From Eubacterium sp. (GTDB lineage: Bacteria; Bacillota; Clostridia; Lachnospirales; Lachnospiraceae), in assembly GCA_017459345.1 (NCBI GenBank), contig JAFUDC010000109.1, positions 1 to 48,650 of the forward strand: a stretch of DNA of 48,650 nucleotides. Direction: 5' to 3'. The notes under the pieces are model-generated. The model was not told the origin of the DNA. It did no database searches and was given only the letters and a program-made list of their open reading frames with translations. The position numbers and the translations under genes are program-made. Within the stretch, counting starts at the first letter, position 1; each line of letters starts with the position of its first letter. Shown piece by piece: positions 1-48,650 of this stretch.

Positions 1-9
1 ACTTGACGT

Positions 10-145
10 GGAACAAAGGATATGGTAGCGTAAGAATGATAACAGTGTGTTATCTTCTAACAGCATTTCAAAAAACTATCTAAAACTATAATCCAGAGGG
101 TAACTCTATCCTCAAAAATCCTACAGTAAGTTTACGCTATCCAGG
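10..145. other. Non-coding segment with possible folded RNA
   Basis: No gene is visible before the efflux operon. The segment contains a perfect 7-bp inverted repeat (GATAACA at 38-44, TGTTATC at 48-54), a small AGAG/CTCT hairpin near 104-116, and a long-range complementary pair TAGCGTAA (27-34) / TTACGCTA (about 132-139) that would enclose both. It could be the 3' end of an upstream transcript, a small RNA, or chance. I recognise no known RNA family. Confidence 0.2.
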
Positions 146-158
146 CCATCCCTTTCCC

Positions 159-187
159 TTGACATCAGATATAGAGAAAAGTATAAT
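159..187 (+). promoter_or_regulatory. Consensus sigma-A promoter of the RND efflux operon
   Basis: TTGACA at 159-164, a 17-nt spacer and TATAAT at 182-187 match the consensus at every hexamer position. The first gene starts about 45 nt after the -10 box. Confidence 0.8.
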
Positions 188-204
188 CAATTATACACAA
201 TTGA
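187..204. promoter_or_regulatory. Inverted repeat at the efflux promoter, possible operator
   Basis: TCAATT (187-192) and AATTGA (199-204) flank six bases immediately after the -10 box, where a bound repressor would block transcription start. Efflux operons are often controlled by TetR or MarR repressors, but no such regulator gene lies next to this operon inside the window. Confidence 0.4.
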
Positions 205-238
205 GCAAATGTCATGACAATAAAAAGGAATACTATCT

Positions 239-2140
239 ATGACTTCATTATTAAAAAGAACCGGGGCCGTGCTGATAAGCGGCCTGTTTGCCATAACTGC
301 CTTTTCCGGCTGTCAGAAGCAGGAGGAGACAGCGGCTCTCGCTGACATCAAGGTGGAAACGGCAGTGGCTGAGTACGGGACCCTGGAAATCAGCACCGAT
401 TATATCGGTACCTTATCACCCAATCTTACTGTGGATGTTATGCCCCTGATGGCGGGAACCGTGGAGAAAGTAGCTGTGGAGGTCGGAGACAGGGTAAAAA
501 GCGGAGACCTGCTGGCCCAGCTTGATGACACCTCCGCTGACCTCTCCGTAAGATCCGCAGAAGATGCGGTGGATTCCGCCAAAGCCGGAAAGGATGCGGC
601 GGGAAGCCAGGCCAGATCGGCAAAGATGCAGGCAGATGCCAATGTAAAAACCATGAAAACGACCCTTAAGGGCTATGAGGATTCCCTGAAAGAGGCGGAA
701 AAACAGCTGAAGAAGCTAAAGGATTCCAAAAGCAGCATCAAGTCTGCCCAGAAGCAGGCACAGAAATCCTACATTGATACCAAGAAACGCTATAAGACTG
801 CCCAGGCACTTCAGATCCAGTTCCAGGCATTCTTAGATGCCAATCCGGACTGCAGGACAACGGCGGGACTTACCGCTGCGGCAACCGCGGTGCCGGTTAC
901 GTTTCCCTCCACGGAAGCCCCCGGGGCAGGCGGCAGCCAGAATAACAGTAATGGGGCAGGGATAACCGACAACAGCGGAGTCCAGATTCCTGATTCAAAC
1001 CAGATGCCGGACTCCAGTCAGTTTCCTGATTCAAACCAGGTGCCGGACTCCAGTCAGTTTCCTGATTCAAACCAGGTGCCGGACTCCAGTCAGTTTCCTG
1101 ATTTCAGTCAAAATACCGATAATACAGGAAATCAGGCCGGCACAGGCGAAAGTTCTTCCCAGACCGACGCAGCAGCCCGGCTGGCAAAGCAGAAGCAGGC
1201 CCAGGCTCTGATGAAGGCCCTTACCGGTGCAGGAATTACCGTAGAGTATCTCACCGACAACGGGGTGAATGCTTTGAAGGAAGATGTTGCGGACGGCGAG
1301 ACGGCCTACAATGGCGCCAGCTCCGGCTTGACTCAGCTGGAGACCAGCATCACCACCCTTGAGACCAACATCAAGCAGCTAAAAGGGCAGATTAAGGCAA
1401 CTAAGGAGAGTCTTAAGACCGCCCAGGAGATGGCTGACGCCGCTTCTGTGGATATGAGTGTATATGATGCCCAGATTGCGGCAGCAAAAACCGGCGTGGA
1501 TGCCGCAAAGTACCAGAAGGACCTGTACAGGCTCACGGCCCCTATAGATGGGGTGGTTGATGCCGTTAACATCAAGGAAAACGGGATGGCCGCCCAGGGC
1601 TATGCCGCATTTACCATATCCGAGAAGGATTCCATGGTAGCTGATTTCTATGTGACTGAGGATGTGAAGAATTTCCTTAAATTAGGGGATAAAGTGTCTC
1701 TTCTGAAGAGAGATGATGAGGAGAAGGTGGAGAATCTGGGACATATCACCCTGATTAATCCCACGGCCGATCTGCAGAAGGGTCTTTTTAAGGTGGAGGC
1801 AGAGATTGTCACTACCGGCCAGAGCCAGTACTCCAACGGGTCTACCGTCAAGCTCTCCATCGTGAGCAACGCAGTATCCGGCCAGATTCTTATCCCTTAT
1901 GATTCGGTTTACTATGACGATGGCCAGGCCTATGTCTATAAGGTGGTAAACAATCAGGCCTTAAGAACTGATATCGAGACCGGCCTGTTTAACCAGGAGT
2001 ACATAACCGTTACCGCCGGTCTCGTCCCCGGGGATAATATTATCACCACATGGGCTTCCGGTCTTAAGGACGGGGCGGAAGTAACCCTCATGAATGGAAC
2101 GATTGACAGTTCTGAAGAATATGATGAGGTAACTAAATGA
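239..2140 (+). CDS. RND efflux periplasmic adaptor (HlyD/MFP family) lipoprotein
   Basis: The 633-residue protein has an N-terminal lipoprotein signal with the lipobox Cys at residue 25 (FSGC), so it should be lipid-anchored outside the membrane. A biotinyl-lipoyl-like half appears at about residues 60-95. A long Lys/Ala/Gln-rich coiled-coil hairpin follows, and the second lipoyl half (LTAPIDGVVD) is near residue 430, then a beta-barrel region. This is the classic membrane-fusion-protein order. The hairpin is interrupted by a low-complexity Pro/Asp/Ser/Gln linker (about residues 225-305) with a 12-residue tandem repeat. The stop overlaps the permease start by four bases (ATGA), so the two are translationally coupled. 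The SD is AAAGGAA. Substrate cannot be told. Confidence 0.88.
   Translation: MTSLLKRTGAVLISGLFAITAFSGCQKQEETAALADIKVETAVAEYGTLEISTDYIGTLSPNLTVDVMPLMAGTVEKVAVEVGDRVKSGDLLAQLDDTSADLSVRSAEDAVDSAKAGKDAAGSQARSAKMQADANVKTMKTTLKGYEDSLKEAEKQLKKLKDSKSSIKSAQKQAQKSYIDTKKRYKTAQALQIQFQAFLDANPDCRTTAGLTAAATAVPVTFPSTEAPGAGGSQNNSNGAGITDNSGVQIPDSNQMPDSSQFPDSNQVPDSSQFPDSNQVPDSSQFPDFSQNTDNTGNQAGTGESSSQTDAAARLAKQKQAQALMKALTGAGITVEYLTDNGVNALKEDVADGETAYNGASSGLTQLETSITTLETNIKQLKGQIKATKESLKTAQEMADAASVDMSVYDAQIAAAKTGVDAAKYQKDLYRLTAPIDGVVDAVNIKENGMAAQGYAAFTISEKDSMVADFYVTEDVKNFLKLGDKVSLLKRDDEEKVENLGHITLINPTADLQKGLFKVEAEIVTTGQSQYSNGSTVKLSIVSNAVSGQILIPYDSVYYDDGQAYVYKVVNNQALRTDIETGLFNQEYITVTAGLVPGDNIITTWASGLKDGAEVTLMNGTIDSSEEYDEVTK
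986..1108 (+). repeat. 36-bp coding tandem repeat, about 3.4 copies
   Basis: Three nearly identical 36-bp units (986-1021, 1022-1057, 1058-1093) and a partial fourth encode FPDSNQVPDSSQ repeats inside the adaptor. The first unit differs slightly (I for F, M for V). The unit is a multiple of three, so copy-number changes keep the frame. Confidence 0.9.
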
Positions 2141-5136
2141 GTCTGACAAAACTGGTTATGAGACGTCCTGTCACCACGGCTCTGGTCGTTCTTGGCATCG
2201 TGGTCTTCGGCGTCTTTGCCATACTTGGCTTTGATATGGAGCTGATTCCGGATATACAGATGCCCATGATGCTGGTAAATACGGTCTATCCCGGAGCCAG
2301 CCCGGACAGCATTGAGCAGCTGGTATCGAAAAAAATTGAGGATGCGGGGAGCTCCCTGTCCGGTGTGGAGCAGGTGCTGTCCTACTCCTATGATAACTAT
2401 TCCATGGTAGCCTTTACCTATGACTATGATATGGATATGAATGATGCCTACACAGACCTGTCTGCTGCCATGGACATTTTACAGCTTCCTGACGACTGCC
2501 AGGATCCTGTCATTCTCCAGCTGGATGTCAATGCCGTGGATACCATGACCATCTCCGTCACCAATGACGGATCTTCGGACATGATGGCCTACATAGAGGA
2601 TACCATGGTGCCGGCTCTGGAATCCGTTCCGGATGTGGCCAGAGTCCAGGTCACCGGAGGACGGGAGAACTATGTCCGCATCCAGCTTGACGAACAGAAG
2701 ATGCAGCAGTACGGGCTGAATATTGCAACAATCGGTCAGACCATCGGCATGACCCAGTATAATGTTCCCGCCGGAACCATCTCCGGAGGGAATCAGGATA
2801 TCAGTGTGAGCACCAGCTCAGAGTACCTGTCCCTGGATGATGTGAGAAGCACGGTCCTTACCACATCCAGGGGAGCCCTGATTACCCTTGGGGATGTGGC
2901 AGATATCAGTATGGCTGCCAAGGCCTCAGATACCTTAAGCCGATACAATGGAGAGAGCAATGTCAGTGTCGGCGTGACCAAGAGGCAGAGCGGGTCTACG
3001 GTAAGAGTCTGTAATAATGTGAGAAAGGCCATAAAAAGGCTGGAGGATTCCGATCCCGGTATCCTTTTTGATATAAGCTACGATTCAGGACAAAGCATCA
3101 CTGATTCACTGAAATCTCTTGGTGAAACCCTTATGATCGGCGTGGTGCTGGCAATGGTGGTTCTTTTCATCTTTTTCGGAGATGTCCGGGCCAGCCTGAT
3201 TGTGGGAAGCTCCATGCCTCTTTCCGTATTTGCTACCCTGATCATCATGTACCTTTTTGGCTTTAATCTGAATATTATCACCATGGGTGCCCTGGTCATC
3301 GCCATCGGTATGATCGTTGATAACTCCATCGTCGTGATTGAATCCTGCTTCCGGCTGAGGGAAAGCAACGCAGATATCAGGGAGGCCGCCATTAAAGGCG
3401 CCGGCACTGTCTCCATGAGTATCCTGGCCTCCACCATCACCACCTGCGTGGTATATCTTCCCCTGTCCCTGATCTCCGGGATGGCCGGCCAGATGTTTTC
3501 CCAGCTGGGACTGATCATCGTCTTCGCCATGATCGCATCCCTGATCATGGCCTTAAGCATCGTGCCCCTTCTCTACGTCCGGATGGATCCGAAGGAAAAG
3601 AAGCATAACACAGCCAACCGTATCCTGGATAAGGTGAAGGCAATATATGAAAAAATTCTGAGAAAGCTTCTGCACCGCAAAAAAACAACAATGCTGGTCA
3701 GTGTCCTGCTTTTGCTTGTCTCCATCTTCCTGGCCTCTACCCTGGACTTTGAGCTGATTCCGACAAACTATGACGGCAGTATCAGCATTGCCGCCACCTT
3801 CCGGTCGGGAACCAAGCTTTCCTCCATGGGAGATCGCATGAAGGAGCTGGAAGAGATGGTAAAAGCAGATGACAACTTTGAGAATTACAGTCTCACCATC
3901 AACCAGAATACGGCAACTCTCAACGCCTACGCAATCAAAAAATGCAAACGAACCAGCCAGGAGGCGGTGGAAGAATACACGGAGCGTCTGGCTCAGATGA
4001 CAGATGTGGACATCTTCGTCCAGGCTGCCGGCGGCGGCAGCGAGATGACCAGCAACTATTCCTCTGACCTTGTAGATATCGTGCTGGAAAGCAATGACCT
4101 GGCTGCTCTGGCCCAGGCCTGCGATCAGGTGGAGAACATGATGCGTACGTGTCCGGGAGTCCTGCATGTAAGCTCTGATGCGGCAGCTGCCAAAACCTCC
4201 GCCCATGTCATTGTAGACCCCTTAAAGGCCGCCAATGCCGGCCTGGCTCCGGCCCAGATTGCGGGAGACCTTTACCAGACTCTGACCGGCATGACTGCCG
4301 ACAGCATGGAAATAGACGGCAGGGAATATGATATCATCCTGAATTACCCCACCGGTACATACGAAGATCAGAACGCCTTGATGGATAAGGTTCTGACGGG
4401 TGCCATGGGCAACCAGGTGGTCCTGTCCGACATCGCCCGGGTGGAACTCACCCAGGAGCCCCAGATGATCCAGCGCAGCAACGGCCGCTATCAGCAGACT
4501 GTCTCCGCCACCGTAAGTCCCCAGGCCAAGAGCAAGGCCAGCCGGACCATTCAGAAAAAGGCTGCTGACATGGACTATCCCGAGGGAACAGGGCTATCCT
4601 CCTCCTTCATCGACAACCTGCGGTCTGAGAACCTTACTGCCATCTTCCGGGCCATACTGGCCGGCGTCTTCCTGGTATTTCTGGTGATGGCCATGCAGTT
4701 TGAATCCCCGAGATTTTCCATGATGGTCATGACCTGTATTCCATTTTCCCTGATTGGTTCCTTCCTCATGCTCTTTGTCACCAGAAGCACCATGAACATG
4801 GTATCCATGATGGGCTTTCTGATGCTGATGGGTATCGTAGTCAACAACGGAATTCTCCTGGTAGACACCGCCAACCAGGAAAAGGAACATATGGACCTGG
4901 ATGATGCCCTGGTTACGGCCGGAAGCATCCGCCTGCGGCCCATCCTGATGACAACCCTGACCACCATCCTTGCCATGGTTCCCATGGCCTTCTTCAGCGA
5001 CAACAAGATGATGAGCGGTATGGCCTTTGTCATCATCGGCGGACTTATCGCCTCCACTTTGCTCTGCCTGCTCATGATGCCCACATTCTATCTGATATTG
5101 TCAGGGAGAAAAGCAGATTCGGAAGACGAAGAATAA
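2137..5136 (+). CDS. Efflux RND transporter permease (AcrB/SwrC-like)
   Basis: At 999 residues this is the usual length of an RND pump subunit. The N-terminal membrane segment (about residues 12-33), two large extracytoplasmic loops, and two blocks of hydrophobic helices (about 330-480 and 835-990) show the duplicated RND fold. In the fourth helix the proton-relay pair is D395-N396 (GMIVDNSIVV) rather than AcrB's Asp-Asp. In the tenth helix N903-N904 stand near the AcrB lysine position (GIVVNNGILL). These substitutions are polar, so the pump is probably still active with an altered relay. It forms an operon with the adaptor; no outer-membrane factor is present, as expected in a monoderm. Confidence 0.9.
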   Translation: MSLTKLVMRRPVTTALVVLGIVVFGVFAILGFDMELIPDIQMPMMLVNTVYPGASPDSIEQLVSKKIEDAGSSLSGVEQVLSYSYDNYSMVAFTYDYDMDMNDAYTDLSAAMDILQLPDDCQDPVILQLDVNAVDTMTISVTNDGSSDMMAYIEDTMVPALESVPDVARVQVTGGRENYVRIQLDEQKMQQYGLNIATIGQTIGMTQYNVPAGTISGGNQDISVSTSSEYLSLDDVRSTVLTTSRGALITLGDVADISMAAKASDTLSRYNGESNVSVGVTKRQSGSTVRVCNNVRKAIKRLEDSDPGILFDISYDSGQSITDSLKSLGETLMIGVVLAMVVLFIFFGDVRASLIVGSSMPLSVFATLIIMYLFGFNLNIITMGALVIAIGMIVDNSIVVIESCFRLRESNADIREAAIKGAGTVSMSILASTITTCVVYLPLSLISGMAGQMFSQLGLIIVFAMIASLIMALSIVPLLYVRMDPKEKKHNTANRILDKVKAIYEKILRKLLHRKKTTMLVSVLLLLVSIFLASTLDFELIPTNYDGSISIAATFRSGTKLSSMGDRMKELEEMVKADDNFENYSLTINQNTATLNAYAIKKCKRTSQEAVEEYTERLAQMTDVDIFVQAAGGGSEMTSNYSSDLVDIVLESNDLAALAQACDQVENMMRTCPGVLHVSSDAAAAKTSAHVIVDPLKAANAGLAPAQIAGDLYQTLTGMTADSMEIDGREYDIILNYPTGTYEDQNALMDKVLTGAMGNQVVLSDIARVELTQEPQMIQRSNGRYQQTVSATVSPQAKSKASRTIQKKAADMDYPEGTGLSSSFIDNLRSENLTAIFRAILAGVFLVFLVMAMQFESPRFSMMVMTCIPFSLIGSFLMLFVTRSTMNMVSMMGFLMLMGIVVNNGILLVDTANQEKEHMDLDDALVTAGSIRLRPILMTTLTTILAMVPMAFFSDNKMMSGMAFVIIGGLIASTLLCLLMMPTFYLILSGRKADSEDEE

Positions 5137-5186
5137 TCCGGTTTTTTATCATATGTTCTACTTTTTTATGATATCTTTACAACCCT

Positions 5187-5214
5187 TTGAAACAGGAGCA
5201 TTTTATGATATACT
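5187..5214 (+). promoter_or_regulatory. Promoter of the D-2-hydroxyacid dehydrogenase gene
   Basis: TTGAAA (5187-5192), a 16-nt spacer and TATACT (5209-5214) make a good sigma-A promoter about 60 nt before the gene, separating it from the efflux operon. Confidence 0.55.
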
Positions 5215-5276
5215 CAAATAAATGCATCCGACAATTTTAGTCAGAACTATACTATGTGTTATAAGAGGAGGATACT

Positions 5277-6227
5277 ATGAAAATCGTATTATTAGAGCCA
5301 CTGGGAATAGCAAAAGGTACTTTAAACCAGCTGTCTTTGTCTCTGACCAGTTTGGGACATGATTTTACTGCTTACGACACATTTACTACAGATGTGAATG
5401 AATTGAAAAAAAGAGCCGGTCAGGCTGATATCCTGATGCTGGCAAACCACCCATTGCCAGGTGAGGTCATTCGTGCTGATGATAATCTCAAATTTATCTC
5501 TGTGGCCTTTGTGGGTATTGATCACATCGATATAGATGCATGTAAAGAAAAAGGAATTGCCATCTCTAACACCGGCGGCTACTGTGATGATGCTGTGGCA
5601 GAACTGGCAGTCGGTCTGACCCTGGACTGCCTCCGCAATATCAGCGAAGGTAATGCCGCAGTTAAAACAGGCGGAGGCAAGCAGGGGGTTAAGGGACATG
5701 AATTAGCCGGAAAAACTGTAGGAATTGTGGGAACCGGAGCCATAGGCATGCGGACGGCCCAGATTTTCAAGGTTTTCGGCTGCAAACTGATCGGCTTCAG
5801 CCGGACTAAGAGAGAGGAGGCAAAGTCCATCGGAATCGAGTACCGTCCTCTCCCCGAGCTTATGGCTGAGTCAGATATCATCACCGTACACACCCCTCTT
5901 ACACCGGAGACCAGGGGATTGATCGGCAGAAAAGAAATCGCTGCCATGAAAGAAGGAGCAATACTGATCAACACCGCCAGAGGGCCGGTGGTTGACACCG
6001 ATGCCCTGGCAGAGGCACTGAAAGCCGACAGGATTAAGGCCGGAACCGATGTCTTTGAGAAGGACCCGCCCCTGCCGGCTAATCACCCTCTGCTGGATGC
6101 ACCAAACCTGATCTGCACACCGCATATTGGATTCGATACCAGAGAGTCCATCGACCGCCGGGCAGAAATGGTATTTGAGAATGTGCTCTCCTGGCTTAAC
6201 GGGAAACAGATCCGGAAGATGCTGTGA
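5277..6227 (+). CDS. D-2-hydroxyacid dehydrogenase, NAD-dependent
   Basis: The 316-residue protein reads as a complete member of the D-isomer-specific 2-hydroxyacid dehydrogenase family, which interconverts 2-oxoacids and D-2-hydroxyacids. The Rossmann motif is G152-T-G-A-I-G157. The catalytic Arg is R235 in NTARGPVVD and the catalytic His is H283 in CTPHIG. The acidic residue that pairs with the His is usually Glu; here the DVFEKDPP motif has Asp (D263) at that place, although E261 is close. The SD is AGAGGAGG. The gene stands alone with its own promoter and converges on the ferredoxin-like gene. Phosphoglycerate or glyoxylate/hydroxypyruvate could be the substrate; the sequence does not decide. 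Confidence 0.85.
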   Translation: MKIVLLEPLGIAKGTLNQLSLSLTSLGHDFTAYDTFTTDVNELKKRAGQADILMLANHPLPGEVIRADDNLKFISVAFVGIDHIDIDACKEKGIAISNTGGYCDDAVAELAVGLTLDCLRNISEGNAAVKTGGGKQGVKGHELAGKTVGIVGTGAIGMRTAQIFKVFGCKLIGFSRTKREEAKSIGIEYRPLPELMAESDIITVHTPLTPETRGLIGRKEIAAMKEGAILINTARGPVVDTDALAEALKADRIKAGTDVFEKDPPLPANHPLLDAPNLICTPHIGFDTRESIDRRAEMVFENVLSWLNGKQIRKML

Positions 6228-6248
6228 GGGGAATAAGTCTTATTCCCC
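6228..6248. terminator. Palindrome between convergent genes
   Basis: GGGGAATAAG (6228-6237) and CTTATTCCCC (6239-6248) form a perfect 10-bp inverted repeat. It lies between the convergent dehydrogenase and ferredoxin genes and overlaps the latter's last codons. It lacks a long T tract, so termination is likely but not certain. Confidence 0.4.
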
Positions 6249-6677
6249 CACCACTTTTATGGCGCCTGCCGGGCAGGCGACCACGCAGGATGGTTCCAGA
6301 CCCTGGTCCTGTCTGGCTGCACACATTGAGCACTTATGCATGATCCCATCTTCCCCAAACTGGGGGACATCCCATGGACAGGCTGCATAACACAGTTTAC
6401 AGCCAACACAGGTGGATTCATCCACCAGGACAATACCATCCTCTCTCCTGTAAATGGCATTCTGAGGACAGACCTCCATGCAGGCTGCCTGATCGCAGTG
6501 CCTGCAGATATCAAAGTGGAAGCGAAGCTTCTCCCGGCCGGGAGTGATGTCTTCAGTTTCTCTCATGATGATAAAACGAATACCTTTTGGCAGCTTATAC
6601 TCCATCTTGCAGGCGATCTCACAGGCGCAGCAGCCCATGCAGCGATCTGTGTTGATTTCCAGTCTTTTTTTCATCAT
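6240..6677 (-). CDS. DmsB-like 4Fe-4S electron-transfer subunit
   Basis: The 145-residue protein carries sixteen cysteines in four cluster motifs: C13/C16/C19/C23, C58/C61/C66/C70, C90/C93/C96/C100 and C116/C119/C131/C135. This is the arrangement of the electron-transfer subunits of DMSO-reductase-type molybdoenzymes. It would pass electrons between the catalytic subunit and a soluble or membrane partner. Its start overlaps the stop of the catalytic-subunit gene by four bases, so they are coupled. It has no signal peptide or membrane helix. No DmsC/NrfD-type membrane anchor follows. Confidence 0.9.
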   Translation of the reverse strand: MMKKRLEINTDRCMGCCACEIACKMEYKLPKGIRFIIMRETEDITPGREKLRFHFDICRHCDQAACMEVCPQNAIYRREDGIVLVDESTCVGCKLCYAACPWDVPQFGEDGIMHKCSMCAARQDQGLEPSCVVACPAGAIKVVGE

Positions 6678-8998
6678 CCGATCACCTCCTGCTTATTCTT
6701 CTTTAGCTCAGATGTCTTATTCTGATAACTCAGCTGATTTGTGATTCCCGTATATCCCTGATCCTCAGACATCTTCTCCACCTGAACCAGAGTATTGAAG
6801 TATCCGGTAGTATTACCATCATAGAGAGCATTGTAGTCCCACATGATACCCTTCTCTTTTAAAGTATCCCGGGGGCCGCCCTGGCTTAGGGATGTCAGGA
6901 CATTGACGCTGCCTCCAAGCTTAACCCACATGCCGCTGTTCAGCTCCACCACGCCGGGTTTGGTGATGATACTGACTTTGGCCAGGATGTTTTCTAACTG
7001 ACCCCGGTCGTTATAGATCCGTACCTTGTCTCCGTCCCTGATTCCTCTAGCTTTGGCGTCTGCCGCATTAATGTGAATCTTGGCCGGGCCTTCTATCTCC
7101 TGAATCCAGGGCAGGTTATAATATTGAGAATGGCATCGGTAAGATGGATGCTGGGAAACGATACATAAAGGATACTTTTCTGCCAGCTCAGGGGTGGCCC
7201 GGATACTTTCCTCCGGCTCCACAAAGTGAGGCAGGGGATAGTAATCTCCCGGGAACTGTTTTCCTCTCTCTTCCATAATGGATGAGTAAAATTCGAATTT
7301 ACCGGAAGGAGTATTGAACCTGCCATCCTTATATGGAATGGCTGGCGACCACTTCTCATCCACCAGGGCAGGACCTCTGGGGGAGATTGCTGCGTCCACA
7401 TCGGTGTTCATGCCCACCAGCATACGGATATAGTCGATGCCGTTACGGGTTCTGGGAAAATATTCTTCATAGCCCAGGCGTCTGCCCAGCTCCTCGAAGA
7501 TCTCCAGGTCGGGCACTGCCTCGCCAGCCGGCTGGCAGACAGGAACCAGAATCTGATTATAATGGTGCCAGTAAGAGGTATGCAGGCCATATTGCTCCAG
7601 AAAATGGCATCCCGGCAGTACCAGATCTGCCCAGTCTGTATCATCCGTCATGAACTGCTCGATTACCACGAACATATCAAGCCGTCTGACTGCTTCCAAT
7701 GTATAGTCCACATAGGGCTGCTGAGAGATCAGGCCGCCTCTCCAGGAAATGATCCCCTTAATGGGCGGGTCAGCAGCAAGCATGGCGGTAGCCACGGCGG
7801 AGATATTGACCATCCGGGTCTTCTTGATGTCGGCTCCTTTTGGAACTGCCACGTTTGCCGTCTGCATAAAGCCCTCAAATCCCGGGAAGCCCAGATTATT
7901 CACAAACTCATAGGTTCCATACTCTTTTCCGATGTGTCCGCAGACTGCTGCCAGGCTGGCCAGGGCTCTCTGGACCTGGTGGCCGTTGCTGTATCTCTGC
8001 TGGCCGCAGCCGCAGGACATGTGGGATTTATGTCTGGCATAAAGTTCCGCAGCCTCAATAATCTGCTCCTTAGGGATAGTGGTAATCTCCTCCGTATACT
8101 CCGGCGTCCAGGGTTCCACCAGTTTCTTAAGGTCCTCAAACCCCACCGTATGCTTTGCAATATATTCCTTATCGTGCAGATCATTTTTTATGATCCAGTG
8201 AATCATGCCCAGGGCCATGGCACCATCGGTACCCGGTCGGGGTCTTAAGTGAATGTGGGCCTTGGCAGCCACTCCCGTGGCACAGGGGTCAACCACGATC
8301 AGCTTTGCCCCCCGGCCCATGGCACGGTACAGGTAGGGAAAGACATGGGGATGGGTGGCTGTCGGATTAAGTCCCACCATCATGATAACCTCGGCATTAT
8401 CTGCCCAGATATCCGGCGCCATGGTATTCTGGCTGCCCACGCTGCACTGGGAACCTGAGATGCCGGACAGAACACAGAAGGACCCCACCAGCTTGGTGGC
8501 CCCAATCAGGTTCCAGAGCCTGGCACTGACTGCCTTGGCCATATATTCCCGGTTGCCGGAGTAGCCATACTCCATGATAGCCTCACTGCCGTACTTATCC
8601 TGGATGGTTTTAATTTTATCCACCATGTAATCCATGGCTTCTTCCCAGGAAATCCGCTTAAACTTACCCTCTCCACGTTCCCCTACCCGGAGCATGGGAT
8701 ACTGCACCCGGTCAGGACTGTTGATCTTCTGTACATTTGCCATGGCTTTTAAACACAGGGTACCCTGGGTGATGGGATGGTCGGGGTCTCCCTCAATCTT
8801 GATGACTTTCTCATCCTTCACATAAACCAGGAGTCCGCAGGTGTCATAGCAGTTGTGGGGACATGCTGTCTTCACTACCCGGTCCGCGATGACCGTCTTC
8901 CCATCCAGGGTGACCGGGACATCCGTCGCCACAGCATACATATTAAGATCCTCACATTTCCTCCAGGGAACCGGGTTTACAAACTCGGTGTGCTTCAT
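6674..8998 (-). CDS. Molybdopterin-dependent oxidoreductase, DMSO-reductase family catalytic subunit
   Basis: The 774-residue protein begins with a 4Fe-4S site, C46-x3-C50-x3-C54-x27-C82, followed by RVQYPMLRVG and RISWEEAMDYM blocks typical of DmsA-type enzymes. The C-terminal molydopterin-dinucleotide-binding domain is seen near residues 610-730. There is no twin-arginine signal, so the enzyme is probably cytoplasmic, unlike most respiratory relatives. The metal could be Mo or W, and the substrate is unknown; reductive dehydroxylation, S/N-oxide reduction or hydration are all known in the family. The SD GAGGAGG sits 9 nt before the ATG. An HxlR regulator is divergently transcribed upstream, with a palindrome between them that could link the two. 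Confidence 0.88.
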   Translation of the reverse strand: MKHTEFVNPVPWRKCEDLNMYAVATDVPVTLDGKTVIADRVVKTACPHNCYDTCGLLVYVKDEKVIKIEGDPDHPITQGTLCLKAMANVQKINSPDRVQYPMLRVGERGEGKFKRISWEEAMDYMVDKIKTIQDKYGSEAIMEYGYSGNREYMAKAVSARLWNLIGATKLVGSFCVLSGISGSQCSVGSQNTMAPDIWADNAEVIMMVGLNPTATHPHVFPYLYRAMGRGAKLIVVDPCATGVAAKAHIHLRPRPGTDGAMALGMIHWIIKNDLHDKEYIAKHTVGFEDLKKLVEPWTPEYTEEITTIPKEQIIEAAELYARHKSHMSCGCGQQRYSNGHQVQRALASLAAVCGHIGKEYGTYEFVNNLGFPGFEGFMQTANVAVPKGADIKKTRMVNISAVATAMLAADPPIKGIISWRGGLISQQPYVDYTLEAVRRLDMFVVIEQFMTDDTDWADLVLPGCHFLEQYGLHTSYWHHYNQILVPVCQPAGEAVPDLEIFEELGRRLGYEEYFPRTRNGIDYIRMLVGMNTDVDAAISPRGPALVDEKWSPAIPYKDGRFNTPSGKFEFYSSIMEERGKQFPGDYYPLPHFVEPEESIRATPELAEKYPLCIVSQHPSYRCHSQYYNLPWIQEIEGPAKIHINAADAKARGIRDGDKVRIYNDRGQLENILAKVSIITKPGVVELNSGMWVKLGGSVNVLTSLSQGGPRDTLKEKGIMWDYNALYDGNTTGYFNTLVQVEKMSEDQGYTGITNQLSYQNKTSELKKNKQEVIG

Positions 8999-9040
8999 AC
9001 TTTGATTCCTCCTCTAAATGGCAGCATTTTTCTGACAAAA

Positions 9041-9109
9041 ACGTCCGGATGCCCGCTTTCGTAACCGTGCCGCTTCACTTGCACGGACGAAATCAGCTCC
9101 TTATTTCAA
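9041..9109 (-). repeat. Dispersed hairpin repeat, copy A
   Basis: This is one of three related roughly 65-bp elements (others near 11350-11412 and 29914-29976). They share a GATGCCCG-like end and a GCTCCTTA/GACTCCTT-like end with a hairpin between. In this copy CCGTGC and GCACGG, extended by GCTTTCGT/ACGAAATC-like arms, pair. All three copies lie 5' of minus-strand genes in the same orientation. Confidence 0.5.
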
Positions 9110-9205
9110 GTCCGGCAGATATTAAATGTATATCAACCGGACGTATAGCCTTTATCATTATATCAGTAATCACAGATATAAAAAAGAACCTCAGCATTTG
9201 TTGAG

Positions 9206-9227
9206 ATACTAAAGATTTTTTTAGTAT
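9206..9227. promoter_or_regulatory. Perfect palindrome, candidate HxlR operator
   Basis: ATACTAAA (9206-9213) and TTTAGTAT (9220-9227) are separated by six bases. TACT/AGTA half-sites are reported for HxlR-family regulators such as YodB, and this lies between an hxlR-type gene and its divergent neighbour, so it is the best operator candidate. Confidence 0.5.
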
Positions 9228-9370
9228 TGTTTTCATAGATATTGTTTTTTCACAGATGGTGGTTATATATTGCAATTCTTATTGAGAAAATCTGATATAT
9301 TACTATATGTGTGGATATGGTTCACTAGTTTAAGCTGCAATCTTAAGTAGATAAAAAATGGGATGATTTT

Positions 9371-9796
9371 ATGTATCAGAAAAAACTGCCGGAAGAAAAC
9401 CTTTGTCCGTTTGAATATGCCTTAAGTCTGATCGGTGGAAAATGGGATATCCGAGTGATATGCCTTCTTGCCCATAATACCTCTTTACGTTACGGGCAAT
9501 TTAAGAAAATGCTTCCTGATATCTCTGACACCGCCTTATCCGGTGTTCTTAAGAAGCTGTTGGCCAGTGACATGGTAGTGAGACATGCTTTTAACGAGGT
9601 ACCACCCCATGTGGAATACAGGCTCTCTGCCAGGGGGCTTGAGGCTGTCCCCATTCTTCAGGCTTTGTGCAGGTGGTCTGTGGAGAGTAAGGATGAGAAG
9701 GTGCTGTCGAAGCTTAAACTATGTGAAGATTGCAGGTATGGGATTACTGCATCCGAACGAACAAGTTACAACGATCTCTCTGCTCTCATCGGATAG
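9371..9796 (+). CDS. HxlR-family winged-helix transcriptional regulator
   Basis: The 141-residue protein has the full HxlR signature: a leading Cys (C12 in LCPFEYAL), then IGGKWDIRVI, a recognition-helix region SDTALSGVLKKL, the wing EVPPHVEYRLSARG, and a closing CRWSVES. The N-terminal Cys is the redox or electrophile sensor in relatives such as YodB and HypR. A second pair, C118 and C121, lies near the C-terminus. It is divergent from the molybdoenzyme operon and is a candidate regulator of it and of itself. The SD (GGGATGAT) is weak. The effector is unknown. Confidence 0.85.
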   Translation: MYQKKLPEENLCPFEYALSLIGGKWDIRVICLLAHNTSLRYGQFKKMLPDISDTALSGVLKKLLASDMVVRHAFNEVPPHVEYRLSARGLEAVPILQALCRWSVESKDEKVLSKLKLCEDCRYGITASERTSYNDLSALIG

Positions 9797-9840
9797 AATT
9801 TCCTATTTTCTATTCATAACGATTCCTGAAAGATTTAAAA

Positions 9841-9884
9841 GAGCTGCCTGACTCAAGTTAAGAATCAGACAGCTCCGTCTTTTA
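9841..9884. terminator. Bidirectional rho-independent terminator
   Basis: GAGCTG-CTGA and TCAG-CAGCTC arms (9841-9875, one internal mismatch) are followed by a T-rich tail on the plus strand and by TTTTAAAT on the minus strand. It serves both the HxlR gene and the convergent SDR gene. Confidence 0.75.
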
Positions 9885-9946
9885 TTATTCACTGTTAAAT
9901 TACGACGATTATACTATTCCTGTCACGGCTGAAGTTACCGCAGCTC

Positions 9947-10723
9947 TTACATACAGGTATATCCGCCGTCAACCGGAAGGATGACACCAGTCACATAGGT
10001 TGCTGCAGGTGCTGCCAGGAAGCAGGCAGCTGCGTCAAGCTCGCCCTCGTTGCCATATCTCTCAAGAGGAATCATGGTCTTGGCGTTAGCCTGGAAGAAG
10101 TCGCTATCCAGGGTTTCCTTGGTCAGTGGTGAGTAGAAATATCCCGGGCAGATGGCATTGACTGTAATGTCATATTTGCCCCACTCTGCTGCAAGTGCTC
10201 TGGTCAGGTTGACAACTCCGCCTTTTGCTGCGTGGTATGGGGAGGATGGTGCTACCTTGTTTCCTACCATGCCGTACATGGAAGCGATATTGATAATTCT
10301 TCCGTATCCTGCAGGGATCATGGCCTTCTTGGCAACGGCGCGGGCCAGACGGAAGGTTCCGAAGAGGTCAATATTCACCTCGTTATAGAATACTTCATCC
10401 GGAACATCCTCTGCCGGTGCAACACCGCCGGTACCGGCGTTATTGATAAGGATATCGATACGGCCGAACCGTTCCATCACCTGATCTACTGCAGCATCCA
10501 CTGCCGCGGTATCTGTGATATCACAGCGAACCGGAAGAGTTTCCACACCGAATTCCTCAGCGATTTCCTTAGCCACTTCCTCAATAAGATTCTGACGTCT
10601 TGCGATTGCCACGATATTACATCCCTGACTTGCCAGAGCCTTTGCCATCTGTACTCCAAGTCCGGTGGAACATCCGGTTACAATTGCTACTCTGCCTTTC
10701 TGATCAAAATAATTTCTGTCCAT
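9947..10723 (-). CDS. Short-chain dehydrogenase/reductase (gluconate 5-dehydrogenase-like)
   Basis: The 258-residue protein is a classical SDR. The nucleotide-binding motif is T16-G-x3-G21-x-G23, NNAG is at 94-97, and the catalytic triad is S148, Y163 and K167. The Gly-rich end VDGGYTCM also fits. Length and the CPGYFYSPLT segment resemble gluconate 5-dehydrogenase and 3-oxoacyl-ACP reductase relatives, but many SDRs share these features, so the substrate is open. The SD AAGGAGAAG stands close to the ATG. It is a single-gene unit between the shared terminator and an upstream inverted repeat. Confidence 0.85.
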   Translation of the reverse strand: MDRNYFDQKGRVAIVTGCSTGLGVQMAKALASQGCNIVAIARRQNLIEEVAKEIAEEFGVETLPVRCDITDTAAVDAAVDQVMERFGRIDILINNAGTGGVAPAEDVPDEVFYNEVNIDLFGTFRLARAVAKKAMIPAGYGRIINIASMYGMVGNKVAPSSPYHAAKGGVVNLTRALAAEWGKYDITVNAICPGYFYSPLTKETLDSDFFQANAKTMIPLERYGNEGELDAAACFLAAPAATYVTGVILPVDGGYTCM

Positions 10724-10770
10724 CTTCTTCTCCTTGATTCATAAATACAGATTTGTTCAAAAGGTGCAAT

Positions 10771-10790
10771 TAAGTGTTCTTCAACACTTA
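10771..10790. promoter_or_regulatory. Inverted repeat upstream of the SDR gene
   Basis: TAAGTGTT (10771-10778) and AACACTTA (10783-10790) form a perfect 8-bp stem with a four-base loop. GCAA/TTGC arms outside extend it with one bulged base. It lies about 50 nt before the SDR start. It could be an operator or a hairpin ending the upstream CD225 transcript; no strong T tract is present. Confidence 0.4.
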
Positions 10791-10928
10791 TTGCATTTAT
10801 TTTAATATATTTCCCAGAAAAAATCCATATAATTCAGCATATTTCCACGTGTTTGTATGTTATTTTGTCATGAATTTCCTTAGATGATTATTTTTTCTCA
10901 GGTACAGAAGATGGCTAATTAATCAAGG

Positions 10929-11306
10929 TTAAATAAGACCACTTTGAGCCAGGCGTCCGATCACTGCAAGAACGCCCAGCACAGTGCCGACTGCACACCA
11001 GATCTTGGCCTGCTTAATCTTTTTCTGCTGTTCCTCAAGGGTTTCTGCTTTATTGATCTGTGTTGTTGTATAGATGGCAACTGCACCGGCAATCGTACAA
11101 AACAGCAGAGTGATAATGGACCAGGCCATCAATCCGCCGGTTGCATAAGGTTCCACCGATCCGTAGTTCTTCACGGGATCATGTGTATGGACATACCGGT
11201 CTGCCGGTTCCTTTACCGGCTGATCTTCTTCGAGAATCGTCCCGCAATTTGGGCAGACGTTGATCTCATCTTGCACAGTGGTTCCGCAATTAGGGCAAGT
11301 ATTCAT
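10929..11306 (-). CDS. Zinc-ribbon CD225/dispanin-family membrane protein
   Basis: The open frame runs from 11423, but the start is placed at 11306. That ATG has a GAGGAGG SD eight bases upstream, and the extra upstream codons come from a dispersed repeat. The resulting 125-residue protein has an N-terminal zinc ribbon (C4, C7, C18, C21), a short acidic linker, and two hydrophobic segments around AWSIITLLFCTIAGAVAIY and VGTVLGVLAVIG. The segments flank a Gln/Lys-rich loop ending KQAKIWC, which matches the CD225 (interferon-induced transmembrane/dispanin) pattern. It probably sits in the cytoplasmic membrane. The neighbour is a DUF2752 gene, a pairing I believe is common in Firmicutes. Molecular function is unknown. 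Confidence 0.8.
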   Translation of the reverse strand: MNTCPNCGTTVQDEINVCPNCGTILEEDQPVKEPADRYVHTHDPVKNYGSVEPYATGGLMAWSIITLLFCTIAGAVAIYTTTQINKAETLEEQQKKIKQAKIWCAVGTVLGVLAVIGRLAQSGLI

Positions 11307-11349
11307 AATAACATCCTCCTCTTCATACTTTGTATTTTGTTGACTAATG

Positions 11350-11412
11350 TTGTCGAATGCCCGATTTTGCAGCTCTTCTGCTTCGCAGCGAGGCAAAATC
11401 CGGCTCCTTAAG
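11350..11412 (-). repeat. Dispersed hairpin repeat, copy B
   Basis: This copy shares TTGTCG-ATGCCCGATTT with copy C and has GATTTTGC/GCAAAATC arms around a short spacer that form a clear hairpin. It fills the gap between the DUF2752 gene and the CD225 gene and adds spurious N-terminal codons to the CD225 reading frame. Confidence 0.5.
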
Positions 11413-11419
11413 TAAAAGT

Positions 11420-11848
11420 TCACACCGGAGCCAGAAAGGAAAAAACGGGGATATTTCTCAAGATCCAGTAAAGAGCCAGAAGGATTATAATTCCCTTAGA
11501 CCACTTCTGAGTAATATGTACGGGCCGCAAGCCCAGCCCGGGCCATACCAGCCTCAGATACTCATGAATCACGATCAGAGCACATGGCACTCCCAGGATT
11601 ACCAGCATGCAGTTGCTGGACATCATTTTTACCGGATGACCCTTGATCAGATGAATCATCGCCCTTCCGGAACCACATCCGGGGCAGTAGAGTCCCGTCA
11701 TCTCATAAAAGACACAATGCAGTCCCCTTCCAACCCTGACCAGGTACAAAAGTACCAGAAGAATCAGGGAAGGAAAACCGACACCAATCAGGATACGTTT
11801 CCATAAACTTAAAGATTCATCCACGCTGCTCACCGCTTTTCTTAACAA
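11420..11848 (-). CDS. DUF2752 family membrane protein
   Basis: The 142-residue protein shows the DUF2752 core TGLYCPGCGSGRA (residues 51-63), followed by a conserved Gly-His and Asn (N79). Hydrophobic segments lie at about 18-38, 81-96 and 119-133. The CPGCG motif may bind a metal or form a disulphide. It lies upstream of the CD225 gene in the same direction and is probably co-expressed, with copy B of a dispersed repeat between them. The biochemical role is not known. Confidence 0.82.
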   Translation of the reverse strand: MLRKAVSSVDESLSLWKRILIGVGFPSLILLVLLYLVRVGRGLHCVFYEMTGLYCPGCGSGRAMIHLIKGHPVKMMSSNCMLVILGVPCALIVIHEYLRLVWPGLGLRPVHITQKWSKGIIILLALYWILRNIPVFSFLAPV

Positions 11849-12141
11849 CTCCGAAATTCTGTATTGAATTCTATATTATTGTACATGCTCAAACTGGTAT
11901 ATGTCAAGAATACTCTCTTTGTCTGGATAATTGCAAGATTCCTTCGTCAGGGCGAAGATAACTTTGGTTTTCATCTAACGGCTAAAGTCATGAGAATTCT
12001 GCGTCTGAGATTATAAAAAAGGGGTGTTATTCGAAAAATTGTGATATGATATCAATGATATAGAAAAAAATTCTGCAGATTGGAAAATGACCATATCAAT
12101 CATGATGATATGGAATGAATAGCAAAAAAGAAGGAGTACCC
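11849..12141. promoter_or_regulatory. Region upstream of the first LacI gene with two palindromes
   Basis: The 293-bp gap between the divergent DUF2752 and LacI genes contains overlapping AT-rich palindromes at about 12042-12061 (TGATATgATATCA and ATATCAaTGATAT). It also has a perfect 8-bp inverted repeat, CCATATCA (12091-12098) and TGATATGG (12106-12113), separated by seven bases. These share a TGATAT/ATATCA half-site and are candidate autoregulatory operators. The rest shows nothing recognisable. Confidence 0.45.
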
Positions 12142-13236
12142 ATGCCAAAGAAAAAGAAAGTCACCACCCGGGATATCGCCAGCGCCTGTGGGCTTTCCCA
12201 GACCACCGTCTCCATGGTCTTAAGCGGGAGGGAGGATATCCATTTTAAAGAGGGTACAGTAGAGAAGGTTTTAGAAACAGCCCGCAAGATGGGCTATAGA
12301 TATAAGAAAAGAGAGAGGAAGCCGGTCAGTCCCACCACAAAGACTATCCTGATCATGTGCCCCTCCCTGTCCACAGAGTATTACACCACACTGGTCAGGA
12401 CCATCACCAAAAGTGCGAAAAATAAGGGGCTTTATACCATGACCACTTATACGATGAGAGACCTGTCCACGGAAGAAAGCCTCCTGTCCATGGCGGCAGA
12501 TTCCGGCTTTTTCGGAGTTATCTATACCTATGCACCTCAGGCAATCGCCAAGATCAACACGCTCAGGAAGCAGATCCCCTTTGTCCTGATCAACGACTAT
12601 AATGACCAGCTCCGGGTTCCTCTTATTGAGCTTGACAGCAGACGGTCCGGGAGGATGATCGGGGACCACCTGCTCTCCTTAGGCCACCGCAACATCGCCT
12701 ACATGACAACTCCACTTGATCCCGTGGAACTCCCCAGAGTCAGGAGGCTGGACGGACTTAAGGAAGCATTCCGGGCAGCTGGTCTTGATGACAGCCTGGT
12801 GGAGGCAGTGGCCCTGACCCAGGAGCAGTGGGATTACTATCTCATGGGCAACCGCTATTATGATGCAGGCTACCAGCTGACCATGCAGTATATGAAAAGG
12901 CCCCACAAGGCGACTGCCTTTGTGGGGACCAATGATCAGATTTCATTTGGGGTGATGGATGCCCTCCAGAAGATGGGCTATTCCATCCCCGGGGACTATT
13001 CTGTCTGCGGTTTTGACAATGCTCTGGCCTCATCCTTTGAGGGGATATCTCTCACCACCATAGATCACTCCGTGGAGGAAAAGGGAGCTGCCGCTGTTCG
13101 TCTGCTGATGGACGGACACGATGCCGGATCAGTCAAAGAAGACAGCCGGTCGGCCATGCTGCGGCTGGAGTACGAGCCGGTACTGCTGGTGAGGAAGTCA
13201 ACCGGGCCGGTGGCTCCTACTCAACCACCGTCGTAA
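12142..13236 (+). CDS. LacI-family transcriptional regulator (first paralogue)
   Basis: The start is set at 12142, where AAGGAG precedes the ATG by five bases and the protein begins MPKKKKVTTRDIA, as LacI proteins do. An in-frame ATG at 12115 lacks such a site. The 364-residue protein has a HTH (VTTRDIASACGLSQTTVSM) and hinge to about residue 55. A periplasmic-binding-like sugar domain follows, ending in the GFDNALASSFEGISLTTIDH segment. It closely resembles the second LacI in this window (14771-15859). Its 3' end overlaps that of the convergent GpsA-like gene by 20 bases. Likely targets are its own promoter and nearby sugar genes. Confidence 0.88.
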   Translation: MPKKKKVTTRDIASACGLSQTTVSMVLSGREDIHFKEGTVEKVLETARKMGYRYKKRERKPVSPTTKTILIMCPSLSTEYYTTLVRTITKSAKNKGLYTMTTYTMRDLSTEESLLSMAADSGFFGVIYTYAPQAIAKINTLRKQIPFVLINDYNDQLRVPLIELDSRRSGRMIGDHLLSLGHRNIAYMTTPLDPVELPRVRRLDGLKEAFRAAGLDDSLVEAVALTQEQWDYYLMGNRYYDAGYQLTMQYMKRPHKATAFVGTNDQISFGVMDALQKMGYSIPGDYSVCGFDNALASSFEGISLTTIDHSVEEKGAAAVRLLMDGHDAGSVKEDSRSAMLRLEYEPVLLVRKSTGPVAPTQPPS

Positions 13237-14260
13237 ATGCATCCCAGGGAATGGCAACCTCTGCACCCTGATTGATGATCTCATCAACATGCATAAGGAG
13301 AGGATAATCGGAAAGCTTTACCACACCTCTCTCGGCCAGCTTCTTCACTGCCCTTGCTGTTCTGGTGGCAATAACGATGGATTCCAGAGTCACACCGTTA
13401 AGCTCAGCCATGGCCTCATCAAAGGAAAGACCTCTGCCCAGCAGAGTTCCGATCTTTCTGGTTCTGCCGCCGAATACAGTGACAAAGAGGTCTCCGCCGC
13501 CATGGATGATATTCTCCGGACCGCCGCCAATGAGCTCAAGGAGCTGCATCATCTCCTTTAATCCCTGTCCGAAGAGGGCTGCCTGGGAGTTATAATGAAC
13601 AGCACCGATCTTACCGTCTCTCTTCTCAGCCAGACCAACTGCCAGAGTTACGCCCAGTGCATAGGCATTCTTCATGGCTACGGCACACTCAACACCAACC
13701 ACATCTGTGGACAGGGAGATATGATAATAGTCTGTTGCCAGGAGGGACTTGATGTACTTTAAGGTTTCCATATCCTTGCCGCAGAAGGCAACATGGGAAT
13801 CATCATGGTCTGCCAGCTCATAGCTGGTGCAGGGACCGCCGATGGCGTTGAAATTAATATTCTTTCCCTCCGGCTGTCTCTGGGCAAATATATGGGGATA
13901 GGGAACCAGGGTTCCATCAGGAAGGTCCACCATACCCTTGGTGACTGTCAGCAGCGGAACCTCCTCCGGAAGAACCGGCAGGATCTCGTCACAGAACCAG
14001 TCCAGCCCAAAACTGCTCACACCGCCCAAGATCAGGTCCGCACCCTCAAGTGCTTCCGCAAGCTCCTCAATCTGATAATACTTGATGCCATGATGCAAGG
14101 TTCTCTTTAATGTAATATGGAAGTCATCCTTCCTGAGACCATCGATAATGTCACGATCCAGAGGTGATCCCACCAGGCGGACCTCATGTCCGTTCTCGAA
14201 TGCCGGAAATGTAATGGCTGAATTCATCTGACCTGCACAAACAAAAGTAATAACGCTCAT
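13217..14260 (-). CDS. GpsA-like NAD(P)-dependent polyol-phosphate (glycerol-3-phosphate) dehydrogenase
   Basis: The start is placed at 14260, where CAGGAGG precedes an ATG that gives MSVITFVCAG; the longer frame begins at 14302. The 347-residue protein has the GpsA order. The Rossmann start is AGQMNSAITFPAFENG, which lacks a clean GxGxxG. TKG is at 107-109, GGPC at 141-144, the conserved Lys K197 in AVAMKNAYALG, NSQAALFGQGLKEM at 224-237, and GGGDLFVT-GGRTRKIG at 254-271. Divergence in the nucleotide-binding loop and its place between two LacI genes near araM-araB suggest a catabolic dehydrogenase acting on a sugar or polyol phosphate rather than the housekeeping lipid enzyme. That is inference. 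Confidence 0.7.
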   Translation of the reverse strand: MSVITFVCAGQMNSAITFPAFENGHEVRLVGSPLDRDIIDGLRKDDFHITLKRTLHHGIKYYQIEELAEALEGADLILGGVSSFGLDWFCDEILPVLPEEVPLLTVTKGMVDLPDGTLVPYPHIFAQRQPEGKNINFNAIGGPCTSYELADHDDSHVAFCGKDMETLKYIKSLLATDYYHISLSTDVVGVECAVAMKNAYALGVTLAVGLAEKRDGKIGAVHYNSQAALFGQGLKEMMQLLELIGGGPENIIHGGGDLFVTVFGGRTRKIGTLLGRGLSFDEAMAELNGVTLESIVIATRTARAVKKLAERGVVKLSDYPLLMHVDEIINQGAEVAIPWDAFTTVVE

Positions 14261-14770
14261 ACTCTTTACCTCCTGAAATGTAATCTCTTTTTCCTTTTCC
14301 ATTTCGCTTTTTTCTCATCGGAATCATCTGGATGATTTCCGGTCTTTGGGTTTAATGCCTTTTTATATTTTGAGGCAGGAGACAGGGGACAGTTCCTTGT
14401 CTTCTGTTCCCGTGTCTCTTAGGATGGCTCTATTGAACCACATTTTTTATATCTTGTCAAACCTTCCAGAGCGCATAAACAAACGAATTTCAGGCCTTTT
14501 TTATTAATCATTAACAATTGATTAACCTTTTCTGGAGATGATATTTTTTACAGAAAAAATATATGAATTTAATCATTGGATACTATTTCCGGTATTCACC
14601 TGTTTTTATCCTTGTCATCATGATAAAAATCCTGTATATTCTAATTAATCAATTCTGTATTTGATTAATAGTGCTGCTGTTAATCAAAATAAATCAAAGA
14701 AGAAATATCACTGTAAAAAGGAGACGTAAGAACAGTTCTCTGTCTCCAAAATCAGAAGAGGACAGAATCA
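14261..14770. promoter_or_regulatory. Divergent promoter region with clustered TTGATTA/TAATCAA sites
   Basis: This 510-bp gap separates the GpsA-like gene and the second LacI gene. Within about 190 bases it holds repeated half-sites: TTAATCA 14504-14510 with TTGATTAA 14518-14525; TTAATCA 14569-14575; TTAATCAA 14645-14652 with TTGATTAA 14661-14668 (perfect 8-bp arms); and TTAATCAA 14680-14687. The same half-site recurs upstream of araM. They are candidate operators for the second LacI. No gene is seen in the gap. Confidence 0.5.
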
Positions 14771-15859
14771 ATGGGAAAAAGAAACAGAGTGACTACCAGG
14801 GATATCGCCGAATACACCGGCCTGTCCCAATCAACAGTATCCATGATATTAAGTGAAAAGAAAAATGTCTCCTTCCTGCCGGAGACCGAGGAGATTGTAC
14901 GGGAGGCTGCAAAAAAACTGGGGTACAAAAAGCCGGAGAAAAAAGCTGCCCAGATGGATACCTGTCTGGCTGATACCATCCTGTTACTGGCTCCTTTGCT
15001 AACCAACAGCTACTATACTGCCATCATACATGCCATTACTGACCAGGCTGCGGCAGTTGGATATCGAGTGCTTACTGCAGTTACCTTGCGGCGTCCGGAA
15101 AAAGAAACAGAATACCTGGCCTATGCCAGAAGCAGCAGGATGGCCGGAATCATCATCCTCTACCCCATCAGCCGGATTACCGAAGCCAATGCTCTCTCCA
15201 AAACGCTCCCGGTGGTTCTGATTGGGGAGAAGCCTGACCGGGTCCGATTTGACTCTGTGGAGCTTGACAGCAGAAAGCCCGGCTTTCTGATGGGTCAGCA
15301 CCTGCTGGGTCTGGGCCACAAACATATAGCCTTTGTCTCTGCTCCTATCCGCAAGCAGGATATCAGCCGGGCAAGAAGGCTTGATGGCCTTAAAATGGCC
15401 TGGGAGGAAGGAGGACTTGACCCTGCCCAGATAGAAGTCTGTACCCCTTCCACATCAGCTTACAACTCCTTCACCTATTCATCTGCAGAGTACCAGACCG
15501 GCTATGAGATGACCCTGAAAGCCCTGGCTGACCAGACAGGAGCCACTGCCTTTGCAGGACAGAATGACATGACAGCCTATGGTATCATGGCTGCCTTAAG
15601 GGAAAAAGGATTTCGTATCCCAGGAGATTATTCAGTGGGTGGTTTTGACAATTCTCCCCTCTCTGCCATGCCCCAGATATCTCTGACCAGTGTGGAGCAT
15701 GCAACCTTAGAAAAGGGCCAGGATGCTGTAGATTTGATTTATCAGAAAAATCATCAGGCTCAGGGAAAAGGATATGGCAGGATCACCCGAATGGAATACG
15801 AGCCCAGACTGATTGTGAGGCAGTCTACGGGGAAGGTGAATCACTACATAGATCACTAA
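14771..15859 (+). CDS. LacI-family transcriptional regulator (second paralogue)
   Basis: The 362-residue protein starts MGKRNRVTTRDIAEYTGL with an AGAGGA site eight bases upstream. The HTH spans about residues 6-28. The ligand domain carries ELDSRKPGFLMGQHLLGLGHKHIAFVS in two conserved blocks and ends with GGFDNSPLSAMPQISLTSVEH. It is clearly paralogous to the LacI at 12142-13236, suggesting an old local duplication. It is divergent from the GpsA-like gene and convergent with araB, ending at a shared perfect hairpin. Clustered TTGATTA half-sites in its promoter region and upstream of araM make it the likely regulator of araM-araB and the GpsA-like gene. Confidence 0.88.
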   Translation: MGKRNRVTTRDIAEYTGLSQSTVSMILSEKKNVSFLPETEEIVREAAKKLGYKKPEKKAAQMDTCLADTILLLAPLLTNSYYTAIIHAITDQAAAVGYRVLTAVTLRRPEKETEYLAYARSSRMAGIIILYPISRITEANALSKTLPVVLIGEKPDRVRFDSVELDSRKPGFLMGQHLLGLGHKHIAFVSAPIRKQDISRARRLDGLKMAWEEGGLDPAQIEVCTPSTSAYNSFTYSSAEYQTGYEMTLKALADQTGATAFAGQNDMTAYGIMAALREKGFRIPGDYSVGGFDNSPLSAMPQISLTSVEHATLEKGQDAVDLIYQKNHQAQGKGYGRITRMEYEPRLIVRQSTGKVNHYIDH

Positions 15860-15904
15860 CAGACGAAAGGAAAAGGGCCATATCGGCCCTTTTCCTTTCG
15901 TCTG
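15860..15904. terminator. Perfect 20-bp-stem bidirectional terminator
   Basis: Arms 15860-15879 and 15885-15904 are perfectly complementary with a five-base loop. A/T-rich blocks inside the stem give T runs in both directions. It separates the convergent LacI and araB genes. Its arm sequence is nearly the same as that of the terminator at 30090-30137. Confidence 0.85.
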
Positions 15905-15923
15905 CTATTCACTTAAACAGTTA

Positions 15924-17588
15924 TCACTTATTCTCTTCCCGGATTCTGTTGAGACGCTTCATCACATCGTTGCCGCCTCTTCCGAAGTAGTCAAGAAGAG
16001 TATTGTACTCAGCGTAGAGCTTATCATAAACAGCTACCTTAACCGGGTCTGGTGTATAAACCTTATCCTGGAGCTTTCCGAACTTGGCTGCGATCTCATT
16101 GGCATCCTTGTAGCCTGTCACGCTTTCCGGTGCGGCTGCGGTTCCGAGGACAGCTGCGCCTAATGCACATGCCTGATCGGATGCGCAGACCTTCACCTCA
16201 CGGTTTAAGATGTCGGTGTATATCTGAACGATCAGCGGGTTCTTGGATGGGATGCCGCCGCTTAATACGACGCTGTTCACCGGAACGCCGGCTTTCTCAT
16301 AGCTCTCTACGATGGCTCTGGTACCATAAGCAGTTGCCTCAACCAGGGCAAGATAGATCTCCTCCGGTTTGGTCAGCAGGTTCATGCCGATGATGAGACC
16401 ATTCAGGTCAAAGTCCATGAGGGGAGAACGCACGCCGTTGAACCAGTCAAGAGCTACCAGTCCGCTTGCTCCGGCCTTGTAGCCTGCAAGCTTCTCGGAG
16501 AGGAGCTGATGAACGCTGATGCCTTTCTCCTTAGCCTGACGGGAGTACTCTTCCGGAACACAGTTATCCACGAACCAGGCAAAGTGATCGCCCACACAGG
16601 ACTGTCCTGCTTCGATTCCGAAATATCCCGGCATGATACCGTCTTTTACGATACCCTGGATTCCCTCTATGGAAGCATCGTGGTCTGCCAGCATCAGGTG
16701 ACAGGAAGAGGTTCCCATGATGATCATCATCTCGCCCGGCTTGCCAACGCCGCCGCCCGGTACGGAGCAGTGGGCATCGATGATGCCTGTTCCAACCGGT
16801 GTTCCTGCAAGAAGGCCAAGCTCTTTTGCCATGGACTCACAAAGATGTCCGGCGCAGGCTCCGATGGGCAGTACCGGCATGGAGAATTTCTCCTCAACAA
16901 AGTTCTCCATCTTAGGATCGAGAGCCTTGAAGAAATCCTTGGACGGGAAGCCTGTCTCATGATGGTAAAAGGCCTTGTAACCCATGGTACATGCGGATGT
17001 CGTTAATGTATCTGTCATCTCCCAGAGAATCCAGTCCATGGCCTCCATGAAATAATCTGCTGCATCATAAACTGCAGGTGCCTCATGTAAAGTCTCAAGA
17101 ATCTTCGGTATGGTCCACTCAGAGGAAATCTTACCGCCGTACATGGACAGCCAGGATTCCTGACGGTCTCTTGCTACCTGGTCGATAAAGGCAGCTTCCT
17201 TCTCTGCACCATGATGCTTCCAGAGCTTCACGTAAGCATGCTTCTCATGAGCGAATTCCTCTGTCATACTAAGCGGAGTCTTATCCTTCTTCACCGGAAG
17301 AATGGTGGCAGATGTGAAGTCAAGGCCGATGCCGATCACTTCCTCAGGAAGAACCTTACTCTCCTTCATGACGCCGCGGACAACCGTGATCAGGCCTTCC
17401 AGATAATCACCGGGATCCTGCAGGGCCCATGCCGGCGGCAGAGTTTCTCCTGTGGGAATGTGTGTCTCCATGACTGCATGAGGATACTCATAGACAGCCT
17501 GGGCAATGGCATCGCCATTAGCAATATCAACCAAAAGTGCTCTTACCGATAATGTACCATAATCAAGACCAATCGCATACTTCTTCAT
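15924..17588 (-). CDS. araB: L-ribulokinase (FGGY family)
   Basis: The 554-residue length and sequence fit AraB, which phosphorylates L-ribulose to L-ribulose 5-phosphate. The N-terminal phosphate-binding loop is GLDYGTLSVRALLVD. The sugar site region IGIGLDFTSATILPV and the block GLVALDWFNGVRSPLMD are typical of ribulokinases. The C-terminal FGGY signature region is VVLSGGIPSKNPLIVQ. It follows araM by about 150 nt in the same direction with no terminator, so the two form an operon. AraB also accepts ribitol and arabitol in known enzymes. The absence of araA and araD nearby leaves the physiological substrate open. Confidence 0.85.
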   Translation of the reverse strand: MKKYAIGLDYGTLSVRALLVDIANGDAIAQAVYEYPHAVMETHIPTGETLPPAWALQDPGDYLEGLITVVRGVMKESKVLPEEVIGIGLDFTSATILPVKKDKTPLSMTEEFAHEKHAYVKLWKHHGAEKEAAFIDQVARDRQESWLSMYGGKISSEWTIPKILETLHEAPAVYDAADYFMEAMDWILWEMTDTLTTSACTMGYKAFYHHETGFPSKDFFKALDPKMENFVEEKFSMPVLPIGACAGHLCESMAKELGLLAGTPVGTGIIDAHCSVPGGGVGKPGEMMIIMGTSSCHLMLADHDASIEGIQGIVKDGIMPGYFGIEAGQSCVGDHFAWFVDNCVPEEYSRQAKEKGISVHQLLSEKLAGYKAGASGLVALDWFNGVRSPLMDFDLNGLIIGMNLLTKPEEIYLALVEATAYGTRAIVESYEKAGVPVNSVVLSGGIPSKNPLIVQIYTDILNREVKVCASDQACALGAAVLGTAAAPESVTGYKDANEIAAKFGKLQDKVYTPDPVKVAVYDKLYAEYNTLLDYFGRGGNDVMKRLNRIREENK

Positions 17589-17736
17589 TAATATAACCCT
17601 CCTTAAATGTGTGAAAGTGTGTTGTCTGATGACATTATGTTAATCCGGTCTTATATGCCGGTTTATTTTGTTCAAAGTCTGGCAGCCTGCTTTTTAATAT
17701 ATGAATCGAAAGTCTGCATTCTGCATGGCTTATGAT

Positions 17737-19083
17737 TTATGCGTTAAAGTACTTAACCATCCTGTCCCCATACTCTTCGGATAATCCCAGATCCCAGAGA
17801 ATCTGCAGCACGGTAAATCTCGGCCGAACCTCCTTGGCATAGATGACACAGTCTCTGACTTCCTCATCGCTCACACCGATGCCTGCCGGTGTCACAGGGG
17901 CATCCAGAGAGGCCAGCAGCTTCTCCATGTCCTCTGTGGCAGGAAGCTCTTCTTCAATGGTCTTCACAATCTTATCCCAGTTCTTCTCCATGTAATCGAT
18001 GCACTGATCTCTTGCAGGGATATCATTTTTCTTAGATTTTTCTTCTACAGCTATAATACCATCAGCGGCGATCTCATAGCAATGATGAATATTTGCAATC
18101 CATTCATTTTTGTCAAACACTCTGGCCTTGGCAGCTGCAAAGTCAATCTTCTCCTCAGCCAGCATATGATAAAGCTTTAAGGCCACAATGGTTCCCACAC
18201 CAACCTGGGTTCCGTGGAGCTCCGGAGTCTGTCCATGCATGAGAGCCCGCATTTCCCAGAAATGGGAGAAATGATGCTCACATCCGGATGCCGGTCTGGA
18301 GTTGCCCACAAAGCTCATGGCGATACCGGTAAGGACCAGGGCCTCTGTCACTGCCTTGATGGCCTCGGGGTCTCTCTCCCTCACCTTATCGCGGTATTCC
18401 ATCACGGTGGCGATGGCAGTGCGGACCATGTCAACCACCTCTTTACAGTAGTACTCATCATTGATCAGATGGGACAGCTTCCAGTCCATGAGGCAGGTGT
18501 ACTTGCCAAGAGTATCTCCGAGACCTGCGGCGATCAATCTCATGGGGGCCTGGGCCAGCACATCGGTATCACCGATTACAGCAACAGGTCCCTGGCAGTC
18601 CACCGTAGTCTTCACATGCTGAAGCATGAGAGCAGAGCCGATAGATACGAAACCGTCCATGGAAGGTGCAGTTGCGTAGATAATGTAATCAAGACCCATC
18701 CGGAAGCTGATCAGCTTACAAAGGTCATTGAGGGTTCCTGAACCGACGCCCAGAATCAGATCGGTTCCCGGTCTTACTGCCACCAGGATCTCTCCGATTA
18801 CCTGCTCGTTGGGAACAACCTCCTCATAATCAAGGATGACCTTGCCGTAATCAATCCCGGCTGCTGCAAGCTCAGCTGCTGCTGCTTCCCCGGCTGCCTT
18901 CCAGGTATTGATATCTGCAACGATAAAGGGCTTCTTGTATCCAAGTTCTTCGATGTGCTTCGGTAATCTCTTCACTGCCTCCTTGTCAATGTCAATTCTC
19001 TTCACTGATGAATAATGCTTATGTCCGCAGGAGCAGTCAATTTCCTTGTCAAGATATGTGTTCAGATCCAATGCCTTTGCCAT
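17737..19083 (-). CDS. araM: sn-glycerol-1-phosphate dehydrogenase family protein (AraM-like)
   Basis: The start is placed at 19083, where a GAGGAGG site precedes MAKALDLNTYLDKE; the open frame extends upstream to 19191 with atypical codons. The 448-residue protein has the iron-type dehydrogenase fold: GSGTLND at 115-121, the APSMDG block, GLGDTLGKYT with D190, and a metal site in SGCEHHFSHFWE. Bacillus AraM, shorter at about 390 residues, reduces dihydroxyacetone phosphate to glycerol 1-phosphate. The protein also has an N-terminal CSCGHKH cluster that might bind metal. It is co-transcribed with araB. TTGATTA sites upstream suggest LacI control. Confidence 0.8.
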   Translation of the reverse strand: MAKALDLNTYLDKEIDCSCGHKHYSSVKRIDIDKEAVKRLPKHIEELGYKKPFIVADINTWKAAGEAAAAELAAAGIDYGKVILDYEEVVPNEQVIGEILVAVRPGTDLILGVGSGTLNDLCKLISFRMGLDYIIYATAPSMDGFVSIGSALMLQHVKTTVDCQGPVAVIGDTDVLAQAPMRLIAAGLGDTLGKYTCLMDWKLSHLINDEYYCKEVVDMVRTAIATVMEYRDKVRERDPEAIKAVTEALVLTGIAMSFVGNSRPASGCEHHFSHFWEMRALMHGQTPELHGTQVGVGTIVALKLYHMLAEEKIDFAAAKARVFDKNEWIANIHHCYEIAADGIIAVEEKSKKNDIPARDQCIDYMEKNWDKIVKTIEEELPATEDMEKLLASLDAPVTPAGIGVSDEEVRDCVIYAKEVRPRFTVLQILWDLGLSEEYGDRMVKYFNA

Positions 19084-19455
19084 GATGGTTCCTCCTCTTT
19101 CATATTGATTAATATTGATGTTTATACTAAGTTCGATTTTTCTGCCCTGACCTGAAATTTTGTTTTTTGTCCAGGTTCTGCTGCAATCCATTTGGAATTC
19201 AATCGCTTGCTATAATGCCATTATACACACCCATTTTTTAAAGTCAACAGGACGGAAATTTGTCGATTACTAATCAAATCAAAAATTTAATTAATCAAAT
19301 ATTTTGATTAGCATATTTGCCGATAAGTCTTATATAATAAGCATATATTTGATTATTAATCAAATAATAATATTGACTTTTCTATCTGAAAAAATTAAAT
19401 TATTAAATTTTTGTTAACTTTTTCATCCGCATCAGGAAGACACATTTCCTGATAG
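19084..19455. promoter_or_regulatory. araM upstream region with TTGATTA palindromes
   Basis: The AT-rich stretch contains TAATCAAA 19271-19278, TTAATCAA 19291-19298 facing TTGATTA 19304-19310, and a perfect 21-bp palindrome at 19346-19366 built from TATTTGATTA and TAATCAAATA. The half-site matches the cluster upstream of the second LacI. A separate perfect inverted repeat, ATCAGGAA (19431-19438) / TTCCTGAT (19446-19453), lies just before the cdaR remnant. No gene is present. Confidence 0.55.
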
Positions 19456-19638
19456 CTATTGAGCCCCCGCTTATGGTATAATCTGGTCAGCTCCTGCAAG
19501 GATCTGTATATTCATAAGAATACACTGGCCTTCCGTTTCGGTAAACTGAAGGACCGCCTGGGTACAAATCCCATACAGAATTCCCGGGACAGGGAATTCA
19601 TGGAGTATCTAATATATTATCTGAAAGATAACAAATGA
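19456..19638 (+). pseudogene. Remnant of a CdaR/PucR-type regulator (C-terminal HTH only)
   Basis: An open frame without a start, opening just after a TAG at 19453-19455, encodes about 60 residues. They include CKDLYIHKNTLAFRFGKLKD, which is the C-terminal PucR/CdaR helix-turn-helix pattern (A/K-x-L-x-I-H-x-N-T-L-x-Y/F-R-x-x-K). The rest of the roughly 370-residue regulator is absent. CdaR controls glycerate and sugar-diacid genes, and a glycerate kinase follows directly. This therefore looks like the decayed regulator of the neighbouring gene. Confidence 0.65.
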
Positions 19639-19642
19639 TTAA

Positions 19643-19659
19643 TTGTGTCCTGGACACAA
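19643..19659. promoter_or_regulatory. Palindrome upstream of the glycerate kinase gene
   Basis: TTGTGTCC (19643-19650), a single T and GGACACAA (19652-19659) form a perfect 17-bp palindrome ending in an A tract, about 70-85 bases before the kinase gene. It is a plausible operator for an unknown regulator, possibly the lost CdaR. Confidence 0.45.
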
Positions 19660-19727
19660 AAAAACATAGTCTTTTCATGCTGTCAGAAAATTGTTCCAAC
19701 TTCTTAACTTTGTTATGATTGCATTAG

Positions 19728-20882
19728 ATGGAGGTGATTATCATCAAACTCTTGTTTGCACCGGATTCCTTTAAAGGATCCCTCACATCAAAACAGCAGA
19801 TTGCCTTACTCAGAGAAGCTGCCCGGGAAGTTTTTCCCGACTGTGACATCGTGGAAACCCCCGTTGCAGATGGCGGAGAAGGTACCATGGAGGCCCTTGT
19901 GGACAGCTTCCATGGACGGCTGGAATCCCTTACGGTCAAGGGCCCCCTTGGCGGGCCTGTGGATGCCGCTTACGGAATCTTAAACGAAAATACGGTCATC
20001 ATTGAGATGGCCCAGGCCAGCGGGCTTCCTCTGGTGGATAAAGATGACCGGAATCCGTTTCTAACATCCACCTATGGTACCGGAGAAATGATCGCCCATG
20101 TGCTTAAAGAAGGATACTCCCATATTCTCCTGGCTATCGGCGGCAGTGCCACCAACGACGGCGGCATGGGGGCAGCCAGCGCTCTTGGCATCGTTTTCCT
20201 CGACGAAAGCGGTCAGGCTCTCACCCCATGCGGAGGCAGCCTGAATCAGATCAGGGTCATCGATGACAGCGGTCTCCTTCCTGCTTTCCGGCAGGCCAGG
20301 TTTACCATCATGTGTGATGTGGACAATCCCCTGCTGGGTCCCAGAGGAGCTACCTATGTCTACGGCCCGCAAAAGGGAGCCAGTCCGGAAATCTGCGAGG
20401 AACTGGAAGCAGGAATGAGCAACTACAATGCTGTGCTGAAAGCACAATATGGCGTGGATTATGCCGACATGAAGGGAGCCGGAGCCGCAGGAGGACTCAG
20501 CGTCCCCTTCCTGACATTTTCCCAGGCAGAACTTAAAGCCGGCATTGATACCGTCTTCGATGCCATTGACTTCTCCTCATTACTTGATGATGTGGACCTT
20601 GTGGTCACCGGGGAAGGACGCACCGATGAGCAATCCGCCTACGGAAAAGTTCTGTACGGCATAGGTCAGGCCTGCCTGAAAAAAAATATTCCGGCAGTAT
20701 CCCTGGTCGGCTGTCTTGGTCCGGGATATGAGGCTATCTATTCCTGCGGAATTGATTCTCTCTTTACCATCACAGACGGACCAATGTCCCTGGAGAAATC
20801 CATGAGTAATGCGGCTAATCTGTATAAGGACTCTGCAAAGAGATTGTTCCGGCTCATCCGGGTTGGAATGCGTATCGGTTAG
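19728..20882 (+). CDS. glxK: Glycerate kinase (GlxK/GarK family)
   Basis: The protein matches the bacterial glycerate kinase family of about 375-385 residues, which makes 2- or 3-phosphoglycerate from glycerate and ATP. It shows APDSFKGSLTSKQ at the N-terminus, PVADGGEGTMEAL, IGGSATNDGGMGAASALG, and the C-terminal block VVTGEGRTDEQSAYGKV. The start is unusual. The only upstream ATG (19728) overlaps the SD itself (GGAGGTG at 19730-19736) and has no SD of its own. The family-typical beginning (M-K-x-L-x-A-P) instead falls on an ATC codon at 19743-19745, eight bases after GGAGG. Initiation at ATC is therefore possible. A cdaR remnant precedes it and a hydrolase remnant follows. Confidence 0.88.
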   Translation: MEVIIIKLLFAPDSFKGSLTSKQQIALLREAAREVFPDCDIVETPVADGGEGTMEALVDSFHGRLESLTVKGPLGGPVDAAYGILNENTVIIEMAQASGLPLVDKDDRNPFLTSTYGTGEMIAHVLKEGYSHILLAIGGSATNDGGMGAASALGIVFLDESGQALTPCGGSLNQIRVIDDSGLLPAFRQARFTIMCDVDNPLLGPRGATYVYGPQKGASPEICEELEAGMSNYNAVLKAQYGVDYADMKGAGAAGGLSVPFLTFSQAELKAGIDTVFDAIDFSSLLDDVDLVVTGEGRTDEQSAYGKVLYGIGQACLKKNIPAVSLVGCLGPGYEAIYSCGIDSLFTITDGPMSLEKSMSNAANLYKDSAKRLFRLIRVGMRIG

Positions 20883-20896
20883 AAGCCGGTTTTATC

Positions 20897-21130
20897 ATGA
20901 GAGACCATACCAATCTGGATTGGAGAGACTTCATCCCCCAGATCAAGCTTCCCACTCTGGTATGTGTAGCCAGAAACAGTAATGTATTTGACTGGCATGG
21001 AAGCAACTGGGTTGGAGAGAATATCGAAGGGGCTAAGATTGAATTCTTCGAGAATTCCGGACATATGCTCTTCTGGGAAGAGCCGGATAAATTCAACAAG
21101 CTGGTTGGGGATTTTGTAAAAGAACATTAA
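20897..21130 (+). pseudogene. C-terminal remnant of an alpha/beta hydrolase
   Basis: The 77-residue frame contains only the last quarter of an alpha/beta-hydrolase: a strand block IKLPTLVCVARNSN, then IEGAKIEFFENSGHMLFWEEPDKF with the catalytic His, then FVKEH. The nucleophile Ser elbow and most of the fold are missing. The frame opens 14 bases after the glycerate kinase stop, without a good SD. It is most likely a deletion remnant. A short expressed protein cannot be excluded. Confidence 0.6.
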
Positions 21131-21147
21131 GCTTAATCAAGCAGGAA

Positions 21148-21173
21148 AGAGAGCCGGAACATTCCGGCTCTCT
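21148..21173. terminator. Hairpin terminator between convergent units
   Basis: AGAGAGCCGGAA and TTCCGGCTCTCT are perfectly complementary (21148-21159 and 21162-21173). The hairpin lies between the plus-strand glycerate kinase region and the convergent LysR gene and can serve both. Confidence 0.7.
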
Positions 21174-21223
21174 TGCATTATAGGAAGTAAACCACTCTCC
21201 CCATTAAATTATGAAAACTCTTT

Positions 21224-22105
21224 TTATTTAAAGTAATCTGCCAGATAATCTGCATACATCTGGCCTAAATGAGCTGAAGGGCTTTCTTCTTTCCAATAGG
21301 CATAGACATATAGGGGTTCAATTGTCTCGTAAGGGATAGATATGATCCCTTTGGGAAGAGTCGGAGCTTCCTGACGGGGATTCAGTACCAGGGGAGCAAT
21401 CCCCAGGTTCTTCTTAATTGATGTGTACACGGTGGTCAGTTCATTGATGGCAATGGGGATATTGGGCTTCTCATTGATTATGTCGAACTCCTGCCATATA
21501 CTGTAGTAGGGAGGACATCCTGAAAAAATCAGGGGCTGGCCAACCAGGTCGGAAACCTTCAGGGTAACCTTCCTGGCAAGGGGATGATCCTCCTTCATCA
21601 GAACCACTGTCTGAAGCCGAAGTACTTTCCGGTTGGCAAAATCCTCATGCCAGCCAACACAGGCGGATAATCCCAGTTCTGCCCTATCTTCTCCAACTAT
21701 CTTCTTGCAGTTAAAGATTCTGTGCTCTTCCAGCCCCAGCTCAATCTTCGGATACCGCTCTGTAAAGGAGAATGTCGGCCGGGGAGAGAGAAGCTGCACC
21801 AGGCCGATATCCAGCACGACCCTCAGGCGGCCGGTCTCCTCCTGTATCCGCTTTTCTTTGAGATTATCCAGAAGATCATGGTAACTGTCCAGCATTTTCC
21901 TCAGGCAACGGTAAGTCTCCTCCCCTTCTCTGGTAGGAATCAGGCCCTTTTTTGTCCTGACAAAGAGCTCAACGCCCAGATCAGTTTCAAATTTCTGAAT
22001 CACGCGGCTGATATACTGCTGACTGACATAAAGGTGCTCCGCCGCTTTTGATATCTTACGATCCTCATACACCTGAATATAGTACTGCATCTGGTTCAGA
22101 TCCAC
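21224..22105 (-). CDS. LysR-family transcriptional regulator
   Basis: The frame opens at 22177, but the start is placed at a GTG at 22105. An AAAGGAG site lies nine bases before it, and translation then begins M-D-L-N-Q-M-Q-Y-Y, the standard LysR opening. The 293-residue protein has the N-terminal HTH (KISKAAEHLYVSQQYISRVI) and a C-terminal inducer-binding domain. It is divergent from the aldolase-kinase-dehydrogenase operon and shares its 389-bp promoter region, the usual LysR arrangement. It is a second candidate regulator of that operon beside GntR. The inducer is unknown. Confidence 0.85.
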   Translation of the reverse strand: MDLNQMQYYIQVYEDRKISKAAEHLYVSQQYISRVIQKFETDLGVELFVRTKKGLIPTREGEETYRCLRKMLDSYHDLLDNLKEKRIQEETGRLRVVLDIGLVQLLSPRPTFSFTERYPKIELGLEEHRIFNCKKIVGEDRAELGLSACVGWHEDFANRKVLRLQTVVLMKEDHPLARKVTLKVSDLVGQPLIFSGCPPYYSIWQEFDIINEKPNIPIAINELTTVYTSIKKNLGIAPLVLNPRQEAPTLPKGIISIPYETIEPLYVYAYWKEESPSAHLGQMYADYLADYFK

Positions 22106-22494
22106 ACTCATCAACTCCTTTGCTGTAACATCACCGCAATTAATTATAGATAAGGAATTTGTAATATCTATCAGCATCTCTTCATTGCCCGATCATATTC
22201 TATGTACGATTTTACCACATATTCTATATTATTGCATGGTATTTTCTATTAATATAATCAACAATTTACCATCAACTAATCAGTTGTATTGACAGCCCTC
22301 AAAATAGCTGTTTTACATCTGCTCAATAATATGACTATAATAAGACATCATAAGGAACCATAAACCATCTGTTCTAAGTATATTTACTTTAGAACTATTA
22401 TTTTTCTCATGTGTTGTATATACATTATAACACATAAACAAACATAATTGTATCTTAAAAACATTTAATGAAAGAAGAAAGGATGGACACAAGA
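22106..22494. promoter_or_regulatory. Divergent LysR/aldolase promoter region
   Basis: This 389-bp gap has no gene. It contains TTGACA at 22289-22294, followed after 17 nt by a weak TTTACA -10 box, a CAACT-AATC-AGTTG inverted repeat near 22273-22286, and the GntR-type operator at 22414-22425. TATAAC at 22426-22431 directly abuts that operator and could be the -10 box of the aldolase operon. Confidence 0.5.
22414..22425. promoter_or_regulatory. Candidate GntR operator upstream of the aldolase operon
   Basis: TTGTATATACAT contains the perfect 10-bp palindrome TGTATATACA found also at 28972-28987 and 33451-33466. Outer TGTGTT and AACACA arms (22410-22415, 22429-22434) add a second symmetry. TreR-like HutC-subfamily regulators bind TTGTATATACAA-type sites. 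Confidence 0.65.
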
Positions 22495-23217
22495 ATGTAT
22501 GATTTTTCCAAGATGACAAAAAAGGATTTTGGTAAGTTTTTTGATTTTTCCGTACTGCCGAAGCAGACCACAGAGGCTGAGCTGGTAAAGGGATGCCAGG
22601 ACGCCATCGCCTACAACTGTGCTGCATTCTATCCCAATTCCAACTACTGGCTTCCCCTCACTAAGGAACTGCTGAAGGGGTCCGGCGTTCTTGCCGCAAC
22701 AACCTTTGACTTCCCCACAGGTAATGCAACTCCCTACATGAAGGGCAAATTTGCAGAAGAAGCTGTTAAGCTTGGTGCAGAGGCCATGGATATGGTAATG
22801 AATCTCGGTGCCTTAAAGTCCGGACGAATCGATGATGTCAAAGAAGAGCTCCGCCTTGTAAAGGCCGCTGCCGGTGATGATATCCTGACAAAGTGTATTC
22901 TTGAGGTTTGCTATCTTACTGATGATGAGATCAGACAGGCTGCAACCCTCGTAGCCGAAGCAGGATTCAATTATGTAAAGACAGCTTCCGGACAGTTTGA
23001 GGGCCCCACCATGGACCAGTTCCTGGTAATGAAAAATGCCGTTGCCGGATCCAACACCAAGACAAAGGTTGCAGGCGTGAAGTTCCCACGTCCACAGAAC
23101 GCTTATGCTTTCATCATGGCTGGAGCTGATCTGATCGGAACAAGAGCTGCCATCGAGATCCTTGATCATCTGGATATGGCAAGAGAAATCGGCCTGGTTC
23201 CTAAATATGAGGGGTAA
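22495..23217 (+). CDS. deoC: Deoxyribose-phosphate aldolase-family protein (first paralogue)
   Basis: The start is set at 22495 (MYDFSKM) because it aligns with the second paralogue's start MVDLSKM; earlier in-frame ATGs at 22468 and 22483 lack a usable SD. The 240-residue protein has the DERA class I aldolase pattern: D99 in MDMVMN, the Schiff-base Lys K162 in YVKTASGQFEG, and K191 in KVAGVKF at the place of the E. coli K201. The loops after these lysines (GQFEGPTM, PRPQNAY) differ from standard DeoC, so another aldol substrate is likely. It is first in an operon with a second copy, an FGGY kinase and a GldA-type dehydrogenase. Confidence 0.78.
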   Translation: MYDFSKMTKKDFGKFFDFSVLPKQTTEAELVKGCQDAIAYNCAAFYPNSNYWLPLTKELLKGSGVLAATTFDFPTGNATPYMKGKFAEEAVKLGAEAMDMVMNLGALKSGRIDDVKEELRLVKAAAGDDILTKCILEVCYLTDDEIRQAATLVAEAGFNYVKTASGQFEGPTMDQFLVMKNAVAGSNTKTKVAGVKFPRPQNAYAFIMAGADLIGTRAAIEILDHLDMAREIGLVPKYEG

Positions 23218-23310
23218 GCACATCAGATTCGATTGAGACTCCCTCTTCTATAAGGGGGAAAAAGTTCGCTTCCATCAGGTGGAGTCACAATCTTCATCTG
23301 ATGTAGCCTG

Positions 23311-23392
23311 CGGCGCATCGCAGAGTTGCGCAAAGGAAAGCGCATACGCGCTGCGCAACTCGCGCGCAATCGCCAAGGCGATTACGATTGAA
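23311..23392 (+). repeat. Hairpin-rich dispersed repeat between the two aldolase genes
   Basis: The 218-bp spacer contains GAGTTGCGCA (23323-23332) and TGCGCAACTC (23352-23361), a perfect 10-bp stem. A 32-bp block follows (23361-23392) around CAATCGCCAAGGCGATTACG that matches, with three differences, the minus strand at 27937-27968. Base composition is much richer in CG dinucleotides than the surrounding genes, suggesting an inserted mobile palindromic repeat. Confidence 0.6.
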
Positions 23393-23435
23393 TTTCTGAC
23401 AGCTATTGTAAAAAGAATTTTAGAGGAGAAGGCAT

Positions 23436-24155
23436 ATGGTTGATTTATCAAAGATGGATAAGCATTCCATAGGAAAATGCTTTGACTATTCCGTACTTCC
23501 AAAGGATACACAGGAGGAAGCCATCAGAAAGGGCTGCAGGGAGGCAATCGCCTATAATTGTGCAGCATTTTACTGCTCTACTCCCTACTATCTCCCTGTG
23601 GTAGTTGAAGAGCTTGAAGGCAGCGATGTTCTTCCTGCATGCGGTGTCTCATTCCCCTTTGGGGCAACCACCGGGCTGGTTAAGGCCTTTGAAGCCGAGC
23701 AGGCATACAAGCTGGGGGCAAGGGCAATTGATACTACCATGAATATCGGTGCCTTAAAGGATAAAAAATATGATGTGGTCAAACAGGAACTGGATGATTT
23801 TAAGAAAGCAGCCGGTGATGCCCTGACCAAATGCATCCTGGATGTCTGCTTCCTGACAGATGAAGAAATCCAGACCGGATGCAAACTGATCACGGAGGCA
23901 GGAATTGATTACGCCAAAAGCTCCACAGGGCAGTTTGAAGGCCCCACCATGGAACAGGTCCTTATTATGAGAGAAGCCGTAAAAGGAACCAACACCAGGC
24001 TTAAGGTTGCCGGAGTGAAATTCCCTCGTCCCCAGAATGCTTATGTGTTCCTCCGGGCAGGAGTAGATCTCATTGGTACCAGAGCTGCGGTGCAGATCAT
24101 TGATGCATTTGACCAGATGAGAGAAATCGGAGTAATTCCTCCATTCGAGGGATAA
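23436..24155 (+). CDS. deoC: Deoxyribose-phosphate aldolase-family protein (second paralogue)
   Basis: The 239-residue protein is about the same length as the upstream copy and aligns with it throughout. It keeps D99 (AIDTTMNIG), the Schiff-base Lys K161 in YAKSSTGQFEG, and K190 in KVAGVKFPRPQN. Both copies thus look catalytically competent, although they differ at many surface and pocket positions. They may form a hetero-oligomer or act on two substrates. The SD GAGGAG is seven bases before the ATG, and the FGGY kinase gene follows after about 30 bases. Confidence 0.78.
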   Translation: MVDLSKMDKHSIGKCFDYSVLPKDTQEEAIRKGCREAIAYNCAAFYCSTPYYLPVVVEELEGSDVLPACGVSFPFGATTGLVKAFEAEQAYKLGARAIDTTMNIGALKDKKYDVVKQELDDFKKAAGDALTKCILDVCFLTDEEIQTGCKLITEAGIDYAKSSTGQFEGPTMEQVLIMREAVKGTNTRLKVAGVKFPRPQNAYVFLRAGVDLIGTRAAVQIIDAFDQMREIGVIPPFEG

Positions 24156-24186
24156 CAAACAAATTAAGTAAACAGGAGAAGGCAAA

Positions 24187-25731
24187 ATGAAAAAATATGT
24201 AATCGGTATTGACGTAGGAACCACCGGAACCAAGGCCATGGTAGTTGACCTTAAGGGAAATAACCTGGGCAGCAGCTACCGCGATTATCCCTTTATCACC
24301 CCAAAGGATAAATGGGTGGAACTTGATCCGGACAATCTGACAGAACAGGTATTTACCGTAACCGCAGAATCCATCCAGAAATCTCAGGTTGATCCGGCAG
24401 AAATCGCTGCCGTGAGCTTCTCTGTACAGAGATCCTCCTGCCTTCTGGTGGATAAAGACGGTAATGCTTTAAATAACATCATGGTATGGCTGGATACCAG
24501 AGCAGACGAGACCATGGAAGAATTCGGAAGCCTGATCTCTCCGGAATACACAGAAGAGATTTCCGGTATGCCATGCAACTCTATTTTTGCTAACTGCAAG
24601 CTTTTCTGGATGATGAAGAAGACTCCGGATATCTGGGACAAGGCTGCTTACATCTCCACGATCGACAGCTACATCATGAAGAAGTTCGGCGATGGAGAAT
24701 TCTGCATGGATATCAGTTCTGCCCAGACCGGCGGACTGATTGATGTCAGAACCATGGACTGGTGCTATGAGCAGTTCGATAAGATCGGACTCTCCAGGGA
24801 CAAATTACCGAAGCTGGTAAAACCGGGTGAGGTTGTGGGTAAAGTAAATGAGGCCATCATCAGCCGCACCGGCCTTTCCGCCGATACTCTTGTGGTATGC
24901 GGTCTTGGCGACCAGCAGGCAGGTGCTTTCGGCGCAGGCGTTGTGAATAACGGTGATGTGGAAATCACCATCGGAACCGGCGGTTTCGTCATCGCAGGTA
25001 CCAACAATCCGGACTTCAAGAAATTTACAGGTATCATGGTCTCCACCACCCCCAACATTGGAGTCTTTGAGGTAGAAGGCATCCAGAACAGTGGTGCCAC
25101 CTGCTACCGTTGGGCCAAGGAAACCTTCTGTTCCGTGGACAGCCAGATTGCCGAAGATCTGGGTATGGATCCCTTTGACTTCATGGGACAGTATGTAGAG
25201 CAGAGCCGCCCTGGCGCAAACGGACTGATCTTCAGTGCCGCTCTTTTCGGAACCGGTTATCCCACCTGGAACCTGAATGCCAGCGGAGCCTTTGTCGGCA
25301 TGAAAGAAACCCACAAGAAGGGGGACTTCCTCCGGGCCGTTATGGAGGGAATCACCTTAGAAGCCCGCTATATGCTGGAGTCCATGAAGGAAGTTGGCGT
25401 TGATGTCAATCCTGTGATCACCATCACCGGCGGCGCCACCAAGTCTCCCATCTGGAGACAGATCATCGCTGATGTCATGGGAGCAACCTGCAGAACATTG
25501 GATGTATCCGATGCTCCTCTGATCGGTGTAGCCAGCCTGGCAGCCATCGGCGCAGGTTTGTTCGAAAACCGTGAAGAAGCCGTTGCCAATATGGTTCATT
25601 ACAAGGACGAAGTTGCACCGATTGAAGAAAATGTCAAGATCTACGATAAGGTATTCGACATTTACAAGACCATTTATCACAGCTTAAATGACAGCGGAGT
25701 ATATACTGCACTGAACAGTCTCTACGATTAA
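24187..25731 (+). CDS. FGGY-family carbohydrate kinase (xylulokinase-like)
   Basis: The 514-residue protein opens with GIDVGTTGTKAMVVDLKG, the phosphate-binding loop of FGGY kinases. It carries VSFSVQRSSCLLVD and MVWLDTRADE in the sugar-binding domain and the C-terminal ITITGGATKSPIWRQIIADV signature. Length and motifs are closest to xylulokinase/gluconokinase-type members. It would phosphorylate a ketose or polyol for cleavage by the neighbouring aldolases. The gene lies about 30 bases after the second deoC-like gene and 20 bases before the GldA-like gene, with AGGAG as SD. The exact sugar cannot be read from sequence. Confidence 0.82.
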   Translation: MKKYVIGIDVGTTGTKAMVVDLKGNNLGSSYRDYPFITPKDKWVELDPDNLTEQVFTVTAESIQKSQVDPAEIAAVSFSVQRSSCLLVDKDGNALNNIMVWLDTRADETMEEFGSLISPEYTEEISGMPCNSIFANCKLFWMMKKTPDIWDKAAYISTIDSYIMKKFGDGEFCMDISSAQTGGLIDVRTMDWCYEQFDKIGLSRDKLPKLVKPGEVVGKVNEAIISRTGLSADTLVVCGLGDQQAGAFGAGVVNNGDVEITIGTGGFVIAGTNNPDFKKFTGIMVSTTPNIGVFEVEGIQNSGATCYRWAKETFCSVDSQIAEDLGMDPFDFMGQYVEQSRPGANGLIFSAALFGTGYPTWNLNASGAFVGMKETHKKGDFLRAVMEGITLEARYMLESMKEVGVDVNPVITITGGATKSPIWRQIIADVMGATCRTLDVSDAPLIGVASLAAIGAGLFENREEAVANMVHYKDEVAPIEENVKIYDKVFDIYKTIYHSLNDSGVYTALNSLYD

Positions 25732-25751
25732 TCAAAGAAAAGGGGTATCAT

Positions 25752-26867
25752 ATGAAAAAAGTGATCAGAATGCCTGGTAAGTATATCCAGGGTGAAGGTG
25801 TTATCCAGGATGTGGGCGAATATGCAAAACCACTGGGAACAAAACCAGCCTTAGTATGGGGAAGCCATACCCGCGCTGCTGTCGCAGAGCCGGTTTTAGA
25901 GTCCCTGAAAAACCATGAAATCAATGAATATTTTGAGATTCATTTTAATGGGGAATCTTCTCATGAAGAGATCGCCCGCCTCCAGGAAGAAGCAAAATCC
26001 GCAGGCTGCGACTATGTCATCGGCTTCGGCGGCGGAAAAGCACTGGATTCCTCCAGAGCCATGGCAAGCAGGATGGGCGTGCGCTACATGATCGTTCCCA
26101 CCATCGCTTCCAATGATTCACCTACATCCGCCTGTGCAGTTTATTATAACGAAGAACACGAATGCATCGGCAATGAGATGTTTGCCTTCAACCCGGATGT
26201 TGTGCTTATCGATACAGGAATCATTGTCAAGGCTCCGGCCCGCTACATGGCTGCAGGAATCGGCGATGCTCTGGCTACATGGCTTGAGGCAAACTCTTCC
26301 TACAAGAACCGGGGTGCCGTATTTGCCGGCGGCGGCTCCACCATGACAGCACAGATGATGTCCAAGCTCTGCTTTGATACCATCATGGGCTATGGAAAAG
26401 AATGTATCGAAGCGGTGAAATGCAATGTCGTTACCGCGGCTGTGGAAAAAGTAGTGGAATCCACCACTCTTCTCTCCGGTATTGGCTGGGAGAGCGGCGG
26501 ACTGACCTGCGCCCATGCAGTGGCCAACTCCCTTCCGGTTCTTCACGAAACCCACGACTTCCTTCACGGGGAGAAGGTTTCCTTCGGTATCATTGTTCAG
26601 CTGATGCTGGATGAGGATATGACCCAGGAAGAGATCTACAGGATCGTTGACTTTGAGATTGATATGGGTCTTCCGGTGACCTTTGATGATCTTGGTCTCA
26701 AGGACCAGTCTTTAGAAAGAATGCAGAAGTTCGGCGAACATGCTGTTAAGAACGAGACCTACATCCAGACCATGTACTTCCCGGTAACCGCATCCTCCAT
26801 GGCCGGAGCCATGATGGCTGCCAACTCCTTAGGGAAGAGAAGAAAAGCCCTGAAAGGGATTAAATAA
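25752..26867 (+). CDS. gldA: Glycerol dehydrogenase-family (GldA-like) polyol dehydrogenase
   Basis: The 371-residue protein has the GldA length and motifs: GGGKALDSSRAMA at 93-105, PTIASNDSPTSACAV at 116-130, and zinc ligands D172 (GIGDALATW), H255 (CAHAVAN) and H272 (DFLHGEKVSFG). GldA enzymes oxidise glycerol to dihydroxyacetone with NAD and can run in reverse. Here the context (kinase plus aldolases) suggests oxidation of a polyol to the ketose that the kinase uses, or reduction of a dihydroxyacetone-like product. It is the last gene of the plus-strand operon and ends at a strong hairpin. Confidence 0.85.
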   Translation: MKKVIRMPGKYIQGEGVIQDVGEYAKPLGTKPALVWGSHTRAAVAEPVLESLKNHEINEYFEIHFNGESSHEEIARLQEEAKSAGCDYVIGFGGGKALDSSRAMASRMGVRYMIVPTIASNDSPTSACAVYYNEEHECIGNEMFAFNPDVVLIDTGIIVKAPARYMAAGIGDALATWLEANSSYKNRGAVFAGGGSTMTAQMMSKLCFDTIMGYGKECIEAVKCNVVTAAVEKVVESTTLLSGIGWESGGLTCAHAVANSLPVLHETHDFLHGEKVSFGIIVQLMLDEDMTQEEIYRIVDFEIDMGLPVTFDDLGLKDQSLERMQKFGEHAVKNETYIQTMYFPVTASSMAGAMMAANSLGKRRKALKGIK

Positions 26868-26886
26868 GCCATCCTGTGATAATACA

Positions 26887-26936
26887 GGCATAATAATAAC
26901 AGGGACTCCAGCAGGAGCCCCTGTTATTATTATGCC
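26887..26936. terminator. Bidirectional terminator, 23-bp stem
   Basis: Arms 26887-26909 and 26914-26936 pair with one mismatch around a four-base loop, with AATAATAA/TTATTATT blocks giving T-rich ends. It separates the GldA-like gene from the convergent PHP gene. Confidence 0.85.
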
Positions 26937-26974
26937 AAAAAGCTGCACAGTTCTGAGTAGTTACATATTATTAA

Positions 26975-27913
26975 TTATCGGTTCAGCATGGCCACAAGTC
27001 TTTCATTAGCCAGAAATTCTTCCATGCTGATACCGCAGTCCCCGATCTCTCTGGGGTTCTTCACACCCTTCTTGCCATCAGCATGATAATCAGACCCGCC
27101 TGAGATGAAGAGGCGGTCTCCGTAATACTGGATTACTTCATCCTTAATCTCTTTTTTTGACAGTTTTCCAAAGTAGCTGGTCTTATCATATGTGTAAGAA
27201 GCCTCGATTCCGTCAAGTCCTGCCTCAATCAGATGCTCGATAAAGACGGACCTATGTATGATCTTTCCTTTATAGGTAACCGGCTCGGTTACCAGGTAAG
27301 GATGGGCCATGATGACATAACCGCCGGTGCGGTGTGCCTCTTTGATTACTGTCACAGCATCCGGTTTTTCTCTCTTGATGGCCAGGTCTCTGGCTTCCTT
27401 GACATAGAGCTTGGCATCGCTCCAGGAATCAAAGTATCCTTTCCTTGCCATCAGCTCAAAAAGCATCTTCTTCTGTACCATACTCTCCGGAACCGGATGT
27501 CCGTCATTATCCAGGACCTCCTGCCAGTCCACAGGCATTCCTTTTTCGGTCAGCCTTTCTGCAAGCTTTTTATAGCTTCCCACCTTGCTCTTGATGGTAA
27601 AATCATCCAGTTCCTTAAAAAAGGGATCATCCCAGTCACAGCCGAAGCAGACCAGATGGGTGTCATCAATCCAGGTCTCGCAGGAGACCTCGATTCCCAG
27701 CATGACCTCAACGCCCTGCTCCCTGGCCCATTCCTGGATGTCTCTCTCTACTCCGTCAATAGTCACCGTCCTGGGCGGAATCACATCGTGGTCCGTGATG
27801 GCACAGACCTTGACGCCCCGCTCCTTTGCATGGAGGATAAACTCCTCCGGTGTGTCACTTCCGTCTGACCTTGTGGTGTGTCCGTGTAAATCCACCTCAT
27901 GATTTGCTAACAT
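26975..27913 (-). CDS. PHP-domain phosphoesterase
   Basis: The 312-residue protein has PHP metal-binding motifs in order: VDLHGHTTRSDG (H10, H12, D17), AITDHD near residue 40, GIEVSC, AHPYL, and SGGSDYHADGKKG near residue 275. PHP proteins are phosphoesterases, including nucleotide and histidinol phosphatases and TrpH-like enzymes. It follows the class II aldolase gene after 128 bases in the same direction and is probably in its operon. A role in dephosphorylating a pathway intermediate is possible but unproven. The SD AGGAGG is seven bases before the ATG. Confidence 0.82.
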   Translation of the reverse strand: MLANHEVDLHGHTTRSDGSDTPEEFILHAKERGVKVCAITDHDVIPPRTVTIDGVERDIQEWAREQGVEVMLGIEVSCETWIDDTHLVCFGCDWDDPFFKELDDFTIKSKVGSYKKLAERLTEKGMPVDWQEVLDNDGHPVPESMVQKKMLFELMARKGYFDSWSDAKLYVKEARDLAIKREKPDAVTVIKEAHRTGGYVIMAHPYLVTEPVTYKGKIIHRSVFIEHLIEAGLDGIEASYTYDKTSYFGKLSKKEIKDEVIQYYGDRLFISGGSDYHADGKKGVKNPREIGDCGISMEEFLANERLVAMLNR

Positions 27914-27936
27914 TTTCCATCCTCCTATCTCCCCTG

Positions 27937-27968
27937 TTCAATTGTAATCGCCTTGGCAATTGCACGCG
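27937..27968 (-). repeat. Second copy of the CAATxGCCAAGGCGATTAC repeat
   Basis: Read on the minus strand, 29 of 32 bases match 23361-23392. The core AATxGCC/GGCGATT is itself nearly palindromic. It lies inside the aldolase-PHP spacer, upstream of the PHP SD, much as the first copy lies upstream of the second deoC-like gene. Confidence 0.6.
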
Positions 27969-28041
27969 ATTTGCGCGACGCATCGATGTGTCTTCCTTAA
28001 TATCTGTGTGGAACAAACTTTTTTCTGACAGAGGAAATCCA

Positions 28042-28887
28042 TCAAAATTCATCCTTTAATCCTGAGAATACTGCAAGATGCTTCTTGACCACATCCTTCA
28101 CGGCCTCAAATACCTTCGTATCAAATGGGATCGGTGCATATTTCTCTCCGGACTCCACAAGCTCTCTTGTGGTATCCAGATAGGCATTCTTCACGATTGT
28201 TGATATATTCACCTTCCTGCCGCCAAGCTTGATCAGCTTGATGAATGTCTCTGCAGACAGACCGGAGCCGCCATGAATTACAACCGGAGTATCTTCCTTG
28301 CCAAGCTGTTCCACAAGGTCGAAGTCCAGTTTTGGCACACCATGATATACACCGTGGGCGGTGCCGATGGCCGGAGCGATGGCATCCACATCGGAACCCT
28401 TGATAAATGTCATGGTCTCATCGTAGCCAGCCTTGACTTCGTCCGAAGCTGAGATTTCTTCTTCCACACCGGAAATAATACCGATCTCACCCTCGATGGC
28501 AACACCCTTTGCATGGGCATAATCAGCAACTTCCTTTGTATTGGCGATATTCTCCTCCAGAGGAAGGTGGGAGAAATCCATCATAACGGAATCCCATCCT
28601 GCATCCACACAGGCCTTGCCAAGCTCGATGCTTCGGCAATGATCAAGGTGAATACTAACTATAATCCCCGCATCCTTTCTTGCCGCATCGATCATGGCGT
28701 ATAACTTCTCTGCCCCAAAATGCTCTACCGTTCCGGCGGAAGTCTGCAGGATCAGATTCACACCCAGCTCTTTAGCCGCCTGGATGGCTGCATCGGCAGT
28801 AAGATAATTGAAAATGTTAACCGCACCCACTGCAATCTTCTTCTCTTCTGCATCTTTAAGAACCTTTAAAAATCTGTTATCTGTCAT
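28042..28887 (-). CDS. Class II (zinc) ketose-bisphosphate aldolase
   Basis: The 281-residue protein is a class II fructose/tagatose-bisphosphate aldolase homologue. It has the catalytic Asp and zinc His in IHLDH (D82, H83), EGEIGIISGVEE at 132-143, the second zinc ligand H178 in GTAHGVYHG, H205 in VIHGGSG, and the phosphate-binding KVNIST at 225-230. These enzymes split ketose 1,6-bisphosphates or a related ketose phosphate to DHAP and an aldehyde. The gene is led by a promoter with a GntR-type operator in its spacer and is followed by the PHP gene. GatY/KbaY, FbaA and DHAP-dependent variants cannot be separated by eye. Confidence 0.85.
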   Translation of the reverse strand: MTDNRFLKVLKDAEEKKIAVGAVNIFNYLTADAAIQAAKELGVNLILQTSAGTVEHFGAEKLYAMIDAARKDAGIIVSIHLDHCRSIELGKACVDAGWDSVMMDFSHLPLEENIANTKEVADYAHAKGVAIEGEIGIISGVEEEISASDEVKAGYDETMTFIKGSDVDAIAPAIGTAHGVYHGVPKLDFDLVEQLGKEDTPVVIHGGSGLSAETFIKLIKLGGRKVNISTIVKNAYLDTTRELVESGEKYAPIPFDTKVFEAVKDVVKKHLAVFSGLKDEF

Positions 28888-28961
28888 TGTAATATCCTCC
28901 TTATTTATCTCACGATTGATTATAAGTGCTTAATATGGCTTAGTTTTCATTTGTTATCTTA

Positions 28962-28990
28962 AGTGTATCATACTTGTATATACATGTCAA
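28962..28990 (-). promoter_or_regulatory. Class II aldolase promoter with embedded GntR operator
   Basis: On the minus strand, TTGACA (28990-28985), a 17-nt spacer and TACACT (28967-28962) form a promoter. The operator ACTTGTATATACATGT (28972-28987) lies within the spacer and touches the -35 box. Binding there would block RNA polymerase, so the site predicts repression. Confidence 0.75.
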
Positions 28991-29071
28991 CACTATTTTT
29001 GTTTTTTATATATTTTATGATTCTGATTATTGAAGTTTGATTGAACAATGAGGAATAAGAATCAATAAAAA

Positions 29072-29119
29072 ACACTGCTTTCTCCGGAAGTGTCTGTACA
29101 ACTCCCCTGAAAACAGTGT
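29072..29119 (-). terminator. Terminator of the gntR gene
   Basis: On the minus strand an ACACTG-TTTTC arm (29119-29109) pairs with GAAAG-CAGTGT (29082-29072), and TTTTTTATT follows. It lies directly downstream of the GntR gene. Confidence 0.65.
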
Positions 29120-29138
29120 CTGGTTCTAATACTTAGAT

Positions 29139-29873
29139 TTATTCATAATTCAGCCGAATCTTGAATTTATCCCCCCGGAATATTACCTTGGTATACTCAT
29201 AAGGCCTGTCCTCCTCTGAGAACAGTTCATCCTTCAGCAGCAGGAGCGGGTGTCCCTTGTCAACATTCAGCAAGGATGCCTCCTCCTTATCCGCCGCAAC
29301 AGACTCCAGGGTTTCTGAAACCCGCTTTCTCTGCAGGCCATAGTTCTGATTCATGATAACACAAAGCTGCTCCTTCTCAAGAAGCTCCGGGGTAAGCCCC
29401 TGGCTATATCTTTGCGGGATATAGGAGACATGAATACTGACGGGACCATCCTTGATGGAACGCACTCTTTTGATCATGAAAACCGGGGTGCCTTCCTCCA
29501 GATTCAGATGCTTTGCAACATTATGGTCACAGGCAACCTCTCTGCACTCTATGGTTTTGGTGGAAACCTCGTAGCCCATCTGTTCCAGCTGTTCTCTGAC
29601 TCCCACATAATAGAGACTCTGAGCCTCTATCTTCTGCTGTGTCACATAGGTGCCCTTCCCCTGAACCCGGTAAAGCTTATCTTCCTTGACCAGATCAAGG
29701 AGAACCGACCGTACAGTCATCCGGCTAAGCCCATACTGGGCACTGAGCTGATTCTCCGACGGGATCTTATCATCCGGCTTCCACTCACCGGAGCTGATCT
29801 TCTCCTCAACTATGTCACGGAATTGCTGATATAGTGGTTTGGGGTTATTTCTATCTAATGGAAACTCCTGCAT
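29139..29873 (-). CDS. GntR-family (HutC subfamily) transcriptional regulator
   Basis: The 244-residue protein has an N-terminal winged helix (PLYQQFRDIVEEKI; IPSENQLSAQYGLSRMTVR; YRVQGKGTYV) and a C-terminal UTRA ligand-binding domain, from about residue 90, of the HutC subfamily. Members such as TreR and NagR bind TTGTATATACAA-type or related sites and release DNA on binding sugar phosphates. Three TTGTATATACA sites lie at the promoters of the flanking carbohydrate operons, and a weaker one (CTGTATAGACA, 30026-30040) lies upstream of this gene. It is therefore the likely regulator of the whole block, including itself. Confidence 0.88.
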   Translation of the reverse strand: MQEFPLDRNNPKPLYQQFRDIVEEKISSGEWKPDDKIPSENQLSAQYGLSRMTVRSVLLDLVKEDKLYRVQGKGTYVTQQKIEAQSLYYVGVREQLEQMGYEVSTKTIECREVACDHNVAKHLNLEEGTPVFMIKRVRSIKDGPVSIHVSYIPQRYSQGLTPELLEKEQLCVIMNQNYGLQRKRVSETLESVAADKEEASLLNVDKGHPLLLLKDELFSEEDRPYEYTKVIFRGDKFKIRLNYE

Positions 29874-29913
29874 AGCTCTCTCCTTTATAAACGCAAGTTA
29901 TTATCTACTTAAA

Positions 29914-29976
29914 TTGTCGGGTGCCCGATTTGGCATCGGTTCCTGGGCAGCACTCACGGACGTAATAGACTCCTTT
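29914..29976 (-). repeat. Dispersed hairpin repeat, copy C
   Basis: TTGTCGGGTGCCCGATTTGGC matches copy B closely at one end, and CACGGACG-AAT-GACTCCTT matches copy A at the other. The hairpin is less perfect here. It lies in the leader region of the GntR gene. Confidence 0.5.
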
Positions 29977-30025
29977 TATCTATTCGTAATATTTATATTT
30001 CATCCTATCCTGTCATAAACAAAAA

Positions 30026-30040
30026 ACCTGTATAGACAAG
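30026..30040. promoter_or_regulatory. Weak GntR-type operator upstream of gntR
   Basis: ACCTGTATAGACAAG keeps most positions of ACTTGTATATACATG. It lies about 150 bases before the gntR start and could give autoregulation. Confidence 0.4.
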
Positions 30041-30089
30041 ATAACTCATAATTTATTATACTTACAATGAAATCATTTGTCAAGAAAAT

Positions 30090-30137
30090 AACAGGCGGAA
30101 GGAAAAGGGCCGGTATGGTCCTTTTCCTTCCGTCTGT
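30090..30137 (-). terminator. Terminator of the transaldolase-transketolase operon
   Basis: A 22-bp stem (30090-30111 / 30117-30137) with two G-U-compatible pairs and a five-base loop follows the transketolase C-subunit gene. The GGAAGGAAAAGGGCC arm is almost the same as in the terminator at 15860-15904. Confidence 0.8.
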
Positions 30138-30152
30138 TAGTGATTAATAGAG

Positions 30153-31088
30153 TTATCCCACATACTCCTTTACAGATTCGGCAATTCCCTTTGCATCCAG
30201 CTTGTAATAAGCCAAAAGCTCACTGTAATTGCTGCTTGTTGTGGCATAGATATTCGGGATACCTAGACGTTTTACTGTCACGTCCTTCATGTCACTTAAG
30301 ACTTCTGTGACCATGGAACCCATACCGCCATTCACATAGTGTTCTTCCACCGTCACTACCTTTTTGGTCTGGCTGGCACTGGTACGAATCAGTTCTTCAT
30401 CAAGAGGGAGTACGGTGGGAAGGCCGATGATCTTTGAATGGATGCCGGCTTCCTCTAAGATCTTGCTGGCCTCAAGTACATCCTTGGTGCAGGATCCGGT
30501 GGAGATGATGGTCACATCCTCACCCTCTTCCAGGATAGTTCCCTTTCCGATTTCGAAGGGTCTTCTCTCAAAGAGCTGCGGGATCTTGGGGTTACCTATT
30601 CTCATATAGACAGGGCCTTCGTACTCAATCATGGCTTTGACCGCTTCTTCAATCTCAACGCCATCCTGGGGAGCAAGGATAGTCATACCGGGAATCAGGC
30701 GCATAAGGCCAAAGTCATCAAGGCTCTGATGGGTTACACCCAGGTCAGAGTAAGTGATACCGCAGTTTCTGCCCACAATCTTAACGTTCTGCTTCATATA
30801 GCCCGTATCATTTCTCACCATCTCATAGGGACGGGCTGTCACGAAGGGAGCGATGGCACAGAATACCGGAATCTTACCCGTGGTTGCCATACCGGCTGCC
30901 ATGCCGACTGCGCCCTGTTCCATGATGCCGCACTCAAAATATCTTTCCGGGAACTGCTCGATAAAGTCAGCAAAGCCGGAGCTCTTTCCGCTGTCAGCTG
31001 AGAATACAACGACCTTATCGTTGGTCTTTGCCACATCCGTCACTGCTTTTCCAAATGTTTTTCTTGGATCCATCAAATCACCGATCAT
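30153..31088 (-). CDS. Transketolase, C-terminal subunit
   Basis: The 311-residue protein carries the pyrimidine-binding and C-terminal domains of a split transketolase. FECGIMEQGAVGMAAGMA provides the conserved cofactor-activating Glu, and DLGVTHQSLDDFGLMR and a late IGLPTVLPLDEE segment follow. It begins one base inside the stop of the N-subunit gene (TAATG), so the two are translationally coupled and form a heteromeric enzyme. It would transfer two-carbon ketol units between sugar phosphates. The split form is common in Clostridia and archaea. It is the last gene of the GntR-site operon. Confidence 0.9.
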   Translation of the reverse strand: MIGDLMDPRKTFGKAVTDVAKTNDKVVVFSADSGKSSGFADFIEQFPERYFECGIMEQGAVGMAAGMATTGKIPVFCAIAPFVTARPYEMVRNDTGYMKQNVKIVGRNCGITYSDLGVTHQSLDDFGLMRLIPGMTILAPQDGVEIEEAVKAMIEYEGPVYMRIGNPKIPQLFERRPFEIGKGTILEEGEDVTIISTGSCTKDVLEASKILEEAGIHSKIIGLPTVLPLDEELIRTSASQTKKVVTVEEHYVNGGMGSMVTEVLSDMKDVTVKRLGIPNIYATTSSNYSELLAYYKLDAKGIAESVKEYVG

Positions 31089-31945
31089 TATCCCAGCACC
31101 TCCTTGGTAAGTCTGTCCACTTCTTCCTGCATCTCTTTTTCTGCCTGGTCCAAAAGCTCCGGCGTTGCATTCCAGAAATGGAAGCCTGCCTGATTCTCTC
31201 CGAAAGATAATCCTTTTGCCTTTACTGTTGAGCAGAGGATCATGGTTGGCTTGCCTCTTTCCTCCGGAATGGAATCAAGGGCATACAGTATCTGATCCAT
31301 ATCATTGCCGTCGATGTATTTCACTGCCCAGCCGAAGGATTTGAATTTCTCATCGACGGGTCTCATATCCATAACTTTCGTTACGTCACCGCTAATCTGC
31401 AGGCCATTGTTATCCACAAATACCACCAGGTTGTCAAGGCCGAACTTTGCAGCTGCTGCCGCCGCTTCCCAGTTGGAACCTTCCGGCAGCTCGCCATCTC
31501 CTGTGATGGCATAAACCTTATAGTCCTTCTTATCAAGCTTTGCGCTCATGGCCATACCGGCAGCGATGGATAATCCATGACCGAGAGCCCCTGTATTGGC
31601 CTCCACGCCTGGAAGCTTATGCATATCCGGATGTCCCGGAATTTTGGATGCCAGCTTGCCATAGGTATCAAGGATTTCTTTATCAAAGAAGCCTCTCTCT
31701 GCAAGAACCGCATACTGGGCAAGGCATTTATGACCGGCGGAAAGGAGAAAGCGATCGCGGTCCTCCATCTTAGGGTTCTCCGGATCAACATTCATGGTAT
31801 CAAAGTATAATGCAGTCACTATATCCAGGGCGGATAAAGCACCACCCACATGTCCATGTCCGCCTGCTCTTACCATACGCAGGACATTCTGTCTGCACTT
31901 AGCAGCCGTAAGCTTCAGGCTGGCTGTCCTTTTTTTATCTGCCAT
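31088..31945 (-). CDS. Transketolase, N-terminal (thiamine diphosphate-binding) subunit
   Basis: The start is set at 31945 (MADKKRTASLKL), with AAAGAGG nine bases upstream; the open frame extends to 32014 and would overlap the transaldolase gene. The 285-residue protein has the thiamine diphosphate motif GDGELPEGSNWEAAAAAAKF-x-FVDNN. It also has GGHGHVGGALSALDIVTALYF and LGHGLSIAAGMA blocks of transketolase N-domains. It pairs with the downstream C subunit. With the transaldolase gene 46 bases upstream it makes a compact non-oxidative pentose-phosphate module, or a dedicated ketol-transfer step in the local pathway. Confidence 0.9.
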   Translation of the reverse strand: MADKKRTASLKLTAAKCRQNVLRMVRAGGHGHVGGALSALDIVTALYFDTMNVDPENPKMEDRDRFLLSAGHKCLAQYAVLAERGFFDKEILDTYGKLASKIPGHPDMHKLPGVEANTGALGHGLSIAAGMAMSAKLDKKDYKVYAITGDGELPEGSNWEAAAAAAKFGLDNLVVFVDNNGLQISGDVTKVMDMRPVDEKFKSFGWAVKYIDGNDMDQILYALDSIPEERGKPTMILCSTVKAKGLSFGENQAGFHFWNATPELLDQAEKEMQEEVDRLTKEVLG

Positions 31946-31991
31946 TTTTATAACCTCTTTTCTTGTTGATGACTGGCTCTCAAAGCATTCA

Positions 31992-33293
31992 TCAGCTCTG
32001 GCCGTTAGCTGCATTCATAAATCTTCTCTGATAGCTGATTACCTGGTTGGTAGATGTAAATCTTGCCAGATAGTTGGGTTCAGCTGTGATGACAACCTTC
32101 TTGTTCATATCCTGGAATTCCTCCTCGGCAAGCAGCTTGTCGATATCCGGATAGTTATAAGGTCCTTCCATGGAGCAAACGATGAGACGGGTGTCCTTTA
32201 AGTTGCTGTTCCTCAGGACTCTTAAGTTATGGCGCATGCCGTCAAGGCCGTCGCTGCCCTGGGCATCATTAAAGTGACGATACTTAATAAGGTCTTTGCC
32301 AAACTTCAGGACTTCTGCAAGTGCCATGTCCCTATCAGACTCTGTATAATAATCATTGGCAATGAGATAATCTCTTAAGTTCTCCAGAACGGCGGTATCA
32401 TTGGATGCCTCATACTGACTCAGATACTTCTGGATGTTGGTGGACTGGACCAGACGGTGTCTTAAGAAGGTATTGATGAAGTAAGGTCTTGCCTGCAATG
32501 CCATCAGGGTCTGGAAGGGCTCAAACATCAGGGTGAAGTTCACTCTGTAGCCTTCCTGCTGCAGCTTCAATGCCAGGTTATGTCCCACCAGGGCCTTCCC
32601 TGTCTCTACCTGGTCCGGTCTCTTGTCAAGCTTCTTGTTTCCGGTGAGGAGCTGGCCTACGTTCTCTGCTGTGACCGGTCCCACATGGGGAACCTTCACA
32701 ACCAGACGGTACTTGGAGAACATCTCCTCAAATTTCTTAACCTCTTCCAGGATCTTGTTGAAGTCTTTCTCAAATGGGTTATTCAGCTCCACGCTGATAT
32801 CGCAGCCAGGGCCTAAGATCCTGGCGATCTCAGCCATAACCTCGTCACGGGTCTTATACTTATTGCCCACATTTGCCTTGGGGTTGTTGATGAAAAGATC
32901 ATAAATGATACCGGGATTGCAGGTCAGGTTGGAAATCAGAGGACTGATGGGCTCTACCTCATACGGGTTTGCGCTGTCTGCGGAGAAAAGCACGTTGGTC
33001 GGACGCTCGATCCCGTTCCTGTCATAGGAGATATCACGAACCAGGTCCACTCTTAACACCTGGTCTTTATCCAGTGTCAGCTCTCTCCTAAATCCTGCAG
33101 GGGTCTCCCCCTCAGGAGTGTTAAATGTATTGATAACATCCTTAAACTGGTCTGTAACACCAACATACTTTGCCACGGAGGAAAGATCCTTATAATCCTC
33201 CATGCTCACCGGCATGTTTTTCACACGTTCTACAAGGCTTTCTTCGCCTCTTACCGTTTCCAGTCCAAGAGAGTTTACATTCACGTTAATCAT
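31992..33293 (-). CDS. Transaldolase-family protein, long form
   Basis: At 433 residues this is well above the usual 215-320 of transaldolases, but the family motifs are present: FSADSANP with D106, SNLTCNPGIIYDLF (TTNP-like block), the Schiff-base Lys K200 in VVKVPHVGP, and GYRVNFTLMFEPFQTLMAL. The extra residues are mainly at the N-terminus (about 1-95) and in the C-terminal third. It would transfer dihydroxyacetone units. It is first in an operon with split transketolase behind a promoter carrying a GntR operator. The length and divergence suggest a specialised substrate. Confidence 0.75.
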   Translation of the reverse strand: MINVNVNSLGLETVRGEESLVERVKNMPVSMEDYKDLSSVAKYVGVTDQFKDVINTFNTPEGETPAGFRRELTLDKDQVLRVDLVRDISYDRNGIERPTNVLFSADSANPYEVEPISPLISNLTCNPGIIYDLFINNPKANVGNKYKTRDEVMAEIARILGPGCDISVELNNPFEKDFNKILEEVKKFEEMFSKYRLVVKVPHVGPVTAENVGQLLTGNKKLDKRPDQVETGKALVGHNLALKLQQEGYRVNFTLMFEPFQTLMALQARPYFINTFLRHRLVQSTNIQKYLSQYEASNDTAVLENLRDYLIANDYYTESDRDMALAEVLKFGKDLIKYRHFNDAQGSDGLDGMRHNLRVLRNSNLKDTRLIVCSMEGPYNYPDIDKLLAEEEFQDMNKKVVITAEPNYLARFTSTNQVISYQRRFMNAANGQS

Positions 33294-33628
33294 TTACTTT
33301 GTCCTCCTTTTTCATTCTTACTTTGTAATTATTCAGCAGACCTGAGTAGTTAACTTATTATTGCTTATCAAGAACGCTCGCCCCGAATCTATGTGTCCAT
33401 ATTCAATCGAAATCATCTGTCCTTGTTTTGCTGTGACTGTATCTTATCATACTTGTATATACATGTCAATATGTTTTTTGTTATTTTTTCTGTAATATAC
33501 AATCAATTGATTGAATTCACCTAAACAGAATCCTCCTATTTATTATGGTACTTTTGCCATATTCACTTGAATAATCTGGGATATAATGAGAATAACTGTA
33601 AGAATATATAATGAATAAGGAGGTTGCC
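33294..33628. other. Divergent region between transaldolase and old-yellow-enzyme genes
   Basis: The 335-bp gap holds the transaldolase promoter/operator at 33441-33469 and is otherwise AT-rich with no gene. A short block near 33400-33412 resembles the end of the second dispersed repeat (GATTxCGATTGAA on the minus strand), too short to call. A clear promoter for the plus-strand gene was not found. Confidence 0.4.
33441..33469 (-). promoter_or_regulatory. Transaldolase operon promoter with embedded GntR operator
   Basis: On the minus strand, TTGACA (33469-33464), a 17-nt spacer and TAAGAT (33446-33441) form a strong promoter. The operator ACTTGTATATACATGT (33451-33466) occupies the spacer, base for base the same 16-mer and placement as at 28972-28987. 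Confidence 0.8.
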
Positions 33629-34642
33629 ATGAGCTATTTGAACACTCCCATCACCATAAAGAATCTTGAGATTAAGAACCGTCTGGTCCTCCCTCCCATC
33701 GCCACCGAGCGGTCCAAGAAGGGGACGGCGGGGACAGCCCTCTGCCAGTACTACGATCACATGACTCACGGCGGACATGTGGGTCTGGTCTATATCGAGC
33801 ATTGTTATATCCGTTCCGACGGTAAGGCCAGCCCCAACCAGGTTTCTGCGGCTGAGGATTCCATGGTTCATGGTCTTAAGAATATCGCAGATATTGTCCA
33901 CAGAAACGGCAGTAGGGTTATCCTGCAGTTAAGTCATGCAGGAGCCATGGCAGACCCATCCACCCTGGATGGTCCGGCTATCTCCACGGTGGATGCCGAC
34001 TGGCGCTGGAGCTTCTGGAAGCTTAAAAAGGAACCGGCCAATGTAAAGGGCATGACCCAGGCCGATATCGAGGATATCATCCAGTGCTATGTGGATGCAG
34101 CAAAGAGGGCCAAGGCTGCCGGCTACGACGGATGTGAGATTCACGGTGCCCACGGATTCCTGCTTAACCAGTTCTACTCTCCACTCACCAATCTCCGCAG
34201 AGATAAGTACGGGAGGAATGACCTGGCTTCAAGGATCCGTTTCCACTTGGAGACCATCCTGGCTGTCCGGGAGGCAGTGGGAGATGACTTTATCATATCC
34301 CTCCGCTTCGGCGCCAAGGATTATATCCCGGCAGGGTCATCCTTAAAGGATGCCGTATTTGCCTCCAGAGCCTTTGAGCAGGCAGGAGTAGACCTGATCA
34401 GCGTATCCGGCGGCATGTGCGGATTTACCAGACCGGATTACAAAGGACCGGGATATTTCTCCGATACCGCAGCAGCGATCAAGCAGGCCGTTTCCGTACC
34501 GGTGATCCTGACCGGCGGGATCACGGATTCCATTGAGGCAGAGTATTTCTTAAGGGAACATAAGGCAGACATGATCGGCGTGGCCAGAGCCATGATGAAG
34601 GATCCCGGCTGGGCAGGGAAAACACTGTCTGAGCTTGGATAA
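33629..34642 (+). CDS. NADH:flavin oxidoreductase (old yellow enzyme family)
   Basis: The start is set at 33629 (MSYLNTPITI), five bases after AAGGAGG; the open frame starts at 33611. The 337-residue protein is a single-domain FMN barrel: IKNRLVLPPIATER, LQLSHAGAMADP, EIHGAHGFLLNQFYSPLTN with the His pair, LRFGAKD, and the C-terminal phosphate site VILTGGITD-x-GVARAMMKDPG. Such enzymes reduce activated C=C bonds using NAD(P)H; the longer 2-enoate reductase domains are absent. It is monocistronic and ends at a hairpin shared with the TetR gene. The substrate is unknown. Confidence 0.85.
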   Translation: MSYLNTPITIKNLEIKNRLVLPPIATERSKKGTAGTALCQYYDHMTHGGHVGLVYIEHCYIRSDGKASPNQVSAAEDSMVHGLKNIADIVHRNGSRVILQLSHAGAMADPSTLDGPAISTVDADWRWSFWKLKKEPANVKGMTQADIEDIIQCYVDAAKRAKAAGYDGCEIHGAHGFLLNQFYSPLTNLRRDKYGRNDLASRIRFHLETILAVREAVGDDFIISLRFGAKDYIPAGSSLKDAVFASRAFEQAGVDLISVSGGMCGFTRPDYKGPGYFSDTAAAIKQAVSVPVILTGGITDSIEAEYFLREHKADMIGVARAMMKDPGWAGKTLSELG

Positions 34643-34670
34643 AGGAATCAATTATATATCATGAGCATAC

Positions 34671-34716
34671 AAAAAAGAATCGGAGAATTCCGGGTGGAAT
34701 TCTCCGATTCTTTTTT
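34671..34716. terminator. Perfect bidirectional terminator
   Basis: Perfect 21-bp arms (34671-34691 and 34696-34716) with a GGGT loop start with A6 and end with T6. It serves the old-yellow-enzyme gene on one strand and the rhamnose/TetR operon on the other. Confidence 0.9.
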
Positions 34717-34734
34717 ATCCTATTGCATGTTGAA

Positions 34735-35277
34735 TCAAAGGAACCTGGCATAGATCTTCTTAAGCTTTTCCGGCATGGCTTCCATGAGCAGACCTGCCAT
34801 CTCCTCGGGACTGCACAGGATATCCCCACAGGACCACTTCACTGTGGCATAGACAGATTCCTCGCAGTGCATATCCAGAAGCATCTTCTCCTCTTCACTA
34901 AATGTATCTACGCCTGCTTTCGCAGCCAGATTCAGATAGAGCCTGTATATCACCCGATGGGTGTAGCGGTGAAGGCTCTCGTAATCATGAGACTGGAAGG
35001 CCTGGGAGAACAGGTCCTTCTCCGGCTCCATGATACGAAACTTGGAAAGCAGGGTTCGATGGAGGGAGAAGTCCTCATCAAACTGCCGGTAGCTGTCGTG
35101 GATAATGCCCTCAAGATACTTATTCACCAGATCATATTTGTTCTCACAGCATCGATAGAAGGTCTGCCGGCTTCTGCCGGCAGTCTCCACGATATCACTG
35201 ACAGGTATTTTTTCGAAGGATTCTTTTTTCAGGCATTCCTTCAATGCCCCGATAAACAGAAGTATATTATTTTTCAT
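34735..35277 (-). CDS. TetR-family transcriptional regulator
   Basis: The frame opens at 35334, inside rhaD. The start is placed at 35277 (MKNNILLFIGALKECL), which overlaps the rhaD stop by 11 bases and gives a standard TetR opening. The 180-residue protein has an N-terminal HTH (FEKIPVSDIVETAGRSRQTFYR) and a helical C-terminal domain. A separate SD is weak, so translation is probably coupled to rhaD. As the last gene of the rhamnose operon it may regulate that operon or a neighbour; TetR members with this C-terminal type also regulate dihydroxyacetone use in lactic acid bacteria. The target is not known. Confidence 0.82.
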   Translation of the reverse strand: MKNNILLFIGALKECLKKESFEKIPVSDIVETAGRSRQTFYRCCENKYDLVNKYLEGIIHDSYRQFDEDFSLHRTLLSKFRIMEPEKDLFSQAFQSHDYESLHRYTHRVIYRLYLNLAAKAGVDTFSEEEKMLLDMHCEESVYATVKWSCGDILCSPEEMAGLLMEAMPEKLKKIYARFL

Positions 35278-36094
35278 ATAAGAACTGTTCCGGAAGCTCC
35301 ACCTTAAAGTCTTTAGCCAAAGCCCTGAATTCATCCGGCTGTATGGTCTGTCTCTTCTCGGATGTCATGGACAGGGTCTTGACCAGAATCTCAGCGGATT
35401 TCTCTACAGTGTGCATGAGACCGAATGTAAGATCAAAGTCCTCACCGGAGCAGAACATACCATGATGAGCCCAGATGGCCACATCATACTTCTTCATCAG
35501 CTCACTGGTAGCAACGGCAATATCTCTTCCGCCCGGTACCATCCAGCCAACCACGCCGACTCCGGCGGGGAATACCACCGGACACTCTGTAGCCATCTCC
35601 CAGAGTTCTCTGGTAAAGGCCTCATCGGTAAGGGGCAGAACAAATGTGAGGGCGATAACATTGGTGGTGTGGGCATGATAGATCACGCGGTGTGCTCCAC
35701 CGGAGGCAATCTTCTTCACTTCGTGGTTCATCAGGTGGGAGGGAAGCTCGCTTGTAGGTCTTCCGCCGTTCACAAGGCCCCAGAGGATACGGTACCTGCT
35801 TCCGCTTTCATCGATCTCGATGATGGAGCAGGAATCCTCCGGATCCAGGATCACATTGCGGAAATACTTACCGCTGCCGGTCACCATAAAGTACTCTCCG
35901 GAAAGCTCCGGAACCTCTGTTCCAATCTCTCTCCAGTCATCAGTTGCGGTCAGTTCATCCTTAATCTCTTCAATCTCTTCTGCCTTGATGCGGTAGGATA
36001 AGTTTCCGCCGTTTCTCTCATGCCAGCCCTGCTCCCATCCATCATTACACATACGGATAAAACCCTGCACAAATTTTGCATCTAATACCTTCAT
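35267..36094 (-). CDS. rhaD: Rhamnulose-1-phosphate aldolase
   Basis: The start is set at 36094, with AAGGAG eight bases upstream (MKVLDAKFVQGF); the frame opens at 36118. The 275-residue length matches E. coli RhaD (274). The catalytic Glu E116 (PTSELPSH) and zinc ligands H140, H142 (YHAHTTN) and H211 (WAHHGMF) fall one residue from the E. coli positions E117, H141, H143 and H212. It splits L-rhamnulose 1-phosphate to DHAP and L-lactaldehyde. It lies directly after rhaB. No lactaldehyde reductase or dehydrogenase is adjacent. Confidence 0.93.
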   Translation of the reverse strand: MKVLDAKFVQGFIRMCNDGWEQGWHERNGGNLSYRIKAEEIEEIKDELTATDDWREIGTEVPELSGEYFMVTGSGKYFRNVILDPEDSCSIIEIDESGSRYRILWGLVNGGRPTSELPSHLMNHEVKKIASGGAHRVIYHAHTTNVIALTFVLPLTDEAFTRELWEMATECPVVFPAGVGVVGWMVPGGRDIAVATSELMKKYDVAIWAHHGMFCSGEDFDLTFGLMHTVEKSAEILVKTLSMTSEKRQTIQPDEFRALAKDFKVELPEQFLYEK

Positions 36095-36141
36095 CTGTTT
36101 TTCTCCTTGTTTTTCCAAATCGTTATCGTTCGTTATATTTC

Positions 36142-37536
36142 CTACTCAAAAGTCTTTAGTGGGAAAGAATCCCGGATACATCTTCTTGCTCCCTTAAGGT
36201 CAGCGAGCTCTCCTGCCGCGATCATCTGGACAGCCACATTGCCGATGGCCGTGGCCTCTCCCGGTCCGGCAACCACGGTCCGTCCGGTCCGCTTTGCGGT
36301 CACTTCGTTTAAGTACTCTGCATTAGAGCCGCCGCCCACCACATGGATGACATCGTAATGCTTCTTTGTCAAAGCCTCGATTTCCTCAATGGTCTTGGCA
36401 TAGCAGTCTCCCAGACTGTTGTAGATGACTGCCGCAATCTCCCAGTCACTTTCCGGAACCTGCTGTTCCGTTCTCTTACAGTATTCTTTTACGGCCTGAA
36501 TCATGCTGTCCGGTGCCAGGAAACAGCTGTCGTTGCAATCCACAATGGATGGGATGGTCTGTCTGGAGGCCTGGTCACAAATCTCAGCAAATGTATAATC
36601 CTGCTCGAATTCCTTCTTCACAGACTGGATCATCCAGAGCCCCATGATGTTCTTAAGGTAGCGGAAGCGGTAGTCATAGCCGCCCTCATTGGTCAGGTTG
36701 GCTTCCCTGGATGCGGAGGAGCAGTCTGCCTTCATGAGCTCGGTCCCCATCAAGGACCAGGTTCCGGAGCTGATATACATGACATCTTCTTCCTCTGCCG
36801 GCACGGCCACAACAGCAGAGCCTGTATCATGAGTAGCCGGAAGAACGACCTTAGTATCATATCCAACTTCATCGATTATCTCTTCTGTCAGGCTTCCCAC
36901 CAGGGTTCCGGGCTCCCTGATCTCAGTAAAGATCTTCTCCGGGTATCCCAGAAGCTCAATCAGGTAAGGATCCCAGGTCTTTGTGACCGGGCTTACCAGC
37001 TGGGTGGTGCTGGCATTGGTATACTCCGTCATCTTGACCCCGGTCAGGAGGAAGTTAAAGTAATCCGGGATCATGAGCAGGGTCTCTGCCTTTTCAAGAT
37101 TCTCCGGCTCCTGGGTCTTTACCGCCATCAGCTGATAGATGGTATTAAAGATCTGCTTCTGAATGCCGGTCTTGGCATAGAGGTTCTGTCTGGATATGTA
37201 CTTATAGACCTCCTCATCGGCTCCCTCCGTCCGGGAGTCCCTGTAACCATAGGTCTTTCCGATAACCTGATCTTCTGCGTCCAGCAGGACATAGTCCACA
37301 GCCCAGGTATCAATTCCCATAGATACAGGAATCTTGCCTGCCGCCTTGCAGGCCTTCATCCCCTCCTTGATATGGAAAAAGAGCCTGTCCACATCCCAGC
37401 AGAGGGAGCCGTCTACTTTATCCATCCCGTTGGGGAAACGATAGATCTCCTCCAGGATCATTTTTCCATCCTCCAGGTGACCCAGCATATGCCGGCCGCT
37501 GGAGGCTCCGATATCTATTGCAAGATAGTAATTCAT
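36142..37536 (-). CDS. rhaB: Rhamnulokinase
   Basis: The start is set at 37536 (MNYYLAIDIGASSGRHML), eight bases after GAAAGGG; the frame opens at 37563. The 464-residue FGGY kinase follows RhaB closely: IDIGASSGR phosphate loop, GIDTWAVDYVLLD, YRDSRT, QIFNTIYQLMA, LMIPDYFNFLLTG, TNASTTQLV, ATHDTGSAVVAVP, YISSGTWSLMG and LTNEGGYDYRFR. It converts L-rhamnulose to L-rhamnulose 1-phosphate. It sits between rhaM and rhaD with spacings of about 20-50 bases, so they form one operon. Confidence 0.93.
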   Translation of the reverse strand: MNYYLAIDIGASSGRHMLGHLEDGKMILEEIYRFPNGMDKVDGSLCWDVDRLFFHIKEGMKACKAAGKIPVSMGIDTWAVDYVLLDAEDQVIGKTYGYRDSRTEGADEEVYKYISRQNLYAKTGIQKQIFNTIYQLMAVKTQEPENLEKAETLLMIPDYFNFLLTGVKMTEYTNASTTQLVSPVTKTWDPYLIELLGYPEKIFTEIREPGTLVGSLTEEIIDEVGYDTKVVLPATHDTGSAVVAVPAEEEDVMYISSGTWSLMGTELMKADCSSASREANLTNEGGYDYRFRYLKNIMGLWMIQSVKKEFEQDYTFAEICDQASRQTIPSIVDCNDSCFLAPDSMIQAVKEYCKRTEQQVPESDWEIAAVIYNSLGDCYAKTIEEIEALTKKHYDVIHVVGGGSNAEYLNEVTAKRTGRTVVAGPGEATAIGNVAVQMIAAGELADLKGARRCIRDSFPLKTFE

Positions 37537-37559
37537 TATTATTACCCTTTCTTCTATAA

Positions 37560-37871
37560 TCAATCCAGATGAAATACAGTCTTAAGGTCCACACTGACCG
37601 GGCTGTTATCGGGATTGGTTTCCATGATGTCCGCCATATAATCCCACCACTTGCGGTTGATGGCAGTATCTGCAGACGCAGACCATTTTTCTTCATCTTC
37701 TATCTCGATGTATCCGAACAGGGTCAAGGTCTCCTTATCCAGAAAGATGGTATAATTCTTTCCGCCGTACTCATGGATCATGTCTTTCATCTCAGGCCAG
37801 AGCAGATTATGACGCTTCTCATACTCCTCCTCACAGCCCGCAAATACTTTCATCTTAAAACCTTTGATCAT
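37560..37871 (-). CDS. rhaM: L-rhamnose mutarotase
   Basis: The 103-residue protein matches RhaM over its whole length: KRHNLLWPEM with the catalytic His H21, GGKNYTIFLDK with Y40, the KWWDYM aromatic block and the NPDNSPVS ending. It interconverts alpha- and beta-L-rhamnose before isomerisation. It sits between the isomerase and rhaB genes in the same operon with a GAGGA SD. Its presence supports L-rhamnose, rather than L-fucose, as the substrate of the locus. Confidence 0.92.
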   Translation of the reverse strand: MIKGFKMKVFAGCEEEYEKRHNLLWPEMKDMIHEYGGKNYTIFLDKETLTLFGYIEIEDEEKWSASADTAINRKWWDYMADIMETNPDNSPVSVDLKTVFHLD

Positions 37872-37944
37872 ATTTAGTATCTTCCTCTTCTATTCCTTTT
37901 TTGAGTCTCCTGATAAATATTCAACTCCCGGAATCAAAACATTC

Positions 37945-39363
37945 TTATCGTGTCACAATCTCCACCGGAACGTCAAAGATCTTGGCTACCTTGAGAATGG
38001 TATCGATGTGTCTGCCGGTTGCTGCTGCAAAGTGATGGGTGGGGCCTGCCTCGCTCCACTTAGTCACGAAGTCTCTGGCACCGCAGGTAAAGCGGGTTCT
38101 CATGTTGGTGTCACCGATGGAGAGAATCTTTCCTTCCTCGTTCACACCCTCTGCCACGATGAACTTAAAGCGTCCGTCCCCGTCCTGGGTGATGGCCAGG
38201 TAGGTGATAGGCCCAAGGTAGGGATAGAACTGGGTCAGGTATCCGCCGCCGGTCTTTCCATGGAAGACTTCCACGATCTTCATGGTTGGCTTCTTGTCGG
38301 AAATGTCAGCATCCCCGGATCCGCTGTGGCCGATGATGGCGATATCGTCGTTAAAGTCGATGGAGTACATCTCTGCCAGCTGGCCGGTGCCGGAGATAGT
38401 CTTTAAGATACTCATGGCCATGGCCACCTTCATGTCTCCCTCAACCGCACAGGCTGTTCCCTGCTTGATCAGCATGGAGAATGCCGGGATCAGCATACTG
38501 TCAAGGACCCCTGCCTTGCCTCTGGCATATCCGTCATAGTGGGAGGCGATCAGGCCCAGCTGCTCGTCCTTGACCCACTGCTCAAAGGCAACCACATATT
38601 TTGCCATCTCCCAGACTTCCTCGATGCTTCCGCCGCCTTCGATATCAAAGGTATCCAGGATGTCCTGGGCCTTGGCGCGGATGGCATCCTCATCTGTGAT
38701 GTCATCAGCGATGTCCCACATTTTCTCCCAGTCAAACTGTTTGGTATAGAGGTGCATTCTTCTATATAAGTTGGACTCATCGATGTAAAGGTCCATCATA
38801 CCCGGATAAGGTCTTCCGATCTGGGCGATGTTGGTATCACGGAAGCGTCTTCTGACCTGGGCGGCACGGCACCAGTCCTCGATCTGAGCCTGCACTTCCG
38901 GGTCTCCCCCCTCTACCACGCCGGTGATGGTGTCGTGTCTCTTCCCGTAGCGGTTTAAGTCAGCTACCATCTCGCCAACTGCTCCGCAGGCATAGCCTTC
39001 ACCCAGCCAGGAGGCGATATCGGTATGATCGTAGTCAAGAGCTTTGAGCTTCTGTACATTTACCAGGACAACGGGAACGTCCAGGTCCTTGACTGCGGGC
39101 AGCATGTTGTAGGATGTGGCATAGGTTAAAAGCTGTAAAAATACCAGGTCTACATCTGCTGCCCGGAACTTATCTCCTGCTGCCTGGGACTGCTCTTTTG
39201 TCGTCACCATTCCTCCGTCGATGATCTCCACGGTATCCGGAATGGTCTTTTTGAACGCTTCATACTGGGCCTCAAACTCCGGTACCAGGGATGGAAACTG
39301 GGGCAGATAGGCTGCCAGGGCGATGGAAAATACGCCTACTCTTGCTTTTGTGTTAACTAACAT
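37945..39363 (-). CDS. L-arabinose/L-fucose isomerase-family protein, probable functional rhamnose isomerase
   Basis: The start is set at 39363 (MLVNTKARVGVF), with AGGAGG about seven bases upstream; the frame opens at 39381. The 472-residue protein belongs to the AraA/FucI isomerase superfamily. It has DLVFLQLLTYATSYN, the WLGEGYACGAVGEM block, an HSGSGD motif, and a C-terminal GPTHHFAAATG with a metal-ligand His. It is shorter than FucI (about 590) and differs from canonical AraA. It is first in an operon with rhaM, rhaB and rhaD, where RhaA would be expected; no RhaA or RhaI is in the window. I infer that it isomerises L-rhamnose to L-rhamnulose. L-fucose or L-arabinose remain alternatives. 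Confidence 0.78.
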   Translation of the reverse strand: MLVNTKARVGVFSIALAAYLPQFPSLVPEFEAQYEAFKKTIPDTVEIIDGGMVTTKEQSQAAGDKFRAADVDLVFLQLLTYATSYNMLPAVKDLDVPVVLVNVQKLKALDYDHTDIASWLGEGYACGAVGEMVADLNRYGKRHDTITGVVEGGDPEVQAQIEDWCRAAQVRRRFRDTNIAQIGRPYPGMMDLYIDESNLYRRMHLYTKQFDWEKMWDIADDITDEDAIRAKAQDILDTFDIEGGGSIEEVWEMAKYVVAFEQWVKDEQLGLIASHYDGYARGKAGVLDSMLIPAFSMLIKQGTACAVEGDMKVAMAMSILKTISGTGQLAEMYSIDFNDDIAIIGHSGSGDADISDKKPTMKIVEVFHGKTGGGYLTQFYPYLGPITYLAITQDGDGRFKFIVAEGVNEEGKILSIGDTNMRTRFTCGARDFVTKWSEAGPTHHFAAATGRHIDTILKVAKIFDVPVEIVTR

Positions 39364-39417
39364 AATATAACCTCCTGACATAATACTTGTTAAAGGGTCG
39401 TCCTGTTTTTTATCACA

Positions 39418-39471
39418 ATCTTATCATCGGAATTTTGAGCAAAAAAGGGGAAGATTTTTTGAACAAAGGGA
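39418..39471 (-). promoter_or_regulatory. Rhamnose operon promoter and candidate response-regulator site
   Basis: On the minus strand, TAAGAT (39423-39418) is a possible -10 box without a good -35, typical of an activated promoter. An A/C-rich element (39471-39433: AACTCCC, then CAAAAAATCTTCCCC and TTTTTTGCTCAAAA) covers the -35 region. A very similar element lies at the same distance upstream of the ABC transporter operon (47843-47888). Confidence 0.5.
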
Positions 39472-39520
39472 GTTTTTTCTTTTTTGTAATTGGCGCGTGA
39501 CAACTGGTACTATTTGTTCC

Positions 39521-39550
39521 TTGACTTTACATTTCCTCTCACGTTATCAT
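39521..39550 (+). promoter_or_regulatory. Promoter of the two-component system genes
   Basis: TTGACT (39521-39526) and TATCAT (39545-39550) with an 18-nt spacer lie about 90 bases before the response-regulator start, in the gap shared with the divergent isomerase operon. Confidence 0.45.
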
Positions 39551-39638
39551 GAGACTGGATAAATGTATGTTTTAAACTCCGACTTTCTCCGGAAGGAGAA
39601 AATACTTTGTGTACAGCAGAATAACAGGCAGGATACAT

Positions 39639-41216
39639 ATGAAGCTTTTAATTGTTGAAGATGAAGAAATGACAAGAGAAGGACTGCTCCATTCGCTCCC
39701 CTTTGAGGAGCTGGGAATCACGGAAATCCTGGAGGCCCGTGACGGCCAGGAGGGGCTTGAAACAGCCAAAAAGGAGCATCCCCACATCATCATATGTGAT
39801 ATCCGTATGCCTAAGATGGACGGCCTTACTATGCTGGCCAAAATCTATGAGTTTCATCCGGATATCGTTTCGGTATTATTAACCGGTCATGCAGAAATAG
39901 AATATCTGAAAAAGGCCATCACCTTGAATGTCATCAGTTTTATCGAAAAGCCTGTCAATCTCACGGATCTGACCCAGGCATTGGATAAGGCAGCCAAAAA
40001 GGTTCTTCGACTGGAGCGTCAGCAGGAGTCTGCCCAGATTCACTCCACGGTGGTTGCCTCCAGGCTGGCATACCAGATGACATTTCCCTATGCCAGTTCC
40101 AGGCCCATCATCGATGATCTCCTCAAGGAATTTATGACCCACTACGGAACGGATAAGTTCCAGTATATCAGCACTATCATCGTGCGGCCGGAGCATTTCC
40201 CGGAGAATTCCATGGTACTATACTCCATCGGCCAGAAGCTCCATGACCGGCTGGTTCCGGGTCATTACCATATTATATACACGGACAAGGTTCCCAGGGA
40301 TATCGTCTACCATATTTACGGATCTCTGAAGCCCTCCTCCTCCACATTAAAGATGATTGGAGATATCATCCTGTCCTACTACAGCAGTTATACCAGATGC
40401 TATGTATCTGTGGGGCATCCCGCAGCAGGTATTCAGAATGCCTATGACTCTTATGTAAAGGCCAGAGAGAATATGGGCAGAGCCCGTTTTTTCGAACCGG
40501 ATTCTGTCCTGACCCCAGCAGTCCATCCTGACACGTTTCAGGATGAGAGTCTTCGGAGTCCTGACGAGGGGTTTTCTGCCTTGCCGGACCGATACCGGGA
40601 AGCTCTGGAGGACCGCAGCAAAGAAAGGGCATTATCTCTGCTTGATAGCTTTAAAGGGCTGTGGTATCATTCCTTTGAGAAGGATTCTATGGTTAAATCC
40701 ATCTACTACTCCATGCTGCTAAGCCTCAATCAGATGTACCATACCTTCCATATCAACGCGGACGTCTCCCTGGACTACCCCGGCATGATCATCGACTCCA
40801 TCGACAATGCTTTCAGCTATCTGGAGATCGATGAGCTGATTCGGGCAAAGACAGAAGAATTCTTCTTCCGCCTGTCCAACCACCAGGAGGAGGACAGCAC
40901 CATCTACCGGGTGAAGGAATATATAGGAAGTCACTACATGGACCAGAGTCTTTCGGTCAAATCCATCAGTGAAAATGTCTTCCTCTCTGTCTCCTATCTG
41001 TGTACGTACTTTAAGAATGAGACGGGCACCACCCTGAACCAGTATATTACGGATTACAGAACCAGGAAGGCCATGCAGCTGCTGGCGGAGACCAACATGA
41101 AGATCGTGGATGTCTCCAATGCCGTCGGCTACAGGGACAGCAATTATTTTGCCAAGATTTTTAAGAAGCTGACCGGCCTTTCCCCCAAGGAATATAAACA
41201 TAAATCCGCACTATGA
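39639..41216 (+). CDS. Response regulator with AraC-type DNA-binding domain (YesN-like)
   Basis: The start is set at 39639 (MKLLIVEDEEM), with an AGGA site seven bases upstream; the frame opens at 39609. The 525-residue protein has a receiver domain at 1-125 with acidic pocket E7-D8, phospho-acceptor D54 (ICDIRMPKMDG) and the EKP switch lysine. A central region of about 270 residues follows, then a C-terminal AraC pair of HTHs (about 425-525; SLSVKSISENVFLSVSYL and NMKIVDVSNAVGYRDSNYF). It overlaps the sensor kinase by four bases. YesN-type regulators usually activate nearby sugar ABC transporters, and a shared promoter element supports that here. Confidence 0.9.
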   Translation: MKLLIVEDEEMTREGLLHSLPFEELGITEILEARDGQEGLETAKKEHPHIIICDIRMPKMDGLTMLAKIYEFHPDIVSVLLTGHAEIEYLKKAITLNVISFIEKPVNLTDLTQALDKAAKKVLRLERQQESAQIHSTVVASRLAYQMTFPYASSRPIIDDLLKEFMTHYGTDKFQYISTIIVRPEHFPENSMVLYSIGQKLHDRLVPGHYHIIYTDKVPRDIVYHIYGSLKPSSSTLKMIGDIILSYYSSYTRCYVSVGHPAAGIQNAYDSYVKARENMGRARFFEPDSVLTPAVHPDTFQDESLRSPDEGFSALPDRYREALEDRSKERALSLLDSFKGLWYHSFEKDSMVKSIYYSMLLSLNQMYHTFHINADVSLDYPGMIIDSIDNAFSYLEIDELIRAKTEEFFFRLSNHQEEDSTIYRVKEYIGSHYMDQSLSVKSISENVFLSVSYLCTYFKNETGTTLNQYITDYRTRKAMQLLAETNMKIVDVSNAVGYRDSNYFAKIFKKLTGLSPKEYKHKSAL

Positions 41217-43021
41217 GAAACAGATTTACACAAGTAAGAAAAAAACTGAACACCTTAAGCATCGGGCAGAAGCTGACCTTTATCGTAGTCTTTGTAGTAC
41301 TTACTCCCAGTCTTCTGCTCGCTTTCTTTTTTGCCGGACATGTCTATGATCTTACCCTGACCCAGACCATCCAGGAGAAGCAGAGGGAAATCAGCAGAAC
41401 AGAACCTAAGATCAGTATGGAAATCAACCATATTCTTGATCATGCCAGACTGGTTAAGTCACAGACCTTCTACCGAAATGTATTCTCTTATTCGGGAGAG
41501 GAATTCAGCCCGGACCTGCTTCAGTCGGAGGATGCCCGGGATTTTTATCAGACCCTGTCCAATATGATACGCAGCCGGTCTCTTAAACATGTCAGAATCT
41601 ATGTGGATCTGCCTGAGACGGATGCCGTCTTCTCCTCCCAGACAAACGGATATCCCATTCAGCCCATGAGCAGGATCCGGGGCAGCTACTGGCATGGCAT
41701 ATTCGAGGGTGCCCACTATAATGAGCTCTTTGCTCCGGCCTTCTATCTTTCAGGAAGAGAGGTTGAAGAGCTGGGAGACCTGGCCTACATCCTCCCTGCC
41801 TCCTGTGTCCGGGACGGAAAGCACATCCGCTGTTACCTGGTCCTGTACTATTCCACGGACCTGCTGGAAAGCATCCTGGCCAATGTATCTAATGAGGACG
41901 GGACGGTCTCCTACCTGATCACCGACCGGGATGCTACGGTGACCTCCACCGACAGCAGACTGTCGGGCATCTACCATTTCAGCTACGATGATATCTATGA
42001 TTATCTCTTTTCCTCCAACAACTATATGGAAAAGGAGATTCTGGGTCAGACTGTATACTTGAGCTTCAAGACCATCCAGAGAACCAGCTGGTTCCTGATT
42101 AATGTGGTCCCCGAATCCATCATCATCAGGGAAACCGCAAAGACCATAGTCCGCTATGCCCTGATTGTGGCAGTGATCCTTACCGCATCACTCTTTATGG
42201 CCATCCGCCTTTCCAATTCCCTGGCAAAAAGAATATCCGGCGTGATAAAAACCATGTCAAAGACCAGGGAAGGCTATCTGGTGCCCATGGAGGAGCCGGA
42301 GGTGATGGATGAGATCGGCAACCTGATCTCCACTTACAACTATATGACCGGCCAGCAGAAGGAACTGACCGAAAACCTGAAAAAAACCGGCGATGAACTT
42401 CGCATCGCTGAGGTAAATGCCCTGCAGGCTCAGATTAACCCACATTTTCTATATAATACTTTAGACACAATCCAGTGGATGGCCCTGGCAGGCAAGGAGG
42501 CAGAAATCAGCACCACGGTCCAGAAACTGTCCCGTTTCTACAAGCTTACCCTGGGCAGGGATATGACGAATACCACTGTGGAAAAGGAGATTGAACACGC
42601 CTCCATCTATGTGGATCTGCAGAATCTTCGTTTCGATGATGCGGTGGAGTTCATCGTGGATATCCCAGATGACCTGCGGCCCCTGCCTATTCCCCGGCTG
42701 ACCCTCCAGCCCATCGTGGAGAATGCCATTTTACACGGAATCCGGGAGAAGGACAGTAAGGAAGGCTGTATCGTGGTCACCGGCTGGATGGAAGGTGCCG
42801 ATGCCTGCCTGCTGATTTCCGATGACGGAGTCGGCATCAAGGAAGACTTTCTCCCCAAAATACTAAGCGAGGAAGGCATCAACCCATCCTCCACCGGAAC
42901 CAACATCGCCATCTACAATGTGCACCACCGCCTGCAGCTTCTCTACGGCCCGGATTACGGGCTGTCATATGAGAGTACGGAGGGTCAGGGAACAGAGGTT
43001 ATGATCCGCTTTCCGGTGTGA
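41213..43021 (+). CDS. Sensor histidine kinase, YesM/LytS type
   Basis: The 602-residue protein has a first membrane helix at about residues 20-45, an extracellular sensor domain of about 270 residues, a second helix near 305-330, and a HAMP-like linker. The His_kinase block is QAQINPHFLYNTLDTIQWMA with phospho-acceptor H411. The ATPase domain carries LQPIVENAILHG and DDGVGI. This is the YesM architecture that senses extracellular carbohydrates or a ligand-loaded binding protein. It is coupled to the response regulator by an ATGA overlap. The convergent ABC operon and divergent rhamnose operon are the likely targets. Confidence 0.9.
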   Translation: MRNRFTQVRKKLNTLSIGQKLTFIVVFVVLTPSLLLAFFFAGHVYDLTLTQTIQEKQREISRTEPKISMEINHILDHARLVKSQTFYRNVFSYSGEEFSPDLLQSEDARDFYQTLSNMIRSRSLKHVRIYVDLPETDAVFSSQTNGYPIQPMSRIRGSYWHGIFEGAHYNELFAPAFYLSGREVEELGDLAYILPASCVRDGKHIRCYLVLYYSTDLLESILANVSNEDGTVSYLITDRDATVTSTDSRLSGIYHFSYDDIYDYLFSSNNYMEKEILGQTVYLSFKTIQRTSWFLINVVPESIIIRETAKTIVRYALIVAVILTASLFMAIRLSNSLAKRISGVIKTMSKTREGYLVPMEEPEVMDEIGNLISTYNYMTGQQKELTENLKKTGDELRIAEVNALQAQINPHFLYNTLDTIQWMALAGKEAEISTTVQKLSRFYKLTLGRDMTNTTVEKEIEHASIYVDLQNLRFDDAVEFIVDIPDDLRPLPIPRLTLQPIVENAILHGIREKDSKEGCIVVTGWMEGADACLLISDDGVGIKEDFLPKILSEEGINPSSTGTNIAIYNVHHRLQLLYGPDYGLSYESTEGQGTEVMIRFPV

Positions 43022-43030
43022 AAAAAAAAC

Positions 43031-43090
43031 CGGCTCGCCGGCAGGAGAAATGCATATGCATTTTTCTCTGCCGGGGGCCGATTTTTTTAT
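43031..43090. terminator. Strong bidirectional terminator
   Basis: CCGGCAG (43038-43044) and CTGCCGG (43068-43074), extended inward by GAGAAA/TTTTTCT and outward by CGGC/GCCG, form a long stem around TGCATATGCA. It is flanked by A9 on the left and T7 on the right, so it works for the sensor kinase gene and for the convergent ABC operon. Confidence 0.85.
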
Positions 43091-43161
43091 TATATTATGA
43101 GGTAGGTAAACTTATGAAAAAAAGTCTTATTAAATTATGCAGCCTCTTAACTGCTCAGATT

Positions 43162-44229
43162 TTAATAGATATCCTTCCACTCTGCGATATTGTCAGGATT
43201 GAACTGGAAGGGAGGTCCAAGAATAATTTCGGAAGCTCCGCTGCCGTCTGCAAGCTCGGACAGTGTATATGGGCTGTTCTCCATATCCCCTGCTTCAAAT
43301 GTATCACCTACAGCACCTGTGATGGTTCCGTCAACTAAAGCGATGCTTGTGTAACCGGCAAGTTTTCCAAGGTCGATGGGGTTCCAGAGGAACATGTATG
43401 GGCAGCTGTGAGCATCGTCAGCACCGATGTACTCAGCCATCTCGGACGGAAGGCCGAGACCGGTCAGCTTAACGGAAGATCCCTGATCCTGGAGAACCTT
43501 TGCGGCAGCACTGATACCAACAGTGGTAGGAGCGCAGATTACTTTAAGGTCCGGATAGTTCTGAAGGAGAGCCTGGGTCTTATCTGTGGACTTCTGAGGC
43601 TCATCATCACCGTACTCAACGGCTACAAGCTCCAGCTTGGAGTACTTTTCATCACTTTCCTGAACAGACTTCATAGCCTCAATCCATGCATTCTGGTTTG
43701 TGGCCTGGGAAGTAGCGGAAAGAATAGCATACTGGCCTTCGCCGCCTGTGATATCATAAACGGCATCGATCAAAGCCTGACCAACTTCCTGTACACCAGC
43801 CTGGTTGCAGAAGGTTGCACGGGTTGCGGAGTTAACATCAGAGTCAAGAGTGCAGACCTTGATGCCTGCATCCATAGCTTCCTGACAAACAGAAGCAAGA
43901 GCATTTGCATCGTTTGCAGCGATGGCGATGGAGTCAACACCCTGGGAGATCAGAGACTGGATTACTGTGATCTGGGCATCTGCTGTGGCAGCTTCAGGGT
44001 TCTGAACGATGCATGTGCCGCCGGCAGCCTCGATGACTTCCTGGAAGCCCTCAGCTTCTTTCTCGTTGTAAGGATTACCTGCGGACTTGGTTACGATGGC
44101 ATAAGTCTTGCCGCCATCTGAGCTTCCGGCGCTGTCACTGCTGCCGGAACCTGATCCGCCGCCGCATCCAGCCAGCATACCTGCTGCAAGAGCAGTACAC
44201 ATAAGGACACTTAAAATTTTCTTTTTCAT
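43162..44229 (-). CDS. Sugar ABC transporter substrate-binding lipoprotein (RhaS-type)
   Basis: The start is set at 44229, nine bases after AAAGGAG; the frame opens at 44247. The 355-residue protein has a lipoprotein signal (LAGC, Cys 22), a Ser/Gly linker and a type I periplasmic-binding fold: KTYAIVTKSAGNPYNEKEAEGF, QGVDSIAIAANDANAL, VCTLDSDVN, and LTGLGLPSEMAEYIG with FLWNPIDLGKLAGY. The last two blocks resemble RhaS of rhizobial L-rhamnose transporters and, more distantly, LsrB. Given the rhamnose operon next door I infer L-rhamnose. It is the last gene of the four-gene operon. Confidence 0.85.
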   Translation of the reverse strand: MKKKILSVLMCTALAAGMLAGCGGGSGSGSSDSAGSSDGGKTYAIVTKSAGNPYNEKEAEGFQEVIEAAGGTCIVQNPEAATADAQITVIQSLISQGVDSIAIAANDANALASVCQEAMDAGIKVCTLDSDVNSATRATFCNQAGVQEVGQALIDAVYDITGGEGQYAILSATSQATNQNAWIEAMKSVQESDEKYSKLELVAVEYGDDEPQKSTDKTQALLQNYPDLKVICAPTTVGISAAAKVLQDQGSSVKLTGLGLPSEMAEYIGADDAHSCPYMFLWNPIDLGKLAGYTSIALVDGTITGAVGDTFEAGDMENSPYTLSELADGSGASEIILGPPFQFNPDNIAEWKDIY

Positions 44230-44268
44230 GTTACATTCTCCTTTCATACTTGGATATATTTAAAGGCG

Positions 44269-45276
44269 CTAAGCCGTGCCTTTCTTCCCACCCTTTTTCA
44301 CCGCAGCGGTGATAGCCGGGATCAGAACGGATATGATCAGCATGGCGCCGATGATAACCAGGATCAGCTGTGTATTCATGTTAATCTGACCAAAGGCGAT
44401 ACGTAAGCAGACAATGATGAGGGCTGCGATGATACCGCCGACGATATTTCCTTTTCCTCCGGTAGTAGCGATGCCGCCGAATACGCACATGGCGATGACT
44501 TCCATCTCGAAACCGTTACCTGTAGTGGTGTTGGCACCGTATGTGGAGGCCAGGAGGAAGAGGCCGCACATACCAGCCAGGAATCCGATCAGGGAGAAGC
44601 TGAAGAAACGAATCTTCTGCACTTCAATACCGGTATAATAGGCTGTGGTGCTGTTGGAACCGATGGCATAAAGCTTGCGGCCGAAGGTTGTCTTGTTCAG
44701 TATGACAATAAAAGCCACGATACAGATTACGACGAAGAAGAAGGACAGGGGTACCGGTCCTACCATGGTTCTAAGAGGAGCAATACTCTGAATATTGATC
44801 ATGGATGCGGACCCTCCGCTGCCAAGAGCAACCTCAGCAATACCACGGAAGATAATCTGAGTTCCCAGGGTGACGATCATGGTGGGGAGCTCAGTAAACT
44901 GAGTTGCCACGAAACCGTTGATCATACCGCAGACAAGTCCTGTTGCCAGGCAGGCTAAGAGTACCATGATCAGGGGCATTCCCGCATTGCTTACCAGGCA
45001 GCCGACCGTCGCGGTGAGGCACACGATGGAGCCCACCGAGATATCGATATCTCCCAATACCAGGATGAAGGCCATGCCGAAGAGCATGAAGATCTCAGCC
45101 AGGTATCTGGGACTTTCCCTTAAGATATTGGTCAGGTTATAGTTTGGAGACAGGATGGCACCGAAGATGTTCACTACGATCAGTAAGATGACCAGGGCGC
45201 CTTCCCAGCTTAAAAGCTTCTCTTTAAGCCCACCTTCACGGGTGGCGGATATCGTTCTTCCTGATTTACCAGCCAT
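44269..45276 (-). CDS. Sugar ABC transporter permease (second)
   Basis: The 335-residue protein has about ten hydrophobic segments and the RbsC-type permease signature GIEVQKIRFFSFSLIGFLAGMCGL with AIGSNSTTAYYTG before it. A Lys/Gly tail ends the protein. It starts two bases after the first permease stop, so the two are coupled and probably form a heterodimeric channel (RhaP/RhaQ-like). It lies in the cytoplasmic membrane. Confidence 0.87.
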   Translation of the reverse strand: MAGKSGRTISATREGGLKEKLLSWEGALVILLIVVNIFGAILSPNYNLTNILRESPRYLAEIFMLFGMAFILVLGDIDISVGSIVCLTATVGCLVSNAGMPLIMVLLACLATGLVCGMINGFVATQFTELPTMIVTLGTQIIFRGIAEVALGSGGSASMINIQSIAPLRTMVGPVPLSFFFVVICIVAFIVILNKTTFGRKLYAIGSNSTTAYYTGIEVQKIRFFSFSLIGFLAGMCGLFLLASTYGANTTTGNGFEMEVIAMCVFGGIATTGGKGNIVGGIIAALIIVCLRIAFGQINMNTQLILVIIGAMLIISVLIPAITAAVKKGGKKGTA

Positions 45277-45278
45277 AA

Positions 45279-46262
45279 TTACATCTCCCTTCTTGACAGA
45301 GCCTGCTTATCCATCACTCTCTGCGTAATAACGTTAAGTACAACAACCACAAGGATGATTACACCCTTTACCAGGTTCTGGGCGATGGCATCGATGCCTA
45401 CCAGCGGAAGTGCCTTTGCAATGATGGCGATGATCAGGGCACCCAGGAAGGTTCCCACAACAGAACCACGGCCGCCGTTCATGCTGACACCGCCGATAAC
45501 ACAGGCGGCAATGACATCCATTTCCTTGCCATACTGCATATTGGGCTGAGCAGATGCATAGATAGATACAGATAAGACACCTGCCAGACCTGCCAGAAGA
45601 CCCATGATGGCATAAACCGAAATCTTGGTACGTTCCACATTGATACCGGAAATCCTTGCTGCTTCCTCGTTGGAACCAACCGCATAAATCTTACGGCCGA
45701 ACTTGGTCCACTTCATGACCACAAAGAAGATGACGTAGGCGATGACCAGAATCACATAAGGTCCGATGGATCCTTCTTTACCGAAGTCTGAAAAACCGGA
45801 TACATCGGCACCGGATGCCCAGGCATTGTTGGATATTACGTAAGCCATACCTCTCCAGATGTACATGGCACCCATGGTACAGATGATCGGAGCAACCTTA
45901 CCCTTAGATATGATCAGACCATTGATTACACCGCAGATTGCACCAATCAGTGTACCAATAATGAAGAGGAGAAAAGTATTATGTATAACATCGTACTTCT
46001 GCAGAAGTCCAATGATCATACCTGCAAAAGCTAAGGTTGAAGTGATGGAAATATCGATTCCCGCTGTCAGCATAACGCAGAGCATACCGAGAGCCATCAG
46101 CATGGTCAGGGCGTTATTCCTGAATATCTGTGAGATATTGGTCGGAGACAGGAAGGAAGGACTCATGATGGAGATAACTGCCACCAGGACAATCAGCACG
46201 ATGACCAGACTGGCTTCTCTGGAGCCGGTAATCTGTTTGATCAGTGATTTATTCTTATTCAT
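45279..46262 (-). CDS. Sugar ABC transporter permease (first)
   Basis: The 327-residue membrane protein belongs to the RbsC/BPD_transp_2 family: AVGSNEEAARISGINVERTK, then AIMGLLAGLAGVLSVS, and the loop CVIGGVSMNGGRGSVVGT are characteristic. The start overlaps the ATPase stop by four bases. It pairs with the next permease; having two different permeases is typical of the RhaPQ and LsrCD systems rather than ribose-type homodimers. Confidence 0.87.
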   Translation of the reverse strand: MNKNKSLIKQITGSREASLVIVLIVLVAVISIMSPSFLSPTNISQIFRNNALTMLMALGMLCVMLTAGIDISITSTLAFAGMIIGLLQKYDVIHNTFLLFIIGTLIGAICGVINGLIISKGKVAPIICTMGAMYIWRGMAYVISNNAWASGADVSGFSDFGKEGSIGPYVILVIAYVIFFVVMKWTKFGRKIYAVGSNEEAARISGINVERTKISVYAIMGLLAGLAGVLSVSIYASAQPNMQYGKEMDVIAACVIGGVSMNGGRGSVVGTFLGALIIAIIAKALPLVGIDAIAQNLVKGVIILVVVVLNVITQRVMDKQALSRREM

Positions 46263-47776
46263 GCTCCCACCTCCTTATCGGACTGCTCCATGGCAAGCTC
46301 CAGGATCTTCTCCTGAGAAGCATCTGCCACATCAAGGCATCCTGTCACACGTCCTTTACACATTACATAGATACGGTCGCTCATGCCGAGCACCTCAGCC
46401 ATCTCGGAAGATACCAGGATAATGCCGTAGCCCTGCTGGGCCAGCTCACCCATGATCGCATAGATCTCAGCCTTGGCACCCACATCAACACCCTTGGTCG
46501 GCTCATCCATGATGACCAGTCTCATATTCTTCTGAACCAGAGCCTTGGCAACCACAACCTTCTGCTGGTTACCGCCGGACAGGGAGCTGGCCGGATCAAA
46601 GATGGTTACTGCCTTGGTATCCACATCCTCCAGATACTGCTTGGACATTTCTCTTTCTTTTTTATCATTGATAAATCCGTTATTGGAGAGTTCATCCTGG
46701 ATCGGGAATATTACATTGACGCCCAGACCCCAGTTCATGATCAGTCCCTGTTTCTGTCTATCCTCCGGAAGCAGGATAATACCAGCCTTCATGGCATCCT
46801 TGGGCCTTCTGATGGTAAGCTCTTTTCCATCCAGGAAAATCTTTCCGGATTCTGCCCTGGTAATGCCGCTGACTGCTTCCATGGTTTCTGTTCTGCCTGC
46901 GCCTACCAGACCGGTCAGACCAACGATCTCTCCGGCATGAACCGTGAGGCTCACATCCTTAAAGTAACCGGTTCTGGAGAGGCCTTCCAGACGGAAAAGC
47001 TCTTCCCCGATCTCTACCTCAGGCTTGGGATACATATCGGTAATCTCACGGCCTACCATGTACTTGATCAGCTCCGGCTCGGTGATCTCATCTACATTAT
47101 ATGTACCAATATACTGGGAATCACGGAAAACGGTGATCCGCTGTGCCAGACGGTACATATCCTCCATACGGTGGGAGATAAAGATGATGGAAACACCCTC
47201 AGCATGAAGCTCATCCACGATCCGGTAAAGCTCCTGAGACTCATTGGCCGTAAGAGCAGCCGTGGGCTCATCCAGCAAAATAACCTGTGCATTCGTCGAT
47301 AAGGCCTTGGCAATCTCAACCATCTGCTGCTGGGCGATGGTCAGGGAGCCGACCTCATCAGTCACCTTGAAATTGGCATGCAGACGGTCAAGCAGCTTTT
47401 TTGCTTCCTTGTTCATCTCATTCCACTGGATCATTCCGCTTTTGATGATCTCATGACCAATGAAGATATTTTCTGTTACTGTAAGCTCCGGATAGGATGT
47501 GGGATGCTGGTATACTGCTGCGATACCAAGCTCCTGGGCATCCTTTGTTCCCTTGAAGCTGACTTCCTGGCCATTGAAATAGATATGGCCTTCCTCAGGC
47601 TGATGTACACCGGTAATGGTCTTGATGAATGTCGACTTACCGGCTCCGTTTTCTCCCATCAGCGCATGAACTTCCCCTCTGCGAAGCTGGAACTGAACAT
47701 TGTTCAATGCCTTCACACCGGGGAATATTTTTGTGATTCCTTTCAGTTCAAGGATCAGATCTTCTTTTCCTGCCAC
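46259..47776 (-). CDS. Sugar ABC transporter ATP-binding protein (RhaT/RbsA-like, two nucleotide-binding domains)
   Basis: The start is a GTG at 47774-47776 with GGAGGG about eight bases upstream. The 505-residue protein has two ABC domains. The first has Walker A GENGAGKS (41-48), signature LTIAQQQMVEIAKAL and Walker B VILLDEPTAALT. The second has a degenerate Walker A GLVGAGRTE, signature LSGGNQQKVVVAKAL and VIMDEPTKGVDVG. This asymmetry is normal for the sugar (CUT2) class. It is the first gene of the operon. An inverted repeat overlaps its SD, and an element shared with the rhamnose operon lies upstream. Confidence 0.9.
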   Translation of the reverse strand: MAGKEDLILELKGITKIFPGVKALNNVQFQLRRGEVHALMGENGAGKSTFIKTITGVHQPEEGHIYFNGQEVSFKGTKDAQELGIAAVYQHPTSYPELTVTENIFIGHEIIKSGMIQWNEMNKEAKKLLDRLHANFKVTDEVGSLTIAQQQMVEIAKALSTNAQVILLDEPTAALTANESQELYRIVDELHAEGVSIIFISHRMEDMYRLAQRITVFRDSQYIGTYNVDEITEPELIKYMVGREITDMYPKPEVEIGEELFRLEGLSRTGYFKDVSLTVHAGEIVGLTGLVGAGRTETMEAVSGITRAESGKIFLDGKELTIRRPKDAMKAGIILLPEDRQKQGLIMNWGLGVNVIFPIQDELSNNGFINDKKEREMSKQYLEDVDTKAVTIFDPASSLSGGNQQKVVVAKALVQKNMRLVIMDEPTKGVDVGAKAEIYAIMGELAQQGYGIILVSSEMAEVLGMSDRIYVMCKGRVTGCLDVADASQEKILELAMEQSDKEVGA

Positions 47777-47781
47777 TGATA

Positions 47782-47830
47782 AACCCTCCTTTCGTGATTA
47801 ACTAAAGTATAAAATCAACGAAGGAGGGTT
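47782..47830 (-). promoter_or_regulatory. Inverted repeat pairing with the SD of the ABC operon
   Basis: On the minus strand AACCCTCCTT (47830-47821) is perfectly complementary to AAGGAGGGTT (47791-47782), the SD of the ATPase gene, and GATT/AATC add an inner stem (about 47816-47813 / 47799-47796). If both arms are transcribed, the hairpin would hide the SD. A possible -10 (TATACT, 47811-47806) inside the loop would leave the upstream arm untranscribed, so the role depends on the start site. Confidence 0.5.
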
Positions 47831-47842
47831 ATTAGAAGAATA

Positions 47843-47888
47843 TTTTTAGAAAAAGGGGGAAATTTTTTCGAGGTGGAGGGGGGAGTTG
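47843..47888 (-). promoter_or_regulatory. Candidate response-regulator site upstream of the ABC operon
   Basis: On the minus strand the segment contains AACTCCC, GAAAAAATTTCCCCC and TTTTTCTAAAAAT in the same order and spacing as 39471-39433, and at about the same distance (65-110 bases) from the first start codon. Confidence 0.5.
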
Positions 47889-48650
47889 TTTATAACTATA
47901 TAAGTGAATAAGTCCAGTGCGCAGCGGCTGAGCAAGGCGGACTTATTCACGACATTATCGAGTCAGGCAGTCAGCAACGACTGTACTTCAGAAATTGGTG
48001 GATACAATTGCCTCTTTTGGCACGTTTTATCCACAGTTTTTCTCTTTGGAAAGGTTCGCATGGAGTAGTAGGAGATAAATCCACCTTTAATCAGTATTAT
48101 TATCCACTTATGTTGATAATAATACAAGATATGTATCATACTATCTACTACAAAAGAATAAAAAATGAGGTTTGGGCTTCTGCAGCAGTTTATGGGTGGA
48201 TAAAGATGATCAGAGTTGTGATTATTATCGTATAACTACGATAAAGATGGCATGAAAACGGGATTTGTATCTCCCGGAACTCTCTGACTACCTGTTTTTT
48301 AAAGGATGATTCATACTGTTACAGTACTAACCCATTATACTGGTTGGTCTGACAGGTTTCCTGTCTGATCACCTTTATCTTATCTGGCCACAGGTATTAT
48401 GAAAAGTTAACTTATCAAATACCCTTTTGGCCAGCCATAGAATAAAGATTGAGCCAAAGTGAAACAGCCCGAAGGGCTGAGGTCAGTTAAATTAGAGCTA
48501 CCGAAATAGGGAGAAAGAACGAAGATGACAGCCCTGAGAACTGATGGCTGTCCAAATCATCACAATCGTCATTTCTTACAACCAGTTGATTGCTGAATTT
48601 ATAAACAGAGCTAATATATGGAGACAAATTTGTCTGTAATCCATTCTAAC
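47889..48650. other. Non-coding region with several inverted repeats
   Basis: No convincing gene lies here. Visible structures are GTGAATAAGTCC (47904-47915) with GGACTTATTCAC (47939-47950), a perfect 12-bp stem with a GC-rich loop; TTATCGTA (48225-48232) with TACGATAA (48237-48244); GACAGG/CCTGTC near 48350; AGCCC/GGGCT near 48470; and GACAGCC/GGCTGTC near 48524-48552. A perfect 14-bp palindrome AGACAAATTTGTCT is at 48622-48635. The last may be an operator for a gene beyond the window end. Confidence 0.45.

Follow-up and report, generated by a model that had tools for sequence, protein, structure and literature searches.

A GntR-type regulator gene lies among operons for aldolases, a sugar kinase, a transketolase, and a transaldolase-like protein in the window analyzed here (the whole stretch of 48,650 bases), which raises the question of whether this regulator controls the operons around it through a shared operator and how far such control would extend. 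An initial annotation had proposed that one palindrome, repeated at three operon promoters, ties 11 kb into a single inducible system.

Palindromic sites and promoter register

The regulator, two flanking operons, and their candidate operators are arranged as follows.

26975 to 27913, minus strand: PHP-domain protein (profile match)
28042 to 28887, minus strand: class II aldolase of the ketose-bisphosphate type, FbaII (profile match)
28972 to 28987, minus strand: predicted operator ACTTGTATATACATGT, filling the 17 bp between the -35 and -10 boxes of the class II aldolase-PHP promoter
29139 to 29873, minus strand: GntR of the HutC/UTRA subfamily, 244 aa (Pfam GntR and UTRA)
30026 to 30041, minus strand: weak candidate operator TCTTGTCTATACAGGT, 3 mismatches, just 3' of the gntR promoter
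30089 to 30139, minus strand: inverted repeat with 23-nt arms and a 5-nt loop, separating gntR from the transketolase operon
30153 to 31088, minus strand: transketolase, C-terminal half (profile match)
31088 to 32014, minus strand: transketolase, N-terminal half (profile match)
31992 to 33293, minus strand: TAL433, a 433-aa transaldolase-like protein (Pfam TAL_FSA, partial)
33451 to 33466, minus strand: predicted operator, the identical 16-mer, filling the 17 bp between the -35 and -10 boxes of the transaldolase-transketolase promoter

The palindrome has a 12-bp core within a 16-bp consensus, ACTTGTATATACAAGT, and the 16-mer reported as identical at the two outer promoters indeed matches ACTTGTATATACATGT exactly at both, on the minus strand between a TTGACA -35 box and a -10 box as described. 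The class II aldolase promoter reads TTGACA-TGTATATACAAGTATGA-TACACT (TTGACA from 28990, the -10 box ending at 28962) and the transaldolase promoter TTGACA-TGTATATACAAGTATGA-TAAGAT. The same single register, TTGAC/TTGAT-17-TGn-10 with the operator filling the 17-bp spacer, was found in 13 of 35 listed promoter rows (34 distinct sites). The weaker copy noted before gntR is also present, just downstream of a promoter (TTGACA-17-TATAAT, 30083-30055) with a 12/12 match, and in the larger promoter set, which is biased by including loci fetched because of the site, gntR is preceded by sites with 0-1 mismatch in three genomes (G011, G016, and G023); gntR thus probably controls itself. The inverted repeat at 30089-30139 is a possible terminator.

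Allowing up to 3 mismatches, the 16-mer has five matches in the window on both strands, whereas 100 shuffles averaged 0.30 and never reached five. A scoring matrix built from 17 sites of relatives, with the source genome excluded, placed 28974 and 33453 (both 26.0), 30028 (14.5), and 22414 (13.1) as the top four positions in the window, ahead of a fifth at 9.8, though the 17 sites were hand-picked for their core match and this ranking is not an independent discovery. In 100 dinucleotide shuffles the mean number of scores of at least 13 was 0.09 and the maximum score was 19.1, and no shuffle held four scores of at least 13; per genome, about 5.5 such scores are expected by chance.

Genome-wide occurrence and an unlinked cluster

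Across the 2.96-Mb genome there are three exact copies of the 16-mer, every one at a promoter of the aldolase/transketolase/transaldolase enzyme set. The third copy lies on another contig, C108, upstream of a DeoC-type gene (DeoC_c) in a paralogous cluster, and because of this unlinked site the regulon would be larger than 11 kb: sites are shared across the 11-kb system as first proposed, but its limits were drawn too narrowly. The PF01791 genes found in the genome number six, and all fall in these two clusters. Exact WTGTATATACAW occurs six times, four times at enzyme-set promoters, with the other two copies within a DnaG-like frame and at a contig start without a core gene; in its own genome, the palindrome is therefore not equally common at unrelated promoters. 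The flanks around the three exact 16-mers are merely 28-38% identical, which rules out a recent promoter duplication as the source of their identity.

The DeoC operon and its neighboring LysR gene

The third proposed target runs on the opposite strand.

21224 to 22177, minus strand: LysR-type regulator, oriented divergently to the DeoC operon (Pfam HTH_1 and LysR_substrate above cut-off)
22414 to 22425, plus strand: probable operator TTGTATATACAT, 42 bp 5' of DeoC-like aldolase 1 as listed
22468 to 23217, plus strand: DeoC-like aldolase 1 (TIGR00126 match, paralogue alignment)
23436 to 24155, plus strand: DeoC-like aldolase 2 (TIGR00126 match, paralogue alignment)
24187 to 25731, plus strand: FGGY-family sugar kinase (xylulokinase as best NCBIfam model, under its cut-off)
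25752 to 26867, plus strand: glycerol-dehydrogenase-type Fe-ADH, GldA-like (above the NF006941 cut-off)

The palindrome copy assigned to this operon exists, but the -10 box said to abut it is unconvincing: the three sigma-70-like matches found nearby, the best being TTTACA-18-TATAAT at 22312-22341, are no more than shuffles yield (mean 3.1), and no TTGACA or extended -10 stands in register with the site. Paralogue N-termini suggest that the true start of DeoC-like aldolase 1 is probably 22495. Given the lack of a matching promoter, the divergent LysR gene, and two off-target genome sites with higher matrix scores (16.5 and 17.9), we have the least confidence in the 22414 site among the three. 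LysR is a possible second, local regulator of this operon.

The most credible alternative takes this further, with GntR controlling only the two exact-promoter operons, C108, and gntR itself, the DeoC-DeoC-kinase-GldA operon being under LysR, and the 22414 palindrome arising by chance. Its matrix score of 13.1 against 26.0, the absence of promoter elements in register, and the LysR start at 22177, 290 bp from the DeoC frame, are all consistent with such an arrangement, but the site has an exact 12-mer core 42 bp before the DeoC gene, scores this high are rarely expected in a window (0.09), and exact sites also lie upstream of DeoC paralogues elsewhere (C108 DeoC_c, a DeoC-FGGY pair in G080, and G024). 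We regard this narrower regulon as unlikely, though a serious contender.

Both DeoC-like genes of the window exceed the TIGR00126 equivalog cut-off (141.9 and 153 against 117.3) and keep the Asp/Lys/Lys that, from positions in canonical DERA, we take to be catalytic, but their phosphate loops (AGVKFPRP and IGTRAA, compared to AGGVKSR and IGTSSA in the single canonical DERA aligned) mark a divergent paralogue family.

The regulator and its relatives

GntR carries an N-terminal winged helix (PF00392, 67.2 bits) and a C-terminal UTRA domain (PF07702, 119.4 bits), both above cut-off, the domain architecture of the HutC subfamily. Its closest solved relative is YvoA/NagR, the Bacillus subtilis GlcNAc repressor (4u0v, E 2.1e-33 over residues 6-238; also 2wv0), with which it shares both domains. 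In an alignment of 18 sequences, N41, R51, and G72 occupy the positions of NagR Arg38, Arg48, and Gly69, and R136/R138 those of the phosphate-binding Arg133/Arg135; all are kept except Arg38, replaced by Asn41, and operator position -5 is T here instead of G. By analogy, N41/R51/G72 would match a half-site of TTG instead of GG, and R136/R138 would be compatible with a sugar-phosphate inducer. NagR targets nag genes, whereas the genes here encode aldolases, transketolase, and transaldolase. TreR of B. subtilis, also of the HutC subfamily, has an operator of the TTGTATATACAA type; GntR scored 98.3 bits against the trehalose-repressor model TIGR02404, below its cut-off of 211.95, and no trehalose gene was recognized among the neighbors examined. 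The available text of PMC4494728 gives the HutC operator as palindromic GTMTAKAC, with 4 nt from GT to AC, and the GTATATAC core follows this consensus in three 12-mer sites of the window, in agreement with the assignment of the palindrome to a HutC-recognized type. In the available open-access literature, we found no paper joining GntR with TTGTATATACAA.

Conservation of the sites and their occurrence with GntR

When 10-mers were counted de novo in the upstream regions of loci retrieved by GntR homology, TGTATATACA ranked first (10 of 44 core leader genes against 4 of 158 other ORFs), and the site with at most 1 mismatch preceded 11 of 44 leaders against 4 of 158 (Fisher p = 1.2e-5), the latter category being blurred by ORF calls that are longest frames and poor in the G+C-rich loci L054, L055, and L059. 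The sites are thus conserved beside gntR orthologues, as a shared regulon would predict, at a minority of leaders: 33 of the 44, including both actinomycete loci, have no such site within 300 bp. Within the genus, the 25-mer promoter-operator (at most 3 mismatches; reversed control 0) occurred in 6/6 genomes with a GntR orthologue of at least 64% identity and in 0/18 without one among the matches listed, a comparison confounded by descent and by the incompleteness of several of the 18 genomes. One genome, G001, keeps FbaII-PHP (67/62%) with no GntR orthologue detected among the matches listed, and has no operator 5' of FbaII. A scan of 200 family genomes, which tallied the 25-mer and not GntR orthologues, found it at up to 3 mismatches in 8 and absent from 192; matches with at most 2 were confined to G000 and G024, and in the remaining six genomes the sole match had 3 mismatches and a changed core. 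The 25-mer also occurs beyond the genus, in G061 and G073 at 3 mismatches and in G024, where a 38% fragment is the best GntR among the matches listed. In distant genomes, the 12-mer taken by itself lacks specificity: 1 of 10 exact copies in Petroclostridium (9 inspected) and 1 of 3 in Breznakiella lie at the enzyme set, and further exact copies fall outside the inspected set (a single copy each in G080 and G083, two or more in G086, and 5 of 11 in G024).

In Petroclostridium (L133) and Breznakiella (L136), sites of the same type also adjoin different GntR genes, as might be expected if some other HutC-type regulator used these palindromes and the adjoining GntR had a different target. We consider that improbable: within the genus the sites track this GntR, FbaII of G001 has no such site before it, and only one other UTRA gene was found in the source genome, on contig C156, where its neighbors encode a nucleoside-deoxyribosyltransferase and an ADP-ribosylglycohydrolase and no exact 12-mer occurs, making its product an unlikely operator-binding protein. 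A regulator-free origin of the 16-mer, by chance on top of core-promoter sequence or by copying of a promoter, is very hard to sustain even though TTGAC and TATG (extended -10) inside the 25-mer are promoter elements that inflate apparent identity, given that the core persists without the -35/-10 frame (G017 TKn, G024 TKn, G082, and G084), the promoter flanks are unrelated, and the 25-mer is so rare in the family.

Proposed mechanism

The sites, their promoter register, their conservation, and their co-occurrence with GntR, as read from sequence, lead us to propose, with a probability of roughly 80%, that GntR acting on these operators jointly controls the sugar-phosphate enzyme operons in two genome regions. 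Binding, repression, inducer, and substrate we infer as follows. The 29139-29873 product would act, probably as a dimer, as a HutC-type GntR repressor that sits on ACTTGTATATACAAGT-like palindromes, at the main promoters between the -35 and -10 boxes, where operator-bound GntR would exclude RNA polymerase. As a minimum, it would control the class II aldolase-PHP and transaldolase-transketolase operons together with the C108 DeoC-aldolase cluster; control of gntR itself is very probable, and that of the DeoC-DeoC-kinase-GldA operon probable. The UTRA domain would bind a sugar phosphate that is probably a pathway intermediate, and GntR would then be released. One repressor acting through one palindrome at several promoters is an ordinary type of switch.

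Biological meaning

TAL433 matches TAL_FSA at 40.6 bits (cut-off 27) over just profile positions 122-167 of 285 and has no solved relative below E 0.34; the listed Foldseek matches of its model (pLDDT 64.9) are mostly transaldolases/FSA and include SF-TAL. Its K200, invariant across 8 sequences, is presumably, from knowledge of the family, the Schiff-base lysine. Sulfofructose pathways of gut Firmicutes, as far as the available text of PMC11659671 and PMC11968277 describes them, likewise combine a transketolase with a TAL-fold enzyme, and the sulfoquinovose pathway was considered for this pairing, by comparison of published descriptions only; DeoC, FGGY, PHP, and FbaII have no counterpart in the pathways as described, and the term deoC does not appear in the main text of PMC11659671. 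No paper on the gene set appeared among the matches listed in the available open-access literature, which does not prove the regulon unpublished.

Tentatively, the regulon may mark a so far undescribed route of catabolism in bacteria of the Lachnospiraceae type. Divergent DeoC-type aldolases, the unmodelled TAL433, a dedicated split transketolase, and FGGY kinases, joined in relatives by RpiB-type isomerases and dihydroxyacetone kinases, would there degrade a sugar phosphate (C4/C5, or else branched or deoxy) that is also the inducer. The analysis supplies candidate operators and a regulator for enzyme genes whose sequence labels alone give no pathway, and would join two unlinked clusters into a single system. 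The shared promoter-operator would also offer a handle on the substrate, as the inducing sugar is probably the one being broken down.

Palindromic sites and promoter architecture

The initial annotation had the HutC-type regulator GntR probably repressing three window operons through one palindrome, and all of its sites were recovered by searching the window: ACTTGTATATACATGT occurs as a perfect 16-mer at 28972-28987 and again at 33451-33466, TTGTATATACAT is present at 22414-22425, and a weak copy lies at 30026-30041. The surrounding features, with the third exact 16-mer of the genome, are as follows.

26975-28887 (-), class II aldolase (FbaII) and PHP-domain protein (PHP)
29139-29873 (-), GntR, 244 aa
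30083-30055, gntR promoter, 12/12 match
30089-30139, inverted repeat with 23-nt arms, between the transketolase operon and gntR
31992-33293 (-), TAL433, a 433-aa transaldolase-like protein
C108:40344-40359 (another contig), third exact 16-mer, flanked by a second copy of the TAL433 gene and by a DeoC-like gene

Five 16-mer matches with up to three mismatches occur in the window, against a shuffle mean of 0.30, and five were reached in none of 100 window shuffles; the palindrome set is not explained by chance. A 16-position matrix from 17 relatives' sites (own genome excluded; consensus ACTTGTATATACAAGT), chosen by hand for core match, placed these same four sites highest in the whole window (26.0, 26.0, 14.5 and 13.1), the fifth-best place scoring 9.8. 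Scores of at least 13 arose at a mean of 0.09 per dinucleotide shuffle of the window (n = 100), and a score of 20 in none of the 100. Because the matrix sites had been hand-picked for their core, a motif-free count was also made of all 10-mers in the 300 bp preceding each of 44 core leader genes at GntR-homology loci, excluding the window. The commonest, TGTATATACA, preceded 10 of 44 core leaders versus 4 of 158 other ORFs; those ranked next overlap it. The site at 22414 is probably an operator of the GntR regulon.

In 13 of 35 rows listed (34 distinct sites), the 12-mer begins on the final base of a -35 box (TTGAC or TTGAT), with a 17-bp spacer and TG before the -10 box; the remaining 22 keep the core and lack the complete promoter frame. 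Given this register, the 16-mer identity originally noted is real but partly promoter sequence, TTGAC being the -35 box and TATG the extended -10. The flanks of the genome's three copies are unrelated (28-38% identity). The weak copy lies directly downstream of the gntR promoter. No promoter like those of the exact sites was found before the DeoC operon; a LysR-type gene is divergent from this operon, and dual control by GntR and the LysR-type regulator is plausible. Elsewhere, a Petroclostridium locus (L056 4611-4652) carries the core inside a 42-bp inverted repeat, cgagctatgttatacATGTATATACATgtataacatagctcg, upstream of FbaII-PHP, and in a same-genus relative (L079 8931-10742) a promoter-operator between gntR and divergent Dak2 and Dak1 is oriented toward these dihydroxyacetone kinase genes.

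Conservation of the sites with the regulator

Among the matches listed, 6 of the 24 genomes from this genus, own included, have a GntR orthologue of at least 64% identity. The 25-mer TTGACATGTATATACAAGTATGATA, allowing three mismatches, is present in all six versus none of the other 18; with the own genome excluded (5/5 versus 0/18) p is about 3e-5, calculated by hand, ignoring kinship and with several genomes incomplete. Beyond the genus, G024 (two mismatches), G061 and G073 (three each) also carry it, giving 9 of 80 genomes in total; its reversed control pattern was found in none. FbaII orthologues (E <= 1e-60) within the genus are found in the same six genomes and in G001, which has FbaII-PHP, no GntR orthologue detected among the matches listed (best 24%) and no operator upstream of FbaII (top matrix score 11.9 in 8 kb). 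TAL433 is present in four of the six versus 0 of 18, discounting one 18-bit match in G014.

At loci fetched by GntR homology only, a site with at most one mismatch lies within 300 bp of 11/44 leaders versus 4/158 other ORFs (p = 1.2e-5), bearing out conservation beside gntR orthologues. These four are a dihydroxyacetone-kinase gene, a relative of the PEP-hydrolase-AraC gene, and two whose intergenic stretch is common to a gntR or FbaII site. A larger set, biased in its choice of loci, has the exact site at 20/67 leaders and 0 in 100 shuffles. In G024, from another genus, all six sites inspected (of 11) precede DeoC, FGGY or transketolase genes; its best GntR match among those listed is a 38% fragment of doubtful orthology. 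Two observations count against conservation: the site is missing from both actinomycete loci, where relatives of GntR and FbaII are present, and in Petroclostridium only one of ten exact 12-mers (nine inspected) lies in the DeoC/FbaII/transketolase set. Judged from sequence, the case for GntR as regulator of these operons is strong.

Extent of the regulon

Three exact 16-mers are present in the own genome (2.96 Mb, 188 contigs). Besides four DeoC paralogues, the C108 cluster contains an FGGY kinase, an iron-sulfur aldo/keto reductase and a PEP-hydrolase-like pair. Exact WTGTATATACAW occurs six times, four at promoters of the DeoC/FbaII/TAL433 gene set, one within a DnaG-like frame (C26) and one at the start of a contig (C73). 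Across the six genomes of the genus that carry GntR, 15 of 23 exact 12-mers lie at gene-set promoters (G000, the own genome, 4/6; G002 2/5; G011 1/3; G016 1/2; G017 4/4; G023 3/3), and one G017 site is upstream of a HAD gene that follows TAL433. The single regulon first proposed stands as real and conserved but is not confined to 11 kb, given the unlinked C108 site; as predicted from these sites, it is of a known kind and larger than proposed.

Proposed mechanism

GntR aligns without gaps to NagR across the DNA-binding domain. In NagR, Arg38 reads G-5, Arg48 reads G-4 and Gly69 acts as an anchor, Arg133 and Arg135 help hold the GlcN-6-P phosphate, and the DNA-binding domains swing away once the effector binds (PMC4333415). 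Among 18 aligned proteins, R51 and G72 (Arg48 and Gly69) are invariant and R136 and R138 (Arg133 and Arg135) nearly so. The nearly invariant N41 replaces Arg38, and the operator has T at -5 in place of G, with G at -4; T at -5 would fit Asn in place of Arg. In HutC regulators, Asn at this position is reported to tend weakly and non-significantly to A/T (PMC4494728). From the operator position, GntR would repress by occupying the promoter spacer and, by homology to NagR, a sugar phosphate may relieve repression.

Enzymes of the gene set

Pfam and NCBIfam upheld the initial gene labels with small changes: two DeoC-family aldolases, an FGGY kinase, a glycerol-dehydrogenase-type Fe-ADH, the class II aldolase and PHP protein, GntR-UTRA, a transketolase in two halves, and TAL433. 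For TAL433 (second copy at 5008-6309 of L015, the C108 cluster stretch) the Pfam match is partial, NCBIfam gave no match, and no solved relative was found by sequence below E 0.34; its structure model (pLDDT 64.9) matches mostly transaldolases and fructose-6-phosphate aldolases by fold, among 50 matches listed. This family is about twice the length of the small transaldolases so matched.

The window DeoC proteins retain the Asp and two Lys that we take, by position, to be catalytic; they are 32-35% identical to the single canonical DERA aligned (G005), and both phosphate loops differ. The six DeoC-type paralogues (window 22468-24155; L015 1590-10183) are 37-70% identical, and the two clusters account for every PF01791 gene (six) found in the genome. 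A second transketolase lies elsewhere (C161). At L015 7433-9450 a PEP-hydrolase-like protein adjoins another copy, this one fused to an AraC-type DNA-binding domain, and the pair has relatives in L053 and L082. Window positions 35267-47776 read as Aldolase_II, FGGY kinase and isomerase-like genes of rhamnose/fucose type, followed by an AraC-domain response regulator, a histidine kinase and an ABC transporter whose binding protein is of sugar type.

Near sites in relatives are RpiB-type isomerases, dihydroxyacetone kinase subunits and HAD phosphatases. No transporter gene was seen downstream of the six exact 12-mers of the own genome. By annotation, the gene set consists of enzymes of C3-C6 sugar-phosphate interconversion; FGGY kinases may be the entry step, and the substrate may be a pentose, tetrose, polyol or deoxy/branched sugar.
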